DNA from: Vibrio ziniensis
GTDB lineage: Bacteria > Pseudomonadota > Gammaproteobacteria > Enterobacterales > Vibrionaceae
Reading direction: 5' to 3'
DNA: 64,000 nucleotides
Assembly: GCF_011064285.1 (NCBI RefSeq)
Contig: NZ_CP049331.1
Span: forward strand, 1,178,001-1,242,000
Both the position numbers and the translations under genes were made by a program. The notes below the pieces were generated by a model, which was given only the letters and a program-made list of their open reading frames with translations, was not told where the DNA came from and did no database searches. Numbering within the stretch: position 1 is the first letter of the stretch; each line of letters starts with the position of its first letter. Shown in pieces: positions 1 to 64,000 of this stretch.

Positions 1-2
1 CC

Positions 3-230
3 AAAGTGTATCGGGTGATGCAGGATGTGGTGACCAACAATGCAGGAGTTGGAACGGTACTGGTTAATTGCCCCATCAAAAAGAAAGTTCCTGATGGTAC
101 GGCGATTAATGGCAGTGGCGCTGTGTTTACTTTGATTCGAAAGCCTGGCGCAAAACCGCAGTCTTTCAATTTAAAAGGCAATACTCAGTTTGTTTCCTAC
201 GCTGACTTAGAATTTATCGAGTTTCTATGA
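3..230 (+). CDS. phage tail protein, 3' end (partial)
   Basis: This reading frame is open to the left edge of the window, so it is most likely the C-terminal part of a longer phage gene cut by the window. The visible part is about 75 residues with no motif I recognise. Its stop overlaps the start of the next tail gene by 4 bases (ATGA), as in translationally coupled phage tail operons. The position just before a DUF2163-like protein and a J-like tip protein suggests a minor tail or tail assembly role, but this is inferred from context only. A GTG at position 6 could be an internal start, but no ribosome binding site can be judged. Confidence 0.55.
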   Translation, partial: KVYRVMQDVVTNNAGVGTVLVNCPIKKKVPDGTAINGSGAVFTLIRKPGAKPQSFNLKGNTQFVSYADLEFIEFL

Positions 231-781
231 AAGTTTTCCCATCTGAAGTACTAATCATGCTGCAAAGTCGGCTGATCTCGTACTCATATTTGCTTCGCTT
301 TGAGCTTGAGACCGTATTTGCATTTACCAGTGCAGGGCATGACATAGAGCATGATGGAATAACGTATCAAGCGGACGGCACCTTCCAAGGGCTAGATTCT
401 CTCTCCCGCCACGCAGAAATGCGCGTGGCTGAGGTGAAATTCGGGTTTAGCATGGCGAACCAAGCGGTGATGAGTGTGATATTAGGATCCAACGTCATGA
501 AGCGTCGCATCACCATAGAACGTGCATACCTTAACAGAGAAACAGGCGAGGTGATGTTTGTCGAACAGGTTTGGTCTGGAACTGTGGTGGGGAAATCGGA
601 CGATGATGGTAATTCTCAAATTCAATTAACTGCGGCGAGTCGTTGGTCTCAGTTTGAGCGAACCAATACCTGGCGAACGACACCGCATTCTCATAAAAAG
701 CGGTACAGCGATGACGAGTGTTTTAAATATGCAGCGAAAGCATCAGAAACCATCTATTGGGCAGGTACAGCAGGGGGGTAA
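227..781 (+). CDS. phage tail protein, DUF2163-like
   Basis: A 184-residue protein resembling the DUF2163/phage BR0599 family of siphovirus tail proteins encoded just before the tail tip gene. Visible features fit the family: a beta-rich start, an IEHDGITYQ stretch, a central block (VWSGTVVGK) and a C-terminal cysteine-containing region (DDECFKYAAKA). These proteins are thought to belong to the baseplate or tail tip. It overlaps the gene before it by 4 bases and ends 3 bases before the tip gene, so the three are clearly one operon. No NlpC/P60 gene or lambda K/I homologue separates it from J here. The family call is from pattern recall and is moderately sure. Confidence 0.6.
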   Translation: MKVFPSEVLIMLQSRLISYSYLLRFELETVFAFTSAGHDIEHDGITYQADGTFQGLDSLSRHAEMRVAEVKFGFSMANQAVMSVILGSNVMKRRITIERAYLNRETGEVMFVEQVWSGTVVGKSDDDGNSQIQLTAASRWSQFERTNTWRTTPHSHKKRYSDDECFKYAAKASETIYWAGTAGG

Positions 782-784
782 CCA

Positions 785-3700
785 ATGACTTGGGAGTGGA
801 TTTACGTCATCATTTCATTGGCCTCGGCAGCGTACAGCGTTGCTATGGCCAAGAAGATGCAGAACCAAGATCAAGACCGTGGTGGTCTTGCAGTTAACCG
901 GTTCGGTATCGACCAGCCTCTTTATGTTGTCTATGGCACACGGTCTATTGCTCCGATTATCGTTTATCAAGGCGTCAAAGATGTCAAAGGCAAACCTGCT
1001 AATGAAGTCTATTACGCTATTTTGGTGTGGACGCCTGGTGCGATAGATAATCTGACCGATTTTACCTTTGATGATTTGCCGTACACCGACTTTGGTACCT
1101 TTGATGCTGACAGTGCTCAACGTATTGAGCATCAATACGGGTCCGTTGATCAGACGATGCCTGAGTGGTTTGTCGAAGAAGCGCCCGATGATATGTCGGA
1201 CATGCATTTTCACGGGTTAGCGGTCACGTACGTTAAGTTGAAAATGGACAAGGAATTCAAACGATACCCTCAAGGGCGTCCGGAGTTTCGCGCCACGATT
1301 ACCGCTCGTTCATCAAACCCTGTGGATGTGTTGTACGATTACCTGTTTAACCCGTTGTATGGCTGTGGCTGGGCTGTTGAGTGGGATACTGAACACAACG
1401 ACTTAATGCGTAATTACTGTAATGTCGTGGTGGATGACCTGCCTCAGATGGTGTGTAACATCAATTTGGAAACCGACCAGAAGCTGCAAGACAACATCGA
1501 CAATATTTTGCAGACCTGTCGCGGCTACTTGATTGAAGGTCAAAACGGTTTACGTCTTGAAATTGACCGAGCCAAAGATCCAGTGTTGCATGTCAGTGAA
1601 GACATGCTAACGGGCGGTATCTCCACGGCTTCAGTCAATATTAACCAACGTTATAATGCGGTGACGATTCGTTTCCCGAACAAAGAGCTAAAATGGCAAA
1701 CGGATGAAGTGACGTTCCCGACGCTTAACAGCGACTTGCACCTGCAGTGGCTAGATGAAGACAACAATGTTGATTTGACCCATGAAGAGACGGTCTACGG
1801 CATTGACAGCTATGAGCATGCACTGCAATACGCCGAGGTGTTAGCCAGAACCAGTCGTAATTCCATGACGCTGAACCTTCCGGTACAAGCGTTTATCGGT
1901 TGGCAAGTGGAAGAGATGGACGTCATTACGGTGGCTTCCACCTTGCGCGGATGGACGGCGAAGCCTTTTTCCGTGCGAGAGATTAAATATGGTGAGTCGG
2001 AAACCACGCTCAAGCTGATTGAATACCAGGACAGCAACTATCTGTGGACGGATAAGCCAGCAAAACCGGATTATCCCGATACCGAACTACCCAATCCTAA
2101 CCAGGTCGCTCCTCCGAGCGACCTTTCTTTTTCTGCAAGCGACCTGCCTGCGGTGTCTGGTGTGTTGTCATGGGAATCACCAGGCGGTTATGTCGATGGG
2201 TTTGATGTTCGCGTGTATGCCGGAAATGTGGTCATTTGGCAGCAAACCACGAAAACCAACTCCATTAATTTGCCGCTGTTTTTAACAGGGAGTTATGAAT
2301 TCGCCGTAAGAACAGTGGGCGCGGTGGCGGTGTCGTCCTGGGCGATACTGAGTACCACCTTTGAAGCTCCTGAAACCCCATTTGATGTACAAGTGGATGT
2401 GGGTAATACCTATGTCATATTGCGTCCACAATCGACGGCTCTGGCGTTTGGGACTGAGTATGAATTCTGGTTTAATGATGAACTTCGAGGTCAGGGTGTC
2501 GCGTGGCAGCTAGAAGGTTTGCAGCCTGAAACCGAGTATTCGTTTCAGGTTCGTGCCGTCAATGCGGTTGGCCAGAGTGAATTTATTACGGTGACGGCGA
2601 CTACTACCAAAGATGCCTCGGTCATTATTGATTTACTGGACGGGAAAATTTCCCAAGCGATCTTGGATGACAATCTGCAGCAGTTTCTCGAGCAAGTGGA
2701 GCAAACCACTCAAGAGAATACGTCTGCGATTGAGTCGTTAACCGAATCTGTTCAATCGGTCACGAACGATTTGATGGCCGTGGATCGCGCCGCTCAAGAT
2801 GCCAGTAAAGCGGCCTTTGATTTAGCCAGTGATGTGCAAAATTTTGCGGACGAGTATGGTCGCCGATTGATGGAAGGGGAAACCCTTGTTGATGCGGTGG
2901 TGTATCGAGATGCGGAAACGGGCCTAATCATTAACCGCGCTTTTGCGTACACCGAAGCGAAGTTTACTGAAGCCAGTTTGATGATCGATGGTGTGAACGG
3001 CAGTATTGCGTTGACCGCCAAAGAGATACAGCGAGTCGAAACGCAAACAGGGCAGAAGTTTGTTACCACCAATGCTGCCATTGCCGCGAATGCTGCAGCT
3101 ATCAATCTGAAAGCCTCATATCAGGATGTTACTGAAGCGATTTCAGGGGCATTAGCGGCGATCACTCCTGCTTACAGTTGGCAGTTCAACACCAGTGATG
3201 AAAATTGGCCGAATGTCACTTGGCAAATTGGCGGTACCATTGTGGGCACCGTATTTGCCCGTAGTGATATTGCTTTTGATGCTGACGATAACCAAGTGGT
3301 TCGCCTACGTCTGAAAGCCTCGGAAAGTGGCACACTGTCATGGAATGGTGGTTCACAGAACGTGGCAATCAATCATCCTGGTGTCGCTGACAGTTTTGAA
3401 ACCATCATTTTAAAACTGAGTGCGGAAGATGGGTGGACAGGCGAGATCACCGCCATCAGCATTGCGATGGATGCGGAAATTGACAGCATCGAAATCGGAA
3501 AACCGAGCGCGGCTGAACTGCAACTGCAGGACATCAGCTACCGCATGGCGACGGTTGAGCAAGAGCTGGACCCAGAGAATGCGCGTTGGTCTGTGTACGT
3601 CACCCAAGACTATTGGGATACCAATGCACTGACCCTTACCGATGTCAGTGAAGTGATTGACGGTTGGGACGCAACCTGGCAAGTCACGGCGACACTGCAG

Positions 3701-5716
3701 CAGTTCGATGACAATCAGACACTGGAAAAAGCCAACACCGCTCAACAGTGGATTGATGCCAGCGAAGCCAACATCACCAGTGTGGTCGTGGCCTTTAATG
3801 CCAAGCCAGGTGGTGTGGATGAACAGCTTGCAGAGCAGGCGAGTAAACTCACTACCGCGCAACAGTCGATTGATGCTGCGAACGGCACTATTTCACAAGT
3901 GGTGTCGAGTGTGGTGGATGTGGAGAACACCCTCGGTCAAAGTGGCAGTCTGGACGAGTTACTGGCAGCGTATAACGAGTTTTTACGTGCTGGAGATTTT
4001 GCCAAAGATAATGTGGGTCTGTCGTACGCAGAGCAAAACATCAAAGCCAACAGCGATGACATTGCCAGCCAAGCCTCAGCCATCTTGCAGTTGTTGGCGG
4101 TGAAAGACACACAGCAGGCAGCGATCAATCGACTTGATATTGCGGTGGCCACACAAACCTCAGCCCTGGCGAAAACCCAAACCGAGCTGGAAGCCAAAGT
4201 CACCAATGGCGACAGTGAAACCTTAGCTCAAGCGAACACCTACACCAAAGCGGCGGTTGGCTACTGCTACGATGCACAAGGCAACATTACCGAACACGAT
4301 GATGCAGTATTGTGTGTGGCCGCAGGGCATAGTTGGGTAGATGGTCCTCTGGCGAATTTTATTCGCAACCTGGTGCTGCAAACCGCTGACGGTAAAAGTG
4401 CCAGCGTGTCGCAGATGTCTCAGGTCTTTGTCGATAAGGATGGCAACTTAGTCGCTAAAGGCGGGATGCTCACCAACGTTAATGGTCAGGTGAGCGGCAT
4501 GGTGAATACCAACACCGGAGACACATCCAGTCTTGATATGCTGGCCGACTATCTTCGGGTGGGTAAGTTGGACGAGGACGGCGAGTTTGTTCCGTTGTTC
4601 TATCTGGATACAGACAGTGGCGACATGGTTCACCGTGGCCGCTTTGTGTTGGGTGACGGCTACTCGCTAGACAGTGTGGATGACATCTACGCCAAGTCGG
4701 GAGCAGGCATTTACTCGCTGACATTACGAGATGGTATCTTCCCGTCGGATGCGGTGGCCACGCAAGACTTTAAAGATGCGTACTACCGCGCACCGGCTAA
4801 AGATGAGCACTTGTCCTACCGTAACGCTGCAGGCACCAAAAGCTCGATGAAGCGCTTTACTGGCACAGGTTGGTCGGCGGTGTCTCTGATTTTAAACGGT
4901 GACATGCTAACGCCTGGGACGGTGAAAGGTGACCGTATTGTGGCAGGCACGGAGATCACCTCCCCCTTAATTTCCGCAGGTACGGGGGAGTTTTCTGGCA
5001 CTGTGAATGCCAAAGACGGCTCATTCTTAGAGAAAGTGGAAATCGGCTCGGCAGGGGGATACAAAGCCTACATCAAGAGCGTGACCTCTTCGGGTTACAA
5101 CATAATGTGGGTAGAGAACCCGATAGGGGATGTGATGTTTGCGGTGCAGGGTAATGGCAACATTTACTCCATTGGTGGCGGTTATATGAATAACCTGACC
5201 ATCGGCGAAGACTGCAACATCTTAGGGGTACTCAAAGCAAACCAGATTCAAGGTGAGCTTGTGGTGGGGAAAACCTACAGCACTGCCGCTGTAACGGCCA
5301 CTTCCGCCTCATGGGTTTCATTTGCCTCGGTTGAAGTGACGACGGCTGAAGAGTTCGATCGTACTTTGGAAGTGAACGTCCTGCTATCTGGTAATGCTTA
5401 CCGCTCCGGTAACGGCAACTCGGGTAATGTGGTCGCTAAAGTGAAAGCCAGAATGACAGGGGATTTTGGTACGGTCACTACCGACCAAATAGAGACACAA
5501 ACGGCCTATCATGCAGGGCAAGGTGGCACCACAGAGGTATCGCTGGACCGACAAATCACCATGATGGTCACTGTTCCCGCGAATACCAAAGGGAGCATGG
5601 CACTGCAGGTGCAGCTCGTGACTGGGAGTGGTGATTATTCTGCTGCGAAACTCAGTGGCACCTGCGGCACTCAATGGATAGCGCGGATATTCCGCAATGG
5701 ATCAGGTTTAAGTTAA
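785..5716 (+). CDS. phage tail tip / host specificity protein J-like (1643 aa)
   Basis: A giant tail tip attachment protein, the siphovirus J-type protein at the distal end of the tail that contacts the host. An N-terminal hydrophobic helix (YVIISLASAAYS) precedes a conserved tip domain (about residues 30-430). A proline-rich linker (near 440) leads to two fibronectin type III-like modules (about 445-620; note ETEYSFQVRAVNAVGQSE). Long heptad-rich helices follow (about 620-1180), then a DUF1983-like central fibre region (about 1180-1330, AKGGMLTNVNGQVSGM). The last 300 residues are beta-rich, probably the receptor-binding end. The gene ends 9 bases before a strong terminator. It probably sets host range together with the next gene. 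Confidence 0.85.
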   Translation: MTWEWIYVIISLASAAYSVAMAKKMQNQDQDRGGLAVNRFGIDQPLYVVYGTRSIAPIIVYQGVKDVKGKPANEVYYAILVWTPGAIDNLTDFTFDDLPYTDFGTFDADSAQRIEHQYGSVDQTMPEWFVEEAPDDMSDMHFHGLAVTYVKLKMDKEFKRYPQGRPEFRATITARSSNPVDVLYDYLFNPLYGCGWAVEWDTEHNDLMRNYCNVVVDDLPQMVCNINLETDQKLQDNIDNILQTCRGYLIEGQNGLRLEIDRAKDPVLHVSEDMLTGGISTASVNINQRYNAVTIRFPNKELKWQTDEVTFPTLNSDLHLQWLDEDNNVDLTHEETVYGIDSYEHALQYAEVLARTSRNSMTLNLPVQAFIGWQVEEMDVITVASTLRGWTAKPFSVREIKYGESETTLKLIEYQDSNYLWTDKPAKPDYPDTELPNPNQVAPPSDLSFSASDLPAVSGVLSWESPGGYVDGFDVRVYAGNVVIWQQTTKTNSINLPLFLTGSYEFAVRTVGAVAVSSWAILSTTFEAPETPFDVQVDVGNTYVILRPQSTALAFGTEYEFWFNDELRGQGVAWQLEGLQPETEYSFQVRAVNAVGQSEFITVTATTTKDASVIIDLLDGKISQAILDDNLQQFLEQVEQTTQENTSAIESLTESVQSVTNDLMAVDRAAQDASKAAFDLASDVQNFADEYGRRLMEGETLVDAVVYRDAETGLIINRAFAYTEAKFTEASLMIDGVNGSIALTAKEIQRVETQTGQKFVTTNAAIAANAAAINLKASYQDVTEAISGALAAITPAYSWQFNTSDENWPNVTWQIGGTIVGTVFARSDIAFDADDNQVVRLRLKASESGTLSWNGGSQNVAINHPGVADSFETIILKLSAEDGWTGEITAISIAMDAEIDSIEIGKPSAAELQLQDISYRMATVEQELDPENARWSVYVTQDYWDTNALTLTDVSEVIDGWDATWQVTATLQQFDDNQTLEKANTAQQWIDASEANITSVVVAFNAKPGGVDEQLAEQASKLTTAQQSIDAANGTISQVVSSVVDVENTLGQSGSLDELLAAYNEFLRAGDFAKDNVGLSYAEQNIKANSDDIASQASAILQLLAVKDTQQAAINRLDIAVATQTSALAKTQTELEAKVTNGDSETLAQANTYTKAAVGYCYDAQGNITEHDDAVLCVAAGHSWVDGPLANFIRNLVLQTADGKSASVSQMSQVFVDKDGNLVAKGGMLTNVNGQVSGMVNTNTGDTSSLDMLADYLRVGKLDEDGEFVPLFYLDTDSGDMVHRGRFVLGDGYSLDSVDDIYAKSGAGIYSLTLRDGIFPSDAVATQDFKDAYYRAPAKDEHLSYRNAAGTKSSMKRFTGTGWSAVSLILNGDMLTPGTVKGDRIVAGTEITSPLISAGTGEFSGTVNAKDGSFLEKVEIGSAGGYKAYIKSVTSSGYNIMWVENPIGDVMFAVQGNGNIYSIGGGYMNNLTIGEDCNILGVLKANQIQGELVVGKTYSTAAVTATSASWVSFASVEVTTAEEFDRTLEVNVLLSGNAYRSGNGNSGNVVAKVKARMTGDFGTVTTDQIETQTAYHAGQGGTTEVSLDRQITMMVTVPANTKGSMALQVQLVTGSGDYSAAKLSGTCGTQWIARIFRNGSGLS

Positions 5717-5725
5717 TCAAACATC

Positions 5726-5750
5726 AACCCAGCTTCGGCTGGGTTTTTTA
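5726..5750 (+). terminator. rho-independent terminator after tail tip gene
   Basis: An 8-bp perfect stem (AACCCAGC / GCTGGGTT) with a TTCG tetraloop is followed by a T-rich run. It separates the J-like gene from the tail fibre gene. The fibre start has its own ribosome binding site (TTGGAG) right behind the T run. Confidence 0.85.
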
Positions 5751-5761
5751 TTGGAGTTATT

Positions 5762-8700
5762 ATGGGTTGGATTTATCTACCGTCCGTTTCTGTCGTGAAC
5801 GGCAGCAATATGGTGACTGTGACCAATACGGCGACAGACAGCATCAAACCAGGAGATGGTTTGTTGATTGGATCTTATGACTTGGTGGAAGTTACGGAAG
5901 TGGCCATCGGTCAGCTCAAACTGAAAAAGAACTGGACGGCGGCTACTCAGTCCAATGCAGAAGCGGCAGTGGTACCGACCTTTGGAGACTTCAATGCGGC
6001 CACGGCCGCACTTCGTCAGGCGACCACTGTTACCCAAGGCAACTTCAAAGCGATGGAAGAGTGGTGGACAAAAGAAGGTGAAGTGACGTTCAAGGGCTAC
6101 GACAACACTGAGTACACAGTTAGAACGGCGCAGCAAATGGATGCGGATGTGGCTGCGTTGGAAGTTCAAGCGCAAGAATTAATTGGTGATCTCGCCAGTG
6201 TGGGTTACGCACAGAGCGAAGCTGAATTCTCAGCCATGCGCAACAGAAACAAGTTACGCTTTGCCGCGAGTGATTTTGTTTATCATGGCAATGTGTATGC
6301 GCAAGGAGACTATAAAGCTATTAACGAAGGTCTTTGGACTGCTCCTGCACATCCAAATTCATTAAATCTTGGTAAAGCTAGCGGTGCGTATACCGGAAAT
6401 AGTAAAACATTACATGCTGAAATTCATGTTGCAGGTGTTATTGCTAAACTAAGGGGGGTTGATCCCAACTCTCTGCAAGCAGGTATGGGGTTAACTTTCC
6501 CTCCAGCTCCTAACGGTACGGTAACTTATGATAGTGCAACTGGAGCTATAATTGACTTTACGACTAGTCCTGGTCATTACTCTGGGTACACAGGGTATAC
6601 AACTGCTACAGAACGTGCGGCATTAAGTGGATTAAGCGCCGTTAATGAAGCTGTAGTTAGTGCATTCGAGGGTATTATAAGGAATGGTGATTTCCGTTTT
6701 AGTAGTTCCTTCTGGTCCATCGTATCTAATGTAGGGTCTCTCTCTGAAAGTAATGGTGTTTTGACGGCTACACGATTAATCGATGGGTGGATGACGTTGT
6801 CTCAATCAACAGTATTTAATGGTAATAATGAAGATTACGATGTTTCACTTACTCTTGAAGACATTCAAGGTTCTGTTATAGCACTTCGTATATGGGTTGG
6901 TGGTATAGCTTATAATATTGATGTAAATAAAATAGGAATACCACAAACCATTAGAGTTAATGGTAGTGGAGCCTCTTCGTTTCAAATTCAAGCAACATCA
7001 AATAGTACTAGTTCTTTTTCACTTAGTAATTTATCCGTAGTATCGGTTACTACGTCAGTAGTAACAGAACGTGTAGACCTAACGGGACTTGAGGTATATG
7101 CAGAAGAAGTAACCAATGGAGAAGTATTCCCAACATGCATTCAGAATACAAATAGCTCCGTAATATCTGGTGTACCAATGGTGCTTTCTACTCGTCCTAA
7201 ATCGTATTTCCAAGTATACGATGGTCAGTATGCATCGGGTTCTGTGAATGATACGTTTTATTGCTGGCAATGGAACTCTTTGACTCAAGCACAACAACAG
7301 CAAGTGATTTCCTATCTAGGTGACACCATTTTTGTTAATGCGTCTGGTAATCTTGTCCAATGGCGAGTCCGCCATCGTTCATTTGCTGGTGCTGGCAATG
7401 GCGATTGGAACTCTGTAAATCCTGCTGTTGCTTCGGTAGGTGCAAGATTTGGTAGTGGTACTAACTTTGGCATGGTACGTCCCCAAGGTACACAAGATTC
7501 GGTAACAGCTTTCAACACCGTTGCTACTTATATCGAATCTTATGTAGTCAGCTCTCATTCATATGCAGGCTCCAATGCTCTCATTGGTGATAATGGTCTG
7601 TTTGTTATGCGTGATGGTTCCGCCAATAACGTAAAAGCCTATAAAGGCGAATGTTACTTATACGTAATAGCAACAGTGCCTAGGTTAAACACTGGAGGAT
7701 TTTGCGACTCTTTAAACCCTCTTGGTACGCGGCAGTGGCAAAGTGGTGGTGTGCGTGTAACTAGATATACAGCAATGGATGAAGCCGATAGACCTTCTAC
7801 AGTCAAAAGTTGTTTTATTACTGGATATGATAACGGCAATGCGCACGCCTCTACAGGAAGTATATCTAGTGCTCTATCTGGTCGTCCAGACGGTAAGTAC
7901 TACGATGCTATTTATTCTAGTGGATTAGGTGGTGTTATCGACCATCGTTTGAAATATGGGGCTTGGGATGCATCTAGTGCTGAGCAAGCTGCTGTAGTTC
8001 GTGAAGAACTTAAGAATGGGACTTATCGTGGTAGAGAGAAGTTAATTTATACTTGCGTATTTGAATCAGAAACAGCATGTACTGCGGCAGGATACACTGT
8101 TTTAAATAATGATAATTCATCTGCTGTTGTTGGGTACATCACAACCAACATCACCGTAGAGGGGCAATTTACGCAATCGGATGTTATTGGAGATCCAGCT
8201 AATATCCTTCTTACTAATGCGTTAAAAGATGGTTGGTTGGGTTCTTGGGTTCCTGTTATTTCAGATTCCGCCGTAAACATGTCGTTAACTAGAAAAAACA
8301 CTAATGGGTTAACTACTCTTGCCACACAACGATACACAGTTTCCACTGGGATATGGTCCGCTCAGTCGCTAGCTTACTCTGCTGTAACTAATACCGTATC
8401 AAACCACACAAATGATCGTGTAGAAATTATTAACTACACCTCCTTTGCTAAACAAACAAAGTCTAGCGTAAATCTTCCTGTGCTATATGGAGAACTTGGG
8501 TTAAACGATATTCTAGTTACACAGAATTTTGATAGTGGTTATACAGCTTTGTTGGTTGAAAGCCTGCTAGGATTTTCGCCTACCAGCTCATCTTCCACAT
8601 ATAGAGTAATGTACCCTAGAGTGGAAAGTATAGGGCTAAATAGAGAGTCATATCTATCAAATAGCCAGTTTACAGGTGTGACTATGCACTCTGACATAAG

Positions 8701-8950
8701 AATGGGTGTACCAAATAACTTAGGTAAGGGTGGTAAATTCCTATTCCATCAAATCAGTAACAATGGGCAGGCTAGCTTAAACATCATAGCTAACGAGTTA
8801 ATTTATGATTCTACGGCTGGAAATTGGGGTGATGATTCGAAATTAAAAGTTGCGGCATCGAGTACCTTCACAGACCTGAATGGAAATGTGTGTAAGTCAG
8901 ACATCCATACTCTCACTAAAGATTATGGGCATATTAAAAACCAAATCTAA
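5762..8950 (+). CDS. phage tail fibre protein (1062 aa)
   Basis: A long structural fibre protein placed after the J-like gene, probably the side or tip fibre that reads the host surface. The N-terminal ~190 residues form a module with a beta-rich start, a helical stretch (FGDFNAATAALRQATTV) and a coiled segment ending at AMRNRNKLRFAA. The remaining ~870 residues are rich in Ser, Thr, Asn and Gly, have no catalytic motif I recognise, and use noticeably more A/T codons than the start. The change falls near base 6330, suggesting that a conserved base has been joined to an exchanged receptor-binding part. The start ATG lies behind TTGGAG. A short hairpin terminator follows the stop. Confidence 0.75.
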   Translation: MGWIYLPSVSVVNGSNMVTVTNTATDSIKPGDGLLIGSYDLVEVTEVAIGQLKLKKNWTAATQSNAEAAVVPTFGDFNAATAALRQATTVTQGNFKAMEEWWTKEGEVTFKGYDNTEYTVRTAQQMDADVAALEVQAQELIGDLASVGYAQSEAEFSAMRNRNKLRFAASDFVYHGNVYAQGDYKAINEGLWTAPAHPNSLNLGKASGAYTGNSKTLHAEIHVAGVIAKLRGVDPNSLQAGMGLTFPPAPNGTVTYDSATGAIIDFTTSPGHYSGYTGYTTATERAALSGLSAVNEAVVSAFEGIIRNGDFRFSSSFWSIVSNVGSLSESNGVLTATRLIDGWMTLSQSTVFNGNNEDYDVSLTLEDIQGSVIALRIWVGGIAYNIDVNKIGIPQTIRVNGSGASSFQIQATSNSTSSFSLSNLSVVSVTTSVVTERVDLTGLEVYAEEVTNGEVFPTCIQNTNSSVISGVPMVLSTRPKSYFQVYDGQYASGSVNDTFYCWQWNSLTQAQQQQVISYLGDTIFVNASGNLVQWRVRHRSFAGAGNGDWNSVNPAVASVGARFGSGTNFGMVRPQGTQDSVTAFNTVATYIESYVVSSHSYAGSNALIGDNGLFVMRDGSANNVKAYKGECYLYVIATVPRLNTGGFCDSLNPLGTRQWQSGGVRVTRYTAMDEADRPSTVKSCFITGYDNGNAHASTGSISSALSGRPDGKYYDAIYSSGLGGVIDHRLKYGAWDASSAEQAAVVREELKNGTYRGREKLIYTCVFESETACTAAGYTVLNNDNSSAVVGYITTNITVEGQFTQSDVIGDPANILLTNALKDGWLGSWVPVISDSAVNMSLTRKNTNGLTTLATQRYTVSTGIWSAQSLAYSAVTNTVSNHTNDRVEIINYTSFAKQTKSSVNLPVLYGELGLNDILVTQNFDSGYTALLVESLLGFSPTSSSSTYRVMYPRVESIGLNRESYLSNSQFTGVTMHSDIRMGVPNNLGKGGKFLFHQISNNGQASLNIIANELIYDSTAGNWGDDSKLKVAASSTFTDLNGNVCKSDIHTLTKDYGHIKNQI

Positions 8951-8960
8951 CCCATTCAAG

Positions 8961-8985
8961 CGGCCTACTTAGTAGGCCGTTTTCT
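8961..8985 (+). terminator. terminator after tail fibre gene
   Basis: The stem CGGCCTA / TAGGCCG is followed by TTTTCTT. It ends the tail fibre transcript just ahead of the IS200-like element. Confidence 0.7.
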
Positions 8986-8994
8986 TGTATAGAG

Positions 8995-9690
8995 AAAACC
9001 CCCAGCTAGGCTGGGGGTTCCGTAAAGCTTACAGCTATAAATCAGTTATATAACCCCTTTCAATTTGATAAAAACGTCTTGTGGTCTGGCAACTACAAGA
9101 GTTAATTAAGAATTGAAAGGGGGTCCCAATGGGGGACGAAAAGAGCTTAGCGCACACGCGCTGGAACTGTAAATACCACATAGTCTTTGCACCGAAATAT
9201 AGAAGACAAGTGTTCTACGGAGAAAAACGTAGAGCAATAGGTGAAATATTGAGGAAACTATGTGAATGGAAAAATGTGAACATTCTTGAAGCGGAATGTT
9301 GCTCGGATCATATCCACATGCTTTTAGAAATACCGCCCAAAATGAGTGTTTCAGCGTTTATGGGGTATTTGAAAGGTAAAAGTAGCCTAATGCTTTATGA
9401 ACGATTCGGGGATTTGAAGTTTAAATATCGGAATCGTGAGTTTTGGTGCCGAGGTTATTATGTAGATACGGTAGGTAAGAATACGAGCAAGATACAGAGT
9501 TACATAAAGCACCAACTAGAGCAGGATAAAATGGGAGAGCAATTGTCGATCCCGTATTCAGGTAGCCCGTTTGCGGGCCGCAGGAAATAGTCATATGCAA
9601 ATGTCAGATCACTACGCGCCTGCTAGGGCGCTGCCAGTAGTAGAGCCTTATAGGCGCATATGAAAAACCACCGGCTATGCCGGTGGATAC
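8995..9690 (+). mobile_element. IS200/IS605-family insertion element (approximate ends)
   Basis: A single HUH transposase gene (9129-9590) is flanked by hairpins typical of the IS200 group. The left one is AACCCCCAGC-TAG-GCTGGGGGTT at about 8998-9020 and the right one CCACCGGC-TAT-GCCGGTGG at about 9668-9686. The family has no terminal inverted repeats and no target duplication, so exact ends cannot be read off. The span of about 0.7 kb fits the usual IS200 length. The right hairpin could instead be the phage's own terminator ahead of the next gene, which would put the right end earlier. The element lies between the fibre gene and its presumed assembly gene. Confidence 0.65.
9129..9590 (+). 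CDS. tnpA: IS200-type HUH transposase TnpA
   Basis: A 153-residue single-domain Y1 transposase that cuts and joins single-stranded ends of the element. The HUH metal-binding motif is visible as DHIHML (about residues 59-64) and the catalytic tyrosine lies in the GYYVDTVGKN segment near residue 115. The N-terminal block WNCKYHIVFAPKYRRQV is the signature of the IS200 subgroup. The length matches the family (about 150), and all key residues are present, so it looks active. No tnpB is present. The ATG start follows GAAAGGGGG. The leader upstream is about 100 bases without another gene. Confidence 0.95.
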   Translation: MGDEKSLAHTRWNCKYHIVFAPKYRRQVFYGEKRRAIGEILRKLCEWKNVNILEAECCSDHIHMLLEIPPKMSVSAFMGYLKGKSSLMLYERFGDLKFKYRNREFWCRGYYVDTVGKNTSKIQSYIKHQLEQDKMGEQLSIPYSGSPFAGRRK

Positions 9691-9710
9691 TTTTTTGGAG
9701 AAAACACCCG

Positions 9711-10463
9711 ATGAAATTTGAAACCTTGGCTCAAGTTCCAGAGCCAATTCGCCAGTTTTACCACGAAGATATTCGTCACGAGCCAACAGGTAATAAAGTC
9801 TCGGAAAGTTACACTTACCAGGATGAATCTGGGCAGGACATTTCTGCAGAGCGTTTGGTGGATGAATACGCCGATGTAATTTATGTGGTTATCAACGTTC
9901 GTCATGATTTGAAGTCTTGGTCTGATGTTGAGTTAGCCAAAGCTCGATCAACGTACGAAACTACTCGCTACTTTATCGAAAAAGCGTATGAAAGCGATTT
10001 ATGGGCATTCCATGATGCTTATCTGGCGTGGCTTGAGAGTGAACCCTCTCTCGATGATGAAGAGTCTCAAGAACTGGCCGAAGCGGCTGTCACAGCTTGG
10101 CTTGAATTAGAGCCAGTGAATGAAGTAACTAGCTTAGAAAGTTCGCTGGGCAAGTATCACCAGGAGCTGGCAAAGCAGTACCGCGAATCCGTCATCGAAG
10201 GGAACATCGTTGTTTATGATGCTGAGTGGCAGATAGATAAAGAAGGCCGCGACAACATGAACGAAGCGATAGCCTACGCAGACCGAACGGGTTTATTAGG
10301 AGACACGTCAAGAGGTTGGATCCTTGCTGATAACACTCTGCGTGAAACCACGGTTGATGAGTTGCGTGGAGTTCTTAATGCTTACGCTGAGCGTTTGGGG
10401 CAAGTGTTTGAGGCGTATGCAGTATGGAGAGATGGAGACAAGTTAGAGAAATTTGAATTCTAG
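9711..10463 (+). CDS. phage protein with C-terminal DUF4376-like domain, probable tail fibre assembly
   Basis: A 250-residue protein chosen to start at 9711, where TTGGAG stands 12 bases upstream; an upstream extension would run through the hairpin. The first ~60 residues are a short beta-rich module. Acidic helices follow, and the last ~70 residues (from AEWQIDKEGRDNMNEAI to YAVWRDGDK) fit the DUF4376 pattern found in phage tail fibre assembly proteins. Such proteins usually lie directly after the fibre gene they serve. Here the IS200-like element now separates the two. The role is inferred from the domain and position. Confidence 0.65.
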   Translation: MKFETLAQVPEPIRQFYHEDIRHEPTGNKVSESYTYQDESGQDISAERLVDEYADVIYVVINVRHDLKSWSDVELAKARSTYETTRYFIEKAYESDLWAFHDAYLAWLESEPSLDDEESQELAEAAVTAWLELEPVNEVTSLESSLGKYHQELAKQYRESVIEGNIVVYDAEWQIDKEGRDNMNEAIAYADRTGLLGDTSRGWILADNTLRETTVDELRGVLNAYAERLGQVFEAYAVWRDGDKLEKFEF

Positions 10464-10772
10464 CTCAAAAAATCCTCGGGGATTTATGTTCTTGTCGCTC
10501 TAGTTTTGCCAATTCTTGAATGACAGCATTCAGATTGAGAATGGAACAACAATAAAAGTTATTTGCTTCTATTGACGGCTAGAATCATTTTTTAATAAAG
10601 TTCTGATATCACTAAAATAATTATAATAGCTCACCATCAATAAAATAAGTAAATACTTGGTTTGTCGTTAGGCCAAGTCTGGGTTGTCTATATACGATTT
10701 CACTTACGCTATATGAGGGTGTCGTAAACCAGAGCCATTAACGATCAAATAATATTAATAAAGAGCTGTGGT
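10464..10772. other. gene-free stretch between phage gene and protease gene
   Basis: This interval of about 310 bases is A/T rich and holds no convincing reading frame. A weak hairpin (AAATCCTCGGGGATTT) stands just after the phage gene and may end its transcript. The promoter of the protease gene must lie in the right part, but I cannot point to clear -35 and -10 boxes. The change from phage tail genes to non-phage genes happens here. Confidence 0.5.
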
Positions 10773-12392
10773 ATGAAATTTAAGAAGTCGTTTAGTTGTC
10801 TATTCTTTTCTATTTTGTCATCAAACGTAGTAGCTGTTGAGTACGGCACTGCTGTTACTGAAGCGCAATATGAAGCAATGAATTACGTTGTGAACATTGC
10901 GACAGAGCAGGGTACTTGTGGAGCTCAATTAATTGCAGGTCAATGGTTAATCACAGCTCGTCACTGTACTCCGTCTTGGGATGCAGATGACAGCGGTGTA
11001 AAATCAGATGATTTAGCGGTCACTGGTGACACTTTTAACATTGTTGTATACCAAGGTGTTGGCGGTGCGTTAGGTTTTTATAACGACATCAGCTCTCGTG
11101 TTGTCTACCAAGGTAGTGCAGAGTTATACACTATGGGTGCAAAGGAAGAAGCCCTAGCTGTAATGGAAACTATTTGGGAGGAATCTGGGATTGAGACCAA
11201 ATTAACCTCAATATTCAATTACGGCAGTATTTCAACGGGAACCATCGTCGAAGTACCTTACACATACAGTGAAGTGGGAGTTAGCTTTAGTGATGTTACT
11301 TACTCAGACCTTGCTTTGATTAAGTTATCGAATCCTATTGCTTACCAAAGTACTTTAAAATTAGGTGTTATTTCTGACTTAACAGAACTTTCTAAGTCAG
11401 TGCCTAGTTCCATGGTAGGTATCGATGAATGGTCTAATTCACAAAATATCAATGTAGACCAATCCTTTACTTTTTTTGGGTGGGGTCGCAATGAGAACAG
11501 TGAAACTGTATACCAGATGCATTATGGCACACAAACAGTAACCAAAGTGCCAATGAATGTAAGTTGTAGCTATTATGTCGAGTTAGTTGTAGATGGGTGG
11601 CCCGAATACTCAAGGTACGATTGCAAACAAGAGGCATATGATGAATTTACTTCATTAGAAGGCTTTAGCTCATACTTACCGAACCTATCCGTAAGCCTAC
11701 AAACATGGCTTAAAGCGGCAGGGGATGATGGTATGAGTGGTGACAGTGGCACTGCGGTACTACTTGATAACACCATGTACGGTGTGGTTTCGTCAGGTGC
11801 GTATGGTCTATCAACTAGTTACCAAAGTCTCGAATCTCAGATGGATTGGATTCTCGGTCAAATCAACGCTTTGAACGTCCCGACTAAGATGGAGTTCCTA
11901 AACAGCGATAACGTAACCACGTTCGATGTAGAGGTACAAAACTTGTCAAAAACGGAAGAAGCTTTAGATATTGCCGTATCTGACTCAAACGTGACACTTG
12001 ATACTAGTGACTGTCCTGAGACATTAGGCAGCTTGGAATCTTGCAAAGTAACAGTAACTATTGGTGATGATGCAGATGTTTCGGAATTTACTATTCAGTT
12101 TAATCAACAGACCAATACAACCGTAAGCTTCGTGGAAAAATACACGGGCCAAACTTGGGACGACTTATACGGCGGCGATGACGACTCTACGGATGATGGT
12201 GATTCAGATGATTCAGATGATGATACCGATACAGACAATGGAGGCGACACCGACAACGGTGACTCAGGTGATGATACTGCGGGAGACAGCGGCTCAAGTG
12301 CTGGTGGTAGCAGCGGCGGTTCTACAGGAACTTTAAGCGTACTAGCATTATTTGCTGCATGTGTTTTACGTCGTAAAGCGCAAAAAGCCTAG
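10773..12392 (+). CDS. trypsin-like serine protease with GlyGly-CTERM tail
   Basis: A 539-residue secreted S1-family protease. A signal peptide (about residues 1-22) ends at VVAVEYG. The catalytic triad is visible as LITARHC (His, near 69), SDLALIKL (Asp, near 180) and GMSGDSGTAV (Ser, near 325). After the protease domain comes a beta domain (about 370-460), an acidic Asp/Ser/Gly linker with many DSDD and DNGD repeats (about 468-510), and a GGSSGGSTGTLSV helix ending in basic residues. The last part is the GlyGly-CTERM signal, recognised by rhombosortase and typical of Vibrio type II secretion substrates such as the Ves proteases. It lies between prophage and toxin genes, so its origin is uncertain. 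Confidence 0.88.
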   Translation: MKFKKSFSCLFFSILSSNVVAVEYGTAVTEAQYEAMNYVVNIATEQGTCGAQLIAGQWLITARHCTPSWDADDSGVKSDDLAVTGDTFNIVVYQGVGGALGFYNDISSRVVYQGSAELYTMGAKEEALAVMETIWEESGIETKLTSIFNYGSISTGTIVEVPYTYSEVGVSFSDVTYSDLALIKLSNPIAYQSTLKLGVISDLTELSKSVPSSMVGIDEWSNSQNINVDQSFTFFGWGRNENSETVYQMHYGTQTVTKVPMNVSCSYYVELVVDGWPEYSRYDCKQEAYDEFTSLEGFSSYLPNLSVSLQTWLKAAGDDGMSGDSGTAVLLDNTMYGVVSSGAYGLSTSYQSLESQMDWILGQINALNVPTKMEFLNSDNVTTFDVEVQNLSKTEEALDIAVSDSNVTLDTSDCPETLGSLESCKVTVTIGDDADVSEFTIQFNQQTNTTVSFVEKYTGQTWDDLYGGDDDSTDDGDSDDSDDDTDTDNGGDTDNGDSGDDTAGDSGSSAGGSSGGSTGTLSVLALFAACVLRRKAQKA

Positions 12393-12428
12393 TTATTGCT
12401 AAAATAGCGAACAACTATTTTAAATAAG

Positions 12429-12455
12429 AAGAGCGCTCCGATTGGGGCGCTTTCT
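12429..12455 (+). terminator. terminator after protease gene
   Basis: The stem AGCGCTCC-GATT-GGGGCGCT (one mismatch) is followed by TTCT. It lies about 35 bases behind the protease stop. Confidence 0.6.
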
Positions 12456-12559
12456 ACTTGTGTCTGAAATTATAAAATGCCCGAAGTGCTAGAATGGTTT
12501 AATAGCTGAAACTAAGTAGCGATAATCTCGCTTCATACAGTAGGGTGTTTTTCACACTA

Positions 12560-13156
12560 TCAGCGCATTCTGGCTACAGCTTGAGTAAATATATTGAGTA
12601 GCGGATTTAGGTTCAAATTCACACCAGCTATATTGGCGTCGATCCAATCTTGTTCTGTAATTTGTGGCCAGTGGATTTCATATCCAAGGATGAAGACCAT
12701 TTCCTCAAAAAAGAATCTTAAGGCACGACCGTTACCTTCTCTAAATGGATGAAGCAGATTGAGTTCACAAAATAAATCCGCTAGTTGATGTATGAATTCT
12801 TCGTGGGAGGAAGCATGTTCAAGGTTGGAAATCGTTTGGAATAGCTTATTTGCTTCCGGTTCAATTCTTGTAAAAGTGCAAAAACGAGTCGTACCTTTGG
12901 AGATGTCCACTTCTCTCGTTTTTCCAGCCCAAGAGTAAATGTCTTGAAATAGGTAAAAATGTAGATATTTAAGGTGGGGAAAATTCAGTTGTTGCAGTTC
13001 TTCTATGTTACTTTCGTAAGAACGATACCGTTCGGTAGTAAACTCAATTTCGGCTTCAGATAGCTCTACTGCATCATGTATATTAAGAAGATTGACTAAA
13101 ACGTCTGTGTCTGGATAACAGTACTTATCTTCACCTGAGCCATACTTATCGCGCAT
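12560..13156 (-). CDS. fic: Fic family protein (AMPylating toxin)
   Basis: A 198-residue single-domain Fic protein. The complete active-site motif HPFREGNGR is present (about residues 137-145), with the catalytic His and the loop residues needed for transfer of AMP or another nucleotide to a target protein. The N-terminal part (DKYGSGEDKYCYPDTDVL) and the block WAGKTREVDISKGTTRF match the E. coli Fic type. That E. coli protein has a degenerate motif (HPFRVGSG), whereas this copy looks fully active. It overlaps the small gene upstream by 11 bases, an arrangement typical of a toxin with its antitoxin. It sits between the prophage genes and the chromosome and may be prophage cargo. Confidence 0.9.
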   Translation of the reverse strand: MRDKYGSGEDKYCYPDTDVLVNLLNIHDAVELSEAEIEFTTERYRSYESNIEELQQLNFPHLKYLHFYLFQDIYSWAGKTREVDISKGTTRFCTFTRIEPEANKLFQTISNLEHASSHEEFIHQLADLFCELNLLHPFREGNGRALRFFFEEMVFILGYEIHWPQITEQDWIDANIAGVNLNLNPLLNIFTQAVARMR

Positions 13157-13298
13157 ATTTACGTTTAAGTTCGGAAATTGAACGAGGTTTGTCTTTCGTT
13201 TTTAGACTCAAACCTTCATAACTCAAGCTGGTCTTATAGTTTTCAAGGTTTGGAGTGAATTTTTCTTTGCGTGAAGATTGATTCGAAACTGATGACAT
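13146..13298 (-). CDS. YhfG-type antitoxin of Fic
   Basis: A 50-residue protein encoded directly upstream of fic and overlapping it. It contains SLSYEG (near residues 26-31), which fits the inhibitory motif [S/T]xxxE[G/N] by which class I Fic antitoxins block the ATP site. Its end (ISELKRKYAR) resembles the end of E. coli YhfG. The start at 13298 has AAGGA at proper distance; an upstream ATG at 13337 would add 13 residues without a good binding site. Together with fic it forms a toxin-antitoxin pair, the small gene being translated first. Confidence 0.75.
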   Translation of the reverse strand: MSSVSNQSSRKEKFTPNLENYKTSLSYEGLSLKTKDKPRSISELKRKYAR

Positions 13299-13337
13299 AC
13301 CGTATATCCTTAGCAAACTATTCCAATCATTGTACAT

Positions 13338-14001
13338 GAGTTAACTCTAGCTGTCATTGCGTCAAACTGTGGAGATATTTGGTGTCTACTACTGCTTTAA
13401 TGAAATAAAATTCAAGACGTTATGTGTTGGAATTAAATAGCTGATTCAAAATGCCCCATTTTCGCCCCATGGATTAGTTTTTATATTTTAACTTATTGAT
13501 TATAAATAAAAACATACCTATCGTACCTGATATGTTCGATAGATGGTATTAGAAAAAAGGCTTTGTAGAAAAGCTTTAACATGGTGTTTTATGGGGGCAA
13601 AAAAGGGGCATTTTGTGCTGTGTTATTTGCAAAAGGGGCATAAAAGGGACAGTAAAAGAAATATGTGGATATATACAGGTGTTTATGTAACTAGCTGAAA
13701 TTAAAAGAAATTATTAATTTATCTTTTTAAAACAACTGGTTACTTATACATGCTGTAACATTCTGCCCAGTACTTTTTGTGTTGATGGATAGGAGTAATA
13801 TTGCTGTACATATTTTGACCTTGTATTTGAGAGGTGCGCATTATAGCGACTTGAACATGGAGTATCTAGCGGAACATCACCTCATCTTTGTTGGGGGATT
13901 TTTCTATGTTGATAAAGATAGGCAAGTCCGCAGAGATAGGAAAGATAACTGGGCTTTGCTATTATCGCCCTCTATTAAATCTGGCTTAGTTATTTGAAAT
14001 T
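13338..14001. other. gene-free stretch with long inverted repeat, possible prophage attachment region
   Basis: No convincing gene in about 660 bases. Around 13448-13472 the plus strand reads CAAAATGCCCCATTTTCGCC, and around 13588-13613 nearly its reverse complement, ending GGGGCATTTTG. A further GGGGCATAAAAGGGACAG lies near 13635. Between the arms is a smaller imperfect inverted repeat, CCTATCG ... CGATAGATGG (about 13518-13547). Repeated GGGGCA arms around a small palindrome resemble the arm and core sites of tyrosine integrases, which would fit the edge of the prophage. No tRNA gene and no integrase gene are seen here. Confidence 0.4.
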
Positions 14002-14685
14002 ATGGTTTATTCACTACTCTCTGTTTTCGCTCCTATGCTTTTAGGTGCTCAAATCATTTTGACGATGATTTTGGTCAAAGGTGAAATTTGTCCTGGTCAA
14101 CGTGGACGTTTGCATAAGGTTCTACCTTCTTTAGGTGTACTTTGGTTAGCGGTCGCTTCTATTAAAATTGAAGCATTTATGGTGGTTTTTGCCATTTTCT
14201 ATTTTTACTCACGTGTTCAAACCACCAAAACTCGTGATGAAGGGCCGCTATGGGTTCTTTATTTAGTTAACGGGCTTTCCTTGGCTTACGTTGGCATCCT
14301 CATTGGTGAAGCGCCAAGTTGGAGCGCATCGCTATCACTATTTATGATGATCTTTTTGCTTGGCTCGGTTTTCGCGAACATGCTTTTGTCTATTGCTCGC
14401 AGTCGACTTGATGCGTTTCATCGAATCTTGCCTGTGGTGGGGATCTTGTCTGCGATGGCAACGACAGTGTGTATTGTTCCGTTTACTTACACCCTTGAAA
14501 GCGAAACTCTATCTGAACTTACTATGCCGCTGCTGATCAGTTTTAGTTTGCTTATCGCCGGAATTGTATTTTGGAGCTGGCATATCATTACCGCGAAGAA
14601 ACCGGAGAAAGGTCAGTTAAGCGTAGCTTTCTTATTCGTGTTGCTTGCTTGCACCGGTTTTCATAGTTTGTATCTGATCCAATAG
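14002..14685 (+). CDS. multi-pass membrane protein of unknown function
   Basis: A 227-residue hydrophobic protein with about seven predicted membrane helices, starting with YSLLSVFAPMLLGAQIILTMILV and ending with AFLFVLLACTGFHSLYLIQ. Short charged loops lie between (RVQTTKTRDEG, AKKPEKGQ). I see no transporter or enzyme signature. Its base composition looks like that of the chromosomal genes that follow. It ends 91 bases before the small DUF4250 gene and may be cotranscribed with it. Confidence 0.7.
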   Translation: MVYSLLSVFAPMLLGAQIILTMILVKGEICPGQRGRLHKVLPSLGVLWLAVASIKIEAFMVVFAIFYFYSRVQTTKTRDEGPLWVLYLVNGLSLAYVGILIGEAPSWSASLSLFMMIFLLGSVFANMLLSIARSRLDAFHRILPVVGILSAMATTVCIVPFTYTLESETLSELTMPLLISFSLLIAGIVFWSWHIITAKKPEKGQLSVAFLFVLLACTGFHSLYLIQ

Positions 14686-14776
14686 TTGGAATTTTACTCC
14701 CGAGAGCAAAATTACTTTTCTTGTAAGAAATCCAGACTAGGCTTAGTAAGTGGGTTTTGTTCAAAGGAGTGCCAAT

Positions 14777-14977
14777 ATGGATCTGAGCAACGTTAATAAA
14801 CTGGACAGTATTATTCTCTTAGGGATAGTGAACGAGAAGTTACGCTTAGAGTGTGACAGTTTGGATGAACTGGTTTCTACCTATGAGATGGATGTTGAAA
14901 ACGTGGTTGGTAAATTAAGCCATCTCGGCTTTCGTTATGATCCTTTAACCAACCAATTCAAATCTTCAGGTCGCTAA
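14777..14977 (+). CDS. DUF4250 domain protein
   Basis: A 66-residue soluble protein matching the small DUF4250 family: a first helix (LLGIVNEKLRLECDSLDELVSTY), a second (DVENVVGKLSHLGF) and the end block YDPLTNQF. The fold is expected to be a small helix-turn-helix-like bundle, but the function is unknown. The start was set at the ATG behind AAAGGAG; an upstream GTG at 14750 would lack such a site. It converges with metR, whose stop lies 15 bases beyond. Confidence 0.75.
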   Translation: MDLSNVNKLDSIILLGIVNEKLRLECDSLDELVSTYEMDVENVVGKLSHLGFRYDPLTNQFKSSGR

Positions 14978-14991
14978 GTTTAATCGCATTG

Positions 14992-15903
14992 TTAAGCCAT
15001 CTTGATCCCTTCAAGGTGGCTTTTGCATTGCTGTCTTGCGGTTGCGAAAAACGTTTGTAAGTAACGTTTTTCTTTTTCACTATTACGTACGGCTGCAAAT
15101 AATCGTCGCCATAAGCCGTTACCGAGCGGTTTACTGGTAATCAATCCTTGGCGCGAAAATTCACTGATTGCCCAATTAGGTAAAGCTGCGACCCCTAAAC
15201 CTGCTGAGACCATTTGTACGAGCATCAACGTATTGTCTGCTTGTTTCCACTTAGCTGGTTCTACACCAGCTGGCTGCAGGAAGTGCTTTACTACATCTAA
15301 ACGTTGTTTCTGTACTGGGTAGCTTAACAACGTTTGATCCACCAAGTCTTCTGGCTCAATCCATTCTTTGCTTGCAAGAGGGTGGTTAGTTGCGGTGATT
15401 AAGCGCATTTCAAAATCAAACAGCGGCTCATAGTGTACTTCTGAACGCGGAAGGATGTCGGAGGTAATCACTAAATCCAGTTCACCCGCTAATAAGGCGG
15501 GTAAAGGTTCAAAACCAAAACCAGAGGAAAAGTCTAAAGCAACACTTGGCCACGCAACTTGATATTCTCTTAACGCAGGCATAAGCCACTGGAAACAGGA
15601 GTGGCATTCAATCGCCATATGCAGTCTGCCGTTCACATCTTCTTTTAAGCTTGCTAGTTCATTCTCAGCTTTTGCAATTTTCGGCAAAATGTCATCCGCC
15701 AGTTTAAGCAGAATTTCACCTTCGGATGTGAACTTAACCGGGCGGGTTTTTCGTAGGAAAAGTTGTCCTCCTAGCCTCGCTTCAAGATCTTTGATCTGAT
15801 GAGAAAGAGCTGATTGAGTTAAATGTAGTGATGTTGCAGTGGACGTCAATGACCCAGTGTCACGTAGCGACGCAATCGTGCGTAAATGTTTTAGCTCTAT
15901 CAT
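14992..15903 (-). CDS. metR: MetR, LysR-type regulator of methionine genes
   Basis: A 303-residue LysR-family regulator with an N-terminal winged helix-turn-helix (about 1-60; SLTSTATSLHLTQSALSHQI) and a periplasmic-binding-protein-like effector domain (about 90-295). The overall sequence fits MetR, which senses homocysteine and activates metE and other methionine genes. GAGGAAATCTC precedes the ATG. A MetJ-type operator with a perfect AGACGTCT lies 69-84 bases upstream. In relatives metE is the divergent neighbour; here a ParM gene stands in that place and metE is about 38 kb away. Confidence 0.9.
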   Translation of the reverse strand: MIELKHLRTIASLRDTGSLTSTATSLHLTQSALSHQIKDLEARLGGQLFLRKTRPVKFTSEGEILLKLADDILPKIAKAENELASLKEDVNGRLHMAIECHSCFQWLMPALREYQVAWPSVALDFSSGFGFEPLPALLAGELDLVITSDILPRSEVHYEPLFDFEMRLITATNHPLASKEWIEPEDLVDQTLLSYPVQKQRLDVVKHFLQPAGVEPAKWKQADNTLMLVQMVSAGLGVAALPNWAISEFSRQGLITSKPLGNGLWRRLFAAVRNSEKEKRYLQTFFATARQQCKSHLEGIKMA

Positions 15904-15971
15904 GAGATTTCCTCATCATTCTGTATGCATCATGAATTTAAACCCAAGTTACGCTCTTTTTTTGGAGCTGT

Positions 15972-15987
15972 AAACATCTAGACGTCT
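15972..15987. promoter_or_regulatory. MetJ operator (met box) upstream of metR
   Basis: Two adjacent 8-base met boxes: AAACATCT (6 of 8 matches) and AGACGTCT (perfect). MetJ binds at least two tandem boxes. The location upstream of metR indicates repression of metR by MetJ with S-adenosylmethionine, as known in enterobacteria. Binding is inferred. Confidence 0.75.
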
Positions 15988-16238
15988 GTTTGTGGATTTA
16001 ATTCAACGTAAGCTAAAGCTGTAAGTGTGTAGGTTTTGCTTTGTGGGGCTTTTCCTATTTTGTTGTCGTCCAACAGGTTTGAGAGGTTGGGTTTTACAAA
16101 AAAATATATTTAATCAATTAGTTATGATGGTTTTTTGTTGGTTTTGTTGTTTTCCGGAAGTTAGGTTAATTAGCGGTGCTTCAGTTAACATCCGTCTTCG
16201 CTCCTATTTAGTTGTTTTTTTATCTTAAGGTTACACAC
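15988..16238. promoter_or_regulatory. leader region of parM, candidate centromere (parC-like)
   Basis: About 250 bases between the met box and parM with a strongly G/T-biased plus strand. The short word AGGTT recurs at about 16030, 16074, 16084, 16164 and 16228, and TTTTGTTGT occurs twice. In plasmid R1 the ParR binding site (parC) is a set of direct repeats around the parMR promoter, just upstream of parM. The repeats here are short and irregular, so this is only a candidate. An open frame at 16025-16228 runs through it but is rich in Cys, Phe and Trp and looks spurious. Confidence 0.3.
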
Positions 16239-17267
16239 ATGACTAATACTTTGATGAAATTTGCTGTTGATGATGGTTCAACAAACGTAAAAGTAAGTTG
16301 GTTGGCTGACGGTGAAATTAAAAGTTTGGTGTCACCAAACTCATTTAGAAAAGATTGGAAGAGTGCAGCGTTAAGAAACGATAAAAAAGTCTACAACTAT
16401 ACCATTGATGGCTTTAAATACACTTACGATGCAACGTCTGATAAAGCATTAGAAACAACACACGTTGATTATCAGTACGATGATTTGAACTTACTGGCGG
16501 TTCATCATGCACTTCTACAAACTGGTTTAGAACCTTGTAATGTGTCTTTGGTTGTGACTTTACCGATCACCGAATACTACCGTTTTGAAGATTGCCAAAA
16601 GAATGAGAAGAACATTGAACGCAAGCGCCAAAACCTGATGCGCGAAATTTCACTGAACAAAGGTGAAACGTTCAACGTGGTAGAAGTTGAGGTGATGCCT
16701 GAAAGTTTACCAGCGGTGTTATCAACTCTAGTGAACTCCAACTGCAATGAGTTTACTCGCTCGCTGGTTATTGACTTAGGCGGAACCACTTTAGACATGG
16801 GTATCGTTGTCGGTGAGTTCGATGAGGTGTCTGGCGTCTACGGCAACAACGAAATCGGTGTATCTATGGTCACCAATACCGTTCGCAAAGCATTGGCGTT
16901 TGCGGACAGTGACTCAAGTTACTTAGTGGCTAACGAACTAATCCGCCGTCGACATGATGATGAATTTGCATCGGAAGTGATTAACGACGAATCTCAAATC
17001 GAGATGGTTCGTGAAAAAATGAACGCGAAAATTCACGAACTTGGCAAACAAGTCGTTACCGAAGCGAAGAAATTTGCTAAAAACCCGAACCGAGTTTATT
17101 TAGTTGGCGGTGGTGCAACGTTAATTTTTGATGCGGTAAAAGAAGCGTACCGAACGTTGGGTGATCGCGTGATCCTTGTTGATAATGCACAGTCTGCACT
17201 GGCACAGGAAATGTGTTTGTATCACGCAGATGAAAACAACAGCGCAGAGGCTGGTAGTGATGAATAA
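16239..17267 (+). CDS. parM: ParM-type actin-like ATPase
   Basis: A 342-residue bacterial actin very similar to ParM (StbA) of plasmid R1. Actin-fold motifs can be read: phosphate 1 loop VDDGSTNVKV (near residue 10), PLTEYYR-like loop LVVTLPITEYYRFED (near 110), phosphate 2 loop VIDLGGTTLDMG (near 180) and adenosine loop YLVGGGATLI (near 290). ParM polymers push plasmid copies apart through a ParR-DNA cap. The start has AAGG ten bases upstream. It overlaps the next gene by 8 bases (ATGAATAA), which points to coupled production of the partner. Plasmid-type ParM genes are unusual on a chromosome and no replication gene is near. Confidence 0.9.
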   Translation: MTNTLMKFAVDDGSTNVKVSWLADGEIKSLVSPNSFRKDWKSAALRNDKKVYNYTIDGFKYTYDATSDKALETTHVDYQYDDLNLLAVHHALLQTGLEPCNVSLVVTLPITEYYRFEDCQKNEKNIERKRQNLMREISLNKGETFNVVEVEVMPESLPAVLSTLVNSNCNEFTRSLVIDLGGTTLDMGIVVGEFDEVSGVYGNNEIGVSMVTNTVRKALAFADSDSSYLVANELIRRRHDDEFASEVINDESQIEMVREKMNAKIHELGKQVVTEAKKFAKNPNRVYLVGGGATLIFDAVKEAYRTLGDRVILVDNAQSALAQEMCLYHADENNSAEAGSDE

Positions 17268-18318
17268 ACGCTTTAAACGCGTATCACTAGCGATCTACCT
17301 CGACCCACTGCAATCTATCCCTGATAGCTTTGCATATAACACCTTTATTGGTTGGTCGAAAAAGCGCAAAGAACTCGCAGCGGATGCCACCGCTGCTATG
17401 GAACTGCACCAGTTAGTCCATATTCATAAAGATATCTATATGAGCGGGATGTTTCTGCACTGCTTAAAACCAGAATTGGCTACTAGCTTTGCAGCGGCAC
17501 TGTCCAATGATTCAATTACCGAGCAATCACTGCTCGATATTCTGAAAGTTCACCAAATTTATCCGCATAGTGTTCAAAATGGCATCAATGAGGGTGAAGT
17601 CGCATCCGAAAGCAAATCTATCGATGTTGATGCTGTGATTGATAACGTATCGTCGAAGATTGAACATTTACTCGAAATGAAACTGTCAGAGCACTTGTCT
17701 CAGATTGATTTCTCGGCGGGTTCAATGCCATCTGTGCCTGATTTCACACACATCACTGAACATATGAGTTCCCAGTTGGCTCAACATCAACAATCGCTGG
17801 TGGAGCACATCGCTGCTCATGCCAATACTCAGTTTGAGAGCAAGATTGATGCACAGTCATTGAGCCAAGAAATTGTTAATTCAATGAGTGGTAAGTTTGC
17901 GGAAAACGAAAAGGCTCTACGTGACCTCATCACGTTGATGCCAAGCTCATCTTCAAACGACATTGATACACTAGCACTTAGCCAAGACATTGCGTCAATC
18001 ATTAGTAGCCAGCTTATTGAACATCAAAAACAATTGTTAGGCAGCTCATCTAACAGCGCGCAGATGCAACTCGTTGATCAGCAGGCTTTGAGTCATGATA
18101 TTGCTATGGCGATTGGCGATAAGCTTGACCATAGCCAGCAAATATCTGAACTAAAGAGTGTCGTGACCCAACAAAACACGCTAATCAATCAGTTAATGCA
18201 ACAAATCAGGCAGCAAGGTGGTGTTGTTACGACACCTGCAAACTTTGCAGAGCCTCAAGAATCTGTTGAAGAGCGCTTAGAAAAAGTACAGCGTTTGAAG
18301 AAGAAGGGAGTGTTTTAG
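17260..18318 (+). CDS. ParR-like adaptor with long repetitive C-terminal tail
   Basis: A 352-residue protein in the parR position. Residues 1-100 resemble R1 ParR: a short strand (KRVSLAIYLDP), two helices (ELAADATAAMELHQLV; LHCLKPELATSF) and a last helix (LLDILKVHQIYP), fitting a ribbon-helix-helix DNA binder. R1 ParR ends after about 117 residues. Here ~250 more follow, made of imperfect ~25-45 residue repeats around L-S-[QH]-[DE]-I ... L-x-[ED]-H-[QK], for example SLSQEIVNSM, ALSQDIASII and ALSHDIAMAI. These look like coiled-coil or helical rods. A basic tail (ERLEKVQRLKKKGVF) ends it. It probably links ParM filaments to DNA or another cargo. Confidence 0.65.
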   Translation: MNKRFKRVSLAIYLDPLQSIPDSFAYNTFIGWSKKRKELAADATAAMELHQLVHIHKDIYMSGMFLHCLKPELATSFAAALSNDSITEQSLLDILKVHQIYPHSVQNGINEGEVASESKSIDVDAVIDNVSSKIEHLLEMKLSEHLSQIDFSAGSMPSVPDFTHITEHMSSQLAQHQQSLVEHIAAHANTQFESKIDAQSLSQEIVNSMSGKFAENEKALRDLITLMPSSSSNDIDTLALSQDIASIISSQLIEHQKQLLGSSSNSAQMQLVDQQALSHDIAMAIGDKLDHSQQISELKSVVTQQNTLINQLMQQIRQQGGVVTTPANFAEPQESVEERLEKVQRLKKKGVF

Positions 18319-18337
18319 CCTTCGATTCTAACGAATA

Positions 18338-18366
18338 AAAAGCCAGCTTAAGCTGGCTTTTTTTGT
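18338..18366. terminator. bidirectional terminator between parM operon and flhB
   Basis: A perfect stem AGCCAGCTT / AAGCTGGCT is bordered by A's on the left and a long T run on the right. It lies between two converging gene groups and can serve both strands. Confidence 0.85.
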
Positions 18367-18437
18367 AGACATTATAACCGGGGTAATCAACAGCCCCTTG
18401 AGTAACAATTGGTAGTAGCAATATGCAGTACCTAATC

Positions 18438-19556
18438 CTAATACCGAATGTTCTCTGGAATAGTGAAACTTGGCAGCTTGTTGGGTTTCGCTTGCTGCCC
18501 CTTTCTCCACGCCTGTAATTGCTGCACGTATTTCAGAATTTGAGCTACGGCTAAATACAGTTGGTTTGGAACCATTTGGTTAATTTGAGTAGTGTGGTAA
18601 ATCGAACGTGTGATTTCAGGTACTATCAGCACTTCAATTTGATGTTTGTCCGCTAAAGAACGTATATAGAAAGCCACTTCATCTTTTCCTTTCGCCACTA
18701 CGAATGGCGCTTCTGCTTTTGATATATCGTATTTGAGAGCAACAGCGTAGTGGGTTGGGTTCATTAGTACGACATCTGCCGTCGGCACCATTTTATTGGC
18801 AGAGTTACGCGCATACTGCATTTGAATTTGACGACGTCGCCCTTTGACCTCTGGGCTACCTTCTTGCTGCTTATGTTCTTGTTTTAGTTCTTCTTTTGAC
18901 ATCATCATCTGTTTATTAAACGTCATCTTTTGATATGGCAAGTCAATCAAACCGAAAATAACCGCAACAGAAATGAGCATGATGATGAGACTTACCAAGT
19001 TACCAAAAGCAATTTGTATAACTGTCTGGAAAGAAGCTCTAACGAGTCCGCTAATGATGCCTACATTGTTGTTGATAGTGATGTACAGCAAAGAAAGAAT
19101 GATGGAAATCTTGAGCACACTTTTTAAGAACTCAATAAAGGTTTGTTTTGAAAAAATACGCTTTAAACCAGATGCTGGATTGATCTTGGAAAACTTGGGA
19201 CTGATGGATTTGAAATTGAAGTTAAACCCGCCCAGAACACTACTCGCACCGACAGCCGTTAGAGTGATAAAAAGCATCATTGGGGCAAAAAGTTTAATCA
19301 GAATGAACAGCGCTTGGGCGAACATTTCGAGCATAGGATCGATATCGAAAATTGTTGTCGAGTCGAAGGTATAAGCCGTCTCGAATAACAAAAATATCGA
19401 TCGCTTAAGTTCTGCGCCATACATATAGAAGTAGCTGACGCCGACGATCATACAGATAGCAGTCGTAAACTCTTTGGCTCGGGCTACCTGACCTTCGGAG
19501 CGTGCCTTACTGAGTTTCTGGCTACTGGCCTGTTCGGTTTTATCTCCTTGGCTCAT
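18438..19556 (-). CDS. flhB: FlhB, flagellar export gate/switch protein (lateral type)
   Basis: A 372-residue inner-membrane protein of the flagellar type III export gate. An N-terminal basic stretch (KTEQASSQKLSKARSEGQV) is the FlhB/YscU family start, four membrane helices follow (about 30-210), and the cytoplasmic domain carries the autocleavage motif NPTH near residue 267. Cleavage switches export from rod/hook to filament substrates. It is the last gene of the minus-strand fliM-fliN-fliP-fliQ-fliR-flhB operon and follows fliR with no gap. A bidirectional terminator lies beyond. Confidence 0.95.
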   Translation of the reverse strand: MSQGDKTEQASSQKLSKARSEGQVARAKEFTTAICMIVGVSYFYMYGAELKRSIFLLFETAYTFDSTTIFDIDPMLEMFAQALFILIKLFAPMMLFITLTAVGASSVLGGFNFNFKSISPKFSKINPASGLKRIFSKQTFIEFLKSVLKISIILSLLYITINNNVGIISGLVRASFQTVIQIAFGNLVSLIIMLISVAVIFGLIDLPYQKMTFNKQMMMSKEELKQEHKQQEGSPEVKGRRRQIQMQYARNSANKMVPTADVVLMNPTHYAVALKYDISKAEAPFVVAKGKDEVAFYIRSLADKHQIEVLIVPEITRSIYHTTQINQMVPNQLYLAVAQILKYVQQLQAWRKGQQAKPNKLPSFTIPENIRY

Positions 19557-20330
19557 TTATAGACTCAATACGTAATTCATGTGGTCACGCATCTCGCTGA
19601 CCATATCAAAGAAAATATCGCCGACACCAAAAATAGAGAGCATCAAAGCGATCATGCCCAACAACATGGTCATCGGGAAACCCAATGTAAAAATGTTTAA
19701 TGAAGGAGCGATTTTTCCAAGGAAGCCAAAGGTGACGTTGCTAAGCATCATAGTTAACATGGCTGGAATGGCGATAATCAGTGCTGATGAAAACATCCAG
19801 CCGAACATGGCGAGGACGTGTTTAATACCTTCAAATGGATATTCAGTATCAAATGGCCACTGACGAAAACTGTCGACGAAGATATCTAAGACAATTAAAT
19901 GCGCGTCCAAAGAGAGGAACAGCAACATTGCTGTAATGTTGAAAATTCGAGCTGTGATCGGCACGCTCGCGCCACTGCTTGGGTCGTTCATTACCGCCAT
20001 TGCCAAACCCATCTGCATGGATACCGCTTGCCCACCGATACTGAAAATATTCATAAACAGCAGCACCACCATTCCAAGAATAAAGCCGAAACTAAACTGA
20101 TAAATAGCAAAGACATACGCTTGGATGGAAAACGGGTTGAATGAAGGTACGTTATCGATTATCCCTGCACACATGATCGAAAAGATCATAGGTAATAGGA
20201 TTCGCACCATCACAGGCACTCGCGTGTCACCGAAAAAAGGAACGATCAGAAAGAACCCTGAAAAGCGAACGAATGGCCACCAGACAAAGCCGAGCCATTC
20301 GGTAATTTGGGTAAACGTAAGATCGAGCAT
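19557..20330 (-). CDS. fliR: FliR, flagellar export gate protein
   Basis: A 257-residue membrane protein with about six hydrophobic helices (FVWWPFVRFSGFFLIVPFFG at the N-terminus). It forms the export gate with FliP and FliQ in the basal body centre. The length matches the family. It directly abuts flhB and follows fliQ by 15 bases in the same operon. Family recognition is firm from the overall pattern, including the loop SMQMGLAMAVMNDPSSG. Confidence 0.95.
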   Translation of the reverse strand: MLDLTFTQITEWLGFVWWPFVRFSGFFLIVPFFGDTRVPVMVRILLPMIFSIMCAGIIDNVPSFNPFSIQAYVFAIYQFSFGFILGMVVLLFMNIFSIGGQAVSMQMGLAMAVMNDPSSGASVPITARIFNITAMLLFLSLDAHLIVLDIFVDSFRQWPFDTEYPFEGIKHVLAMFGWMFSSALIIAIPAMLTMMLSNVTFGFLGKIAPSLNIFTLGFPMTMLLGMIALMLSIFGVGDIFFDMVSEMRDHMNYVLSL

Positions 20331-20345
20331 ACGGCGTGCGTTCTA

Positions 20346-20615
20346 TTACTGAGCCAAAGTTGGCACAGTGAAGAAAATGTATTCGAAGAACTCGGATACC
20401 TGCATGAGTAACCAGTGGCCAGCAAAAATGATGCTTAGCATGGTGATGATCAGCCTCGGGAAGAAGCTGAGTGTTTGTTCGTTGATCTGGGTTACTGCTT
20501 GAATAACAGCAACCAGTAAACCTACCAACAAGCTCGGTACAATCAGTACCGATACCATAGAGACAACTACCCATAGTGCACGAGCGACGATGGTGACGGA
20601 TACTTCAGGAGTCAT
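20346..20615 (-). CDS. fliQ: FliQ, flagellar export gate protein
   Basis: An 89-residue protein with two membrane helices (VVSMVSVLIVPSLLVGLLVAVIQAV and the second around IIFAGHWLLMQV) and the conserved block TQINEQTLSFFPR between them. It belongs to the FliPQR export gate. The start was set at the ATG at 20615, 2 bases after the fliP stop, behind a GGGGG stretch. An alternative start six codons earlier would overlap fliP. Confidence 0.93.
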   Translation of the reverse strand: MTPEVSVTIVARALWVVVSMVSVLIVPSLLVGLLVAVIQAVTQINEQTLSFFPRLIITMLSIIFAGHWLLMQVSEFFEYIFFTVPTLAQ

Positions 20616-20617
20616 GA

Positions 20618-21370
20618 TTAACCCCCAACCCAAAAGCTTTGTGACAAACTACCCAATAGCATGCCCCAACCATCAACGACAACGAATACAAGTAGTTTGA
20701 ATGGCAGTGAAACAATCAAGGGTGACAGCATCATCATACCCATAGACATCAATACGGATGCTACAACAAGGTCGATGATCAAAAATGGCAGAAACACCAT
20801 AAAGCCGATCTGAAAAGCAATTTTTAGCTCGCTGAGCACATAGGCAGGTAATAGTACCAAGAATGGAATGTCTTCTGGTTTTTCTGCTAAAGGTTCATCC
20901 GCGATTTTAGTTACCTGTTCAAGTGTTTGCGTTTGCGTCTGAGCCAGCATGTACTCGCGCAGTGGCACACTGCCTCTTTGTAGCGCGTCCACTAGAGTAA
21001 TTTCGCTATTGGCATAAGGTTGGTAGGCATTGTCGTAAATGTCTGTCCAAACAGGGCGCATAATTAAAATACTGAAGATCAAAGCTAGACCAACCAGAAC
21101 TTGGTTTGGTGGAGACTGTTGCAAGCCAAGAGCTTGTCTTAAGATACCTAACACGATGATGATGCGTGTAAAGCAGGTACACATGATGATAAACGCTGGA
21201 ATAAAACTCAGCATTGTCATCAAGATGAGGATTTGCAGTTTTACCGAGTATTCACTTGAGCCTGAAGCATCATTGATGGTGAATAAACTCAGTTCTGGTT
21301 CTGCAGCAGCCATGTTTGGCAACAATAAAAAAAGGATGACTGTTAGCCATCCTAAATATTTTTTATTCAT
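20618..21370 (-). CDS. fliP: FliP, flagellar export gate protein
   Basis: A 250-residue protein with a cleavable signal peptide (KKYLGWLTVILFLLLPNMAAA) and the family blocks FIIMCTCFTRIIIVLGILRQ and LGLQQSPPNQVLVGLAL, followed by C-terminal helices. FliP forms the core ring of the export gate. The start at 21370 lies 8 bases inside the end of fliN; longer versions are unlikely because they would place the signal peptide internally. No fliO gene is found between fliN and fliP, where it usually sits. Confidence 0.95.
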   Translation of the reverse strand: MNKKYLGWLTVILFLLLPNMAAAEPELSLFTINDASGSSEYSVKLQILILMTMLSFIPAFIIMCTCFTRIIIVLGILRQALGLQQSPPNQVLVGLALIFSILIMRPVWTDIYDNAYQPYANSEITLVDALQRGSVPLREYMLAQTQTQTLEQVTKIADEPLAEKPEDIPFLVLLPAYVLSELKIAFQIGFMVFLPFLIIDLVVASVLMSMGMMMLSPLIVSLPFKLLVFVVVDGWGMLLGSLSQSFWVGG

Positions 21371-21731
21371 GGCTTCCACTATCAACAAGGGACAAAACTT
21401 GAACACCGTATTTGCCATCCTTAGTGATAATGCTTCCTGTACCAAATAAAACGCCATTGATTTTTATATCAACCGGCTCGCCCTCATGCTTATCAAGCAT
21501 GATGACAGACGAAGGTTCAATTGCCATAACGTCTTTTAGAGGAAGGCTGCGTCTAGATACTTCAACAGTTACTTCAACAGGAATATCGCGGATCATACCG
21601 ATGTTAGACTTACTTGTTGGTGCATCCAAAGTATTTGGTGCTTTGTTTGATGTTAAAGCTGAATCTTGGGCATCAAAATCCAGATCGTCGCTCAACAAAT
21701 CAAGGTCATCTAATTGGTCTAAATCACTCAT
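21363..21731 (-). CDS. fliN: FliN, flagellar C-ring protein
   Basis: A 122-residue switch-complex protein. The first ~40 residues are an acidic, Asp/Leu-rich tail. The SpoA domain follows (IPVEVTVEVSRRSLPLKDVM to ITKDGKYGVQVLSL), which forms the base of the C-ring and binds export components. It overlaps both neighbours (fliM by 8 bases, fliP by 8 bases). In other systems FliN is the docking site for FliH; no fliH is in this window, so its partner would have to come from elsewhere. Confidence 0.93.
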   Translation of the reverse strand: MSDLDQLDDLDLLSDDLDFDAQDSALTSNKAPNTLDAPTSKSNIGMIRDIPVEVTVEVSRRSLPLKDVMAIEPSSVIMLDKHEGEPVDIKINGVLFGTGSIITKDGKYGVQVLSLVDSGSHE

Positions 21732-22485
21732 ACTTCACTCCAAATTGAGCATGTTCGTCAATCACGAGCTGACCTTTAAATAACATATTACCGTTTACTT
21801 TTACGTCAATTTGCTCGGGTTTTTGTAAGTTGATGATGTCGCCTACAGAGATTGTATCAAGATCATCAATAGATAGTTCTGTTCTCATTAGAATCGCACT
21901 GACATCGACAGGTACCTGCTTTAATGACGTGACAACTTCTTTTTGCGTAAATGGTTTGTATTTTCTTAAACCATTTGAGAAATATTTAAGAGAATCTTCA
22001 CTAAAAGTGATAAACATATTTTCATCAATATCACCTACAGTTAAATTACAATTAATTCTAATATCAGTATGTTTTATTTTTTCACACTGAATGGCTTTTA
22101 TATTTTCACTTGGGAATAAGCAGGTGATGATTTTAGTTACAAAGCGCTCAAAAAATTTTCTATGTGAAACTGTAATTGAATTATTGCTCACATTACCATC
22201 TGAATTATTTGTAGGAATATTCAGATGCTTGCAAAATAATTTATCCAAAGCTTTGATGGATAAAGAAAAAGAAATTATCCCGATATTGCTTATATCAAGA
22301 CAGATTTCATGTAAGTCTTCTTCTGAAGAGCCGTCTTCTCGTGGCTCTACTAGGACGGATACCCCATTAAAGGTACCGCGTAGCTGACGTCTGATTACGT
22401 TCGCATGTTCTTGAAGAAACTCAATAATCCTTTTCTTAATGGCAATTTTCGGATTGCCAATATCGGTTATTGCGATATGTTGCAT
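21724..22485 (-). CDS. fliM: FliM-like C-ring protein, short and divergent
   Basis: A 253-residue protein in fliM position. The C-terminal third is a SpoA domain (LKQVPVDVSAILMRTELS to QLVIDEHAQFGVKYE), as in FliM/FliN. It is about 100 residues shorter than standard FliM. It starts directly with IGNPKIAIKKRIIEFLQEH and lacks the N-terminal CheY-binding helix (usual core EIDALL). The middle domain is A/T-rich and very divergent, and I cannot see the usual GG motif for FliG contact. It is first in the minus-strand operon and transcribed away from flgB. It probably forms the C-ring of this flagellum without normal CheY control. Confidence 0.8.
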   Translation of the reverse strand: MQHIAITDIGNPKIAIKKRIIEFLQEHANVIRRQLRGTFNGVSVLVEPREDGSSEEDLHEICLDISNIGIISFSLSIKALDKLFCKHLNIPTNNSDGNVSNNSITVSHRKFFERFVTKIITCLFPSENIKAIQCEKIKHTDIRINCNLTVGDIDENMFITFSEDSLKYFSNGLRKYKPFTQKEVVTSLKQVPVDVSAILMRTELSIDDLDTISVGDIINLQKPEQIDVKVNGNMLFKGQLVIDEHAQFGVKYE

Positions 22486-22771
22486 GTAAATACTCCAAAG
22501 AACTAAACCGAATTATCAAGTTCGGAAATAGGCGGGCGATTATACATAAGCAAAATATTACTTCAAATAAAAACACCCATGATGTTCGTTAATATATTGC
22601 TATGTAAGGATTGTTAGGAAGATCTACGAGATAGTTTGGGATTAATCCTACATTAGATTTGAAGCGATTTATTTATAATGCAGATCATTAATGTTGAATG
22701 TTTTATTTTCAGGTTATGAATGCATCACGTATATAACCATGAAGAGATGATTAGGATTAAATTGTACATCT
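22486..22771. promoter_or_regulatory. divergent promoter region between fliM and flgB
   Basis: About 285 A/T-rich bases between the two large, divergently transcribed flagellar operons. A short inverted repeat CCGAA-N8-TTCGG lies at 22508-22525. I see no -24/-12 sigma-54 promoter (GG and GC spaced ten apart) on either strand, unlike the usual control of lateral genes by LafK. Both early operons must start here. Confidence 0.5.
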
Positions 22772-23119
22772 ATGATTAGTCTAGACGATGCTTTGGGTAT
22801 TCATCCCACAATGTTGCAATTTCGAACAGAGCGTACAGCGGTATTAGCATCGAATATTGCTAACGTAGATACACCTAATTACAAGGCAAAGGACGTTACT
22901 TTTAATGCGGTAATGTCAGAAATTGGTGGAGTGTCATCTACCCAAATTCAAACCGACACGCTTTACCGTATTCCGGTACAGCGTTCTCGCGATGGCAACA
23001 CGGTTGAACTTCAGTCAGAGCAAGCTCGTTTCGCGCAAAACAGCATGGAATATCACCAAAGTTTACAGTTCCTGAAATCGAAAGTGTCAGGTTTAAAGCG
23101 AGCGATTGAAGGTCAATAA
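22772..23119 (+). CDS. flgB: FlgB, proximal rod protein
   Basis: A 115-residue rod protein. The signature near the N-terminus is RTAVLASNIANVDTPNYKAKD, and the C-terminal helix NSMEYHQSLQFLKSKVSGLKRAI fits the family. FlgB joins the rod to the MS ring and export gate. It opens the long plus-strand operon flgBCDEFGHIJKL and beyond. The length is slightly below that of E. coli FlgB (138). Confidence 0.95.
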   Translation: MISLDDALGIHPTMLQFRTERTAVLASNIANVDTPNYKAKDVTFNAVMSEIGGVSSTQIQTDTLYRIPVQRSRDGNTVELQSEQARFAQNSMEYHQSLQFLKSKVSGLKRAIEGQ

Positions 23120-23161
23120 CGAGATCTGAAAAAGATCCAATAATTTTATTTAAGGGGCTCT

Positions 23162-23587
23162 ATGTCTTTTAACGGTATTTTCGAAACATCCGGTTCAGCT
23201 ATGACAGCGCAAACCATTCGCTTGAACACTATTTCAAGTAACTTGGCGAATGCTGACTCGGTCGCGAGCAACCCAAACGATGTATACAAACCACTTAAGC
23301 CAGTTTTTTCTGCTGCATTTAACTCATTATCTGCAGCACAAAAAGATCAGGGTTTAGTGCCTGTGAAAATTGCGGACGTTATCGAATTAGACGGTTTACA
23401 GCAAACTCGCTATGAACCAAATAACCCATTGGCTAATGAGCAAGGTTACGTTTACCACACTGGAATCAATGTGGTGAATGAAATGGCGGACATGATGTCT
23501 TCAACACGTAGTTTTGAAGCCAACGTTGAAGTGCTTAATAACGTGAAATCAATGCAGCAGTCGTTGATGCGAATTTGGGAGGTTTAA
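23162..23587 (+). CDS. flgC: FlgC, proximal rod protein
   Basis: A 141-residue rod protein with the family start (GSAMTAQTIRLNTISSNLANADS) and end (NVEVLNNVKSMQQSLMRIWEV). The AAGGGG ribosome binding site stands just ahead of the ATG. It follows flgB by 42 bases and is separated from flgD by only 3 bases. Confidence 0.95.
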   Translation: MSFNGIFETSGSAMTAQTIRLNTISSNLANADSVASNPNDVYKPLKPVFSAAFNSLSAAQKDQGLVPVKIADVIELDGLQQTRYEPNNPLANEQGYVYHTGINVVNEMADMMSSTRSFEANVEVLNNVKSMQQSLMRIWEV

Positions 23588-23590
23588 TCA

Positions 23591-24280
23591 ATGACTACAG
23601 TAGTCGCAGGTGCAGATACCAGAGTCACCGTTACTTCGGCAACCACTTCAGCATCAACAGTAACAGAAAACTTGAATAGTGCTGATTCTCTATATAACCA
23701 GTTCATCACTTTAATGGTGGCTCAGGTTCAAAACCAAGATCCATTAAATCCACAAGATGGTACGGAGTATGTCACTCAGTTAGCTCAGTTTGCTCAGGTA
23801 CAAAGTACCGAGAACATGGTTACCTTGCTTAATAATAACGCCATCATGATGGACAACTTGCAGGTGCTTACAACCGCAGATCTTGTTGGTCAGACGGTTT
23901 CTGTTCGCACTGATAGCTTAGACGCTGATGGTGAGACTACTTACAGTGGTTCCATTGAGCTCACGTCTGCATCGAACACAGTAACGCTTCAACTCACGGA
24001 TCAACAAGGTAATGTCACAAGCATCGCTTTAGGTAGCCAATCTGCAGGTATGGTTGATTTTGAAATTGATACAGCAGCGTTAGGTCTAGATGGTAGCTAC
24101 ACCATGGCGGTTTTGCTTGATGAAGGCCAAAGTTACACACCAGATATTATGTTGAGTGGTGTGGTTGAAATGGTCTCGATTCCATCTACGGGTGGTTCAA
24201 GTGTATTGACCATTAATGGTGTCGGTGACATCCCATTCTATGAAATTGCCTCTTTTGGGCAAAAAAGTACTAATAGTTAA
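23591..24280 (+). CDS. flgD: FlgD, hook cap / scaffold protein
   Basis: A 229-residue hook-assembly scaffold. The conserved block FITLMVAQVQNQDPLNPQDGTEYVTQLAQFA (about residues 40-70) is diagnostic, followed by a beta-rich Tudor/Fn3-like part. It caps the growing hook and is discarded on completion. The length is that of the family. Confidence 0.95.
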   Translation: MTTVVAGADTRVTVTSATTSASTVTENLNSADSLYNQFITLMVAQVQNQDPLNPQDGTEYVTQLAQFAQVQSTENMVTLLNNNAIMMDNLQVLTTADLVGQTVSVRTDSLDADGETTYSGSIELTSASNTVTLQLTDQQGNVTSIALGSQSAGMVDFEIDTAALGLDGSYTMAVLLDEGQSYTPDIMLSGVVEMVSIPSTGGSSVLTINGVGDIPFYEIASFGQKSTNS

Positions 24281-24295
24281 TCAAGAGAGTATTTT

Positions 24296-25492
24296 ATGAG
24301 TTTTAGTATTGCCCTAAGTGGTCTAAATGCCTCTAACCAAGAGTTAAGCACAATTTCAAACAACATTGCCAACTCAGGTACAACTGGCTTTAAAGAGTCT
24401 CGAACGGAATTCGGTTCAGTATATAACGGCGGAAAAGCGGGTGGTGTGCAAGTCAATGCGATTAGCCAAAACTTTGATGCATTAGGCTCAATTTCAAGTA
24501 CAGGCCGTACGTTAGATATGGCTTTGACTGGCGGTGGCTTTTTTGTCACTCAAGAGAGCAATGGACAGTTGAGCTATACCCGTAACGGCGCATTTTCAAT
24601 GAACTCGTCTGGTTATATTGTAACCAGTGCAGGCAGTTGCCTTCAGGGTTATCAAGTTGATGCCAACAATAACCTGTTAGAAGGTTCAATTGGTAACTTG
24701 AAAATTGATAGCGCATCTTTGCCAGCTAAGGCAACAGATAGCATGACGTTTACGTCTAATTTAGATTCACGTTCGGACATTATTGATACAGCAACCTATC
24801 CGTTTGACACTTCTGATTCAAACTCTTACTCAAATTCATACACGACACCTGTGTATGATTCATTGGGTAATGAACACACATTGACACAGTACTTTGTAAA
24901 AACTGGCGAGAATGAGTGGGCGATTCATGCTGTAGTGGATGGTGATACTTCAAACATTATTACTGAATCTCCAGTAACTTTTGATACCACAGGCAAACTG
25001 ACCTCGAACACTTCATATACCATTACTGCTTCTGCTGCAGGTGCGAACGGTCTAAATATCAATGTTGATATCTCATCCATGAGCCAATATGGCAGTGATT
25101 TTGTTGTATCGACAAACAGTGCAAACGGCTATACCGCAGGTGAGTTTTCGGATATTCGCATCGAATCTAATGGTATGGTTTATGCGACTTATAGCAATGG
25201 TCAATCATTACTACAAGGTCAAGTTGTGCTAGCAAGTTTCGCGGCTCCTCAAGAGCTCTTGCAATCAACGAGTACATCTTGGACGCAAACATATGGTTCA
25301 GGTAATCCAGTATATGGAATCCCTGGTTCAGGCCAGTTTGGTGAGTTGGCATCAGGGGCTCTTGAAAGTTCAAACGTTGATTTAACGGAAGAATTAGTGA
25401 GTTTGATGACTGCGCAACGTAACTATCAAGCTAATACCAAAACCATTTCTACATCAGATCAACTGATGCAGTCACTGTTCAACGCGGTTTAA
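24296..25492 (+). CDS. flgE: FlgE, hook protein
   Basis: A 398-residue hook protein with N-terminal SIALSGLNASNQELSTISNN, the block FGSVYNGGKAGGVQV, and the C-terminal rod-hook motif (SNVDLTEELVSLMTAQRNYQ). Polymerised FlgE forms the universal joint. The length equals that of E. coli FlgE (402). RBS AAGAGAG precedes the ATG. Confidence 0.95.
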   Translation: MSFSIALSGLNASNQELSTISNNIANSGTTGFKESRTEFGSVYNGGKAGGVQVNAISQNFDALGSISSTGRTLDMALTGGGFFVTQESNGQLSYTRNGAFSMNSSGYIVTSAGSCLQGYQVDANNNLLEGSIGNLKIDSASLPAKATDSMTFTSNLDSRSDIIDTATYPFDTSDSNSYSNSYTTPVYDSLGNEHTLTQYFVKTGENEWAIHAVVDGDTSNIITESPVTFDTTGKLTSNTSYTITASAAGANGLNINVDISSMSQYGSDFVVSTNSANGYTAGEFSDIRIESNGMVYATYSNGQSLLQGQVVLASFAAPQELLQSTSTSWTQTYGSGNPVYGIPGSGQFGELASGALESSNVDLTEELVSLMTAQRNYQANTKTISTSDQLMQSLFNAV

Positions 25493-25494
25493 TT

Positions 25495-26229
25495 ATGAAT
25501 CCTATTCTGTTTACCGCAGCTAAAGGTGCTGAGCGTGTCATGTTGGCTCAAGAAGTTAGAGCCAACAATATTGCACAAGTAAACACCGTTGGCTTTAAAG
25601 CGATTATGGAACACTCAACACCAATGAAACTTGATGGTTCAGGTTTTGAGTCTTCAACAACGACACGTACCAACTCTGCATCGAATAACTTTGCCCAAGG
25701 TACTGAAGTTCGTACTGATCGCGCTCTTGACGTGAAGATCAATGGTACAGGTTTCTTTGCTTTAGAAGGTAAGCAAGGTGAACCTGAAGAGCTATATACC
25801 CGTGCTGGTAACTTCAGTTTAACCTCAGAAGGCGAGCTGATGGTCGGCAACCGTCAAGTGTTATCTGACGGCGGTCCTATCGTTGTTCCTGAATATCAAG
25901 CAATCAATATTTCTGCTGATGGTGTGTTAAGCATCATTCCACCAGGTGGGGGGGCTGAAATGGAAGTTGCAGCGCTTAAGCTCGTTAATCCTGATTACTT
26001 TGATATGACACTAGATCGCTCAGGCCTATTTGTTGCCAAAAATGGCAATACATTAATGGCGGACCCAGATGTGTCGGTTCGTTCTGGATATTTGGAGTCG
26101 AGTAACGTTTCTAGTATCGATGAACTCGTTGGAATGATGTCTTTATCTCGCCAGTATGAGATGCAAGTTAAAGCAATGGCAACAGCATCAGACATTGACA
26201 AGATCGGCAACCAGTTGCTGAAAGCATAA
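25495..26229 (+). CDS. flgF: FlgF, rod protein
   Basis: A 244-residue proximal rod protein with start PILFTAAKGAERVMLAQEVRANNIAQVNT and end SSIDELVGMMSLSRQYEMQVKAM, both family blocks. It follows flgE by 2 bases and precedes flgG by 21 bases in the usual order. Confidence 0.95.
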   Translation: MNPILFTAAKGAERVMLAQEVRANNIAQVNTVGFKAIMEHSTPMKLDGSGFESSTTTRTNSASNNFAQGTEVRTDRALDVKINGTGFFALEGKQGEPEELYTRAGNFSLTSEGELMVGNRQVLSDGGPIVVPEYQAINISADGVLSIIPPGGGAEMEVAALKLVNPDYFDMTLDRSGLFVAKNGNTLMADPDVSVRSGYLESSNVSSIDELVGMMSLSRQYEMQVKAMATASDIDKIGNQLLKA

Positions 26230-26250
26230 TTAGAATTTAGTAGGTAGTTT

Positions 26251-27036
26251 ATGCACAGTGCATTAATGATTTCAAAAACCGGTATGGCAGCTCAAGATGC
26301 GAAGATGACTGCTATCTCGAACAACTTAGCGAACGTTAATACCGTCGGCTTCAAACGAGATCGCGTTCAATTTGAAGACCTGTTTTATGCAGTAGAAAAG
26401 CAAGCGGGCACAGGTACAGATGACCTCAACGTACATCCAACGGGTATCCAATTAGGTAACGGTGTACGCGTTGCTGGCACGGCTAAAGTGTTTACTCAAG
26501 GTAATATCAACAACACTTCGCAGCAATACGATCTAGCAATCATGGGTGATGGTTTCTTCCAAATCGAAGGTCCTGATGGTGAGATGCTTTACACACGTAA
26601 TGGTGAATTTCATGTGAACTCTGATGGTTCGATCGTGAACTCACAAGGCTATCTACTTCAACCAGAAATTACAGTTCCTGACGATGCGACATTAGTGTCG
26701 ATTGCTGAGGATGGCACGGTTACAGCCACTATTACTGGCGAAACAGAGCCGCAAAACTTAGGTGAAATTACTCTAGTTAAGTTTATGAACCCACAAGGTT
26801 TAACTGCGCTTGGTGGTAACTTGTTAGGTGAAACCGAAGCTTCTGGTGAAGCTATGGAACTTGCTGCGGGTACTGAAGGTGCGGGTTACATCAAACAGGG
26901 CGCTTTAGAAACATCAAATGTGCAAGTAGTTGAAGAGATGGTTGATATGATCTCTACCCAACGTGCGTACGAAATGAGCGCGAAGATGGTGAGTGCAGCA
27001 GATAACATGCTGCAATACCTAGCGAACCATACCTAA
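26251..27036 (+). CDS. flgG: FlgG, distal rod protein
   Basis: A 261-residue distal rod protein, length as in E. coli (260). The N-terminal SNNLANVNTVGFKRDRVQFEDL and C-terminal QVVEEMVDMISTQRAYEMSAKM are characteristic. The distal rod passes through the peptidoglycan and outer membrane rings made by the next two genes. Confidence 0.96.
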   Translation: MHSALMISKTGMAAQDAKMTAISNNLANVNTVGFKRDRVQFEDLFYAVEKQAGTGTDDLNVHPTGIQLGNGVRVAGTAKVFTQGNINNTSQQYDLAIMGDGFFQIEGPDGEMLYTRNGEFHVNSDGSIVNSQGYLLQPEITVPDDATLVSIAEDGTVTATITGETEPQNLGEITLVKFMNPQGLTALGGNLLGETEASGEAMELAAGTEGAGYIKQGALETSNVQVVEEMVDMISTQRAYEMSAKMVSAADNMLQYLANHT

Positions 27037-27040
27037 TTGA

Positions 27041-27748
27041 ATGGTTAGTTTTATGTGTTTAACAAACCTTGTAAGTATCGCTAAACGAGCAACCATCATT
27101 GGTTCGATTTTGTTATTGGTAGGTTGTGCGGGACGTGGCCAGGAATTCGTTCCACCAAAGCCGGATGACGAAGCCTATGCGCCCCCTGAATTGAACTACG
27201 AAGTTGAGCGGGTGAGCAAAGGTAGCCTTTACGCTGGCAATGCGTCTATGACGTTGTTCCAAGACCGTCGTGCATACCGCGTAGGTGATATCCTTACGGT
27301 TGTATTGGATGAGAAAACAGAATCAGGCAAGAGCGCGACAACGAAATATGGCAAAAGCTCTGGTGCTTCTTTAACCGCGCCACTTTTTGGTGGTAAGTCG
27401 TACGACAAGTTGTCCGCTTCAGTAGATGGTAGCCGTGACTTCAATGGTAGCGCTGCATCTAAACAGGGTAACAGTCTTAGTGGATCTATCACTGTAACGG
27501 TTTATCAAGTTCTTCCAAATGGCGTACTTCGTGTTCGTGGAGAAAAGTGGCTTAAGCTAAACCAAGGTGACGAGTTTATTCGCCTATCTGGCAATGTGCG
27601 CGCAAGTGATGTTGGCTCAGGCAATACCTTGTCTTCACAACGTATTGCCGATGCTCGTATTACCTATGCAGGTCGAGGCACCTTTGCCGATACGAATACC
27701 GCAGGTTGGTTAACGCAGTTCTTCAATTCTCCGTGGGTACCGTTTTAA
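27041..27748 (+). CDS. flgH: FlgH, L-ring lipoprotein
   Basis: A 235-residue outer membrane L-ring protein. The lipobox LLLVGC ends a signal peptide at Cys29. The mature part contains the family blocks LTVVLDEKTESGKSATTKYGK and LRVRGEKWLKLNQGDEFIRLSG. The stop overlaps the flgI start by one base (TAATG). Confidence 0.95.
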   Translation: MVSFMCLTNLVSIAKRATIIGSILLLVGCAGRGQEFVPPKPDDEAYAPPELNYEVERVSKGSLYAGNASMTLFQDRRAYRVGDILTVVLDEKTESGKSATTKYGKSSGASLTAPLFGGKSYDKLSASVDGSRDFNGSAASKQGNSLSGSITVTVYQVLPNGVLRVRGEKWLKLNQGDEFIRLSGNVRASDVGSGNTLSSQRIADARITYAGRGTFADTNTAGWLTQFFNSPWVPF

Positions 27749-28872
27749 TGAGACAAAGATTTGATTTCAAACACTACGTTTTGGCAGTGTTTGGCTGCTT
27801 GTTTTTTGGTAACGCAACAGCTGTGCCGATTAGCCATATCACGGATGTATACGGTGACCGAACTAACCAGTTAATCGGCTATGGTGTTGTGGTTGGTTTG
27901 GATGGCACTGGTGATAAATCACAGGTTAAATTCACACAACAATCAATCGTTAACATGGTTCAACAATTCGGTGTTCAATTAGAAGATGGATCTAAGCCAA
28001 AAACAAAAAACGTTGCTGCTGTAAGCGTGACCGCGGTAGTAAGTTCTCACAAAGGTCCAGGTCAAACACTGGATGTTACGGTTGCTTCGATCGGTGATGC
28101 AAAAAGCCTTCAAGGCGGTACGCTACTGATGACTGAGCTAAAAGGTGTGGATGGTAACGTCTACGCTGTTGCTCAAGGTCATCTAATCGTGGGTGGCTAC
28201 AAAGTGACTGCTAACGATGGCTCTAGCGTGACCAACAATACTCCAACTGCAGCACGCATCCCCAATGGTGCAACATTAGAACGTGCGGCGATTGGCGCTG
28301 AAGATGACGACCCAACACTGCATTTGCAACTGAAAAAGCCACATTACCAAACTGCTTTAAACATTTCTAAAGTGATCAACAAAACGTTTGGTCGAGGTGT
28401 AGCAAAGGCGATCAATAAGGGGTTAGTCGAAGTTGCTGCACCAAGCGATAGCGAAGACCGCATAATGTTTTTGTCTATGATTGAACAGTTAGATGTTAAC
28501 GAAGGTGAAGCGCTACCTAAAATTGTCTTCAATTCACGTACGGGTACTGTTGTTATCAGCAAAGGTGTGACGGTTAGCGAAGCGATTGTTTCCCAAGGCG
28601 GATTAACTGTTTCAATTCGCGAAGACCAACTGGTATCTCAGCCTAACTCTGCGGGTAGCTTCAATGCTCCAGGTCAAACTACGGTTGTGAATGACTCTAA
28701 TATTTCGATTAGCGAAGTAGACAATGGGGCCATGGTTTGGCCAGAAGGAACACAATTACAAGAGATCGTTGATGCAGTAAACCGAATTGGTGCTTCACCA
28801 ATGGTATTGATGCAAATTCTGCAGGCACTTGATGAAGTGGGTGCAATTAATGGTGAATTGGTGGTGATCTGA
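27748..28872 (+). CDS. flgI: FlgI, P-ring protein
   Basis: A 374-residue periplasmic P-ring protein. The start at 27748 is used because it overlaps the flgH stop and gives a proper signal peptide (RQRFDFKHYVLAVFGCLFFG, cleaved before VPISH). Diagnostic blocks are NQLIGYGVVVGLDGTGDK and GTVVISKGVTV. FlgA from this cluster would assist its assembly. Confidence 0.95.
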   Translation: MRQRFDFKHYVLAVFGCLFFGNATAVPISHITDVYGDRTNQLIGYGVVVGLDGTGDKSQVKFTQQSIVNMVQQFGVQLEDGSKPKTKNVAAVSVTAVVSSHKGPGQTLDVTVASIGDAKSLQGGTLLMTELKGVDGNVYAVAQGHLIVGGYKVTANDGSSVTNNTPTAARIPNGATLERAAIGAEDDDPTLHLQLKKPHYQTALNISKVINKTFGRGVAKAINKGLVEVAAPSDSEDRIMFLSMIEQLDVNEGEALPKIVFNSRTGTVVISKGVTVSEAIVSQGGLTVSIREDQLVSQPNSAGSFNAPGQTTVVNDSNISISEVDNGAMVWPEGTQLQEIVDAVNRIGASPMVLMQILQALDEVGAINGELVVI

Positions 28873-29453
28873 TGACTAATCCGATTACAGCAATTGAAAC
28901 TGCAAATGCATTGAATTCGGCAAACGTGGTTGAAAATATCGGTACAAATCCAAGACAAATGTCAGGTATTGCTGATTATTCTGTGTTGAATTCTGTTCCT
29001 GTTGTTCAGTCATTATCAAGTGATGCAAATCATGTTACTCGTACGGAACAACAAGTAATGACGTCGTCGTTAAACCAAAATATTGCGTCAATTTACGACG
29101 GAGCATTGCTTTCAACCGGTGATATTTCATCACTAAAATTTGACGATAATTCAGCCTTGCAATTCGATCCAACATCGTTGAACTCTCTGAAATATCACGA
29201 GGATGAAGATGGCGCATTGCGAGAAGTTGCAAAACAGTTTGAAGCTATTTTTGTTCAAGAAATGCTTAAGCGAATGAGAACGGCAACTGAAGCTCTGGGT
29301 GATGAAGAAAACCCACTATCAAATAACTCAAACGGGATGTTTCAAAGCCTATTAGATAATCAGATGGCTATCTCCGTGACTAAGAAAAGCTCATTTGGTC
29401 TTGCAGAACTGCTGTATCAGCAGTTATCAGGTCAATCTGCTAGGAGTGTATAA
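28872..29453 (+). CDS. flgJ: FlgJ, rod cap protein without muramidase domain
   Basis: A 193-residue FlgJ limited to the rod-scaffold domain. The family block is LREVAKQFEAIFVQEMLKRMR, then GMFQSLLDNQMAISVTKKSSFGLAELLYQQL. The C-terminal glucosaminidase/muramidase domain that makes classical FlgJ about 300-330 residues is missing. Another enzyme must open the cell wall for the rod, perhaps that of the polar system. It starts on the last base of the flgI stop. Confidence 0.93.
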   Translation: MTNPITAIETANALNSANVVENIGTNPRQMSGIADYSVLNSVPVVQSLSSDANHVTRTEQQVMTSSLNQNIASIYDGALLSTGDISSLKFDDNSALQFDPTSLNSLKYHEDEDGALREVAKQFEAIFVQEMLKRMRTATEALGDEENPLSNNSNGMFQSLLDNQMAISVTKKSSFGLAELLYQQLSGQSARSV

Positions 29454-29455
29454 CA

Positions 29456-30832
29456 ATGAGTATGTATAGCATTGGTTTGTCAGGTTTAATGGCTAATCAA
29501 ATCGCCATGAACGTGACTGCGCAAAATACTGCCAATATGACAGTAACTGGGTACACGCGAAAAACGGTTGAGCAAGCAACAGTTGTATATGGTGGTTCTG
29601 GGAACCATGGCGCTGGAGATGGAGTTACTGTTGCGAGTATTCGCCGTGTTTCTGATCAAGCTGCAATTAATCGTTTACGTCTTGCTGGACAAGAAATGCA
29701 GTATTCACAAACTTACATGGTTGGTATGCAAGGGCTAGAAAATATTCTAGGCATGGAAGGCTTGAATATTAGCACTGGATTTGATGAATTTTTTGCAGCT
29801 CTCGATGAGTCGACACTCAGCCCAGAGTCTGTGGTTTACCGTAATCAAATTCTTTCGGCAGCAAAAAACTTAGCGGCACGTTTCAATGGTTCTATGAGTC
29901 AAGTTGAAACGGAATTAAGTACTTTAATGCAATCGCAAAATCAGTCGATTGAAACCTTGAATACTCAATTGCAAAACATTGCAAAAATCAATGAACAGAT
30001 TCGAGCAGCTTCTGGTCAAGGGCAAGATATTTCTAGTTTGCAAGATGCTTTAGATCTCCAGCTAAATGAAATTTCTAAATCCGTTGGTGTCAGTGTTTTA
30101 ACCAATAGCGATGGCACAGTAGAGATAGCAACTAAATCTGGGCAGCCACTCGTTTCTGGAACCAATGTTGCGCAAATTTCGTTAGATTCATCTGTTGGTG
30201 GTGCATATAACACCGACCTTTTACTGACATTTAATGGCCAAACGGTGTCATTTAATAATCCGAAAGGTGGTGAGCTTGGAGCCATCGAAGATCTGGCGAC
30301 AGAACAATACCTTCCTATGATGGAAGACCTGAACAATATTGCGGCAGGTTTTGCTGATGCAGTAAATGCGTTGTTAACAGGTAATTCAGCAACAGATCTA
30401 AATGGTAATCCAGGTCAAGCATTGTTTAGCTACGATCCGAATAACCCGGCCAGTTCTTTGACTATTACGGGAATTACCGCTGAAGAGTTAGCGTTATCTG
30501 AAACAGGTAGTGTTGGCGATGGAGGTATTGCTTTAGCAATATCTGACTTTGCGAACCAGACCGTTACAATTGGTGGTGTTGATACCAACGTTTACGACGC
30601 TTACGCGAAAATCATAGGTTATGTTGGTGCTGCAACACAGCAAGCACAGAACAACTACAACACAGCTTCTATCACTATCAGTGAAGCGCAATCTGCACGA
30701 GATAGCATTAGTGCTGTTAGCTCGGATGAAGAGGCTGCGAATCTGCTGATGTATATGAATGCCTACCAAGCCAACATGAAGGTTATATCTACAGCTAGCC
30801 AAATGTTTGACACAGTCCTCAACTCATTTTAA
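29456..30832 (+). CDS. flgK: FlgK, hook-filament junction protein 1
   Basis: A 458-residue hook-associated protein. The N-terminal block (IGLSGLMANQIAMNVTAQNTANMTVTGYTRKTV) and the C-terminal block (SDEEAANLLMYMNAYQANMKVISTASQMF) are clear. It is shorter than E. coli FlgK (547), mainly in the surface domain. It forms the junction with FlgL between hook and filament. Confidence 0.93.
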   Translation: MSMYSIGLSGLMANQIAMNVTAQNTANMTVTGYTRKTVEQATVVYGGSGNHGAGDGVTVASIRRVSDQAAINRLRLAGQEMQYSQTYMVGMQGLENILGMEGLNISTGFDEFFAALDESTLSPESVVYRNQILSAAKNLAARFNGSMSQVETELSTLMQSQNQSIETLNTQLQNIAKINEQIRAASGQGQDISSLQDALDLQLNEISKSVGVSVLTNSDGTVEIATKSGQPLVSGTNVAQISLDSSVGGAYNTDLLLTFNGQTVSFNNPKGGELGAIEDLATEQYLPMMEDLNNIAAGFADAVNALLTGNSATDLNGNPGQALFSYDPNNPASSLTITGITAEELALSETGSVGDGGIALAISDFANQTVTIGGVDTNVYDAYAKIIGYVGAATQQAQNNYNTASITISEAQSARDSISAVSSDEEAANLLMYMNAYQANMKVISTASQMFDTVLNSF

Positions 30833-30841
30833 TAGGAGACA

Positions 30842-31750
30842 ATGATGCGTGTTTCTGATTCACAATTTTCTTCAATGATGACGCGAGCGATGATGAACTC
30901 AAACGTTGAGATCAACCGTGTTGCAGAACAAATTGCTACAGGCAATAAAATCAACAGCCTTTCAGATGACCCTGCAGGCTCGATGAAATTATTGAATTTA
31001 GACAAGACGATCTCTAGTGCAGAACAGTACTCTAGCAACATCGCGAACGTGCAATCAAAGTATACAGAATATGAAACTTACTTAATGTCCTTTAATGACT
31101 TAACGTTAGAAGTTCACGATCTGCTATTACAAGCTAATAACGGTACTATCAGTGAAGAATCAAGTGCGGGTATTATTGCTGAACTTGAATCTTTGAGACA
31201 GCAAGCTCTTGATACGTTGAATAAAAAGTCAGATGGCATTTATATCTTCTCCGGTACTGATGTGTATTCAGAATCTATTATTGTGGACGATTCGACAGAC
31301 CCTATGACGTACTCGTTTGGTGGCAATACGGACCATCGCAGTACCAAAATCAGCGAAGATGCTGCTATGACAAGTAATTTCACTGCAGATGAAGTATTGC
31401 AGGGTAGTCTAGATTTTTTCACTACGTTAGATGCCGCGATTGCTGAGCTTAAGAACCCAACTGACAACAAAAACAGTATTTTGGGAAATGCGATTGACAG
31501 TGCCGATGCTACTCAAAAAAGTATACTTAACACCGTCACTATTCTAGGTGCGAATTACAATTCTCTGGATCGTATGGCTGTGAACAATGACGATGTCGCA
31601 TTATATGCAGAGACGGTTAAGACTGACATCAATGCGTTAGATTACGCAGAAGCGTCAGTTCGCTTGACACAAAGTATGAATACGTTACAAGCCTCACAGT
31701 CAGTATTTGCTAACGTGATGGGTAGTTCATCACTGTTTGACCTGATTTAA
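30842..31750 (+). CDS. flgL: FlgL, hook-filament junction protein 3
   Basis: A 302-residue flagellin-like junction protein with RVSDSQFSSMMTRAMMNSN at the start, ATGNKINSLSDDPAGSMKL near residue 40 and a C-terminal coil (SVRLTQSMNTLQASQSVFANVM). Two successive ATG codons stand behind AGGAG, so the start may be 3 bases later. It is followed after 3 bases by the motY-like gene. Confidence 0.93.
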   Translation: MMRVSDSQFSSMMTRAMMNSNVEINRVAEQIATGNKINSLSDDPAGSMKLLNLDKTISSAEQYSSNIANVQSKYTEYETYLMSFNDLTLEVHDLLLQANNGTISEESSAGIIAELESLRQQALDTLNKKSDGIYIFSGTDVYSESIIVDDSTDPMTYSFGGNTDHRSTKISEDAAMTSNFTADEVLQGSLDFFTTLDAAIAELKNPTDNKNSILGNAIDSADATQKSILNTVTILGANYNSLDRMAVNNDDVALYAETVKTDINALDYAEASVRLTQSMNTLQASQSVFANVMGSSSLFDLI

Positions 31751-31753
31751 TTT

Positions 31754-32587
31754 ATGAAATATCGAATTTTAATAACGGCAGCGCTAACCAGCGCTGCTTT
31801 CGTCTCTTCTGCTGCAAACTATGTGGTTCCATTTGATGAAGTTCAATGGAACATTGTTAAGTTTGATGATGTATGCCAACTGACGGTCGATGATATTCAG
31901 TCCGGTGTCAACGCACGATTTGAAGTTGTGGCTGGCAACCCTTTAGCGTTGATTATTGGTGGTCGCAGCATTAACTCTTTTGCTAACAACATGGTTGTAG
32001 AGACTGAAGCACCTGTTTGGGGAAGTGGTAGTTACGAATCAACCATGGTGAATCAGTTTGAACGCAAGAAGACGTCAGCTCATGTCGTACAGGGCGTTGA
32101 GTTTATTTATCGAGATATCATGATGGGAGCTTGGTTAACCGTACGAGATGATTTTCATAGCGTTACATTCCCAACTGCTAATATGGGCGATGCCTTTGAA
32201 TCGTTCCAGATATGTACAACTGCTTTGCCACCTGTAGGTTTCCAAGAGGCGCAGACTACAGTATTTGAATTTAAGTCAGGTGCTTTAGCATTAACTAAGC
32301 AGCAAAGGCAGCAATTGGCTGAAATTAGTGAATTAGTAAAATTCGACAAGCGGATTAAGAAAGTTCTTATTAGCGGACATTCTGATAGTCATGGTGATAT
32401 GGCTACGAATCTAAGTATATCTAAACGTCGCGCAAACGATGTTGCTTACTGGATGATGTTAGCTGGCGTACCCGAACAAGTGATGGAAACTCGAGGACAC
32501 GGTTCTCGTTACCCAATCGCAACCAATAATACCGCTGAAGGACGAGATATGAATCGTCGCGTTGAAGTTGAACTGGTTAGAAAATAA
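31754..32587 (+). CDS. motY: MotY-like T-ring protein with OmpA domain
   Basis: A 277-residue exported protein with a signal peptide (KYRILITAALTSAAFVSSA). The N-terminal half fits MotY (VPFDEVQWN near the start, ...ICTTALPPVGF). The C-terminal half is an OmpA-like peptidoglycan-binding domain (VLISGHSDSHGDMATNLSISKRRANDVAYWM and GRDMNRRVEVELV). MotY forms the T ring that anchors stators in Vibrio motors and occurs in lateral systems. Its partner MotX is not in this window. Confidence 0.88.
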   Translation: MKYRILITAALTSAAFVSSAANYVVPFDEVQWNIVKFDDVCQLTVDDIQSGVNARFEVVAGNPLALIIGGRSINSFANNMVVETEAPVWGSGSYESTMVNQFERKKTSAHVVQGVEFIYRDIMMGAWLTVRDDFHSVTFPTANMGDAFESFQICTTALPPVGFQEAQTTVFEFKSGALALTKQQRQQLAEISELVKFDKRIKKVLISGHSDSHGDMATNLSISKRRANDVAYWMMLAGVPEQVMETRGHGSRYPIATNNTAEGRDMNRRVEVELVRK

Positions 32588-32631
32588 AAATTTGTACGCT
32601 TTTCAAACAGAAAGGTGAGAGGAGAAAAGTT

Positions 32632-32982
32632 TTGGAACTGACAGCCATAACTGGAATTGAACAATCAATGATCAATCGTCTGAACGAAAATCAGGCAATC
32701 ACTCAGAACCCATTAACTAAACTTGTCGAAATATCTGATAGTCGAGTAGGAATGTCCTCAAGCCTAGAGTTTGGCAGCACATTAAAAGGAATTTTTGATA
32801 CTGTTGACGCCCGCCAAAAAACAGCTGACGCAAAAATTACGGCAGTTGAACTAGGTCAAAGTGATGACCTTATTGGCGCGACAGTGGCTGCGCAGAAAGC
32901 GCAGCTTTCTTTTTCAGCATTAATGCAAGTTCGAAACAAGATGGTGACGAACTTTAATGACATCATCAAGATGTCGGTTTAG
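32632..32982 (+). CDS. fliE: FliE, rod/MS-ring junction protein (TTG start)
   Basis: A 116-residue protein that joins the MS ring to the rod. The C-terminal block LIGATVAAQKAQLSFSALMQVRNKMV is diagnostic. The start is TTG at 32632, backed by AGGAGAAAAG; the next ATG (32668) has no binding site. It leads the fliE-fliF-fliG group 44 bases after motY. Confidence 0.92.
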   Translation: MELTAITGIEQSMINRLNENQAITQNPLTKLVEISDSRVGMSSSLEFGSTLKGIFDTVDARQKTADAKITAVELGQSDDLIGATVAAQKAQLSFSALMQVRNKMVTNFNDIIKMSV

Positions 32983-33001
32983 TGGCGATAGGCGTTAATA
33001 T

Positions 33002-34696
33002 ATGGCAAATGAGAAAGGGGTTACAATTGTAGCTTCTAATGCATCGGACAAATTACAATCTGCCGTGGAGAGAGTAAAGTCGTTCTGGAGCAGCTCGCAA
33101 CGTAATGTTGTCATAATCACAATATTTTCAATGATTTCAGCTGCGATCATTGTCGTCATGTTATGGGCGTCTGCTCAAGAGTACCGCCCACTTTACAGTA
33201 CTTCATCAAATTATGACTCAAGTCAGGTACTGCAACTCTTAGATCAATCAGGGCTCAAATATGAGCTACATAGCGACAGCGGCCTAATTATGGTGCCAAG
33301 TAATGAAGTCGCTAAAACAAGGATGATTTTGGCTGCAAAAGGTCTAAAGCAGCAATTACCGAGTGGATTTGACACGCTAGCAAGCACTGACTCACTGGGT
33401 GAAAGCCAGTTTATGGAAACAGCTCGTTACCGTCATGCTTTAGAAGGTGAATTGGCACGTAGTATTGTTACTATGGAATCCATTGCCGTTGCTCGCGTGC
33501 ATTTAGCAATTCCTAAAGCTTCGTTGTTTAAGCGTAAAGACCAAGAGCAAGCTCGTGCTTCAGTTATGGTTCAACTTATTGAAGGTATGGATCTTAAACC
33601 TGGTCAAGTTGATTCAATTGTTAATTTAGTCTCTGGTGCGGTTATTGGTCTAAAAGCGGAAAACGTTCGAGTGGTTGATCAATATGGGCGTCTATTGTCT
33701 AAAGATACTTCTTTAGATGATCTCGCTGTCTCAACCAATCGCCAAACCGAATATCGCCGTAATATTGAAAAGCATTTGGTTTCTCAGGCATCTGATATGC
33801 TGACTCCAATTTTAGGCGCATCTAACTTCCGTGTTCAGGTTTCGGCGAAAGTGGATTTCTCCAAGCGTCAAGAAACAGAAGAAACTTACGGTGCTCCGGT
33901 TGTTCGTGCAGAAACGATGATGAGTGATGAGAACAATGGCAGCTTAGCTCTGGGAATTCCGGGAGCATTGAGTAACACGCCTCCTGTGTCTGATGAAGAT
34001 GTGAAAAATCAGCAACAGCAAACCAACAAGGCTAAAGCGAGTCGTAATGAATCGAAACGCGAGTACGCAGTAGGTGGCAAAGTTACTCACGTTCAACACC
34101 AACAAGGCGTGGTCGAGAAGCTTACTATCTCCGTGATCGTAAACGAAAGTATGGCGGGTGAAGCGGGGTGGTCAGAAGCTACTCTTGAGCGTATGCAGAA
34201 CGTAGTTCGTAGCGCTGTGGGTTATGAAGAAGAACGTGGCGATGCAATTTACGTCACTAGCTTCCCATTTGTTGCCTCAAATATGCCTGATGCAGAGCAC
34301 ATGTCTTGGTACAAAGACCAAGATGTACTTCAGCCGATCAAATACTTACTTGGTACTATCGTAGCAGCACTATTGATTGTTTTAGTTCTGAGACCATTGA
34401 CTCAATATCTAACTAAGACAGAAGACTCTGACTTGGAAGATACGGTTGAAGGGTTTGAAGCCAGTTCAACGGGTGATATGGCTGCTTTAGGTAGCAGTGG
34501 TATCGCGAGTTCCACTGGTGGTTTGGAGAATAAAATGGGCTCGCTTGCGCTTGATGCTGCAGGGATCAAAGCTATGGATGACAACTTGCCTGAGTCTGAC
34601 AGTCCGCTAGAAGTTCAGATTCAACATCTGAAGATGATCGCACAAAACGATCCGAAACGAGTGACTGAAATCCTTAGAACGTGGATGCATGCATGA
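33002..34696 (+). CDS. fliF: FliF, MS-ring protein
   Basis: A 564-residue MS-ring protein with two membrane helices: VVIITIFSMISAAIIVVMLW near residue 40 and IKYLLGTIVAALLIVLVL near 450. Family blocks include EYRPLYSTSS, LEGELARSIVTMESIAVARVHLAIPKASLF and VQVSAKVDFSKRQETEETYG. The cytoplasmic tail (MIAQNDPKRVTEILRTWM) is the FliG-binding segment. The stop overlaps the fliG start (ATGA). Confidence 0.96.
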   Translation: MANEKGVTIVASNASDKLQSAVERVKSFWSSSQRNVVIITIFSMISAAIIVVMLWASAQEYRPLYSTSSNYDSSQVLQLLDQSGLKYELHSDSGLIMVPSNEVAKTRMILAAKGLKQQLPSGFDTLASTDSLGESQFMETARYRHALEGELARSIVTMESIAVARVHLAIPKASLFKRKDQEQARASVMVQLIEGMDLKPGQVDSIVNLVSGAVIGLKAENVRVVDQYGRLLSKDTSLDDLAVSTNRQTEYRRNIEKHLVSQASDMLTPILGASNFRVQVSAKVDFSKRQETEETYGAPVVRAETMMSDENNGSLALGIPGALSNTPPVSDEDVKNQQQQTNKAKASRNESKREYAVGGKVTHVQHQQGVVEKLTISVIVNESMAGEAGWSEATLERMQNVVRSAVGYEEERGDAIYVTSFPFVASNMPDAEHMSWYKDQDVLQPIKYLLGTIVAALLIVLVLRPLTQYLTKTEDSDLEDTVEGFEASSTGDMAALGSSGIASSTGGLENKMGSLALDAAGIKAMDDNLPESDSPLEVQIQHLKMIAQNDPKRVTEILRTWMHA

Positions 34697-35712
34697 GCGA
34701 ACAGTTAGAAAATACAAATAATGCCCATCAGACCGTTGAAGGTGTAGCATTGCTCATCTTGACTATGGGCGAAGATATCAGCTCTGAGGTGTTAAAAGGC
34801 TTTACGCATGATGAAATCAAGCGTTTGGCTCACTCTATGAGCAAAATGAAAGACATTAAAGCGAATGATGCCTTACGTTCGATAGTCGGTTTTTTTGATG
34901 ACTTCCGTTCCCACTCTGGCATCATCGGTGGTACTCGTCAGTACCTAACCAATGTTTTAGATAAAACATTGAACGGTAACCTAGCGAAAGATTTAGTTTC
35001 GGAAATCTATGGTGACGAAATTCGTACTCATGCTGAGCAATTAGCCTGGATTCCCGCTGATATTTTGGTTGAAGATTTACGTCACGAACACATTACGATG
35101 CAAGCTCTGTTGATAGCCCACTTACCTTTGGACTACGCGTCTAAGGTACTTGAGCAATATACGGTGGAGGAGTGTAATGAGCTTATCTTTCAGATTTCTC
35201 AAACACAAGTACTGACATCTGGTATCACAGAGACATTGAAGGATTTGATTGCTCGTTGTAAAGAAAACTATAACGATGGCGCACCGCAAACGATAAAAGG
35301 CACTAAAGTCGTTGCTGACATTATTAACCGATTACAAGGTGATAAAGCAGCAATTTTTGATTTCCTTACTCAACGTGACCAGAAAATGGCAGAAGAGATA
35401 CAAGAAGCAATGTTCGACTTCTACTCTTTGTTTACACAAAGCCAAGAAACTATCGATGCAATTAATAATGAGGTGACCATTGAACAATGGGCATTCGCAT
35501 TGAAAGGTATGCCTGAAGAAAATAGAGCGTATATCTTTAATACTATGCCAAACCGTTTGGCGACTCAGCTAAAAGAAAACATACAGCGAGTGGGTGCTGT
35601 ACCGGTTAGCCAAGTGGAAGGAGCCCGTAAGGAAATTCTGAACATCGTACGTCGCTTGCAAGGCGAAGGTGTGATTCAGCTCAGTATTTCGAACGAAGTT
35701 CGTTTGTCTTAA
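34693..35712 (+). CDS. fliG: FliG, motor switch protein
   Basis: A 339-residue rotor protein with N-terminal FliF-binding, middle FliM-binding and C-terminal stator-facing parts. The N-terminal block GVALLILTMGEDISSEVLKGF is the family start. The C-terminal domain carries alternating charges (EQWAFALKGMPEENRAYIFNTMPNRLATQLKENI), which meet the stator. The start at 34693 is used for its ATGA overlap with fliF. Overall it diverges from polar-type FliG. In most clusters fliH would follow; here a flagellin-like gene does. Confidence 0.93.
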   Translation: MSEQLENTNNAHQTVEGVALLILTMGEDISSEVLKGFTHDEIKRLAHSMSKMKDIKANDALRSIVGFFDDFRSHSGIIGGTRQYLTNVLDKTLNGNLAKDLVSEIYGDEIRTHAEQLAWIPADILVEDLRHEHITMQALLIAHLPLDYASKVLEQYTVEECNELIFQISQTQVLTSGITETLKDLIARCKENYNDGAPQTIKGTKVVADIINRLQGDKAAIFDFLTQRDQKMAEEIQEAMFDFYSLFTQSQETIDAINNEVTIEQWAFALKGMPEENRAYIFNTMPNRLATQLKENIQRVGAVPVSQVEGARKEILNIVRRLQGEGVIQLSISNEVRLS

Positions 35713-35724
35713 GGTTAGTGTCCT

Positions 35725-36759
35725 GTGCGCTCACAATCTCTATTTAACTCAACGTCAACATCCCCTCTACGCGGTCAGACAACTGGCAATGTAGGGGCCG
35801 ATCGCTTATCGAAAGCAGAGAAAGCAAAGTCGGTTAATCGAGTCACTTCGGCTCATATGTTGTCTCAGCACGCTTTGAGCCGTTTAAAAGAACGCCCAAG
35901 GTTGATTGCCGAACTGGCTGATACACATCGTACGGTTAATGGATTGATGCTTTCCGTTGAGCTACTAAAACAAATCGCTCGTTCTGTAGTGGAAATTAAG
36001 CGTTTGGTCTCTTTAGGAGCAGAAACTGCGGCAGATCTAAACAGTATTGATGTTTATAAACGTGACATTATGAATGCTGTCAACAGTCAGCTATTTGGGC
36101 GCCATATTCTCGATTCCTCTTTTGCTCCGTCGACTACAGGTATTGCAGAAATTGAGTTTCAAGTTCCAGGACTCGATCTGGTAAGAGAGCGCCTGACGAA
36201 TGAGTTAGTCACTCTTTACATTAACAACAAGATGATTCCACTTGCGTTTGACCGTGTTGAGTCAAACGAGGGGCTGTTTGATCAGTTCGCAACAATGTTC
36301 TCATTTGGTCAAATGCGTTTACGTCGTGATGACCAGTATGGACTTATGATCGCTATGCCTGATTATATGTGGCGTAAATGGGACTTGCAGATCTATGTTT
36401 CAGGGCAAGGTGGTCGTTATCCTGAAGGTAACCCGATTACGGTTGCCGCCCAGTCTCGCTATGCAACCGTTGAAATGGTTACAATGCTAGATATCAGAGC
36501 AAAGGATGCGATAGAAGCCATTGATCGTGTTATATCACGCGTCAATGACATGCATAGCTATGCTCTGGAAATCTTAAAATCTCAAGATAATCTTGCGGAT
36601 AAACTGATTAGCTATTGCCACACTGCCACCGCAGAGACTGGTTTAAACATTAAGGCGCTGTTTGAAAGCAATGGTGTTTCAGCATTAAAAGCGATTCAAA
36701 AGCATTATGTTGGACCTAATCGAGAAAATGTCGTTTCTTTGATAAAAAAAGTGAAATAA
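35725..36759 (+). CDS. flagellin-like protein of unknown role in fliH/fliI position
   Basis: A 344-residue protein starting with GTG (AAGG 11 bases upstream), directly after fliG. I do not recognise a named family, but two segments look like flagellin D1 helices. One is about residues 75-130 (ELLKQIARSVVEIKRLVSL, ... NSQLFGRHILDSSF), compared with flagellin's ...NNFQRI-RELAVQ ... FNGQKLLDGSF pattern. The other is about 255-295 (LDIRAKDAIEAIDRVISRVN), compared with the flagellin AIxxIDxALxxVNxxRA pattern. The centre is beta-like. The first 40 residues are Ser/Thr-rich, and the typical flagellin ends are not visible. It has no Walker motif, so it is not FliI. It may be an export substrate, a scaffold or a filament cap part. 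Confidence 0.6.
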   Translation: MRSQSLFNSTSTSPLRGQTTGNVGADRLSKAEKAKSVNRVTSAHMLSQHALSRLKERPRLIAELADTHRTVNGLMLSVELLKQIARSVVEIKRLVSLGAETAADLNSIDVYKRDIMNAVNSQLFGRHILDSSFAPSTTGIAEIEFQVPGLDLVRERLTNELVTLYINNKMIPLAFDRVESNEGLFDQFATMFSFGQMRLRRDDQYGLMIAMPDYMWRKWDLQIYVSGQGGRYPEGNPITVAAQSRYATVEMVTMLDIRAKDAIEAIDRVISRVNDMHSYALEILKSQDNLADKLISYCHTATAETGLNIKALFESNGVSALKAIQKHYVGPNRENVVSLIKKVK

Positions 36760-36780
36760 ATCTTAAAACATTGCCGTAAT
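36753..36780 (+). promoter_or_regulatory. putative sigma-28 promoter of flgM
   Basis: GAAATAAA-N12-GCCGTAAT, 40 bases ahead of flgM. The same motif with the same spacing occurs before the flagellin gene (42652) and the gene at 43914. GCCG.TAA-like words are typical of sigma-28 -10 regions. The upstream half overlaps the stop codon of the gene before it. Confidence 0.6.
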
Positions 36781-36819
36781 GTATTATTGAAGAGATTAGA
36801 TATTAGGTAGGAGTCAACC

Positions 36820-37098
36820 ATGAAAATTGAAAACAACAGCGCACTATACAGTATTCAAGAAGTACAGAACTTGAGTCGTTCTGCTGGACTGAATAGCGCA
36901 GATGCGGTTGCTCCGACTAAACAGCAAGTAGATATCAATATGCACGAACAAAATATCATTGCAGAAGGTAGTGCAGCATTAAAGGCAATGGATGATGTTG
37001 ATTTGGCGCGAGTTGCCGATATCAAAGCAAAGATTGCAGATGGTAGCATTAAATTTGACATGGGAGAGTTGGCTAAGGTGTTAGCTAACTTAAGCTAA
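36820..37098 (+). CDS. flgM: FlgM, anti-sigma-28 factor
   Basis: A 92-residue small protein of FlgM size and build: an unstructured N-terminal half and C-terminal helices (ALKAMDDVDLARVADIKAKI, DGSIKFDMGELAKVLANL) that hold FliA. It is exported when the hook is complete, freeing FliA (48257-48952). A sigma-28-like promoter lies 40 bases upstream, implying feedback. The stop overlaps flgN by one base (TAATG). Confidence 0.9.
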   Translation: MKIENNSALYSIQEVQNLSRSAGLNSADAVAPTKQQVDINMHEQNIIAEGSAALKAMDDVDLARVADIKAKIADGSIKFDMGELAKVLANLS

Positions 37099-37517
37099 TG
37101 GATAAAAAAGAACTGCTAAAATCATATTTTCAAGCGACAGTAGAAAGCGCAAAAATTGCAAAAACATTATCTTTGACATTAGATGATATTCGTCAATCTA
37201 GTTTAAAGTTTGATCATGCAAGAGTGAGTGAGCTTAATCAGAATGCGACCGAACTTAGTGAAGCGTTGCGTAAATTACATTTTGAACGCAAAGAATTAGC
37301 AGTACAGCTAGGTTGTAGACATCATCGTTATGCTACTGATCTTGTCCATCGTATGAGTGGAAAAGCACAAGAGACGATTAAAAAGGCGACAGATGAATTA
37401 CACGAGCTAGTTCTAGAGTGCCAAAATAAAACTGAATTACATACTCGTTTAGTAATACAACAGCAACAAGTGATTAAGGACGCAGTTGATTCTCTACGAG
37501 TTGAGGTAAATGCGTAG
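37098..37517 (+). CDS. flgN: FlgN-like export chaperone
   Basis: A 139-residue, almost fully helical and charged protein located directly after flgM, the standard place of flgN. FlgN is the chaperone of the junction proteins FlgK and FlgL. Sequence similarity in this family is weak, so the call rests on helical character, size and position. It overlaps flgA by 8 bases. Confidence 0.75.
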   Translation: MDKKELLKSYFQATVESAKIAKTLSLTLDDIRQSSLKFDHARVSELNQNATELSEALRKLHFERKELAVQLGCRHHRYATDLVHRMSGKAQETIKKATDELHELVLECQNKTELHTRLVIQQQQVIKDAVDSLRVEVNA

Positions 37518-38190
37518 ATTACCGATTTCCCTATCTCTTCTTTTAGCCTTTGCACCGGCATGGGCCAACTCTGTACAATCTCAAATTGAATCTTATCTCT
37601 CGCAACGAATTGAAACTGCTATTAGTGGGCAGTTTCTTACTTTTGATAATCTGCAAATTAACTTTCGTCTTTCTAGCGCTGTTAATAATCTCCCAAGTTG
37701 TGAACAAACGCTTTTTTCAAATAAAGCTAATGGCAACTTTTTAGGCTCAGAAACTTGGTGGGTTGAGTGTGGTAGCATTTGGCGTATTAAAGTGGTAACA
37801 AACGTGAGTTTGGATGCCGATGTTGTGGCTACTAAAAGCCCATTACGTAAAGGGCATCGAATAGAATTGTCCGACGTTACTTTGCAGCGTGAAACTCTAA
37901 GTCTTAAAGGTACTGTATATCAATACGTTGAAGATGTTGTTGGAACTAAATTACGACGTTCAGTAAAGGCTAATCAAGTTCTAACTCGACGTAACATAGA
38001 ACTCGACTATGCGGTAACCAAAGGGCACCATGTGGCGATCGTTTTTCATTCCGGAAGTTTCTCTCTGGAAACAATAGGTGTAGCTCTAGAAAATGGCGTC
38101 GTTGGTGACCGCATTTTAGTGGTTAATTCGGAGTCAGGTCGTGAGTTAAGTGTTACCGTCACTGGTGAAAATAGAGTCGAGCAAAAATAA
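37510..38190 (+). CDS. flgA: FlgA, P-ring assembly chaperone
   Basis: A 226-residue periplasmic protein with a signal peptide (RRLPISLSLLLAFAPAWA) and the C-terminal SAF-type domain: KSPLRKGHRIELSDVTLQ, VGTKLRRSVKANQVLTRRNIE and GVVGDRILVVNSESGRE. It assists FlgI in forming the P ring. It closes the flgM-flgN-flgA group and is followed at once by a strong terminator. Confidence 0.93.
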   Translation: MRRLPISLSLLLAFAPAWANSVQSQIESYLSQRIETAISGQFLTFDNLQINFRLSSAVNNLPSCEQTLFSNKANGNFLGSETWWVECGSIWRIKVVTNVSLDADVVATKSPLRKGHRIELSDVTLQRETLSLKGTVYQYVEDVVGTKLRRSVKANQVLTRRNIELDYAVTKGHHVAIVFHSGSFSLETIGVALENGVVGDRILVVNSESGRELSVTVTGENRVEQK

Positions 38191-38218
38191 AAGGCTTCTC
38201 GTTTGAGAAGCCTTTTAC
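38189..38218 (+). terminator. terminator after flgA
   Basis: A perfect 10-bp stem AAGGCTTCTC / GAGAAGCCTT with a GTTT loop, followed by TT and A/T bases. It starts right at the flgA stop. Confidence 0.85.
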
Positions 38219-38240
38219 GTATCTGGTGAGTTTCTACTTA

Positions 38241-38408
38241 TACCATCCTAGATAAAAATATGATCAGACTGAGCAACGGTAGAACAGCGAATGGGCGTCA
38301 AACGCAAACGAGCATTCATTCGTTCCTGAAGCTCCGCCGAGCCATCCATGGCTCGGCGGGTTTGCTTATCGACGCCCATTCACTGATTAGGACATTATCC
38401 AGAAGAAT
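38241..38408. repeat. palindromic repeat element, copy 1 (MITE-like)
   Basis: A ~168-base element that recurs nearly unchanged at 51093-51262. It begins TACCATCCTAGATAAAAATA and holds an outer stem (AATGGGCGTC at 38290 / GACGCCCATT at 38371) and a perfect 12-bp inner stem, CCGCCGAGCCAT / ATGGCTCGGCGG (38334-38359). It contains no gene. It fills the space between the converging genes flgA and flhA. It may be a non-autonomous mobile element or a transcript-end structure. Confidence 0.8.
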
Positions 38409-38409
38409 A

Positions 38410-40494
38410 TTAGTCAATCTGACCTAATGGGTTGATCTGATACTCATTAGGGATTTCATTAAACGAAAGAATGATTAAACCTTTAGCAAATGCTCGTGCC
38501 AGTTTGCTTACAATTGGACGAGCCATGGGCGTTACCAACAATACTGGGGTCATACCTTGCGCTTGCATGGTTTGTACAATCGAAGGCATACGATTTTGGA
38601 ACTTCTGTAGCAGTTCAGGTGCTAGCGGAACGCCATCAAGTGGTGTGTTAGGGTCATTTTGCTGGGCAAGTGTAATACCCGCTTTGATATCTTGCTCAAC
38701 TTGAACTCCTAACGTAAACACATTCACGGCTTTAGCGTGTGGTGAAACTAAATTTAGAATCGTACGTTTAAGAGCGACACGAATGTTGGATGAAAGCAGA
38801 ATTGGATCTTTGATTTTATCGCCACTTTCTATCAAAGTGTTGGCAATGGTACGAATGTTAATAATCGGCACCTGCTCAGCTAGTAGCTGACGAATGACCA
38901 TCATCTGTAAGTTCGGAGTAAGAGTTGTTGATAGACTCTCCGCTAGCTCGGGATGCTCGTATGCTAAACGTTTATTGAGTGCTTTAACATCATCATAGTT
39001 AAAGATGCCATCCAGATGTTCAGTACATACTTTACTAACGTGTGTTGCAATAACATCGTGAATATCGATAACTTGGAAACCTAAGTTAATCGCTTTAGTT
39101 TTGTCTTCTTTAGAGATCCAAAGCGCCGGCAAGCGATAAGCAGGGTCAACGCCTAGTGTGCCGTCTATGTTTGCGGAAGTCACCCCTGGGCCCACTGCCA
39201 TAAGCATATCAGGATAAACCTCGCCACGTTCAATCTCATCACCATCGACCAAAATAACGTATTCTGCTGGCTTAAGTGCTAAGTCATCGCGAATCACGAC
39301 CTCTGGGATCACAAAGCCGATTTGTTCACTTAGGGTTTTACGACAACCACGAATACTTTTCAGTAAGGAATTCTGTTCTTTATTAGTCACTAACGGAACA
39401 AGTTTAAATCCAAGGCGCAAAGCAATCGCATCAACAGAAGGAATAATTCCCCAATCGAGAGGTTGGTCTTTTAGAGATGTTCTTTCTAAAGGAGCTTCAA
39501 CTTCCGCTTTGGATATGTCGACGCCTTCCTCTTTCTTGCTTTGCCTCCACGCTACGAAACCAACGGTAACACTAAAGCTATAGAAGGCGAGGTGTGGCAT
39601 GTTCGGTACGCTACCGATAATGAACATGACACCAGAAGTCATGTATAGCACTGAAGGCGAAGCAAGGATCTGCTTGTTAATCACCTCAGCCATATCGTTC
39701 TCGTTATCACTGATACGAGTTACGATGATTGCTGCTGAAACTGCAAGTAATAGCGATGGGATCTGAGCTACAAGGCCGTCACCGATGGTAAGTAGAGCAT
39801 AGGTTTGGAATGCTTCACCAACGGTTAGACCGTGCTCGAACATACCGATCAGTACACCACCAATTAAGTTGATGAACAGGATCATCAAACCTGCGACGGC
39901 GTCACCACGAACGAACTTACTCGCACCATCCATTGCACCGTAGAATTCAGCTTCATCGCCCACCTCTTTACGGCGAGCCCGCGCTTGCTCTTGGTCGATG
40001 TTGCCTGAGTTTAAGTCGGCGTCGATCGCCATCTGTTTACCCGGCAACGCATCGAGGGTAAATCGAGCAGATACTTCTGAAATACGTTCGCCACCTTTGG
40101 TGATAACCACAAAATTAATGATCATCAAAATAACGAATACAACGATACCAACTACGTAGCTACCACCGATAACCACTTCACCAAACGATTGAATGACCTT
40201 ACCGGCAGCATCACCACCATTATGACCTTCAAGAAGTACGATACGTGTAGAAGCAACGTTCAGTGTTAGACGAAGTAAGGTTGCAATTAAGAGCAACGAA
40301 GGGAATACGGAGAAGTCGAGAATTCGCTTAACGGTACTACTTACCAGCAAGACCACAATGGCCAGCATAATGTTAAAAGTGAAGAAACCATCGAGCAGCA
40401 ATGCTGGCAACGGTAAGATAACCATCGCAAGTATCATCAACAGCACGAGTGGTATCGCGAGTTTAGAATTAAATATCTGTAAGCCTTTTAACAT
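38410..40494 (-). CDS. flhA: FlhA, flagellar export gate protein
   Basis: A 694-residue export gate protein, the usual length. The N-terminal half has about eight membrane helices with the family blocks LLIATLLRLTLNVASTRIVLL and VITKGGERISEVSARFTLDALPGKQMAIDADLNSG (the FHIPEP region). The C-terminal half is the cytoplasmic domain that binds chaperone-substrate complexes and normally FliI/FliJ. It stands alone on the minus strand. In many polar clusters flhA is next to flhB and flhF; here flhB is 20 kb away. Confidence 0.96.
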   Translation of the reverse strand: MLKGLQIFNSKLAIPLVLLMILAMVILPLPALLLDGFFTFNIMLAIVVLLVSSTVKRILDFSVFPSLLLIATLLRLTLNVASTRIVLLEGHNGGDAAGKVIQSFGEVVIGGSYVVGIVVFVILMIINFVVITKGGERISEVSARFTLDALPGKQMAIDADLNSGNIDQEQARARRKEVGDEAEFYGAMDGASKFVRGDAVAGLMILFINLIGGVLIGMFEHGLTVGEAFQTYALLTIGDGLVAQIPSLLLAVSAAIIVTRISDNENDMAEVINKQILASPSVLYMTSGVMFIIGSVPNMPHLAFYSFSVTVGFVAWRQSKKEEGVDISKAEVEAPLERTSLKDQPLDWGIIPSVDAIALRLGFKLVPLVTNKEQNSLLKSIRGCRKTLSEQIGFVIPEVVIRDDLALKPAEYVILVDGDEIERGEVYPDMLMAVGPGVTSANIDGTLGVDPAYRLPALWISKEDKTKAINLGFQVIDIHDVIATHVSKVCTEHLDGIFNYDDVKALNKRLAYEHPELAESLSTTLTPNLQMMVIRQLLAEQVPIINIRTIANTLIESGDKIKDPILLSSNIRVALKRTILNLVSPHAKAVNVFTLGVQVEQDIKAGITLAQQNDPNTPLDGVPLAPELLQKFQNRMPSIVQTMQAQGMTPVLLVTPMARPIVSKLARAFAKGLIILSFNEIPNEYQINPLGQID

Positions 40495-40743
40495 GTCTCA
40501 GGTTCACTAGTTAGTGTTTACTTTCATCGCAAAGTAGTATGAAAGTTAAGAAAATAAGGTCAGATATTTTATTTTTATTGGTGAATGCAAACTATCAGAC
40601 ATTTCCGATAATGCCTGTAGGGTGCGGCGAGAATTTGAATGCAGGCGGGAGGGGACACGTTGGGTGGGGGATAATCGATAGAACTTGTAATAGGTTATAG
40701 ACAGAGAATCTAATAACCTAATTCAAGTTCGTTTTTGTCGGAC

Positions 40744-41028
40744 TTAGTTTTCAGCAGAATCTTGAGCTAGCAAAGAATCAAAATCTGGGAAGTTTTTGAT
40801 GAGTTCGAACATGATCACATCAGCAAGACCAGTGAAGTTATTTAGCTTAATCATTTCGTTTATTGTTGAAATAGTTGTTGCCAAATAAGATGCTTGTTCT
40901 GCATTTAAAGGAAGTAAAGACAAGCGACGTAAACAACCTTTCAATAAGTACATCCCTAAATTGTGGTCGTTTCCAAAATAGGCTACGGCAGCTTTTGTTA
41001 GCGTTTCTTCTATATCAAAATTATTCAT
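40744..41028 (-). CDS. small helical protein of unknown function, coupled to Maf gene
   Basis: A 94-residue acidic, helical protein whose start overlaps the stop of the Maf-type gene by one base (TAATG), so the two are translated together. I do not recognise a family. Leu, Ala and Asn are frequent and there is no membrane helix or signal. The context suggests a helper in flagellin modification or export. Confidence 0.6.
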   Translation of the reverse strand: MNNFDIEETLTKAAVAYFGNDHNLGMYLLKGCLRRLSLLPLNAEQASYLATTISTINEMIKLNNFTGLADVIMFELIKNFPDFDSLLAQDSAEN

Positions 41029-42344
41029 TAGTTCACCTCATCTTCATAGCGAGCGCCAATTATTTTTGCTCCCAATCTGCTCATGTTAATAAAGTTTATA
41101 TCTGGGCGCTGTGCTATAATATTTTCGATACCAGAGCAGAACATTCTGTAAGTCGGCGAAGATTTGATTAATTCACCATAGCCGTTTTCAATGTTAACGG
41201 ACATATCGATTTTATAATGATCTTGAGTCGATGCATGTTGTACTTCTCCAGGGAAACCGAAATCGCAACCTATAAAACGGATGGTTTTAGCACCAAGGAG
41301 TATTGCTAAATTAGTCATAGGATGAATTACTGAGCCGAAAATGTTTAAACGGTACTTAGATGGTAGTTTCTTGTTTAATTCATCGAAAGTTTCGTCTATC
41401 AAATGGAAGTAGTATTTTCGACCCTTCCATTGTTCCCATATAGATTTCTGTGCACGGCTACCACCTACAAAGGTAGTGTTTTTTAGCTTTTCAAAAGGAA
41501 TATCTTCTGCTTTTACAACAGGATCAATAACAGCAAGGATATCAGGTGTAATACCATGTTTAATAAGCGCATTTAGTGCAGTGGAAGGAGCCATAAATAG
41601 TGGCCTGTTTTTTTTCTTAAACAAGCTGATTACGTCATTAATATGTGAATCTAGGGATGGCCCAGCACCTATACACAATACGTCTTTAAACTGATTGTTT
41701 TCAATTAGATGATCGATTACAGGGGTCACTCTAAGTACCGGATAATTTTCTTCATCAATTTTATTTTGTTTTTCCTTAGCTTGATCGTTTGTATGTGTTC
41801 GGCTAACAGCAATTGTGACCAATCTATTTTCTATTCTATGTACTAACCAGTTCAAATTAACTCTATTGTAATTTGCCAAATGCAAGTCAGCATTAATAAT
41901 GAAAGTATCTTTGGTAAATAGTTTATTTAGTACGTTAGTTTTTTCCGGCATGTCGTTATGGACATAGTGTAGTTCCACTCGTTCATCTACTAACCAAAGT
42001 TTAGGCATTAATGTTAAAACTAGTTTGATGACATCTAAGTTATAAATGTATATGTGTAGTTTCTTAAGGTTTTTGTCATTGAGAAGAATTTCAGCAACCG
42101 ATCCTATTCCAAAGCCCCACATATGGTAAGTTCCGCTAGAAGTTTGACTGCGGTAAGCAAGAGCTTCTTCAACTGGGTCGTAGGCACTACTCAGTTGGAT
42201 ACCATTTATTGCTATGGTCGCTACCTGACGCTCAACCACTTCAAAGTTGAGATGACTGATGTCATGCAGTTCGATCGCCTCAGCGAGTTCGGGATATAGT
42301 TTTGATAAAATCTCGATGTTGTTTTGGTAAAGTTCCGTGCTCAT
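41028..42344 (-). CDS. Maf-type flagellin glycosyltransferase (DUF115)
   Basis: A 438-residue protein of the motility-accessory-factor (Maf)/DUF115 family. The central Rossmann-like domain shows VLCIGAGPSLDSHI (near residue 220), APSTALNALIKHGITPDILAVIDP and the FIGCDFGFPG block (near 365), all typical. Maf enzymes transfer nonulosonic acids such as pseudaminic acid to Ser/Thr of flagellin. It lies back to back with the flagellin gene, which supports that substrate. No sugar synthesis genes are in this window. The gene is more A/T-rich than its neighbours. Confidence 0.85.
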   Translation of the reverse strand: MSTELYQNNIEILSKLYPELAEAIELHDISHLNFEVVERQVATIAINGIQLSSAYDPVEEALAYRSQTSSGTYHMWGFGIGSVAEILLNDKNLKKLHIYIYNLDVIKLVLTLMPKLWLVDERVELHYVHNDMPEKTNVLNKLFTKDTFIINADLHLANYNRVNLNWLVHRIENRLVTIAVSRTHTNDQAKEKQNKIDEENYPVLRVTPVIDHLIENNQFKDVLCIGAGPSLDSHINDVISLFKKKNRPLFMAPSTALNALIKHGITPDILAVIDPVVKAEDIPFEKLKNTTFVGGSRAQKSIWEQWKGRKYYFHLIDETFDELNKKLPSKYRLNIFGSVIHPMTNLAILLGAKTIRFIGCDFGFPGEVQHASTQDHYKIDMSVNIENGYGELIKSSPTYRMFCSGIENIIAQRPDINFINMSRLGAKIIGARYEDEVN

Positions 42345-42735
42345 AAAACCTTCGTATTGATGTTTGGTGGTTCTATATCGATAATCAACTCAGCTTTCGT
42401 TGACGAATAGTGTGCTTAGTAAAGCAAGGTATATAGAAACAAAAGTATCATTCTATTTTTGTAAAAATGAAATACCATAAGATAATTCTGATTATAGCTG
42501 TAACTAAACACGAACTTTCTACATCGATAATGTAATTATTGTAAAACAAAGGTTGTTATATTTAATTCAGTGGAAAATTGATTGAGGTTTGTAAGAATTA
42601 TTATTTTTTATGTAGGAAAATTCCGTTAATTAAAAAATATAAAAATTTAGTGAAATAAAAAAAACAGTGTCGCCGTAATTAATCAGTGAATGGGATACGA
42701 AGGTATCTAAAAGAATTTTCTAAGAGGTAAATATT
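42345..42735. other. divergent intergenic region between Maf gene and flagellin
   Basis: About 390 very A/T-rich bases. The right part holds the putative sigma-28 promoter of the flagellin gene. For the Maf gene I see no matching motif on the minus strand. No small gene or stable RNA is visible. Confidence 0.6.
42652..42679 (+). promoter_or_regulatory. putative sigma-28 promoter of the flagellin gene
   Basis: GAAATAAA-N12-GCCGTAAT, 57 bases before the flagellin start. It is identical in both boxes and spacing to the motif before flgM. AAGAGG stands ahead of the ATG as ribosome binding site. Confidence 0.65.
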
Positions 42736-43707
42736 ATGGCTATTTCACTACATACTAACTACGCTAACCTAGTTACTCAAAACACACTAAACAGCACAAA
42801 CAACGCGCTTTCAACTTCAATGGAGCGTCTATCAACAGGTTACCGTGTAAACTCAGCAGCAGACGATGCCGCGGGTCTTCAAATTGCTAACCGTCTAGAG
42901 CTTCAATCACGTGGTATGTCAGTAGCATCACGTAACTCACAAGATGCAATCTCTATGATGCAAACAGCAGAATCTGCAATGGATGAGATGACTAACATCG
43001 CATATCGTATGAACGACTTAGCAACACAAGCAGCGAACGGTTCAAACACAGATGCTGACCGTGCTGCATTAGATTCAGAGTTCCAAGCACTGGCTTCACA
43101 ACTAGCTGAAATGACACAAAACACTAATTTCGGTGGTCAGAAACTATTAGGTGCAGAAGTACAAGATGCATCAGGTAACGTAACGTCAGCAGCTGGCGTA
43201 TTTGCGGCAACTGGTGGTGTAACGTTCCAAACAGGTTCAACGACAGCAGAGCAAACCAATGTAGATGTGACATCAAGCCTAGGTTCTTTAAACACAGCAC
43301 TTGCAAGTTTTACTAACTTAAGTTTACAAGAAAGTGTTGCTATTTTAGATGCATCGGGCAATCCGGTATTAGATGCTTCAGGTAATCCAACATTCACTGT
43401 TGGTGATGCTGCCGGTACAGGTACTGAAATGGCTTCAGCAGCAATGGATGCACTAGAAGGCTTCATCAATGTAGTGGGTGAGTCACGTGCGGCGTTCGGT
43501 GCTCAAATCAACAACCTAGAGCACAACATCAACAACCTAGCAAACATGACAGAGAACCTAGAAGCGTCTAAAGGTCGTATCATGGATACAGACTTCGCAT
43601 CTGAGTCAGGCAACATGTCTAAGAACCAAATGCTAATGCAATCTGGTGCACAAATGCTAAGTGCAACTAAGACAATTCCACAACTAGCGATGTCAATGCT
43701 AGGCTAA
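42736..43707 (+). CDS. lafA: flagellin (lateral type)
   Basis: A 323-residue filament protein. The N-terminal D0/D1 part (about 1-140) has [20 protein letters not shown] and ends with [11 protein letters not shown]. The C-terminal part (about 230-323) includes [20 protein letters not shown] and ends [11 protein letters not shown] short central domain (about 145-230) varies and has the doubled words [17 protein letters not shown]. Codon use is strongly biased, as in highly expressed genes. The Maf gene next door suggests it is glycosylated. A terminator follows, so most transcripts are monocistronic. Confidence 0.93.
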
Positions 43708-43734
43708 GGTGAATTAGTTTTAGAGTAAATAGAG

Positions 43735-43764
43735 AAGCCAGCGCGAGTCGCTGGCTTTTTTATA
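43735..43764 (+). terminator. terminator after flagellin gene
   Basis: The stem AAGCCAGCG / CGCTGGCTT with loop CGAGT is followed by TTTTTAT. Confidence 0.88.
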
Positions 43765-43839
43765 TTTAAAATATTATTTAAGGATAATTACGTTTGAATG
43801 TAAGAAAATTCTTTAATCATTGTTTTGCGTTATTTATAC

Positions 43840-43867
43840 GAAATAAACCTATTGAATAAGTCGTTAT
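43840..43867 (+). promoter_or_regulatory. putative sigma-28 promoter of the 43914 gene
   Basis: GAAATAAA-N12-GTCGTTAT, 47 bases ahead of the start. The left box and spacing equal those before flgM and flagellin; the right box has two changes. Confidence 0.5.
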
Positions 43868-43913
43868 TAATAAGTGTAGAAAAGTTGATTTAACCAGTTA
43901 AAAGGAGATTATC

Positions 43914-44660
43914 ATGATTATTTCAGTACCCACAAATAATCAGGCTTATCTCAACACTCAGAGCACTGTAACTGCTGATGTGAATAAGCCTAGCACTGCC
44001 GTCAATAATATTGATGAGCGAGTAAATGCTGTTGTTGATGACAGTGACGAAACTAGTATTAAAATTGCTGATCGTCTAGCAGAACGTTCAAATCAACCTT
44101 CTTATCAGCAAAAAGAAGCGCAAAACTCTTTAGCTCAATTACAAAATACTAAAAGTGTGTTAGCTGATATGGAAAACGTTGCCTCTCAGTTGAATAAAGC
44201 GATTGAGCAAGATGATGCAGAAGGCAGCGAAAAAGTTGCTAAGCTACGTGCACAACTAACAGATCTCACTAAACAGTTAAAAGATGTACAAGGTGAAGAA
44301 GCGTCATCAGTGCAAGCTAACAATGCTAACGAAGAGAAAGAAGTAAAAGTTAAGTTCAATAGTAGCGAAATTTCTTCTATTGCTGAGACGCTAAGCAAAA
44401 TCGAATTAACGGATGATTCAAAATCTGTAATGAAACAGCAGTTATCTGGCGAAGCTGGTTTAATGAGTGAGTTAGCGAAGACTCGTTCTGAATTGGATAT
44501 GCAAATGCAAGACGCTTTTGCTAACCATTCAACAGTTGATACAGAAGTTGCTCAACAGGCTAGTGCCGCATCAAGAAGTAGCATGTTAGAGCCAAGCGGT
44601 GCAAAACAACTAGCAGGCACACAAACAACTGCAGACGTTGCTGTTTCAATCCTAAGCTAA
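43914..44660 (+). CDS. flagellar-cluster protein with flagellin-like ends, function unknown
   Basis: A 248-residue acidic, helix-rich protein between flagellin and fliD, where FlaG-type genes stand in other Vibrio clusters. Its start MIISVPTNNQAYLNTQSTV resembles the flagellin start [18 protein letters not shown]. Its end DVAVSILS resembles the flagellin end PQLAMSMLG. The middle (about 60-230) is coiled coil rich in Gln, Glu, Ala and Ser, unlike flagellin D1. It may be a filament-associated or secreted protein using the flagellin export signal. It has its own sigma-28-like promoter and AAGGAG site. Confidence 0.55.
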   Translation: MIISVPTNNQAYLNTQSTVTADVNKPSTAVNNIDERVNAVVDDSDETSIKIADRLAERSNQPSYQQKEAQNSLAQLQNTKSVLADMENVASQLNKAIEQDDAEGSEKVAKLRAQLTDLTKQLKDVQGEEASSVQANNANEEKEVKVKFNSSEISSIAETLSKIELTDDSKSVMKQQLSGEAGLMSELAKTRSELDMQMQDAFANHSTVDTEVAQQASAASRSSMLEPSGAKQLAGTQTTADVAVSILS

Positions 44661-44766
44661 ATCCTACGTAGGAATCAGCAGGGGTAGATGTTCCCACTTT
44701 GGCTAACGCCTTATCATATAAATAGAAAGATCTGTCATAACGGTTGAGCCGTTTTTGGAGACAATT

Positions 44767-46101
44767 ATGCAAATTGATGCGTCATCGTATGCTGACCAAC
44801 TCGCGTACTACGAGGTTTATTCGGCTCAAAACCGTTATTCAACAAAATTAAGCACGCTACAAAGCCAAAGCAGCATGCTTAGTAAAATCGATAATGCTTT
44901 GGATGCTCTCGATAACTTATTGTACAAGTTTACTAAACCGACAGGTTCTTTTTCGCAAAGTGCAGTATCACAATCAAGTGAAGACTATTTCAGTGTAAAC
45001 GCAGCAGGTTATGCAAAAAATATCAGTATGGATATTTTTGTTAAACAGACCGCTGCTTCGCACCAAATGGTGATTGAGACTTCCGGTTCTGAAACATCAG
45101 ATACTTTTGCAACGATTGGTAATGGTACTAAATTCAGCATCAAAATCGGTACTGAGACGCATGAATTTGATATTGATGATGCGTTTTCAAGTAAAGGTGA
45201 AGGTGGTTCCGTCACTTATCAAGAACTGATCAACCACATTAACCAAGAATTAGACGGTCAGGTGAACGCATCTTTAGTTCGCTCTGGCGGAACAATGAAG
45301 CTAATGCTTAGCTCGGAAGAAACGGGTGAAGCTAACCGATTTGAAATAGTTGAAGGTAGTGCAGAAGGTGATGCCTCCGCTTTTAGTGGTGCTACTACAG
45401 TAAAAGAAGGCCGCGATGCCATTATTTACTTAGGCGATCCAGATGATGGTGGCATTGAATTAACAAACAGCAGCAATACCTTTACCAATATTGTCAATGG
45501 CGTCGATATTACCGTTACAAAAGCCAATAAAACTGGCGACGATACAACGAACTTTTCTATTGGGCCTGATAGTAGTGCAACGATGGAGCTGCTAAACGAA
45601 GTCATTACTTCATTCAACAGTGCGTTAAGTATTCTTAATGAAGCAACGCGTTCTGGCAGTGAAAGTGAAGAGCGTGGTGTATTGGCTTCGGATGGTCAAA
45701 TTCGTGGCATTTCTAACGAACTAAAAAACCTAATTCGTACTTCATATAACGGCGTGAGTTTATTCGAAATTGGTTTGTCTCTAAATAAAGATGGTGAACT
45801 TGAGTTAGATGAAGACAAATTCAAAGAAGCCTCAGAAACCTACGATTTAGAAGAGATTTTCCTTGGCGAAGCCGGTCTGTTTAAAACCATGGAGTCCAGT
45901 ATTGAAAAATACGCGGACTACAATACAGGTTCATTAAAAACCAAGAAAGAGCGCAACGCGACTGAACAGACTCGTGTAAACGACAAGTTAGACGACTTAG
46001 ATACCAAGTACGAGATGTACTACAAGCGTTATCTTTCTCAGTTTACGAACTTAAACAACTTGATGTACTCGATGAGTTCAATTTCAACACTATTTGCTTA
46101 A
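44767..46101 (+). CDS. fliD: FliD (LafB), filament cap protein
   Basis: A 444-residue filament cap. The N-terminal coil (SSYADQLAYYEVYSAQNRY, SQSSMLSKIDNALDALDNLL) and C-terminal coil (KKERNATEQTRVNDKLDDLDTKYEMYYKRYLSQFTNLN) fit FliD. The central domains (about 90-330) are beta-rich. The ATG at 44767 is used because GGAG stands 6 bases upstream; a TTG at 44755 overlaps this site. It opens the late operon fliD-fliS-fliT-fliK-fliL-fliA-motA-motB. A weaker sigma-28-like sequence (TAAA-N11-GTCATAAC) lies at 44719-44741. Confidence 0.9.
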   Translation: MQIDASSYADQLAYYEVYSAQNRYSTKLSTLQSQSSMLSKIDNALDALDNLLYKFTKPTGSFSQSAVSQSSEDYFSVNAAGYAKNISMDIFVKQTAASHQMVIETSGSETSDTFATIGNGTKFSIKIGTETHEFDIDDAFSSKGEGGSVTYQELINHINQELDGQVNASLVRSGGTMKLMLSSEETGEANRFEIVEGSAEGDASAFSGATTVKEGRDAIIYLGDPDDGGIELTNSSNTFTNIVNGVDITVTKANKTGDDTTNFSIGPDSSATMELLNEVITSFNSALSILNEATRSGSESEERGVLASDGQIRGISNELKNLIRTSYNGVSLFEIGLSLNKDGELELDEDKFKEASETYDLEEIFLGEAGLFKTMESSIEKYADYNTGSLKTKKERNATEQTRVNDKLDDLDTKYEMYYKRYLSQFTNLNNLMYSMSSISTLFA

Positions 46102-46110
46102 AGGTAGACA

Positions 46111-46503
46111 ATGTTACTAGGTAATCAACAACAAGCGGCATATAGCAATGTGCAGATTCAAGCGAATGCATCCGTTTCAAATACGTTTGAACTGATCTGT
46201 ATGCTGCATGACCGCTTAGCTATCGAGCTAGACACTATTGTGTTTGCTATCGACGAAAAGGATTTCCTAAAAAAATCAAAGTCAGCACAAAAAGCCATCG
46301 ACATTTTGATGGCTTTAGACGCTTCTTTAGATTTGGATAACCCTAATGAACTGATTGAAAATATTCATAATCTTTATGAACACAGTATTGCAACTGTGTT
46401 TAAAGGTTCAAAAGATTTAGATACGCAAGTTATCAAAGACCTGAAACAGCCACTCGCAGATTTACGCGAAGGCTGGGAAGGGGCGATGAAGCTTTTAAGC
46501 TAA
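46111..46503 (+). CDS. fliS: FliS (LafC), flagellin chaperone
   Basis: A 130-residue helical chaperone with the family pattern: AAYSNVQIQANASVSNTFELICMLHDRLAIELD at the start and SAQKAIDILMALDASLDL in the middle. It keeps flagellin unfolded before export. It follows fliD by 9 bases. Confidence 0.92.
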   Translation: MLLGNQQQAAYSNVQIQANASVSNTFELICMLHDRLAIELDTIVFAIDEKDFLKKSKSAQKAIDILMALDASLDLDNPNELIENIHNLYEHSIATVFKGSKDLDTQVIKDLKQPLADLREGWEGAMKLLS

Positions 46504-46510
46504 TTAGATT

Positions 46511-46798
46511 ATGAATCAGCTAGAACTTAATAAGCTGTTGGCTTTTTATCAACGAGCGCTAGAAGACCGCAGCGTTGAAAACATCGAACGTGCGGTCAAT
46601 TTGCTGCAAAAACATCTACCTAATGTAGATCAACAGGCAGCAGAAAATTTGGAAGTACTTGCAAAACTTAAGCAGGTGCACCATGAGGCTATTTTGTTTA
46701 TTCAGAAGGAAAGGGATCTCGTTAAAGCGGAAATGGATAGCTTTAATACTAATAAGGCAAGAGATTTTGCCTATCAAAGAACCCAGTTAAGTCAATAA
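46511..46798 (+). CDS. fliT: FliT-like (LafD) chaperone
   Basis: A 95-residue helical protein in the lafD position between fliS and fliK. The family is poorly conserved, so the name rests on position, size and helical content. FliT-type proteins are chaperones of the cap protein FliD. It is separated from fliS by 7 bases and from fliK by 2. Confidence 0.7.
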   Translation: MNQLELNKLLAFYQRALEDRSVENIERAVNLLQKHLPNVDQQAAENLEVLAKLKQVHHEAILFIQKERDLVKAEMDSFNTNKARDFAYQRTQLSQ

Positions 46799-46800
46799 TT

Positions 46801-47784
46801 ATGATAAATGGTTTAAACCATACTTCGACAGATACCGCTTCATTGTCTGAAGGTGCTGTACTGAATGCAAAACAAGGTTTTAGGGACCGAGATTCTACGG
46901 GAACTGCGACGATGAGTTTTGCGGCGATGCTTCTGGATACTGAGGCAAAAAATGTTGTTACAGATCTTGGATTAAGTCTCTCTGAGAGTGATGAATCGCT
47001 TGAATTAACCACTGCCGGCACAGATGAGTTGACAGATCTTTCTGCCGATATCAGTGACAATTTCAATCTTGTTTCTGTGTCCGTTACAACGGTGAATAAT
47101 TCGGTAAAAGATTCTTCAGTAACGGCTGCTAGCTCAATGGTTGCAGACTCTATCGTAACGGCAGTTTCAAATGTAATGAGCACAAGTGCTTCACTAGCGA
47201 GTGCTCAGGTAGCAACAAGTCAATTGGCTACTAATAGTGTTCTCGATGGAAAATTGATCGATGCCACTACCGTAAAAGAACCTACCGTGGCGGCAGACGC
47301 GCTGTTGAACAACAACTCGCAGACTGCACGAAATGAAGTTGCCTCAAATTTGCAATTTAAAGCGGTGATGGACAAATCACTGTCTACTCAAGAGCTAGGT
47401 GAGCGTTTGAGTGCGACAATTGCTGACAAAGTCAGTGTTCAGGTTAATGCGAAAACACCAACCGCAACGATTCGTTTAGATCCACCTGACCTAGGTAAAA
47501 TCGAACTGGTTGTGAAACTCGACCACGACAAACTACATGTTCAAATTAATGCTTCATCCAGCACAACACGAGAGTCAATTCAGATGACTTCTGACCGCTT
47601 AAGAGCAGAGTTGGTTGAGCAGAATTTCTTAAATGTCGATGTCTCTGTTACTAGTGAACATCAGCAAAACACAGAGCAGGATTTCTTCGCGTTTGGCGAC
47701 GATCTTATTGTTGCAAGCAATGCTGCAAGTTTGGATTTGAATGAAGAACAAGAAATCGACAATAGTGAACTAGCAAGAGCGTAA
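46801..47784 (+). CDS. fliK: FliK (LafE), hook-length control protein
   Basis: A 327-residue protein with a Ser/Thr/Val-rich, probably extended N-terminal ruler (about 1-180). A folded C-terminal domain (about 195-300) carries the family block TPTATIRLDPPDLGKIELVVKLDHDKLHVQINASS. That domain contacts FlhB to switch export specificity when the hook is long enough. It is short compared with E. coli FliK (375), consistent with a lateral-type hook. Confidence 0.9.
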   Translation: MINGLNHTSTDTASLSEGAVLNAKQGFRDRDSTGTATMSFAAMLLDTEAKNVVTDLGLSLSESDESLELTTAGTDELTDLSADISDNFNLVSVSVTTVNNSVKDSSVTAASSMVADSIVTAVSNVMSTSASLASAQVATSQLATNSVLDGKLIDATTVKEPTVAADALLNNNSQTARNEVASNLQFKAVMDKSLSTQELGERLSATIADKVSVQVNAKTPTATIRLDPPDLGKIELVVKLDHDKLHVQINASSSTTRESIQMTSDRLRAELVEQNFLNVDVSVTSEHQQNTEQDFFAFGDDLIVASNAASLDLNEEQEIDNSELARA

Positions 47785-47788
47785 TGTT

Positions 47789-48256
47789 ATGAAAATTGTA
47801 ATTGCGGTATTAGCATCCGTATTATTGACCGTTGGTGCAATTGTTGGATTGAGCGTCACTGGTATTATTAATCTCAGTGGAATGTTCTGGGGAGAATCGA
47901 TTACAAATTCTGGTGTTGAGGTAATTAAGGGTGCTTCTAAATCTGCTGAACTCAATGTTCCGACGGTCGAAGTTCCCATGCACGGTATGTTGATTCCAAT
48001 TAACTTCTCCAAGCGCCAAAGTTTATTATTATTGGATGTATATCTTTATACACCTGTAGAAAATGAGAAATCATTAACAAATGATATTCCAAAAATTAAA
48101 AATCAAATATTAAAAGTTTTTAGTTTAAAGCCAGCTGAATATTACCGTGACGAGATGTTTATTTTGAATCTACAAGATGATTTGGATTATATGTTTAAAA
48201 AGGAAAAACAGTGGCAAGTTAAGGAAGTGTTAGTTACTAAAGCGGTATATCAATAA
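47789..48256 (+). CDS. fliL: FliL-like (LafF) stator-associated protein
   Basis: A 155-residue protein with one N-terminal membrane helix (IVIAVLASVLLTVGAIVGLSV) and a periplasmic domain. Its end (DDLDYMFKKEKQWQVKEVLVTKAVYQ) resembles the usual FliL end with its VYFTxFVxQ motif. FliL-type rings support the stators. The gene is coupled to fliA, which starts at the next base after the stop. Confidence 0.8.
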   Translation: MKIVIAVLASVLLTVGAIVGLSVTGIINLSGMFWGESITNSGVEVIKGASKSAELNVPTVEVPMHGMLIPINFSKRQSLLLLDVYLYTPVENEKSLTNDIPKIKNQILKVFSLKPAEYYRDEMFILNLQDDLDYMFKKEKQWQVKEVLVTKAVYQ

Positions 48257-48952
48257 ATGTTGCTAGGTAAACAAGCGTACCAAAAGACTGAAATGCAGAC
48301 TATGGCAGAAAGACATGCGATAGAGTCGGCTGCAATTCAGTCAAATTTGTCTCTGATTAATCGTTCTTTGAAACGATATAGAGGAGCTGTGGATGAAGAC
48401 ACCTTAGAGGATCTTCGCCAAACAGCTTTGATTACGTTTGTTACTGAGTTACGTAAGTTCGACCATATAGTGAATGAAGACTTCATTAAATCAGTAACAG
48501 TTCGTATGCGCGGTGCCATCATTGATGAGCTACGCTCACGTGATTATTTGAGTCGTGATAACAGAACATTGGCAAATAATATTAAGAAAGCTGAGTCGAT
48601 GCTGATGGGGCAGCTTGGCCGTGCACCGAGACAATCTGAGGTGTGCGAAGCACTTAATATAACAGCACAAGAATATTTAGATGCGATGTCAGATCTTATT
48701 TTAAGCGATGACATTGCTTTATATGACAGTGTTGATAATACAGAAGAAGATAATAAAGAAGAACTTGCTCTATTTATTCAACAAGAGTTGGAAAAATTGC
48801 CTGAAGATGTTCAACGTGTCATGTATTTGATGTATGTGATGGGTTTAAGCACTCAGGAGACAGCACTCGCTTTAGAAATAAGCGAAGTTAAAGTTCACAG
48901 ATTAAAACACAAAGGTGTCGAGGTAATTAAATCTCGAGCGGAGAGAATTTAG
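48257..48952 (+). CDS. fliA: FliA (LafS), sigma-28 factor of this flagellar system
   Basis: A 231-residue sigma factor. Region 2 includes DEDTLEDLRQTALITFVTELRKF and VRMRGAIIDELRSRDYLSR, the typical FliA block. Region 3 is at LGRAPRQSEVCEALNI. Region 4 is VMYLMYVMGLSTQETALALEISEVKVHRLKHKGV near the end. It should read the late promoters (flagellin, the 43914 gene, flgM) and be held by the FlgM at 36820. Having its own sigma/anti-sigma pair allows independent control from a polar system. Confidence 0.93.
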   Translation: MLLGKQAYQKTEMQTMAERHAIESAAIQSNLSLINRSLKRYRGAVDEDTLEDLRQTALITFVTELRKFDHIVNEDFIKSVTVRMRGAIIDELRSRDYLSRDNRTLANNIKKAESMLMGQLGRAPRQSEVCEALNITAQEYLDAMSDLILSDDIALYDSVDNTEEDNKEELALFIQQELEKLPEDVQRVMYLMYVMGLSTQETALALEISEVKVHRLKHKGVEVIKSRAERI

Positions 48953-48953
48953 A

Positions 48954-49808
48954 ATGAAGCAAATATTGGCATTCGTAGGGATTTTGGCAGTTATTGGTGT
49001 GTCATTTGTTCTTCATGGTGGAAGGCTAGGTGCATTAGTTAAAATATCCGAAATTGTGATTATTTTTGGTGCATCTTTAGGTGGGTTGATTATTTCTTGT
49101 ACGATGCCAACGCTAAAGTTAATGATCTCTCAAATTAAGCAAACGCTTGGTAAAAGTATCTATACAAAAGATTATTACAACGAATTGTTATCACTGATGT
49201 TTGAGTTGATCAATGTTGTGAAAATGCAGAACTTAAAAGCTTTAGATACTCACGTAGAAAATCCAGAAGCTAGTTCTATTTTCACCAAGTATCCTGCAAT
49301 TATGAAAGATACCATTACGTTGCACTTCATCATCGATTCTTTCCGTCAGGTAATCAGTTCAAAAATCGCTGCCCATGAGCTAGAAGCTGCGTTAGAAGAA
49401 GAAATTGAAGTTCTGATGGAAGAATATGAAAAGCCTTCTCATAAATTGCACGCTACCGCAGAAGCGATGCCTGGTATCGGCATCCTTGCCGCAGTAATGG
49501 GTATTATCTTAACAATGCAAAACCTTGATGCCGATGTAACGATTATCGGCCAAAGTATTGCTGGCGCGTTAGTAGGTACTTTCACGGGTATTTTCGGCTG
49601 TTACTGCCTTGCTGGTCCTTTGTCGAGTGCAATGCATGAAATTGCTGAGGAACAGGTTGCACCTCTTCACTGTATTCGTTCCATTATTACTGGCTATTTG
49701 CAAAACCTGTCTGCGCATATGTGTGTGAATGCAGGGCGAAAGCATATTGAAACCCATGTGAAGCCAAGCTTTACAGAGTTAGAGCAAACGCTGGAATCAC
49801 TTAGGTAA
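48954..49808 (+). CDS. motA: MotA (LafT), stator protein
   Basis: A 284-residue stator with four membrane helices. The family features GGRLGALVKISEIVIIFGASLGG, a large cytoplasmic loop (about 60-165) and the C-terminal pair of helices with PGIGILAAVMGIILTMQNLD and GQSIAGALVGTFTGIFGCYCLAGPLSSAM are clear. Its length and sequence fit E. coli-type MotA rather than the shorter, sodium-driven PomA, so a proton motor is expected. It starts 2 bases after fliA. Confidence 0.94.
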   Translation: MKQILAFVGILAVIGVSFVLHGGRLGALVKISEIVIIFGASLGGLIISCTMPTLKLMISQIKQTLGKSIYTKDYYNELLSLMFELINVVKMQNLKALDTHVENPEASSIFTKYPAIMKDTITLHFIIDSFRQVISSKIAAHELEAALEEEIEVLMEEYEKPSHKLHATAEAMPGIGILAAVMGIILTMQNLDADVTIIGQSIAGALVGTFTGIFGCYCLAGPLSSAMHEIAEEQVAPLHCIRSIITGYLQNLSAHMCVNAGRKHIETHVKPSFTELEQTLESLR

Positions 49809-49813
49809 CCACT

Positions 49814-50737
49814 ATGAGTAATGCTGGTGTAACTATTATTAAGAAAAGGCAGAATAAAGATTCTGGACTGAGTCATGGTGGCTGGAAAGTCGCAATGGCC
49901 GACTTGATGATCTCTATGATGTGTCTTTTTCTTATCCTATGGTTGTTGTCTGTGATGGATACGAAAGATAGCAGCGACCTTGTTGAGTACTTCCAAACGG
50001 GGAAGTTACAGACTGATGGGTTAGGTAATTCTATTAGTCCGATTCCTTTACAAGAAGTAGCAACCACTAACAATGAATCAGACATGCGGCGTATTGATGA
50101 TAACTCATTAATCGAAGGGGAAGTTGATAGTCAGCAAGAACTTGAAGTCTTTGCACGATTGATCGAAGAGCATATCGAAGAGATTCAAGGCATGGGCAGT
50201 GTGCAAGTAACAGTTACTCCACAAGGTTTAAAAATCTTGATAAGTGATTCTGCTCAAGGTCAAATGTTTTACCGTGGTGGTGCAAATATGACACCTTACT
50301 ATCAAGACCTACTATTGCATTTAGCTCCTGTCTTTAAACGAGTGACTAACGCTATGGTGATCACTGGGCATACGGATGCAGCTCGTTATGCAGGAGCGAA
50401 AACGACCAACTGGGAACTTTCTGCTAATCGAGCTAATCAGGCTCGCTATTTCTTAGCACAAGGTGGTGTACCCAATGAGCAAATCTTCCAAGTCTCTGGT
50501 ATGGCGGATACTGCCCCTGTTAACTTTGACGATCCTAAAAGTGCAGATAACAGGCGTATCGAAGTGTTTATACTCACTTCAACTGCACAAAAGCAGTTAA
50601 GCCAAGTGTATAAAAACTTACCTAAGATGGAAGCGGCAGGCAAAGATGTCGATCAGAAAGCTATGGACAAAATTGGGCGTCAGGAAAGAGAGGCGGCAAA
50701 AGCTGCTCTAGACAATCAGTTACCGATTTCCTATTAG
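49814..50737 (+). CDS. motB: MotB (LafU), stator protein
   Basis: A 307-residue stator. The single membrane helix VAMADLMISMMCLFLILWLLSV holds the ion-binding Asp (near residue 32). A plug/linker and an OmpA-type peptidoglycan-binding domain follow (about 150-260; MVITGHTDAARYAGAKTTNWELSANRANQARYFL and ADNRRIEVFIL). It works with MotA as an ion channel anchored at the cell wall. It is the last clear flagellar gene of the late operon. Confidence 0.95.
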   Translation: MSNAGVTIIKKRQNKDSGLSHGGWKVAMADLMISMMCLFLILWLLSVMDTKDSSDLVEYFQTGKLQTDGLGNSISPIPLQEVATTNNESDMRRIDDNSLIEGEVDSQQELEVFARLIEEHIEEIQGMGSVQVTVTPQGLKILISDSAQGQMFYRGGANMTPYYQDLLLHLAPVFKRVTNAMVITGHTDAARYAGAKTTNWELSANRANQARYFLAQGGVPNEQIFQVSGMADTAPVNFDDPKSADNRRIEVFILTSTAQKQLSQVYKNLPKMEAAGKDVDQKAMDKIGRQEREAAKAALDNQLPISY

Positions 50738-50747
50738 GACTCGACGT

Positions 50748-51050
50748 TTGCTCAGAAATATCCATAAGGTCAGCAATGCCAATCTACGTCAGATAAAACG
50801 TGGAGTCGCATGGCTGACCTTAATTAATTACATTATTTCGTTCAGTTATATTGTCACAATAAACAACAGTTCTGACTGGGTGTTTATGACAGGTGCAGTT
50901 CTACTTGGCTATAACTATTTATTAGTGCGTTTAGTCGTCACTATTCCAAAGAGAACATTTGTAATAAAAAGTCACCATTATTTAATGATTCCTTTCTTAG
51001 CTAGTGTTTTATTAGCATCTGTAGCACTCATCTACAGTCTTTGGTGTTAG
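50748..51050 (+). CDS. small membrane protein of unknown function (TTG start)
   Basis: A 100-residue protein with three likely membrane helices (about 21-40, 46-66, 78-99) and a basic N-terminal tail. The start is taken as TTG at 50748, with TAGGA eight bases upstream and the motB stop 10 bases earlier. I know of no lafU neighbour of this type. It could be a late-operon member that modifies the motor. The call as a real gene rests on the helix pattern and tight spacing. Confidence 0.55.
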   Translation: MLRNIHKVSNANLRQIKRGVAWLTLINYIISFSYIVTINNSSDWVFMTGAVLLGYNYLLVRLVVTIPKRTFVIKSHHYLMIPFLASVLLASVALIYSLWC

Positions 51051-51092
51051 TTGACATTTCGGCTGAAATAGTACCTACGTACTCATTAGTAA

Positions 51093-51262
51093 TACCATCC
51101 TAGATAAAAATATGATCAGACTGAGCATCGGTGAGCTGCGTAATGGGCGTCAAACGCAAACGCGCATTCATTCGTCCCTGAAGCTCCGCCCAGCCATCCA
51201 TGGTTCGGAGGGTTTGCTTATCGACGCCCATTCACTGATCAGGAAATTTTCCAGAATGGTAT
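51093..51262. repeat. palindromic repeat element, copy 2 (MITE-like), hit by an IS
   Basis: A second copy of the 38241-38408 repeat, with the same start (TACCATCCTAGATAAAAATA) and the same outer stem. The inner hairpin is weakened by two mismatches (CCGCCCAGCCAT / ATGGTTCGGAGG). Its right end reads CCAGAATGGTAT, roughly the inverse of the left end ATACCATCCTAG, so the element has ~12-base terminal inverted repeats. An IS3-family element is inserted at this right end. Confidence 0.8.
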
Positions 51263-51339
51263 TGTAAACCTCCCCTAAACTAGCGACATACTATTTTAGA
51301 GTTCTTCGACTTAGACTGAGCACAGAAGGAGAACTCGCG

Positions 51340-51606
51340 ATGAAAAGATCACGTTACTCAGAAACACAAATCGTCAAAATCTTAAAAGAAGTGGAAGCAG
51401 GTCGTAAGGTCAATGACGTGTGCCGTGAATACGGTATTTCTGATGCAACCTATTACAACTGGAAAGCGAAATACGGTGGGATGGATGCCTCTGACGTAAA
51501 GCGCCTTAAGGACTTGGAGGATGAGAATCGCCGGTTGAAAGCCATGTTTGCTGAGTTGAGTTTAGAGCATCGAATTCTCAAAGACATTGTAGAAAAAAAG
51601 CTGTAA
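51340..51606 (+). CDS. IS3-family transposase OrfA
   Basis: An 88-residue protein with an N-terminal helix-turn-helix (YSETQIVKILKEVEAGRKV, YGISDATYYNWKAKYGG) and a C-terminal leucine zipper (LKDLEDENRRLKAMF). It binds the IS ends. Just before the stop lies the slippery sequence AAAAAAG (51594-51600). A -1 shift there would join it to OrfB. Confidence 0.93.
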   Translation: MKRSRYSETQIVKILKEVEAGRKVNDVCREYGISDATYYNWKAKYGGMDASDVKRLKDLEDENRRLKAMFAELSLEHRILKDIVEKKL

Positions 51607-52451
51607 AGCCAGCGATAAGACGCGAACTGGTTAAGTATGCCAGACAACGGCACAATGCCAGTTTACGTCTTGCGTGTCGCGTAGTTGGCATGAGTGATTC
51701 GGTTTATCGATATCAACCTAAAGCGAATAACGACGATGAAGTGATTGTTGAACTGCAAAAGGCGGTTGAACGTCATCCTGCCTACGGTTTTAGCAAATTG
51801 CTCAAAATACTTCGTCGCTGGGGACATAGCTGGAATCACAAACGGATATATCGGATTTACTGCGAACTCAAACTCAATAAGCGTCGTAAAGGAAAAAAAC
51901 GCTTACCAACTCGTTTGTCCGAGCCGCTTAGTGTGCCCATGTTAGCTAACCAGTGTTGGTCCATCGATTTTATGAGTGACAGCCTACAATGCGGTCGACG
52001 ATTTAGAACTTTCAACGTGGTGGATGACTTCAATCGTGAAGCTTTAGCTATCGAAGTGGATTTAAGCTTACCGGCTCAACGAGTGGTTCGAGTGCTTGAA
52101 CGGATCATTGCATGGCGAGGTTACCCTGAAAAATTACGAATGGATAACGGTCCAGAGTTTATCTCTGCGACGCTAGCGACTTGGGCTGAAGAGCATGATA
52201 TCGAGCTGAAATTTATCCAGCCAGGCAAACCAACTCAGAACTCCTATATCGAACGCTTTAACCGTACGTATCGCACAGAGATCTTAGATATGTATGTATT
52301 CAGAACCTTGAATGAAGTGCGTGAGCTAACAGAAGACTGGATACGAGAATATAACGAAGACCGTCCCCATGATGCTCTCAATGATCTAACACCATGGGAA
52401 TATTTAATGAAGAATGAACAAGCCGAAAACTCTAATTATGGATGCAACTAA
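51600..52451 (+). CDS. IS3-family transposase OrfB (DDE domain, via -1 frameshift)
   Basis: The catalytic part of the transposase. The frame is open from the slippery site at about 51594; independent initiation could occur at the ATG at 51690 (253 residues). The DDE catalytic triad is present as WSIDFMSD, RMDNGPEF and SYIERFNRTYR. An N-terminal HTH_21-like region (RHPAYGFSKLLKILRRWG) precedes it. The reading frame is intact to the end, 16 bases before the right inverted repeat. Confidence 0.92.
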   Translation, partial: AVKPAIRRELVKYARQRHNASLRLACRVVGMSDSVYRYQPKANNDDEVIVELQKAVERHPAYGFSKLLKILRRWGHSWNHKRIYRIYCELKLNKRRKGKKRLPTRLSEPLSVPMLANQCWSIDFMSDSLQCGRRFRTFNVVDDFNREALAIEVDLSLPAQRVVRVLERIIAWRGYPEKLRMDNGPEFISATLATWAEEHDIELKFIQPGKPTQNSYIERFNRTYRTEILDMYVFRTLNEVRELTEDWIREYNEDRPHDALNDLTPWEYLMKNEQAENSNYGCN

Positions 52452-52477
52452 TTAGGGGAGGTTTACAGTATAAATGT

Positions 52478-52505
52478 AAAAAGCTCTGAAAATGCAGAGC
52501 TTTTT
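52478..52505 (+). terminator. terminator downstream of the IS (probably the old end of the flagellar operon)
   Basis: A perfect 11-bp stem AAAAAGCTCTG / CAGAGCTTTTT with loop AAAATG. Before the IS insertion it lay about 40 bases after the palindromic repeat, so it probably terminated the late flagellar transcript. Confidence 0.8.
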
Positions 52506-52553
52506 ACTATCAAAACTTTAACTATCACATACTGTATAAACGTTAGGTTATAT

Positions 52554-52586
52554 AAAAATCCGTCTTCTTGGAAGGCGGATTTTTTA
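52554..52586 (-). terminator. terminator of the GGDEF-like gene
   Basis: The stem AAAAATCCGTCTTC / GAAGGCGGATTTTT (G-T pair inside) has A and T runs at both ends. It lies about 33 bases beyond the minus-strand stop at 52619. Confidence 0.8.
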
Positions 52587-52618
52587 CATAGAAATTGATA
52601 TCAATAACTATAAGTTAT

Positions 52619-53968
52619 TTAGTTGACCAACTTAGATATCTCATCTTGAGCTATAGAGACAATACTATCGATATTAGCTGAACTTTGAATGTTGGATATG
52701 ATTCTTGATGCTCTGAGCTTTAATTCATGTTCAGAGTACATATCATCACCTAGTCTAAATAAAACCTTATTCAATACTTTCACCGCATTTTCAGTCGAAC
52801 ACTTAGGCAATAGAATAATCAGTTCATTATCGCTGTTCGAGTTTCTAATGAGATAATCACTTGCACGAATAAAAGAACCAATAATAGCAACCATATGTGC
52901 ATGTGCCATGGGGACCACATTGCGTTGCTTTGCTTCTTCCAAATCGTATTTAACGAGGATTAATGAGTTCTCAGCATTCGCTTTAATAACATCTTCTAAA
53001 TGACGAGACTCAGTAATTTCGTAGCTATAGACCGCTACGTCATCACATAATTTGTTAAACTCAGTGTCATAGAAGCTTTCTTTTCCTGCCACTATGTTTC
53101 TAGTTAATCTGTTGAGTTCTATTTTCTTCAGCAATAGGAATAGGATAAAGAATACAAGTGCACTGTATTGAACAAATAGATAAGAATGACTTACCCATAT
53201 GTCTACATAGGAAATCTTTATACGAATGATGTTTTTTGTATCGATATAAAAATCACCTTGATATTGTAAAATAGGTAGGTCTGAGCTTGAGAAACTGTAG
53301 ACATTTTTACCATTGTAATATTCTTTGTTCATGAAAGTGTGTTGATTAAAAATATTACTAACGGGAATATCTAGGATTAGACTACCTAAGTTGACCCCAT
53401 CTTTAATAATCGGTCGAGAAATGGTGAAATTAGTGCTGCCAGATGGATCTTCCAGGATATCGTAATTATAGGTCACACTAGAAAGCTTGCTGTTGTAATA
53501 CAGCAGGGCGCAATAATCAGACAGTTCACATTGGATAGAATTTTTAAAGGTAAGATAATTAGTCGGCTTTATACGATAGAACAGAGTTCCGTTGACTACT
53601 GATAAGTAGTTCAGCTCTTTATTATATTCTTCATTGATTAATCGTGGATTATTATCATAAAGGTCTGATATGGTTTGTAATATCGTGGCATCGACAATAT
53701 TTATTTTTCCTTTTACATAAAGATCTTTGAGATCTTTGTTGTTATCACGAATAAATGCTCCATCTTTATCTTGTGCTAAATTACTAAGGATGTTTTTAGA
53801 TACAATATTTAGCTTTTCTCTAGATGCGTCAAATACAGAAATAAAGTTGTTAAATCTATAAACTTTATCACTAATAATACTGTTAGTAGCAAAGCTAATG
53901 TGCAAGGCACCTAATATCAGGCCCAAACCTATGCTTGCTAATATGGCTAGCGATATTCTTTTCATCAC
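52619..53968 (-). CDS. membrane sensor protein with degenerate GGDEF-like domain
   Basis: A 449-residue inner-membrane protein. One membrane helix (about 4-27) and a second (about 268-287, LFVQYSALVFFILFLLLKKI) frame a periplasmic sensor domain of ~240 residues. The C-terminal part (about 335-449) has the spacing of a diguanylate cyclase domain. The catalytic loop, however, reads SDNELIILLP where active enzymes have GGDEFAILLP, so it should be inactive. It might bind c-di-GMP or a partner, and a role in the swim/swarm decision is possible given its place beside the flagellar genes. The gene is A/T-rich. Family assignment is by pattern only. Confidence 0.6.
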   Translation of the reverse strand: MMKRISLAILASIGLGLILGALHISFATNSIISDKVYRFNNFISVFDASREKLNIVSKNILSNLAQDKDGAFIRDNNKDLKDLYVKGKINIVDATILQTISDLYDNNPRLINEEYNKELNYLSVVNGTLFYRIKPTNYLTFKNSIQCELSDYCALLYYNSKLSSVTYNYDILEDPSGSTNFTISRPIIKDGVNLGSLILDIPVSNIFNQHTFMNKEYYNGKNVYSFSSSDLPILQYQGDFYIDTKNIIRIKISYVDIWVSHSYLFVQYSALVFFILFLLLKKIELNRLTRNIVAGKESFYDTEFNKLCDDVAVYSYEITESRHLEDVIKANAENSLILVKYDLEEAKQRNVVPMAHAHMVAIIGSFIRASDYLIRNSNSDNELIILLPKCSTENAVKVLNKVLFRLGDDMYSEHELKLRASRIISNIQSSANIDSIVSIAQDEISKLVN

Positions 53969-54271
53969 TCAAACTCAAACAGGGGGTTAAAACTCAACTT
54001 AACATTTTAGAGCTTTGTGAAATTTGCTGTATGTAGGATTAGTCTGTTTGTCTTAACGTAAAAACTGCTTACGTGGTGAGGTTAAATTCCATTTTTACTC
54101 TTAGTTATCTAAAGCCGTTTGAGTTTTATAGTTAAGCTCTAATTCAATACATGAATATTATTAATAAACAAGTTGAGTATTAGTTGATTGTTTCATTAAG
54201 CTGTTGGAGTGATAGTTTAGCCATCCAGACATCTTTTGTGTTTGGCTCAGATTAACAAAAGGAACGATCAC
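53969..54271. promoter_or_regulatory. regulatory region upstream of metE, with candidate MetR and MetJ sites
   Basis: About 300 bases between divergent genes. TGAATATTATTAA at 54152-54164 matches the MetR consensus TGAANNTNNTTCA except for one base. At 54219-54234, AGCCATCC (5 of 8) and AGACATCT (7 of 8) form a weak tandem met box for MetJ. The ribosome binding site AAAGGAA precedes the metE ATG. No gene is seen in the interval. Confidence 0.45.
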
Positions 54272-56566
54272 ATGGCGACTATTACACATATTTTGGGCTA
54301 TCCACGTATTGGCGAAAAACGCGAACTTAAATTTGCACTAGAAAAATACTGGCGTGGTGACATCACTCAACAAGAACTAAAAGCGGTTGGTAGTGAAATT
54401 CGACACAACAACTGGGCGTTACAAAAATCAGCAGGTTTAAGCTTCGCGACTGCGGGCGATTTCGCTTGGTACGATCATGTACTCACCACCACATTACTTC
54501 TTGGACACGTGCCTGCTCGTCATAATCATGGCTTTCCTGACCTCGATACACTGTTCCGTGTTGGTCGTGGTCAATCGCAAAGTTCATGTGGCTGTAATGG
54601 CAGTGCCGCATCAGATATGACTAAGTGGTTCAACACCAACTACCACTATATTGTTCCTGAGTTCAGCTCAGACGATAAATTCGAAGTCTGCTGGCCACAA
54701 CTGTTTGAAGAGGTGAACGAAGCCATTAAAACGGGAGCGAATGTAAAACCGGTTCTATTAGGGCCTGTGAGTTACCTGTATCTCGGAAAAGAAGTCGAAG
54801 AGAATTTTGACCGTTTGACTTTACTACCTTGTTTACTGACGGCTTACCAAAACATTTTGTCGAAATTGGCCAAACAAGGGGTTGAGTGGGTGCAAATTGA
54901 TGAACCCGTGCTATCACTTGAGCTTGAAAGCCAATGGCAGGACGCATTTAAATTGGCGTACCAGGTGTTGCAAGGAGACGTTAAAGTACTGCTTACCACA
55001 TACTTTGACTCAGTGATTGATACTCTCGACAAGATAGTTGCACTGCCAGTGAACGGTCTTCATATAGACATTTCCGCTGCGCCACAGCAGCTAGATAGCG
55101 TACTAAACAAACTGCCGGAGCATTGGGTTCTGTCTGTTGGTGCTATCAATGGTAGAAACGTATGGCGAGCAGATTTGGGTCATCTTCGTAACCAGCTACA
55201 ACCGGTGAAAGACAAATTAGGTGATCGCCTTTGGGTCGCAAGTTCATGTTCACTGCTTCATAGCCCTGTTGATTTAGAGCTTGAGCAGAATCTTTCAGCA
55301 GAGGTGCGTAGCTGGTTTGCTTTTGCAAAACAGAAAGTGACGGAAGTTGCCGCACTTGGACGAGCATTGGATGGCGAGCAAGATGCCATTCTAGCTTGTG
55401 ATACTTATAGTCAGCCAATAGTGAAGCGAAAGACAGCAACGCACGTTAACAAGCCACAGGTACAAGCTCGAGTAAATGCTATTACTGCTTCGTTGGCAGA
55501 AAGAAGTGAGCCGTATAAGCAACGAGCTGCGAAACAAGCGAAGCAGCTTGGTTTGCCATTGTTCCCAACCACAACTATTGGTTCGTTTCCTCAAACCGGC
55601 GAGATTCGCACTCAACGTAGCGCATTCCGAACAGGGGTATTGCCAGAGGCTGAGTATATTACTGCGCTGAGAGGGCACATTGCTGATGCTGTAAAGCGTC
55701 AAGAGGCTTTAGGGTTAGATGTGTTAGTACATGGTGAGGCAGAGCGTAACGACATGGTTGAGTACTTTGCGGAAAACCTCGCTGGTTTCCAAACTACGCA
55801 ATTTGGTTGGGTGCAAAGTTATGGTTCACGCTGCGTGAAGCCAGCGATTGTCGTCGCAGATATTGAACGTGAAAAGCCAATGACGGTGGAATGGTCTAGC
55901 TACGCACAGTCCCTGACCAAGAAGAAGATGAAAGGCATGCTGACTGGTCCTGTTACCATCTTGTGCTGGACATTCCCACGTGAAGACATCAGCCGCAAAG
56001 AGATTGCGCAGCAATTGGCTCTGGCACTGCGTGATGAAGTGTCTGATCTTCAAAACGCGGGTATTAATATCATTCAGATTGATGAACCAGCAATTCGTGA
56101 AGGTTTACCACTGAAGAAGCGTGACCATAAAACGTATTTAGATTGGGCAGTTGAATCATTCAAAATCTCTGCGGCAAGTGCAACAGCAGAAACGCAGATC
56201 CATACGCACATGTGTTACAGCGAGTTCAATGAAATCATCGATTCGGTTGCTGCACTGGATGCCGATGTGATTACCATTGAGACTTCCCGTTCGAATATGG
56301 AACTGCTGAAGGCGTTTGAAGATTTTAACTATCCAAATGAAATTGGCCCTGGTGTCTATGATATCCACTCACCAAATATCCCAACGCAGGAATGGATTGA
56401 AGACCTGTTACGTAAAGCAGCAGCGAAAATCCCAGCAGAGCGTTTATGGGTAAACCCAGACTGTGGATTGAAAACACGTAATTGGAAAGAGGTTGAAGCT
56501 TCGCTCATCAATATGGTGTTAGCAGCAAAAACCTTGCGTGAAGAGGCACAAAGTAACGTGGCCTAA
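54272..56566 (+). CDS. metE: MetE, cobalamin-independent methionine synthase
   Basis: A 764-residue enzyme that methylates homocysteine with methyl-tetrahydrofolate (polyglutamate) to form methionine. The N-terminal barrel starts [20 protein letters not shown]. The C-terminal barrel holds the zinc ligands in [10 protein letters not shown] (His, Cys), TIETSRS (Glu) and NPDCGLKTR (Cys). The start at 54272 has AAAGGAA upstream; an earlier in-frame start at 54236 lacks one. Full length. Its usual neighbour metR lies 38 kb away in this window. A hairpin terminator follows. Confidence 0.97.
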
Positions 56567-56604
56567 AATAAAGGTAGCAAAATTAACAAAAGTAGTAGAA
56601 CAAA

Positions 56605-56632
56605 GAAGGAGCTCAACTGAGCTCCTTCATAA
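56605..56632. terminator. terminator between metE and aspS
   Basis: A perfect 11-bp stem GAAGGAGCTCA / TGAGCTCCTTC between two converging genes. Confidence 0.75.
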
Positions 56633-56645
56633 ATAGCGAATCACA

Positions 56646-57041
56646 TTATAGTGAAGTACAAGTTTGTTGAGTAATGAGCTCATCAACCATTAATTGACCT
56701 CGGGTGTTACGCATTTTAATACGGTAACTTATTCCCACTTCAAGATTCGCTTTGATATTTTTGTCAGAGCAAAAACTTTTTATGCTATTTTTCAGCACTT
56801 CGGCTACTGGTTTAGCGTTTTTACCATCAGCATTATAGACCATCATCATTTCAATGGTGGTTCCCTGAGCATTGGCTCGCAGAATATTCAGAGGACCATA
56901 TTCTAAGGGGAGTTCAGCACTAAGCAGGCTAGCTCTATTCTCAGCCAGTAGTTCCAAATTTCGTTGGTTTTCAGCATTGGAGCTACAACCCGAAAGTAAA
57001 ATTAAACTGAAGGTGATAAAGCTAGCGATATATTTTTTCAT
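56646..57041 (-). CDS. aspS: AspS-like type II secretion pilotin lipoprotein
   Basis: A 131-residue lipoprotein: signal KKYIASFITFSLILLSGC with lipobox LSGC at Cys19. The mature domain is about 110 residues with two cysteines (SFCSDKN and QQTCTSL) that can form the disulfide seen in AspS. AspS pilots the GspD secretin to the outer membrane in Vibrio. In V. cholerae, as I recall, the aspS gene lies next to metE, as here. The start at 57041 is chosen to give the lipoprotein signal; longer starts would bury it. Type II secretion would export GlyGly-CTERM proteases such as the one at 10773. Confidence 0.75.
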   Translation of the reverse strand: MKKYIASFITFSLILLSGCSSNAENQRNLELLAENRASLLSAELPLEYGPLNILRANAQGTTIEMMMVYNADGKNAKPVAEVLKNSIKSFCSDKNIKANLEVGISYRIKMRNTRGQLMVDELITQQTCTSL

Positions 57042-57042
57042 A

Positions 57043-57339
57043 TTAAAAAACTTTTTTGAACGGTTTGATGATGACATTAGCATAAACACCTGCAGCGACG
57101 TAAGGATCTGCATCTGCCCAAGTTTTGGCTTCCTCTAGCGAGTTGAAATCAGCAATTACTGTTGATCCAGTAAAACCAGCTTCGCCTGGATTTTCGGAAT
57201 CGATAGCAGGCATTGGACCAGCTGTCAGCAAACGGCCTTCATCTTGAAGAGCTTGCAAGCGTTCTAAATGCGCTGCGCGAACACCCATACGCTTTTCTAG
57301 AGAGTTCTCAACATCTTGAGAAAAAATGACATACCACAT
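57043..57339 (-). CDS. yciI: YciI family protein
   Basis: A 98-residue small enzyme-like protein of the YCII superfamily (ferredoxin-like fold). Start [17 protein letters not shown], the block [25 protein letters not shown] with the conserved His, and the end [21 protein letters not shown] are typical. The biochemical role is not settled. The start was set at the ATG at 57339 (MWYVIFSQ). It is cotranscribed with aspS, which starts 1 base after its stop. Confidence 0.92.
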
Positions 57340-57470
57340 AATCCATATCCTTATTAATGACTGAAACAACAAGCTAACAGTTGCCTAAATTAACTTTGGT
57401 TTAAGTTAATAGGGGGGTAATGTACTGAAACTTGGTAAATGATTAAACCTCAGTGGTCATATTTCTGTGA

Positions 57471-57872
57471 TCAGTTTCTTGGATTGATCTGACGGGGGCG
57501 ACCGTCAGAATCAATCGCAACATAGTTGAAAGTAGCTTCACACACTTGGAAACGATCTCCGACACCGTCGACTCTGATGGGTTTCACCCAAACTTCCAGG
57601 TTAATCGACATGGAAGTTCGACCAATCTTAGTACATTCGCCGTAACAACATACAACGTCACCAACTTTTACCGGCTTTTTAAACGCGATACTTGAAACCG
57701 ACACCGTAACAATACGACCAGAAGAAATCTCTTTTGCTAAAATACCACCAGCCAAATCGAGTTGGGACATGATCCATCCACCAAAAATGTCACCATTCGC
57801 ATTGGTGTCGGCTGGCATAGCAAGTGTTCTAAGTAATAGTTGACCTCTAGGGGAAGTGACTTCCTGACTCAT
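57471..57872 (-). CDS. yciA: YciA acyl-CoA thioesterase
   Basis: A 133-residue hot-dog-fold thioesterase that hydrolyses acyl-CoAs. The catalytic block NANGDIFGGWIMSQLDLAGG with its Asp is complete, as is SSIAFKKPVKVGDVVCCYG. The start at 57872 (MSQEVTSPRGQ) is preferred, matching the family N-terminus. It belongs to the yciI-yciA-yciB group also found together in enterobacteria. Confidence 0.93.
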   Translation of the reverse strand: MSQEVTSPRGQLLLRTLAMPADTNANGDIFGGWIMSQLDLAGGILAKEISSGRIVTVSVSSIAFKKPVKVGDVVCCYGECTKIGRTSMSINLEVWVKPIRVDGVGDRFQVCEATFNYVAIDSDGRPRQINPRN

Positions 57873-57989
57873 TTCAATTTCCGTAGTAAACAAAACAGCG
57901 ACTGTGATTAGCGAGTCGCTGTTAGAAAGGTGGCTATTATAGCAGTAAATACTACTTAGATTTAACCCTTAAACGGAGCACTGAATCAC

Positions 57990-58535
57990 CTATTGGTTAG
58001 AATTCTTCTGCTCTTTAGGTAAATGCTTGTAGATATAGACACCTGTTAGCAGAGTATAGATAAAGGTCGCTACAAGAAGGCCAAACACTTTAAAGTTTAC
58101 CCATACATCTAAAGGTAGTTGGTATGCGATATAAATGTTTACCACAGCGCATACAGCGAAAAAGCTAACCCATGCCCAGGTTACTTTTGCCCATACGCTA
58201 TCGGGTAAGGTAATTTCTTTACCTAACATGCCTTTGATTGCTGATTTGCCAATCATATGACTAATAGTCAGACCTAAAGCAAATACGGTGTAAACAATGG
58301 TGACTTTCCACTTAATGAAATTGTCATCGTGTAGGAAGATAGTCATACCACCAAATATTGCAACAACCACAAAAGTGATGAGCTGCATTTTTTCGACTTT
58401 CTTATAAACGAAGTAGGAAATTGCTACTTGGATAGCTGTCGCTGCAATCAAAGCTGCGGTAGCAACATATATGTCGTAAAGCTTAAAAAGAGCAAAGAAG
58501 ATAATTAGAGGAATAAACTCAATCAGTTGTTTCAT
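57990..58535 (-). CDS. yciB: YciB, inner membrane (septation) protein
   Basis: A 181-residue membrane protein with five or so helices ([23 protein letters not shown] at the start) and the block [17 protein letters not shown], typical of YciB/IspZ, a membrane protein linked to cell envelope upkeep and septation. The start at 58535 (MKQLIEFIP) matches the family start. Its end is charged ([12 protein letters not shown]). Confidence 0.92.
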
Positions 58536-58640
58536 TATATGGGTACATCCAAACTTTTCGTTGCCCACAGTCTACTCAATTTGCACGGTTATCTAAATAG
58601 GCGTAAACCATTTAGTTACAAAATGGCGATCTTCTTAATG

Positions 58641-58672
58641 AAAACAAAAAAGCCGCCCCTAGGGACGGCTTC
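58641..58672 (-). terminator. terminator of the symporter gene
   Basis: On the minus strand the stem AGCCGTCCC / GGGGCGGCT is followed by TTTTTTGTTTT. It lies about 20 bases after the symporter stop. Confidence 0.8.
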
Positions 58673-58689
58673 TCTTTTAAAATCATCAA

Positions 58690-59985
58690 TTAAGCTTGTT
58701 GATCTTGGTAAACTTTTTCTTCTTCAGGTTCTTCAATCAAAGAATCTACGATTACAGCACACGCTGCATCACCAGTGATGTTCAGTGCAGTACGGATCAT
58801 GTCGAAGATACGGTCTAGAGCGAACAATAGTGGTAGACCTTCGATTGGAATACCTGCTGCTAAAAGAACCGCTACAACTAGGAATGATGGACCAGGAACA
58901 CCTGCTTGACCAACCGCACCTAAAGTTGCTGTTACGATGATTGCAATGTAAGCACCGATAGACAGATCAATGTGGAATAGCTGAGCAAAGAAAATTGCAA
59001 CCAAGCCGTAGTAGATTGCGTTACCAGACATGTTAATCGTTGCACCTAGAGGTAGAACGAATGACGCTGTCGAGTTACGAACACCAAGGTCTTTCTCGAC
59101 TGTGTCCATAGTTACAGGAAGTGTTGCCATAGAAGATGCTGTAGAAAGAGCAACCGCCTGTGGCTTCTTCATTGCGCTGATGAATTTCTTCGCTGAAGTT
59201 TTGCTGAAGAAATGAATCATCGCTGGGTAAGCAATGAAACCGAAAATCAGGATAGCCGCTGTGTAAACGACAAACAGTTTGAATACCACCATTAGGGCAC
59301 CGAAACCGAATGTACCAACAGCTTCAGCCATCAGACCGAATACGCCGATTGGCGCGATAACCATTACTTTGTTGATCATCCACACCATAGAATCAACGAT
59401 AGTGTTAACACCATTGATGACTGGATCGCGTTTTTCTGGACTTTGTTTAGAGATAGCAATACCTAGGAACAAGCAGAAAACAAGAATTTGTAGAATGTTT
59501 GCGTCGTTCAAAGATTGGAAAACGTTAGTTGGGATCATACCGATAACGGTTGCCCAAAATGTAGGTAGTTCGCCTTTTGATGCGTACTCTGCTGAGAACA
59601 TGCCTTCAACACCAGAAACATCAATACCCGTACCTGGTTGGAATACTTCACCCATTACTAGTGCAAGAGCAACTGCAAGAGCAGAAGTTACCGCAAAGTA
59701 ACCTAAAGTAACGAAACCAACTTTACCTGCGGAGTGGCTATTGCCTAGGCCCGCTGCACCTGAAATTAGAGCAACCGCAACCAAAGGAATAACAAGCATC
59801 TTAATTAAGTTAATAAAGATGGCACCCAGTGGAGAGAACATCGTTGCACTGTGGCCCATAACTGCACCGATTAGGGTACCGAGTACCATGGCAATCACAA
59901 CTTGAAAACCGATGTTCTGTAGTAAATTCTTTTCTTTTAACACTTCCTTAACCCCTGTGCTAATAATGTGTAAATTTTCAGACAT
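58690..59985 (-). CDS. dicarboxylate/amino acid:cation symporter (DAACS family)
   Basis: A 431-residue secondary transporter of the GltP/DctA family. Family motifs are present: serine-rich ALSTASSMATLPVTMD (hairpin 1, near 290), NMSGNAIYYGL (helix 7, in place of NMDGT) and AGVPGPSFLVVAVLL (hairpin 2). It brings glutamate, aspartate or C4-dicarboxylates in with Na+ or H+; the exact substrate cannot be read. The changed NMSGN motif marks a subgroup. The ATG at 59985 is preferred over a GTG two codons earlier. The C-terminal tail is acidic. Confidence 0.88.
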   Translation of the reverse strand: MSENLHIISTGVKEVLKEKNLLQNIGFQVVIAMVLGTLIGAVMGHSATMFSPLGAIFINLIKMLVIPLVAVALISGAAGLGNSHSAGKVGFVTLGYFAVTSALAVALALVMGEVFQPGTGIDVSGVEGMFSAEYASKGELPTFWATVIGMIPTNVFQSLNDANILQILVFCLFLGIAISKQSPEKRDPVINGVNTIVDSMVWMINKVMVIAPIGVFGLMAEAVGTFGFGALMVVFKLFVVYTAAILIFGFIAYPAMIHFFSKTSAKKFISAMKKPQAVALSTASSMATLPVTMDTVEKDLGVRNSTASFVLPLGATINMSGNAIYYGLVAIFFAQLFHIDLSIGAYIAIIVTATLGAVGQAGVPGPSFLVVAVLLAAGIPIEGLPLLFALDRIFDMIRTALNITGDAACAVIVDSLIEEPEEEKVYQDQQA

Positions 59986-60338
59986 AACCACTAACCAATC
60001 CTCGATTAGTGGAAATTTATGTTGCTCGCGTTTTTACACTTATATTTCACAATTGGCAATATGCATCTTGGTCGGATTTCACGTATTCGCACATTTTTGT
60101 TGATGAAATGGTGATTTTTGAGCCAAAGAAAACGTTTGCTTTTCGTTTGGAGAGAAACAACGTTAGATTAATTGGAAATGGTCAGAGGAGAGATGTTAAA
60201 GAAAATGATCGATTTCTTGGCTAGTGCCTTGTGCTTGAATTTAACAAAGGCGACGAATAATTGACCAGTTTAAATGAATTTTAGGGTCAATAGACCCTAA
60301 AATTTTATGGCTGGATTTTTGTTACTTGTTTCTTGAAG
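59986..60338. other. intergenic region between symporter and trpA
   Basis: About 350 bases. The left part must hold the symporter promoter (minus strand), but no clear boxes are evident. The right part holds a strong hairpin (60277-60304) that ends the trp operon. No gene of any size is convincing. Confidence 0.6.
60277..60304 (-). terminator. terminator-like hairpin of the trp operon
   Basis: A perfect 12-bp stem AATTTTAGGGTC / GACCCTAAAATT around AATA, about 35 bases after the trpA stop. The stem base is A/T-rich but no long T run follows, so it may act with Rho or as an RNA-stabilising end. Confidence 0.65.
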
Positions 60339-61145
60339 CTACTTAATCGTGGCTTGTTTCATCGGCGTAATGAAATCAGCCAGAGCCTTCAATAGCGCTT
60401 CTGGGTTGTGCTGATTGCTTTCGATAATTTTCACTACTGCAGAACCAGAAATTGCACCTGCCGCACCGGCGGCGATTGCTTGCTGAACTTGTTCTGGTTG
60501 TGAAATACCAAAGCCAAGCAATGCTGGTGGTGCATCAAACTTATTTAGCCGTTCTAACAGTTCATGAACCGGCATATTGGCTTTAGTTTCAGCGCCGGTT
60601 ACACCTGCACGAGAAAGTAGGTAAGTGTAACCTTGGCTTAATGAAGCAACGGATTTTAATGTCTCATCACTCGCTGTTGGTGGTGCGATAAAGATAGGCT
60701 TGATGCCAAATTTTTCCGCCGCAGCAACGAAATCAGCGCTTTCAGTTGTTGGTACATCCGCCACAAGCACAGAGTCAATACCTGCTTGCTGACAACGTTG
60801 ATAGAAGTTTTCAATGCCGCGAGCGAAGACTAGGTTTGCGTACATCAACAAACCAATAGGAATGTCCGGGTTCTTTGCTCGAATCTGTTTGATGAGGTCA
60901 AAACAGATATCAGGTGTTGTACCAGCGATCAGCGCTCGATTGTTAGCACCTTGAATCGTAGGTCCATCCGCCAGCGGATCTGAGAATGGGAATCCAAGCT
61001 CAAGAGCGTCAGCTCCAGCGTCAATCAACGTTTGCATAATTTGCAGAGAAAGATCAGGAGAAGGGTCACCAATCGTCACAAACGGAACAAATGCACCTTG
61101 ATTTTTATCAGCTAAGCGCTGAAAAAGAGATTGATAACGATCCAT
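60339..61145 (-). CDS. trpA: TrpA, tryptophan synthase alpha chain
   Basis: A 268-residue TIM barrel that cleaves indole-3-glycerol phosphate to indole. The catalytic Glu and Asp are in [18 protein letters not shown] (about residues 48-65). The phosphate-binding loops near [10 protein letters not shown] and [11 protein letters not shown] are intact. It is the last gene of the trp operon. Its ATG overlaps the trpB stop by one base, which supports equal production of both subunits. Confidence 0.97.
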
Positions 61146-62335
61146 TACAGCACTCCTTTCTCTTGTAAGATTTTATCAACGGTGAAGATATCTTTATCTC
61201 CACGACCAGACAGGTTAACTACCAGTAATTGTTCTTTATCTGGGTCAGCAAAAGCCATTTTTACTGCATGTGCTAGAGCATGCGAAGATTCAAGAGCTGG
61301 AATGATGCCTTCTTTACGAGCCAGCAACTGGAATGCGTCCAGTGCTTCGTCATCTGTAATGCTGTCGTATTCCGCACGACCAATTGAGTTCAGGTACGCG
61401 TGTTGCGGACCAACAGATGGGAAATCTAAGCCCGCAGACACAGAATAAGACTCTTCCACCTGACCGTACTCATCTTGCATCAATGGCGCTTTCATACCTA
61501 AATAGATACCTGTTTTGCCATGTTTCAGCGGTGCGCCGTGCTGGTCGGTATCAATACCTTTACCTGCTGGCTCAATACCGATCAGACGAACCGATTCTTC
61601 TTCGATAAAGTCGGCAAACATACCAATTGCGTTAGAACCACCGCCTACGCATGCAATCACAGCATCAGGTAAACGACCTTCGCGTGCTAGGATCTGATTC
61701 TTCGTTTCTTCGCCGATGATGTGTTGGAATTCACGCACAATGGTTGGGAACGGGTGAGGACCTGCTGCCGTACCTAACAAGTAGTGGGTCGTTTCATAGC
61801 TTGCAGACCAGTCACGCATCGCTTCATTACAGGCATCTTTCAATGTAGATGAACCAGAGTGCACGGGAATCACTTCTGCGCCCATTAAACGCATGCGAAA
61901 TACGTTCGGGCTTTGGCGTTCTACGTCTTTTGCACCCATGTAAACGCGACATTTTAAACCTAATAATGCACAAGCCAGAGCTGTAGCCACACCATGTTGA
62001 CCAGCACCCGTTTCAGCGATGATTTCAGTTTTGCCCATGCGTTTGGCCAAAAGCGCCTGACCAAGAACTTGGTTGGTTTTATGCGCGCCACCGTGCAACA
62101 GATCTTCACGCTTAAGGTACAGCTTGGTTTTTGTTCCTTTGGTGATGTTGCGCGTCAGTGTCAGAGCTGTAGGGCGCCCAGCATATTCCTGAAGCAGAGT
62201 CATAAATTCTGAGCGGAAGCTTGGGTCTTCTTGTGCATCAATAAAAGCTTGTTCAAGCTGGTCGAGAGCCGGTACCAGAATTTGTGGTACGAATTGACCA
62301 CCGTACTCTCCAAAATAGGCGTTAAGTTTTGCCAT
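61145..62335 (-). CDS. trpB: TrpB, tryptophan synthase beta chain
   Basis: A 396-residue pyridoxal-phosphate enzyme that joins indole and serine. The PLP lysine is in [14 protein letters not shown] (near 87), and the phosphate loop is [12 protein letters not shown] (near 232). The substrate loop [12 protein letters not shown] (near 109) is complete. It works as an alpha2-beta2 complex with TrpA. A 131-base gap with tandem repeats separates it from trpCF. Confidence 0.97.
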
Positions 62336-62411
62336 GTTAGTTATCCCTTCATTGCGAACTCCGATTGGTATTCGGAGTAACGATAATAGTCTGTCAAATG
62401 GGCTCGTCGTT

Positions 62412-62462
62412 GTTAAAAACGAACCATGGTTAAAAACAAGCCATGGTTAAAAACGAACCATG
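62412..62462. repeat. tandem repeat of 17 bases (3 copies) between trpCF and trpB
   Basis: Three head-to-tail copies of GTTAAAAACGAACCATG; the middle copy has two changes (GTTAAAAACAAGCCATG). The unit contains CCATGG across each junction. It lies just after the trpCF stop and may alter spacing or stability of the operon mRNA. Confidence 0.9.
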
Positions 62463-62466
62463 AAAA

Positions 62467-63912
62467 TTAGTAGTTTCTGATAGCGCTGAACGCTTGTTGC
62501 AATTTTACGGCGTCTTTTTTTCCGGGTTCTATTTCAACACCAGAGTTGAGGTCTAACCCCATACACCCCAATGATGCCGCATGTTGTGCATTTTCAGCGG
62601 ATAGTCCGCCCGCCAACATAAGGTTTGTAATAGTCGCACCTTTCAACAAAGACCAGTCAAAGGAGGTTCCTGTACCGCCACTTTGTGTACCCACTTTGGC
62701 ATCAAGCAAATGGCGTTCAACATTGTTCTCTATGAACGTTGGCAATGTGTCAGTAACCCCGTACGCTTTCCATATCTCTACCTGTTTTGGTAGCGCAGCT
62801 CTAAGTTCATCGATATACGTTTGTGACTCTTCACCATGCAGTTGAACTGCGTACAAGCCGAGTGCATTTGCAGTATCAGCCACTTCACCTACTGAGTGGT
62901 TTTGGAAAACACCCACATATTGCAAAGGTGCACCAGCCATGGTTAAACGTGCCGCTTCGATATCAACATAACGCTTTGACTTAGAAACAAAAATCAGACC
63001 ACCGAAAACAGCCCCTGCTTGGTATGCTTTTACGGCATCATCAGGATGAGTCAGCCCACACACTTTGTTTTCACCCAGAACCACTTTACGGACAGCAAGC
63101 TCAAGATTTTCCTGCGCCATTAGCGCGCTACCGATGAGAAAACCATTTGCGTAGGGGGTTAAGTCACGCACTTGTTGATGGGTATAAATACCTGACTCCG
63201 AAATGACTATCGTGCCTTCTGGTAACAACGGAGCGAGTTCTTTCGTGCGGTTTAAATCGGTGGATAGGTCGCGTAAATTGCGATTATTAATTCCAATCAC
63301 TTTTGCTTTCAGAGCAATAGCACGGTGTATTTCTTCTTCATTACTCGTCTCAGTGAGAATGCCCATACCAAGTTCATGAGCAACTGCTGCGAGCTTTTTG
63401 TATTCTTCGTCTGTTAAAACAGAAAGCATCAGCAAAATGGCATCAGCGCCGTAATGACGTGCCAAATAAATCTGATAGGTGCTGATCATGAAGTCTTTGC
63501 ACAAAACAGGTTGTGTTACCTGTGAGCGAATACGTGGCAGAAACTCAAAGTTACCCTGAAAGTACTTTTCGTCAGTCAGAACCGAAATTGCATTCGCGTA
63601 TTGATTGTAAACAGAAGCGATGTAGTCCAAATCAAAGTGTTGGCGAATCAAGCCTTTTGATGGCGATGCTTTTTTGCATTCCAGAATGAAAGCTGTTTTT
63701 CCGTTATCCAGAGCGCTGTAAAAATCTCGGTCTGAAGCAGTCAACAAGTTTTTAAAGCTTTCAAGAGGTTGCTCTTTTTGGCGATCTTCAACCCAAACGA
63801 CTTTGTCTTTAACGATCTTCGCTAACACTTCCGCCATTTTAGTGTTTTCAACGGTAATGTGTTCAGAGAGTTGCTGTGCCTTTTCGCTATTCACTTGAGT
63901 GGCATTAGACAT
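62467..63912 (-). CDS. trpCF: TrpCF, indole-3-glycerol phosphate synthase / phosphoribosylanthranilate isomerase
   Basis: A 481-residue fusion enzyme of two TIM barrels. The N-terminal synthase (about 25-280) shows FILECKKASPSKGLI, LCKDFMIS and IGINNRNLRDL. The C-terminal isomerase (about 285-480) starts VCGLTHPDDAVKAY and ends around LDLNSGVEIEPG. The two steps are consecutive, with the isomerase acting first. The same fusion exists in enterobacteria and vibrios. The first ~25 residues are a small extra extension. It follows trpD by 7 bases. Confidence 0.96.
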   Translation of the reverse strand: MSNATQVNSEKAQQLSEHITVENTKMAEVLAKIVKDKVVWVEDRQKEQPLESFKNLLTASDRDFYSALDNGKTAFILECKKASPSKGLIRQHFDLDYIASVYNQYANAISVLTDEKYFQGNFEFLPRIRSQVTQPVLCKDFMISTYQIYLARHYGADAILLMLSVLTDEEYKKLAAVAHELGMGILTETSNEEEIHRAIALKAKVIGINNRNLRDLSTDLNRTKELAPLLPEGTIVISESGIYTHQQVRDLTPYANGFLIGSALMAQENLELAVRKVVLGENKVCGLTHPDDAVKAYQAGAVFGGLIFVSKSKRYVDIEAARLTMAGAPLQYVGVFQNHSVGEVADTANALGLYAVQLHGEESQTYIDELRAALPKQVEIWKAYGVTDTLPTFIENNVERHLLDAKVGTQSGGTGTSFDWSLLKGATITNLMLAGGLSAENAQHAASLGCMGLDLNSGVEIEPGKKDAVKLQQAFSAIRNY

Positions 63913-63919
63913 GCTGACC

Positions 63920-64000
63920 TTAACCTCGCTTCGCTAATTGTTGAACTAATTCGTAAGCTTTACCTGAGTTCATAACGTCAATGGCTTGAGCCGCGTTCGC
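63920..64000 (-). CDS. trpD: TrpD, anthranilate phosphoribosyltransferase (C-terminal end, partial)
   Basis: The last 26 codons of a minus-strand gene that continues beyond the window. The visible end (AQAIDVMNSGKAYELVQQLA then KRG) fits the C-terminus of TrpD. The position before trpCF agrees with the usual trp operon order. Confidence 0.8.
   Translation of the reverse strand, partial: ANAAQAIDVMNSGKAYELVQQLAKRG

Follow-up and report, generated by a model that had tools for sequence, protein, structure and literature searches.

A chromosomal ParM/ParR-like gene pair of Vibrio ziniensis belongs to a group that co-occurs with a second flagellar system

The closest described relatives of the gene pair analyzed here are the plasmid partition systems ParMRC of R1 and StbAB of pB171. 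The pair resembles them in ParM sequence and motifs, in the overlapping or adjacent order of parM and parR, in a ParR-type N-terminal domain and in a C-terminal tail resembling those of certain plasmid ParRs. It differs from them in being chromosomal, in lacking upstream iterons, in its tie to flagella and in its longer adaptor with an inserted segment. Cargo other than DNA is placed by MamK, the magnetosome actin, whereas flagella or chemosensory arrays are placed by the NTPases of FlhF/FlhG and ParC/PpfA-type systems. The latter are of the SRP-GTPase or ParA/MinD types, unlike the actin ParM, and MamK differs from the ParM/ParR pair in both actin family and cargo adaptor. To our knowledge, the placement of many lateral flagella along the cell and their passing to daughters are poorly understood.

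Chromosomal ParM/ParR systems (cParMR) were described in 2025 (Ali et al. 2025, PMC12270681); like the present pair they are kept within genera, and a role beyond plasmids has been proposed for them. In the sections of that paper covered here the systems named come from Firmicutes and one Burkholderia, Cb-cParMR has a parC, and no link to flagella is drawn; the words Vibrio, Aeromonas, Photobacterium and Shewanella are absent from its main text. Likewise, the words ParM and StbA are absent from the main text of a survey that catalogues additional flagellar loci across Enterobacterales (PMC7526173). In a table of a C. koseri genome paper, a ParR of 180 residues is entered as unknown, its locus tag closely preceding those of the flagellar genes of a second system (PMC13268207). 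No published link between ParM and lateral flagella was recognized among the open-licence papers searched.

The window, a stretch of 64,000 nucleotides of V. ziniensis, had been described in an earlier note as holding a ParM with the nucleotide-binding motifs of R1 ParM and, overlapping it by 8 bases, a ParR-like gene, the two lying between metR and flhB. Each of these assignments is confirmed. parM (16239..17267, plus strand, ATG at 16239) encodes an R1-type actin-like ATPase of 342 aa with Pfam matches to StbA_N (E 1.5e-65) and to the ParM C-terminal domain (E 1.2e-41), and it aligns with the R1 ParM structure 1mwk (E 1e-78), including across the nucleotide motifs. Both domains of an R1-type ParM (StbA) are hence present, together with the phosphate, adenosine and catalytic Glu motifs. 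The parR-like reading frame (17260..18318, plus strand, 352 aa) shares the 8 bases ATGAATAA with parM and is followed by an intrinsic-terminator-like inverted repeat with perfect 13-nt arms and a T run at its end (18337..18362, plus strand). The pair is flanked on the left by metR (14992..15903, minus strand; NCBIfam MetR, 394 bits at a cut-off of 382) and on the right by flhB (Pfam E 6e-113). A genome search found ParM in single copy; the window lies in C1 and the partner's own protein entry on a 3.2-Mb contig, and the pair is therefore not plasmid-borne.

The partner is recognizable as ParR-like through its family. As a single sequence, the window adaptor gave no credible match in Pfam, NCBIfam or PDB searches. 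The family profile matches ParR of pB171 (2jd3, E 4.6e-4), and hhalign aligned it with a profile of nine plasmid and phage ParRs at 94.1% probability, both identifying an N-terminal domain of ParR type (17260..17571, plus strand; RHH type by homology), which in the alignments carries an insertion of about 15 residues relative to plasmid ParR. A structure model of the whole adaptor is poor (pTM 0.27); its fold search gave no match below E 1.6 and does not show the ParR domain. Adaptors of the intact chromosomal members listed measure 159-358 aa, whereas nine of 11 plasmid and phage ParRs measure 112-131 aa, the others being 159 (V. breoganii) and 223 aa long. According to the alignment and a low-confidence model, the extra length is a mostly helical linker of variable length (17572..18264, plus strand, in the window), where 31-nt repeats are spaced 117 and 111 nt apart, corresponding to 37-39 residues. 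The window adaptor terminates in a conserved tail ending KKKGVF (18265..18315, plus strand). By eye, the pattern basic-x-basic-[GKR]-[ILV]-[FW] ends 59 of 61 partners, the other two being frameshifted, and similar tails, such as KMKGLF and KLQGLL, occur in five of the 11 plasmid and phage ParRs (L074, L117, L118, L119, L121). The tail of the V. breoganii ParR (L075) is only loosely similar, and that of an R1-like ParR (L124) not visibly so; BLASTP detected no likeness between the V. breoganii ParR and the f12 adaptor. With the window adaptor as sole query, a plasmid search returned a single record, a 2.1-Mb Photobacterium replicon, and a phage search returned none.

Identity to the window proteins is 63-100% within the chromosomal group. 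In a tree of 75 ParM sequences, 59 chromosomal rows form one group that contains none of the 11 plasmid and phage rows and is supported at 97/93, with bootstraps not fully settled and long branches flagged. Two f12 rows group outside it with the ParM of a V. breoganii plasmid, and three sequences labelled chromosomal beforehand (L098-L100) fall among plasmid types. Judged by sequence, the window pair is thus part of a chromosomal ParM group of Vibrionaceae, Aeromonas, Enterobacteriaceae and others that is distinct from plasmid ParMs. The tested catalytic and phosphate residues are invariant in 59 of 59 rows of this clade, and the N-terminal motif is intact in 56 of 59, the remaining three rows being shortened by the chosen start call. 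dN/dS amounts to 0.010-0.062 for parM (13 species pairs) and to 0.079-0.249 for parR (11 pairs with computable dS), with dS above 1 in several pairs. The low ratios and the invariant residues show that the pair is not a dead relic, in line with what had been argued from its intact motifs. Like cParMR, the pair is a chromosomal ParM/ParR conserved within a genus, present in 20 of 37 Aeromonas genomes.

Downstream of the pair lies a second flagellar gene cluster (18438..51050), in which Pfam identifies flhB, fliR, fliP, fliM, flgE, fliF, fliG, flhA, flagellin, fliD, fliK, fliA, motA and motB; fliA was recognized as a sigma-70 family factor, and the remaining genes are named from their order alone. 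An IS3-like transposase pair (51340..52451, plus strand; Pfam HTH_Tnp_1 and rve) marks its right end, followed by metE (54236..56566, plus strand); in E. coli K-12, metE lies next to metR in divergent orientation. The 38-kb stretch between the two genes holds the pair, the cluster and the IS3-like element, and looks like an island with an IS at its end. Consistent with the earlier note, Pfam or NCBIfam scans of 32 window proteins revealed no plasmid replication gene. V. xiamenensis and genome G348 share the parR-flhB junction but have a left flank other than that of the window, which suggests that pair and cluster travelled together between vibrios. With two FlhB encoded on C1 and a third on C2, the window genome may possess three flagellar systems. 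In V. breoganii, plasmid NZ_CP016179 combines a flagellar cluster with a ParM/ParR-like pair that neighbours an RctB-type replication gene. It shows one route by which such a pair and flagellar genes could have met, and a plasmid origin of the whole package is possible. This plasmid and the island-like appearance of the window cluster also speak for a relic or hitch-hiker scenario, in which a plasmid brought the flagellar cluster, as the earlier note had considered, together with the plasmid's partition genes, and linkage alone would have preserved the pair. The island-like appearance is also compatible with the pair serving to maintain the element that carries the lateral flagella, ParM/ParR being a known plasmid maintenance device.

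In 19 of 40 named loci (L048, with a split parM, excluded), at least two flagellar genes are found within 10 kb of the pair, which in five lineages lies inside or next to flagellar operons, at differing positions. In Vibrio (the window, Y2-5, V. xiamenensis, V. furnissii and G348), parM-parR faces flhB, fliR, fliP and fliM. In Photobacterium and Enterovibrio (15 loci), the pair lies downstream of fliA, motA and motB, with fliK further up and fliD further up in all but one; L026 has motB, flhA, flhB and fliR in place of these usual neighbours. The pair of G089 precedes fliP, fliR, flhB and flhA, with intervening genes read as putative fliM, fliN and fliQ. The enterobacterial pair of G485 follows fliK, a sigma factor, motB and an NlpC/P60 gene, G532 being alike, and that of the f12 genome G433 lies beside FliE, FliF and FliG homologues. 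No flagellar gene was present within 10 kb, or within the fetched stretch, in Aeromonas, one Photobacterium group, V. mexicanus, V. amylolyticus, G007, G008, G198, G428 and G440. The neighbours scanned at these loci are metabolic, transport or unknown genes; one Aeromonas locus also includes a chemoreceptor. As unlabelled clusters, the neighbourhoods had appeared so scattered as to refute a flagellar link; labelling of the neighbours and FlhB counts overturned this conclusion.

Additional flagellar systems were then traced with window FlhB as query, “lateral-type” being assigned from FlhB alone, by copy number and score. Over all groups, two or more FlhB were found in 70 of 77 ParM-positive genomes, a single lateral-type FlhB in six and neither in one; excluding the two f12 genomes, which fall outside the 59-row ParM group, two or more FlhB or a single lateral-type one are present in 74 of 75. 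The six single copies, detected at 1e-60 in G001, G179, G202, G699, G957 and G433, were judged lateral-type by score and alignment range; that of G202 has an internal stop, and G001 has a second FlhB in pieces. The groups named Aeromonas (g47), Photobacterium (g40) and Enterobacteriaceae (f19) take their names from tree neighbours and names.

The association is sharpest in Aeromonas. Among 37 genomes, lateral-type FlhB is present in 20/20 with ParM and in 0/17 without. Nineteen of the ParM-positive genomes have two FlhB and one (G699) the lateral type only, whereas all 17 ParM-negative genomes have a single FlhB. The adaptor follows the same distribution (20/20 versus 0/17), that of G699 being split in two. 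An rpoB tree of 36 genomes (G701 being without rpoB) shows 12 changes of state, ten of them on well-supported branches, and ParM/FlhB state is no more clustered than shuffled labels. Ten of ten independent pairs agree (p 0.002); when two FlhB copies are demanded, nine agree and one shows no difference (p 0.004). In three closed Aeromonas genomes parM and lateral-type FlhB are 1.1-1.96 Mb apart, and present-day linkage therefore does not explain their co-occurrence. This pattern already makes it unlikely that the pair is a hitch-hiking plasmid relic. Together with the strong purifying selection on both genes, and with the finding that among the best 5000 plasmid records only one, a 2.1-Mb Photobacterium replicon, exceeds 60% identity to window ParM, it leads us to regard the plasmid-relic reading considered in the earlier note as very unlikely. 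Maintenance of an island or replicon by the pair is extremely improbable, as the two loci are far apart in the closed Aeromonas genomes, lie on different contigs in the two-contig assemblies G007 and G148, and no parC-like repeats were found upstream of parM at 28 chromosomal loci.

The co-occurrence extends to the other families, for which FlhB counts are at least those given, at most six or seven candidates per genome having been scored. Of 329 Vibrionaceae genomes including that of the window, 34 carry the group's ParM (one split), and two or more FlhB were found in 30 of these compared with 77 of the 295 ParM-negative genomes (Fisher p 1.5e-12, ignoring kinship). Lateral-type FlhB was judged present in 33 of the 34, in three by a single copy (G001, G179, G202); the exception, G198, has the pair and one FlhB that is polar-type by score. 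Among the 295 Enterobacteriaceae genomes sampled, 14 of 15 with ParM have two or more FlhB versus 31 of 280 without, and in the fifteenth (G957) the only FlhB is of lateral type and lies 5 kb from parM. The distance between parM and lateral-type FlhB is below 44 kb in 12 of these 15 genomes and about 0.6 Mb in two, the last having them on different contigs. Eight further ParM-positive genomes comprise seven with two FlhB and one (G433) with a single FlhB that is lateral-type by score. A ParR-like protein was absent from 30 sampled ParM-negative Vibrionaceae, apart from a single weak hit that covers the coiled linker only.

The dependence looks one-sided. As many as 77 ParM-negative Vibrionaceae and 31 ParM-negative Enterobacteriaceae have two or more FlhB, so the pair occurs with a second flagellar system without being required wherever such a system exists, and looks like an accessory that depends on flagella, not the reverse. 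Of the 19 Vibrionaceae genomes whose FlhB is of the window type (at least 379 bits), 14 are devoid of the group's ParM. The link to flagella considered in the earlier note is supported by the position in or next to flagellar operons of five lineages and by the tracking of a second system. The question it raised, whether the pair always travels with this cluster, is answered in the negative by these 14 genomes and by loci without flagellar genes in Aeromonas, some Photobacterium and some Vibrio. The near-exclusive occurrence with a second flagellar system suggests that the pair was recruited to serve those flagella, and we consider a functional coupling of the two very probable.

Lateral flagella go with swarmer cells, and the pair could act in DNA segregation, with ParR binding centromere-like sites on the chromosome and ParM pushing nucleoids apart in long multinucleoid cells. 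The ParR-type N-terminal domain is best accommodated by this proposal, and the strong selection on ParM and the tracking of lateral-type flagella, which accompany swarming, agree with it. However, parC-like iterons upstream of parM, as found in ParMRC plasmid loci, exceeded the shuffle maximum (20 shuffles per locus) at 0/28 chromosomal loci compared with 5/11 plasmid and phage loci, four chromosomal loci (L024, L028, L114, L116) being left out for want of a start call. With the pair also lying within flagellar operons in several lineages, a segregation role appears doubtful. RHH-type domains are often regulators, and the ParR-like protein might instead repress or activate lateral flagellar genes with ParM as sensor or titrating partner, which would likewise account for co-inheritance with a second FlhB. 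Scans for sigma-28 and sigma-54 promoters upstream of parM revealed no enrichment over shuffles at 43 loci and hence no shared motif, in a weak test in which the window flagellar genes themselves scored little better. As far as sequence conservation can tell, the tail and the ParM ATPase residues, both conserved, point to a filament adaptor, which renders a regulatory function rather unlikely.

We favor, tentatively and with slightly less than even confidence, that chromosomal ParM/ParR is an accessory of lateral-type flagella that acts on their basal bodies or on the sites where these are assembled. Established here are the homologies of the two proteins, the purifying selection on their genes, the linkage to flagellar operons seen in several lineages and the joint occurrence with a second system. 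ParM would polymerise with ATP, as its homology and intact motifs suggest, and the ParR-like protein, by the likeness of its C-terminal tail to some plasmid ParR tails, may hold the filament ends, while its N-terminal domain on the long flexible linker would hold the cargo. That cargo, we guess, would most likely be a lateral flagellar basal body or assembly site, and the filaments might spread or share out lateral flagellar bases along the cell. Placement of these bases is our best guess, as it fits operon position and co-inheritance best; against it, an N-terminal domain of the predicted DNA-binding RHH type would suit a DNA cargo better than a protein cargo. The frequency of extra FlhB without the pair in Vibrionaceae, the lone polar-type FlhB of G198, the dissimilar tail of the R1-like ParR and the failure of the weak promoter test to reveal a shared flagellar-type promoter count against it as well. 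A more speculative extension, less likely than not, sees a plasmid-segregation actin turned into a machine for lateral-flagella placement and inheritance, in which a long-armed ParR caps the filaments, an actin-based counterpart of the FlhF/FlhG of polar flagella. Being conserved and following the presence of a second flagellar system, the actin/adaptor pair is in any case a concrete, deletable candidate for flagellar placement. If placement is indeed its function, it would be a clear case of a ParM/ParR with a role other than plasmid holding and with a predictable phenotype.

The Aeromonas loci display one further feature upstream of the pair, a conserved inverted repeat that precedes parM. 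Its pairing is kept through changes on both arms in L028, and we therefore read it as a putative, unproven terminator or RNA hairpin.

The Vibrio genome to which the window belongs carries three FlhB genes, located at positions 1196441 and 2308698 of contig C1, which contains the window, and at position 62975 of contig C2; their number suggests the presence of three flagellar systems. The stretch from metR to metE, both included (window 14992-56566), harbors a flagellar island of 38 kb that carries an IS3-like element at one of its ends; this island appears to be inserted between the two genes. Elsewhere in the window, two very large ORFs are located at 785-8950, the first of which contains phage tail-tip-like Ig and fiber domains; no Pfam match was obtained for the second. 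A Fic-family protein is encoded at 12560-13156, with an NCBIfam score slightly below the cut-off.

A 341-kb plasmid of Vibrio breoganii (NZ_CP016179.1; loci L162 and L163), equipped with an RctB-type replication gene, also bears a ParM/ParR-like pair together with a large flagellar cluster.

Among the compared parM loci, the gene for the ParR-like adaptor is frameshifted in A. salmonicida (L033) and Photobacterium sp. (L018), and parM is split in V. aestivus (L048); each case may reflect either decay or an assembly error.

A long, conserved inverted repeat was identified between parM and its upstream gene at L022 (8172-8215) and 20 other loci, all from Aeromonas or placed in this genus, a count that includes some species twice. 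At L028, pairing is kept despite changes on both arms.
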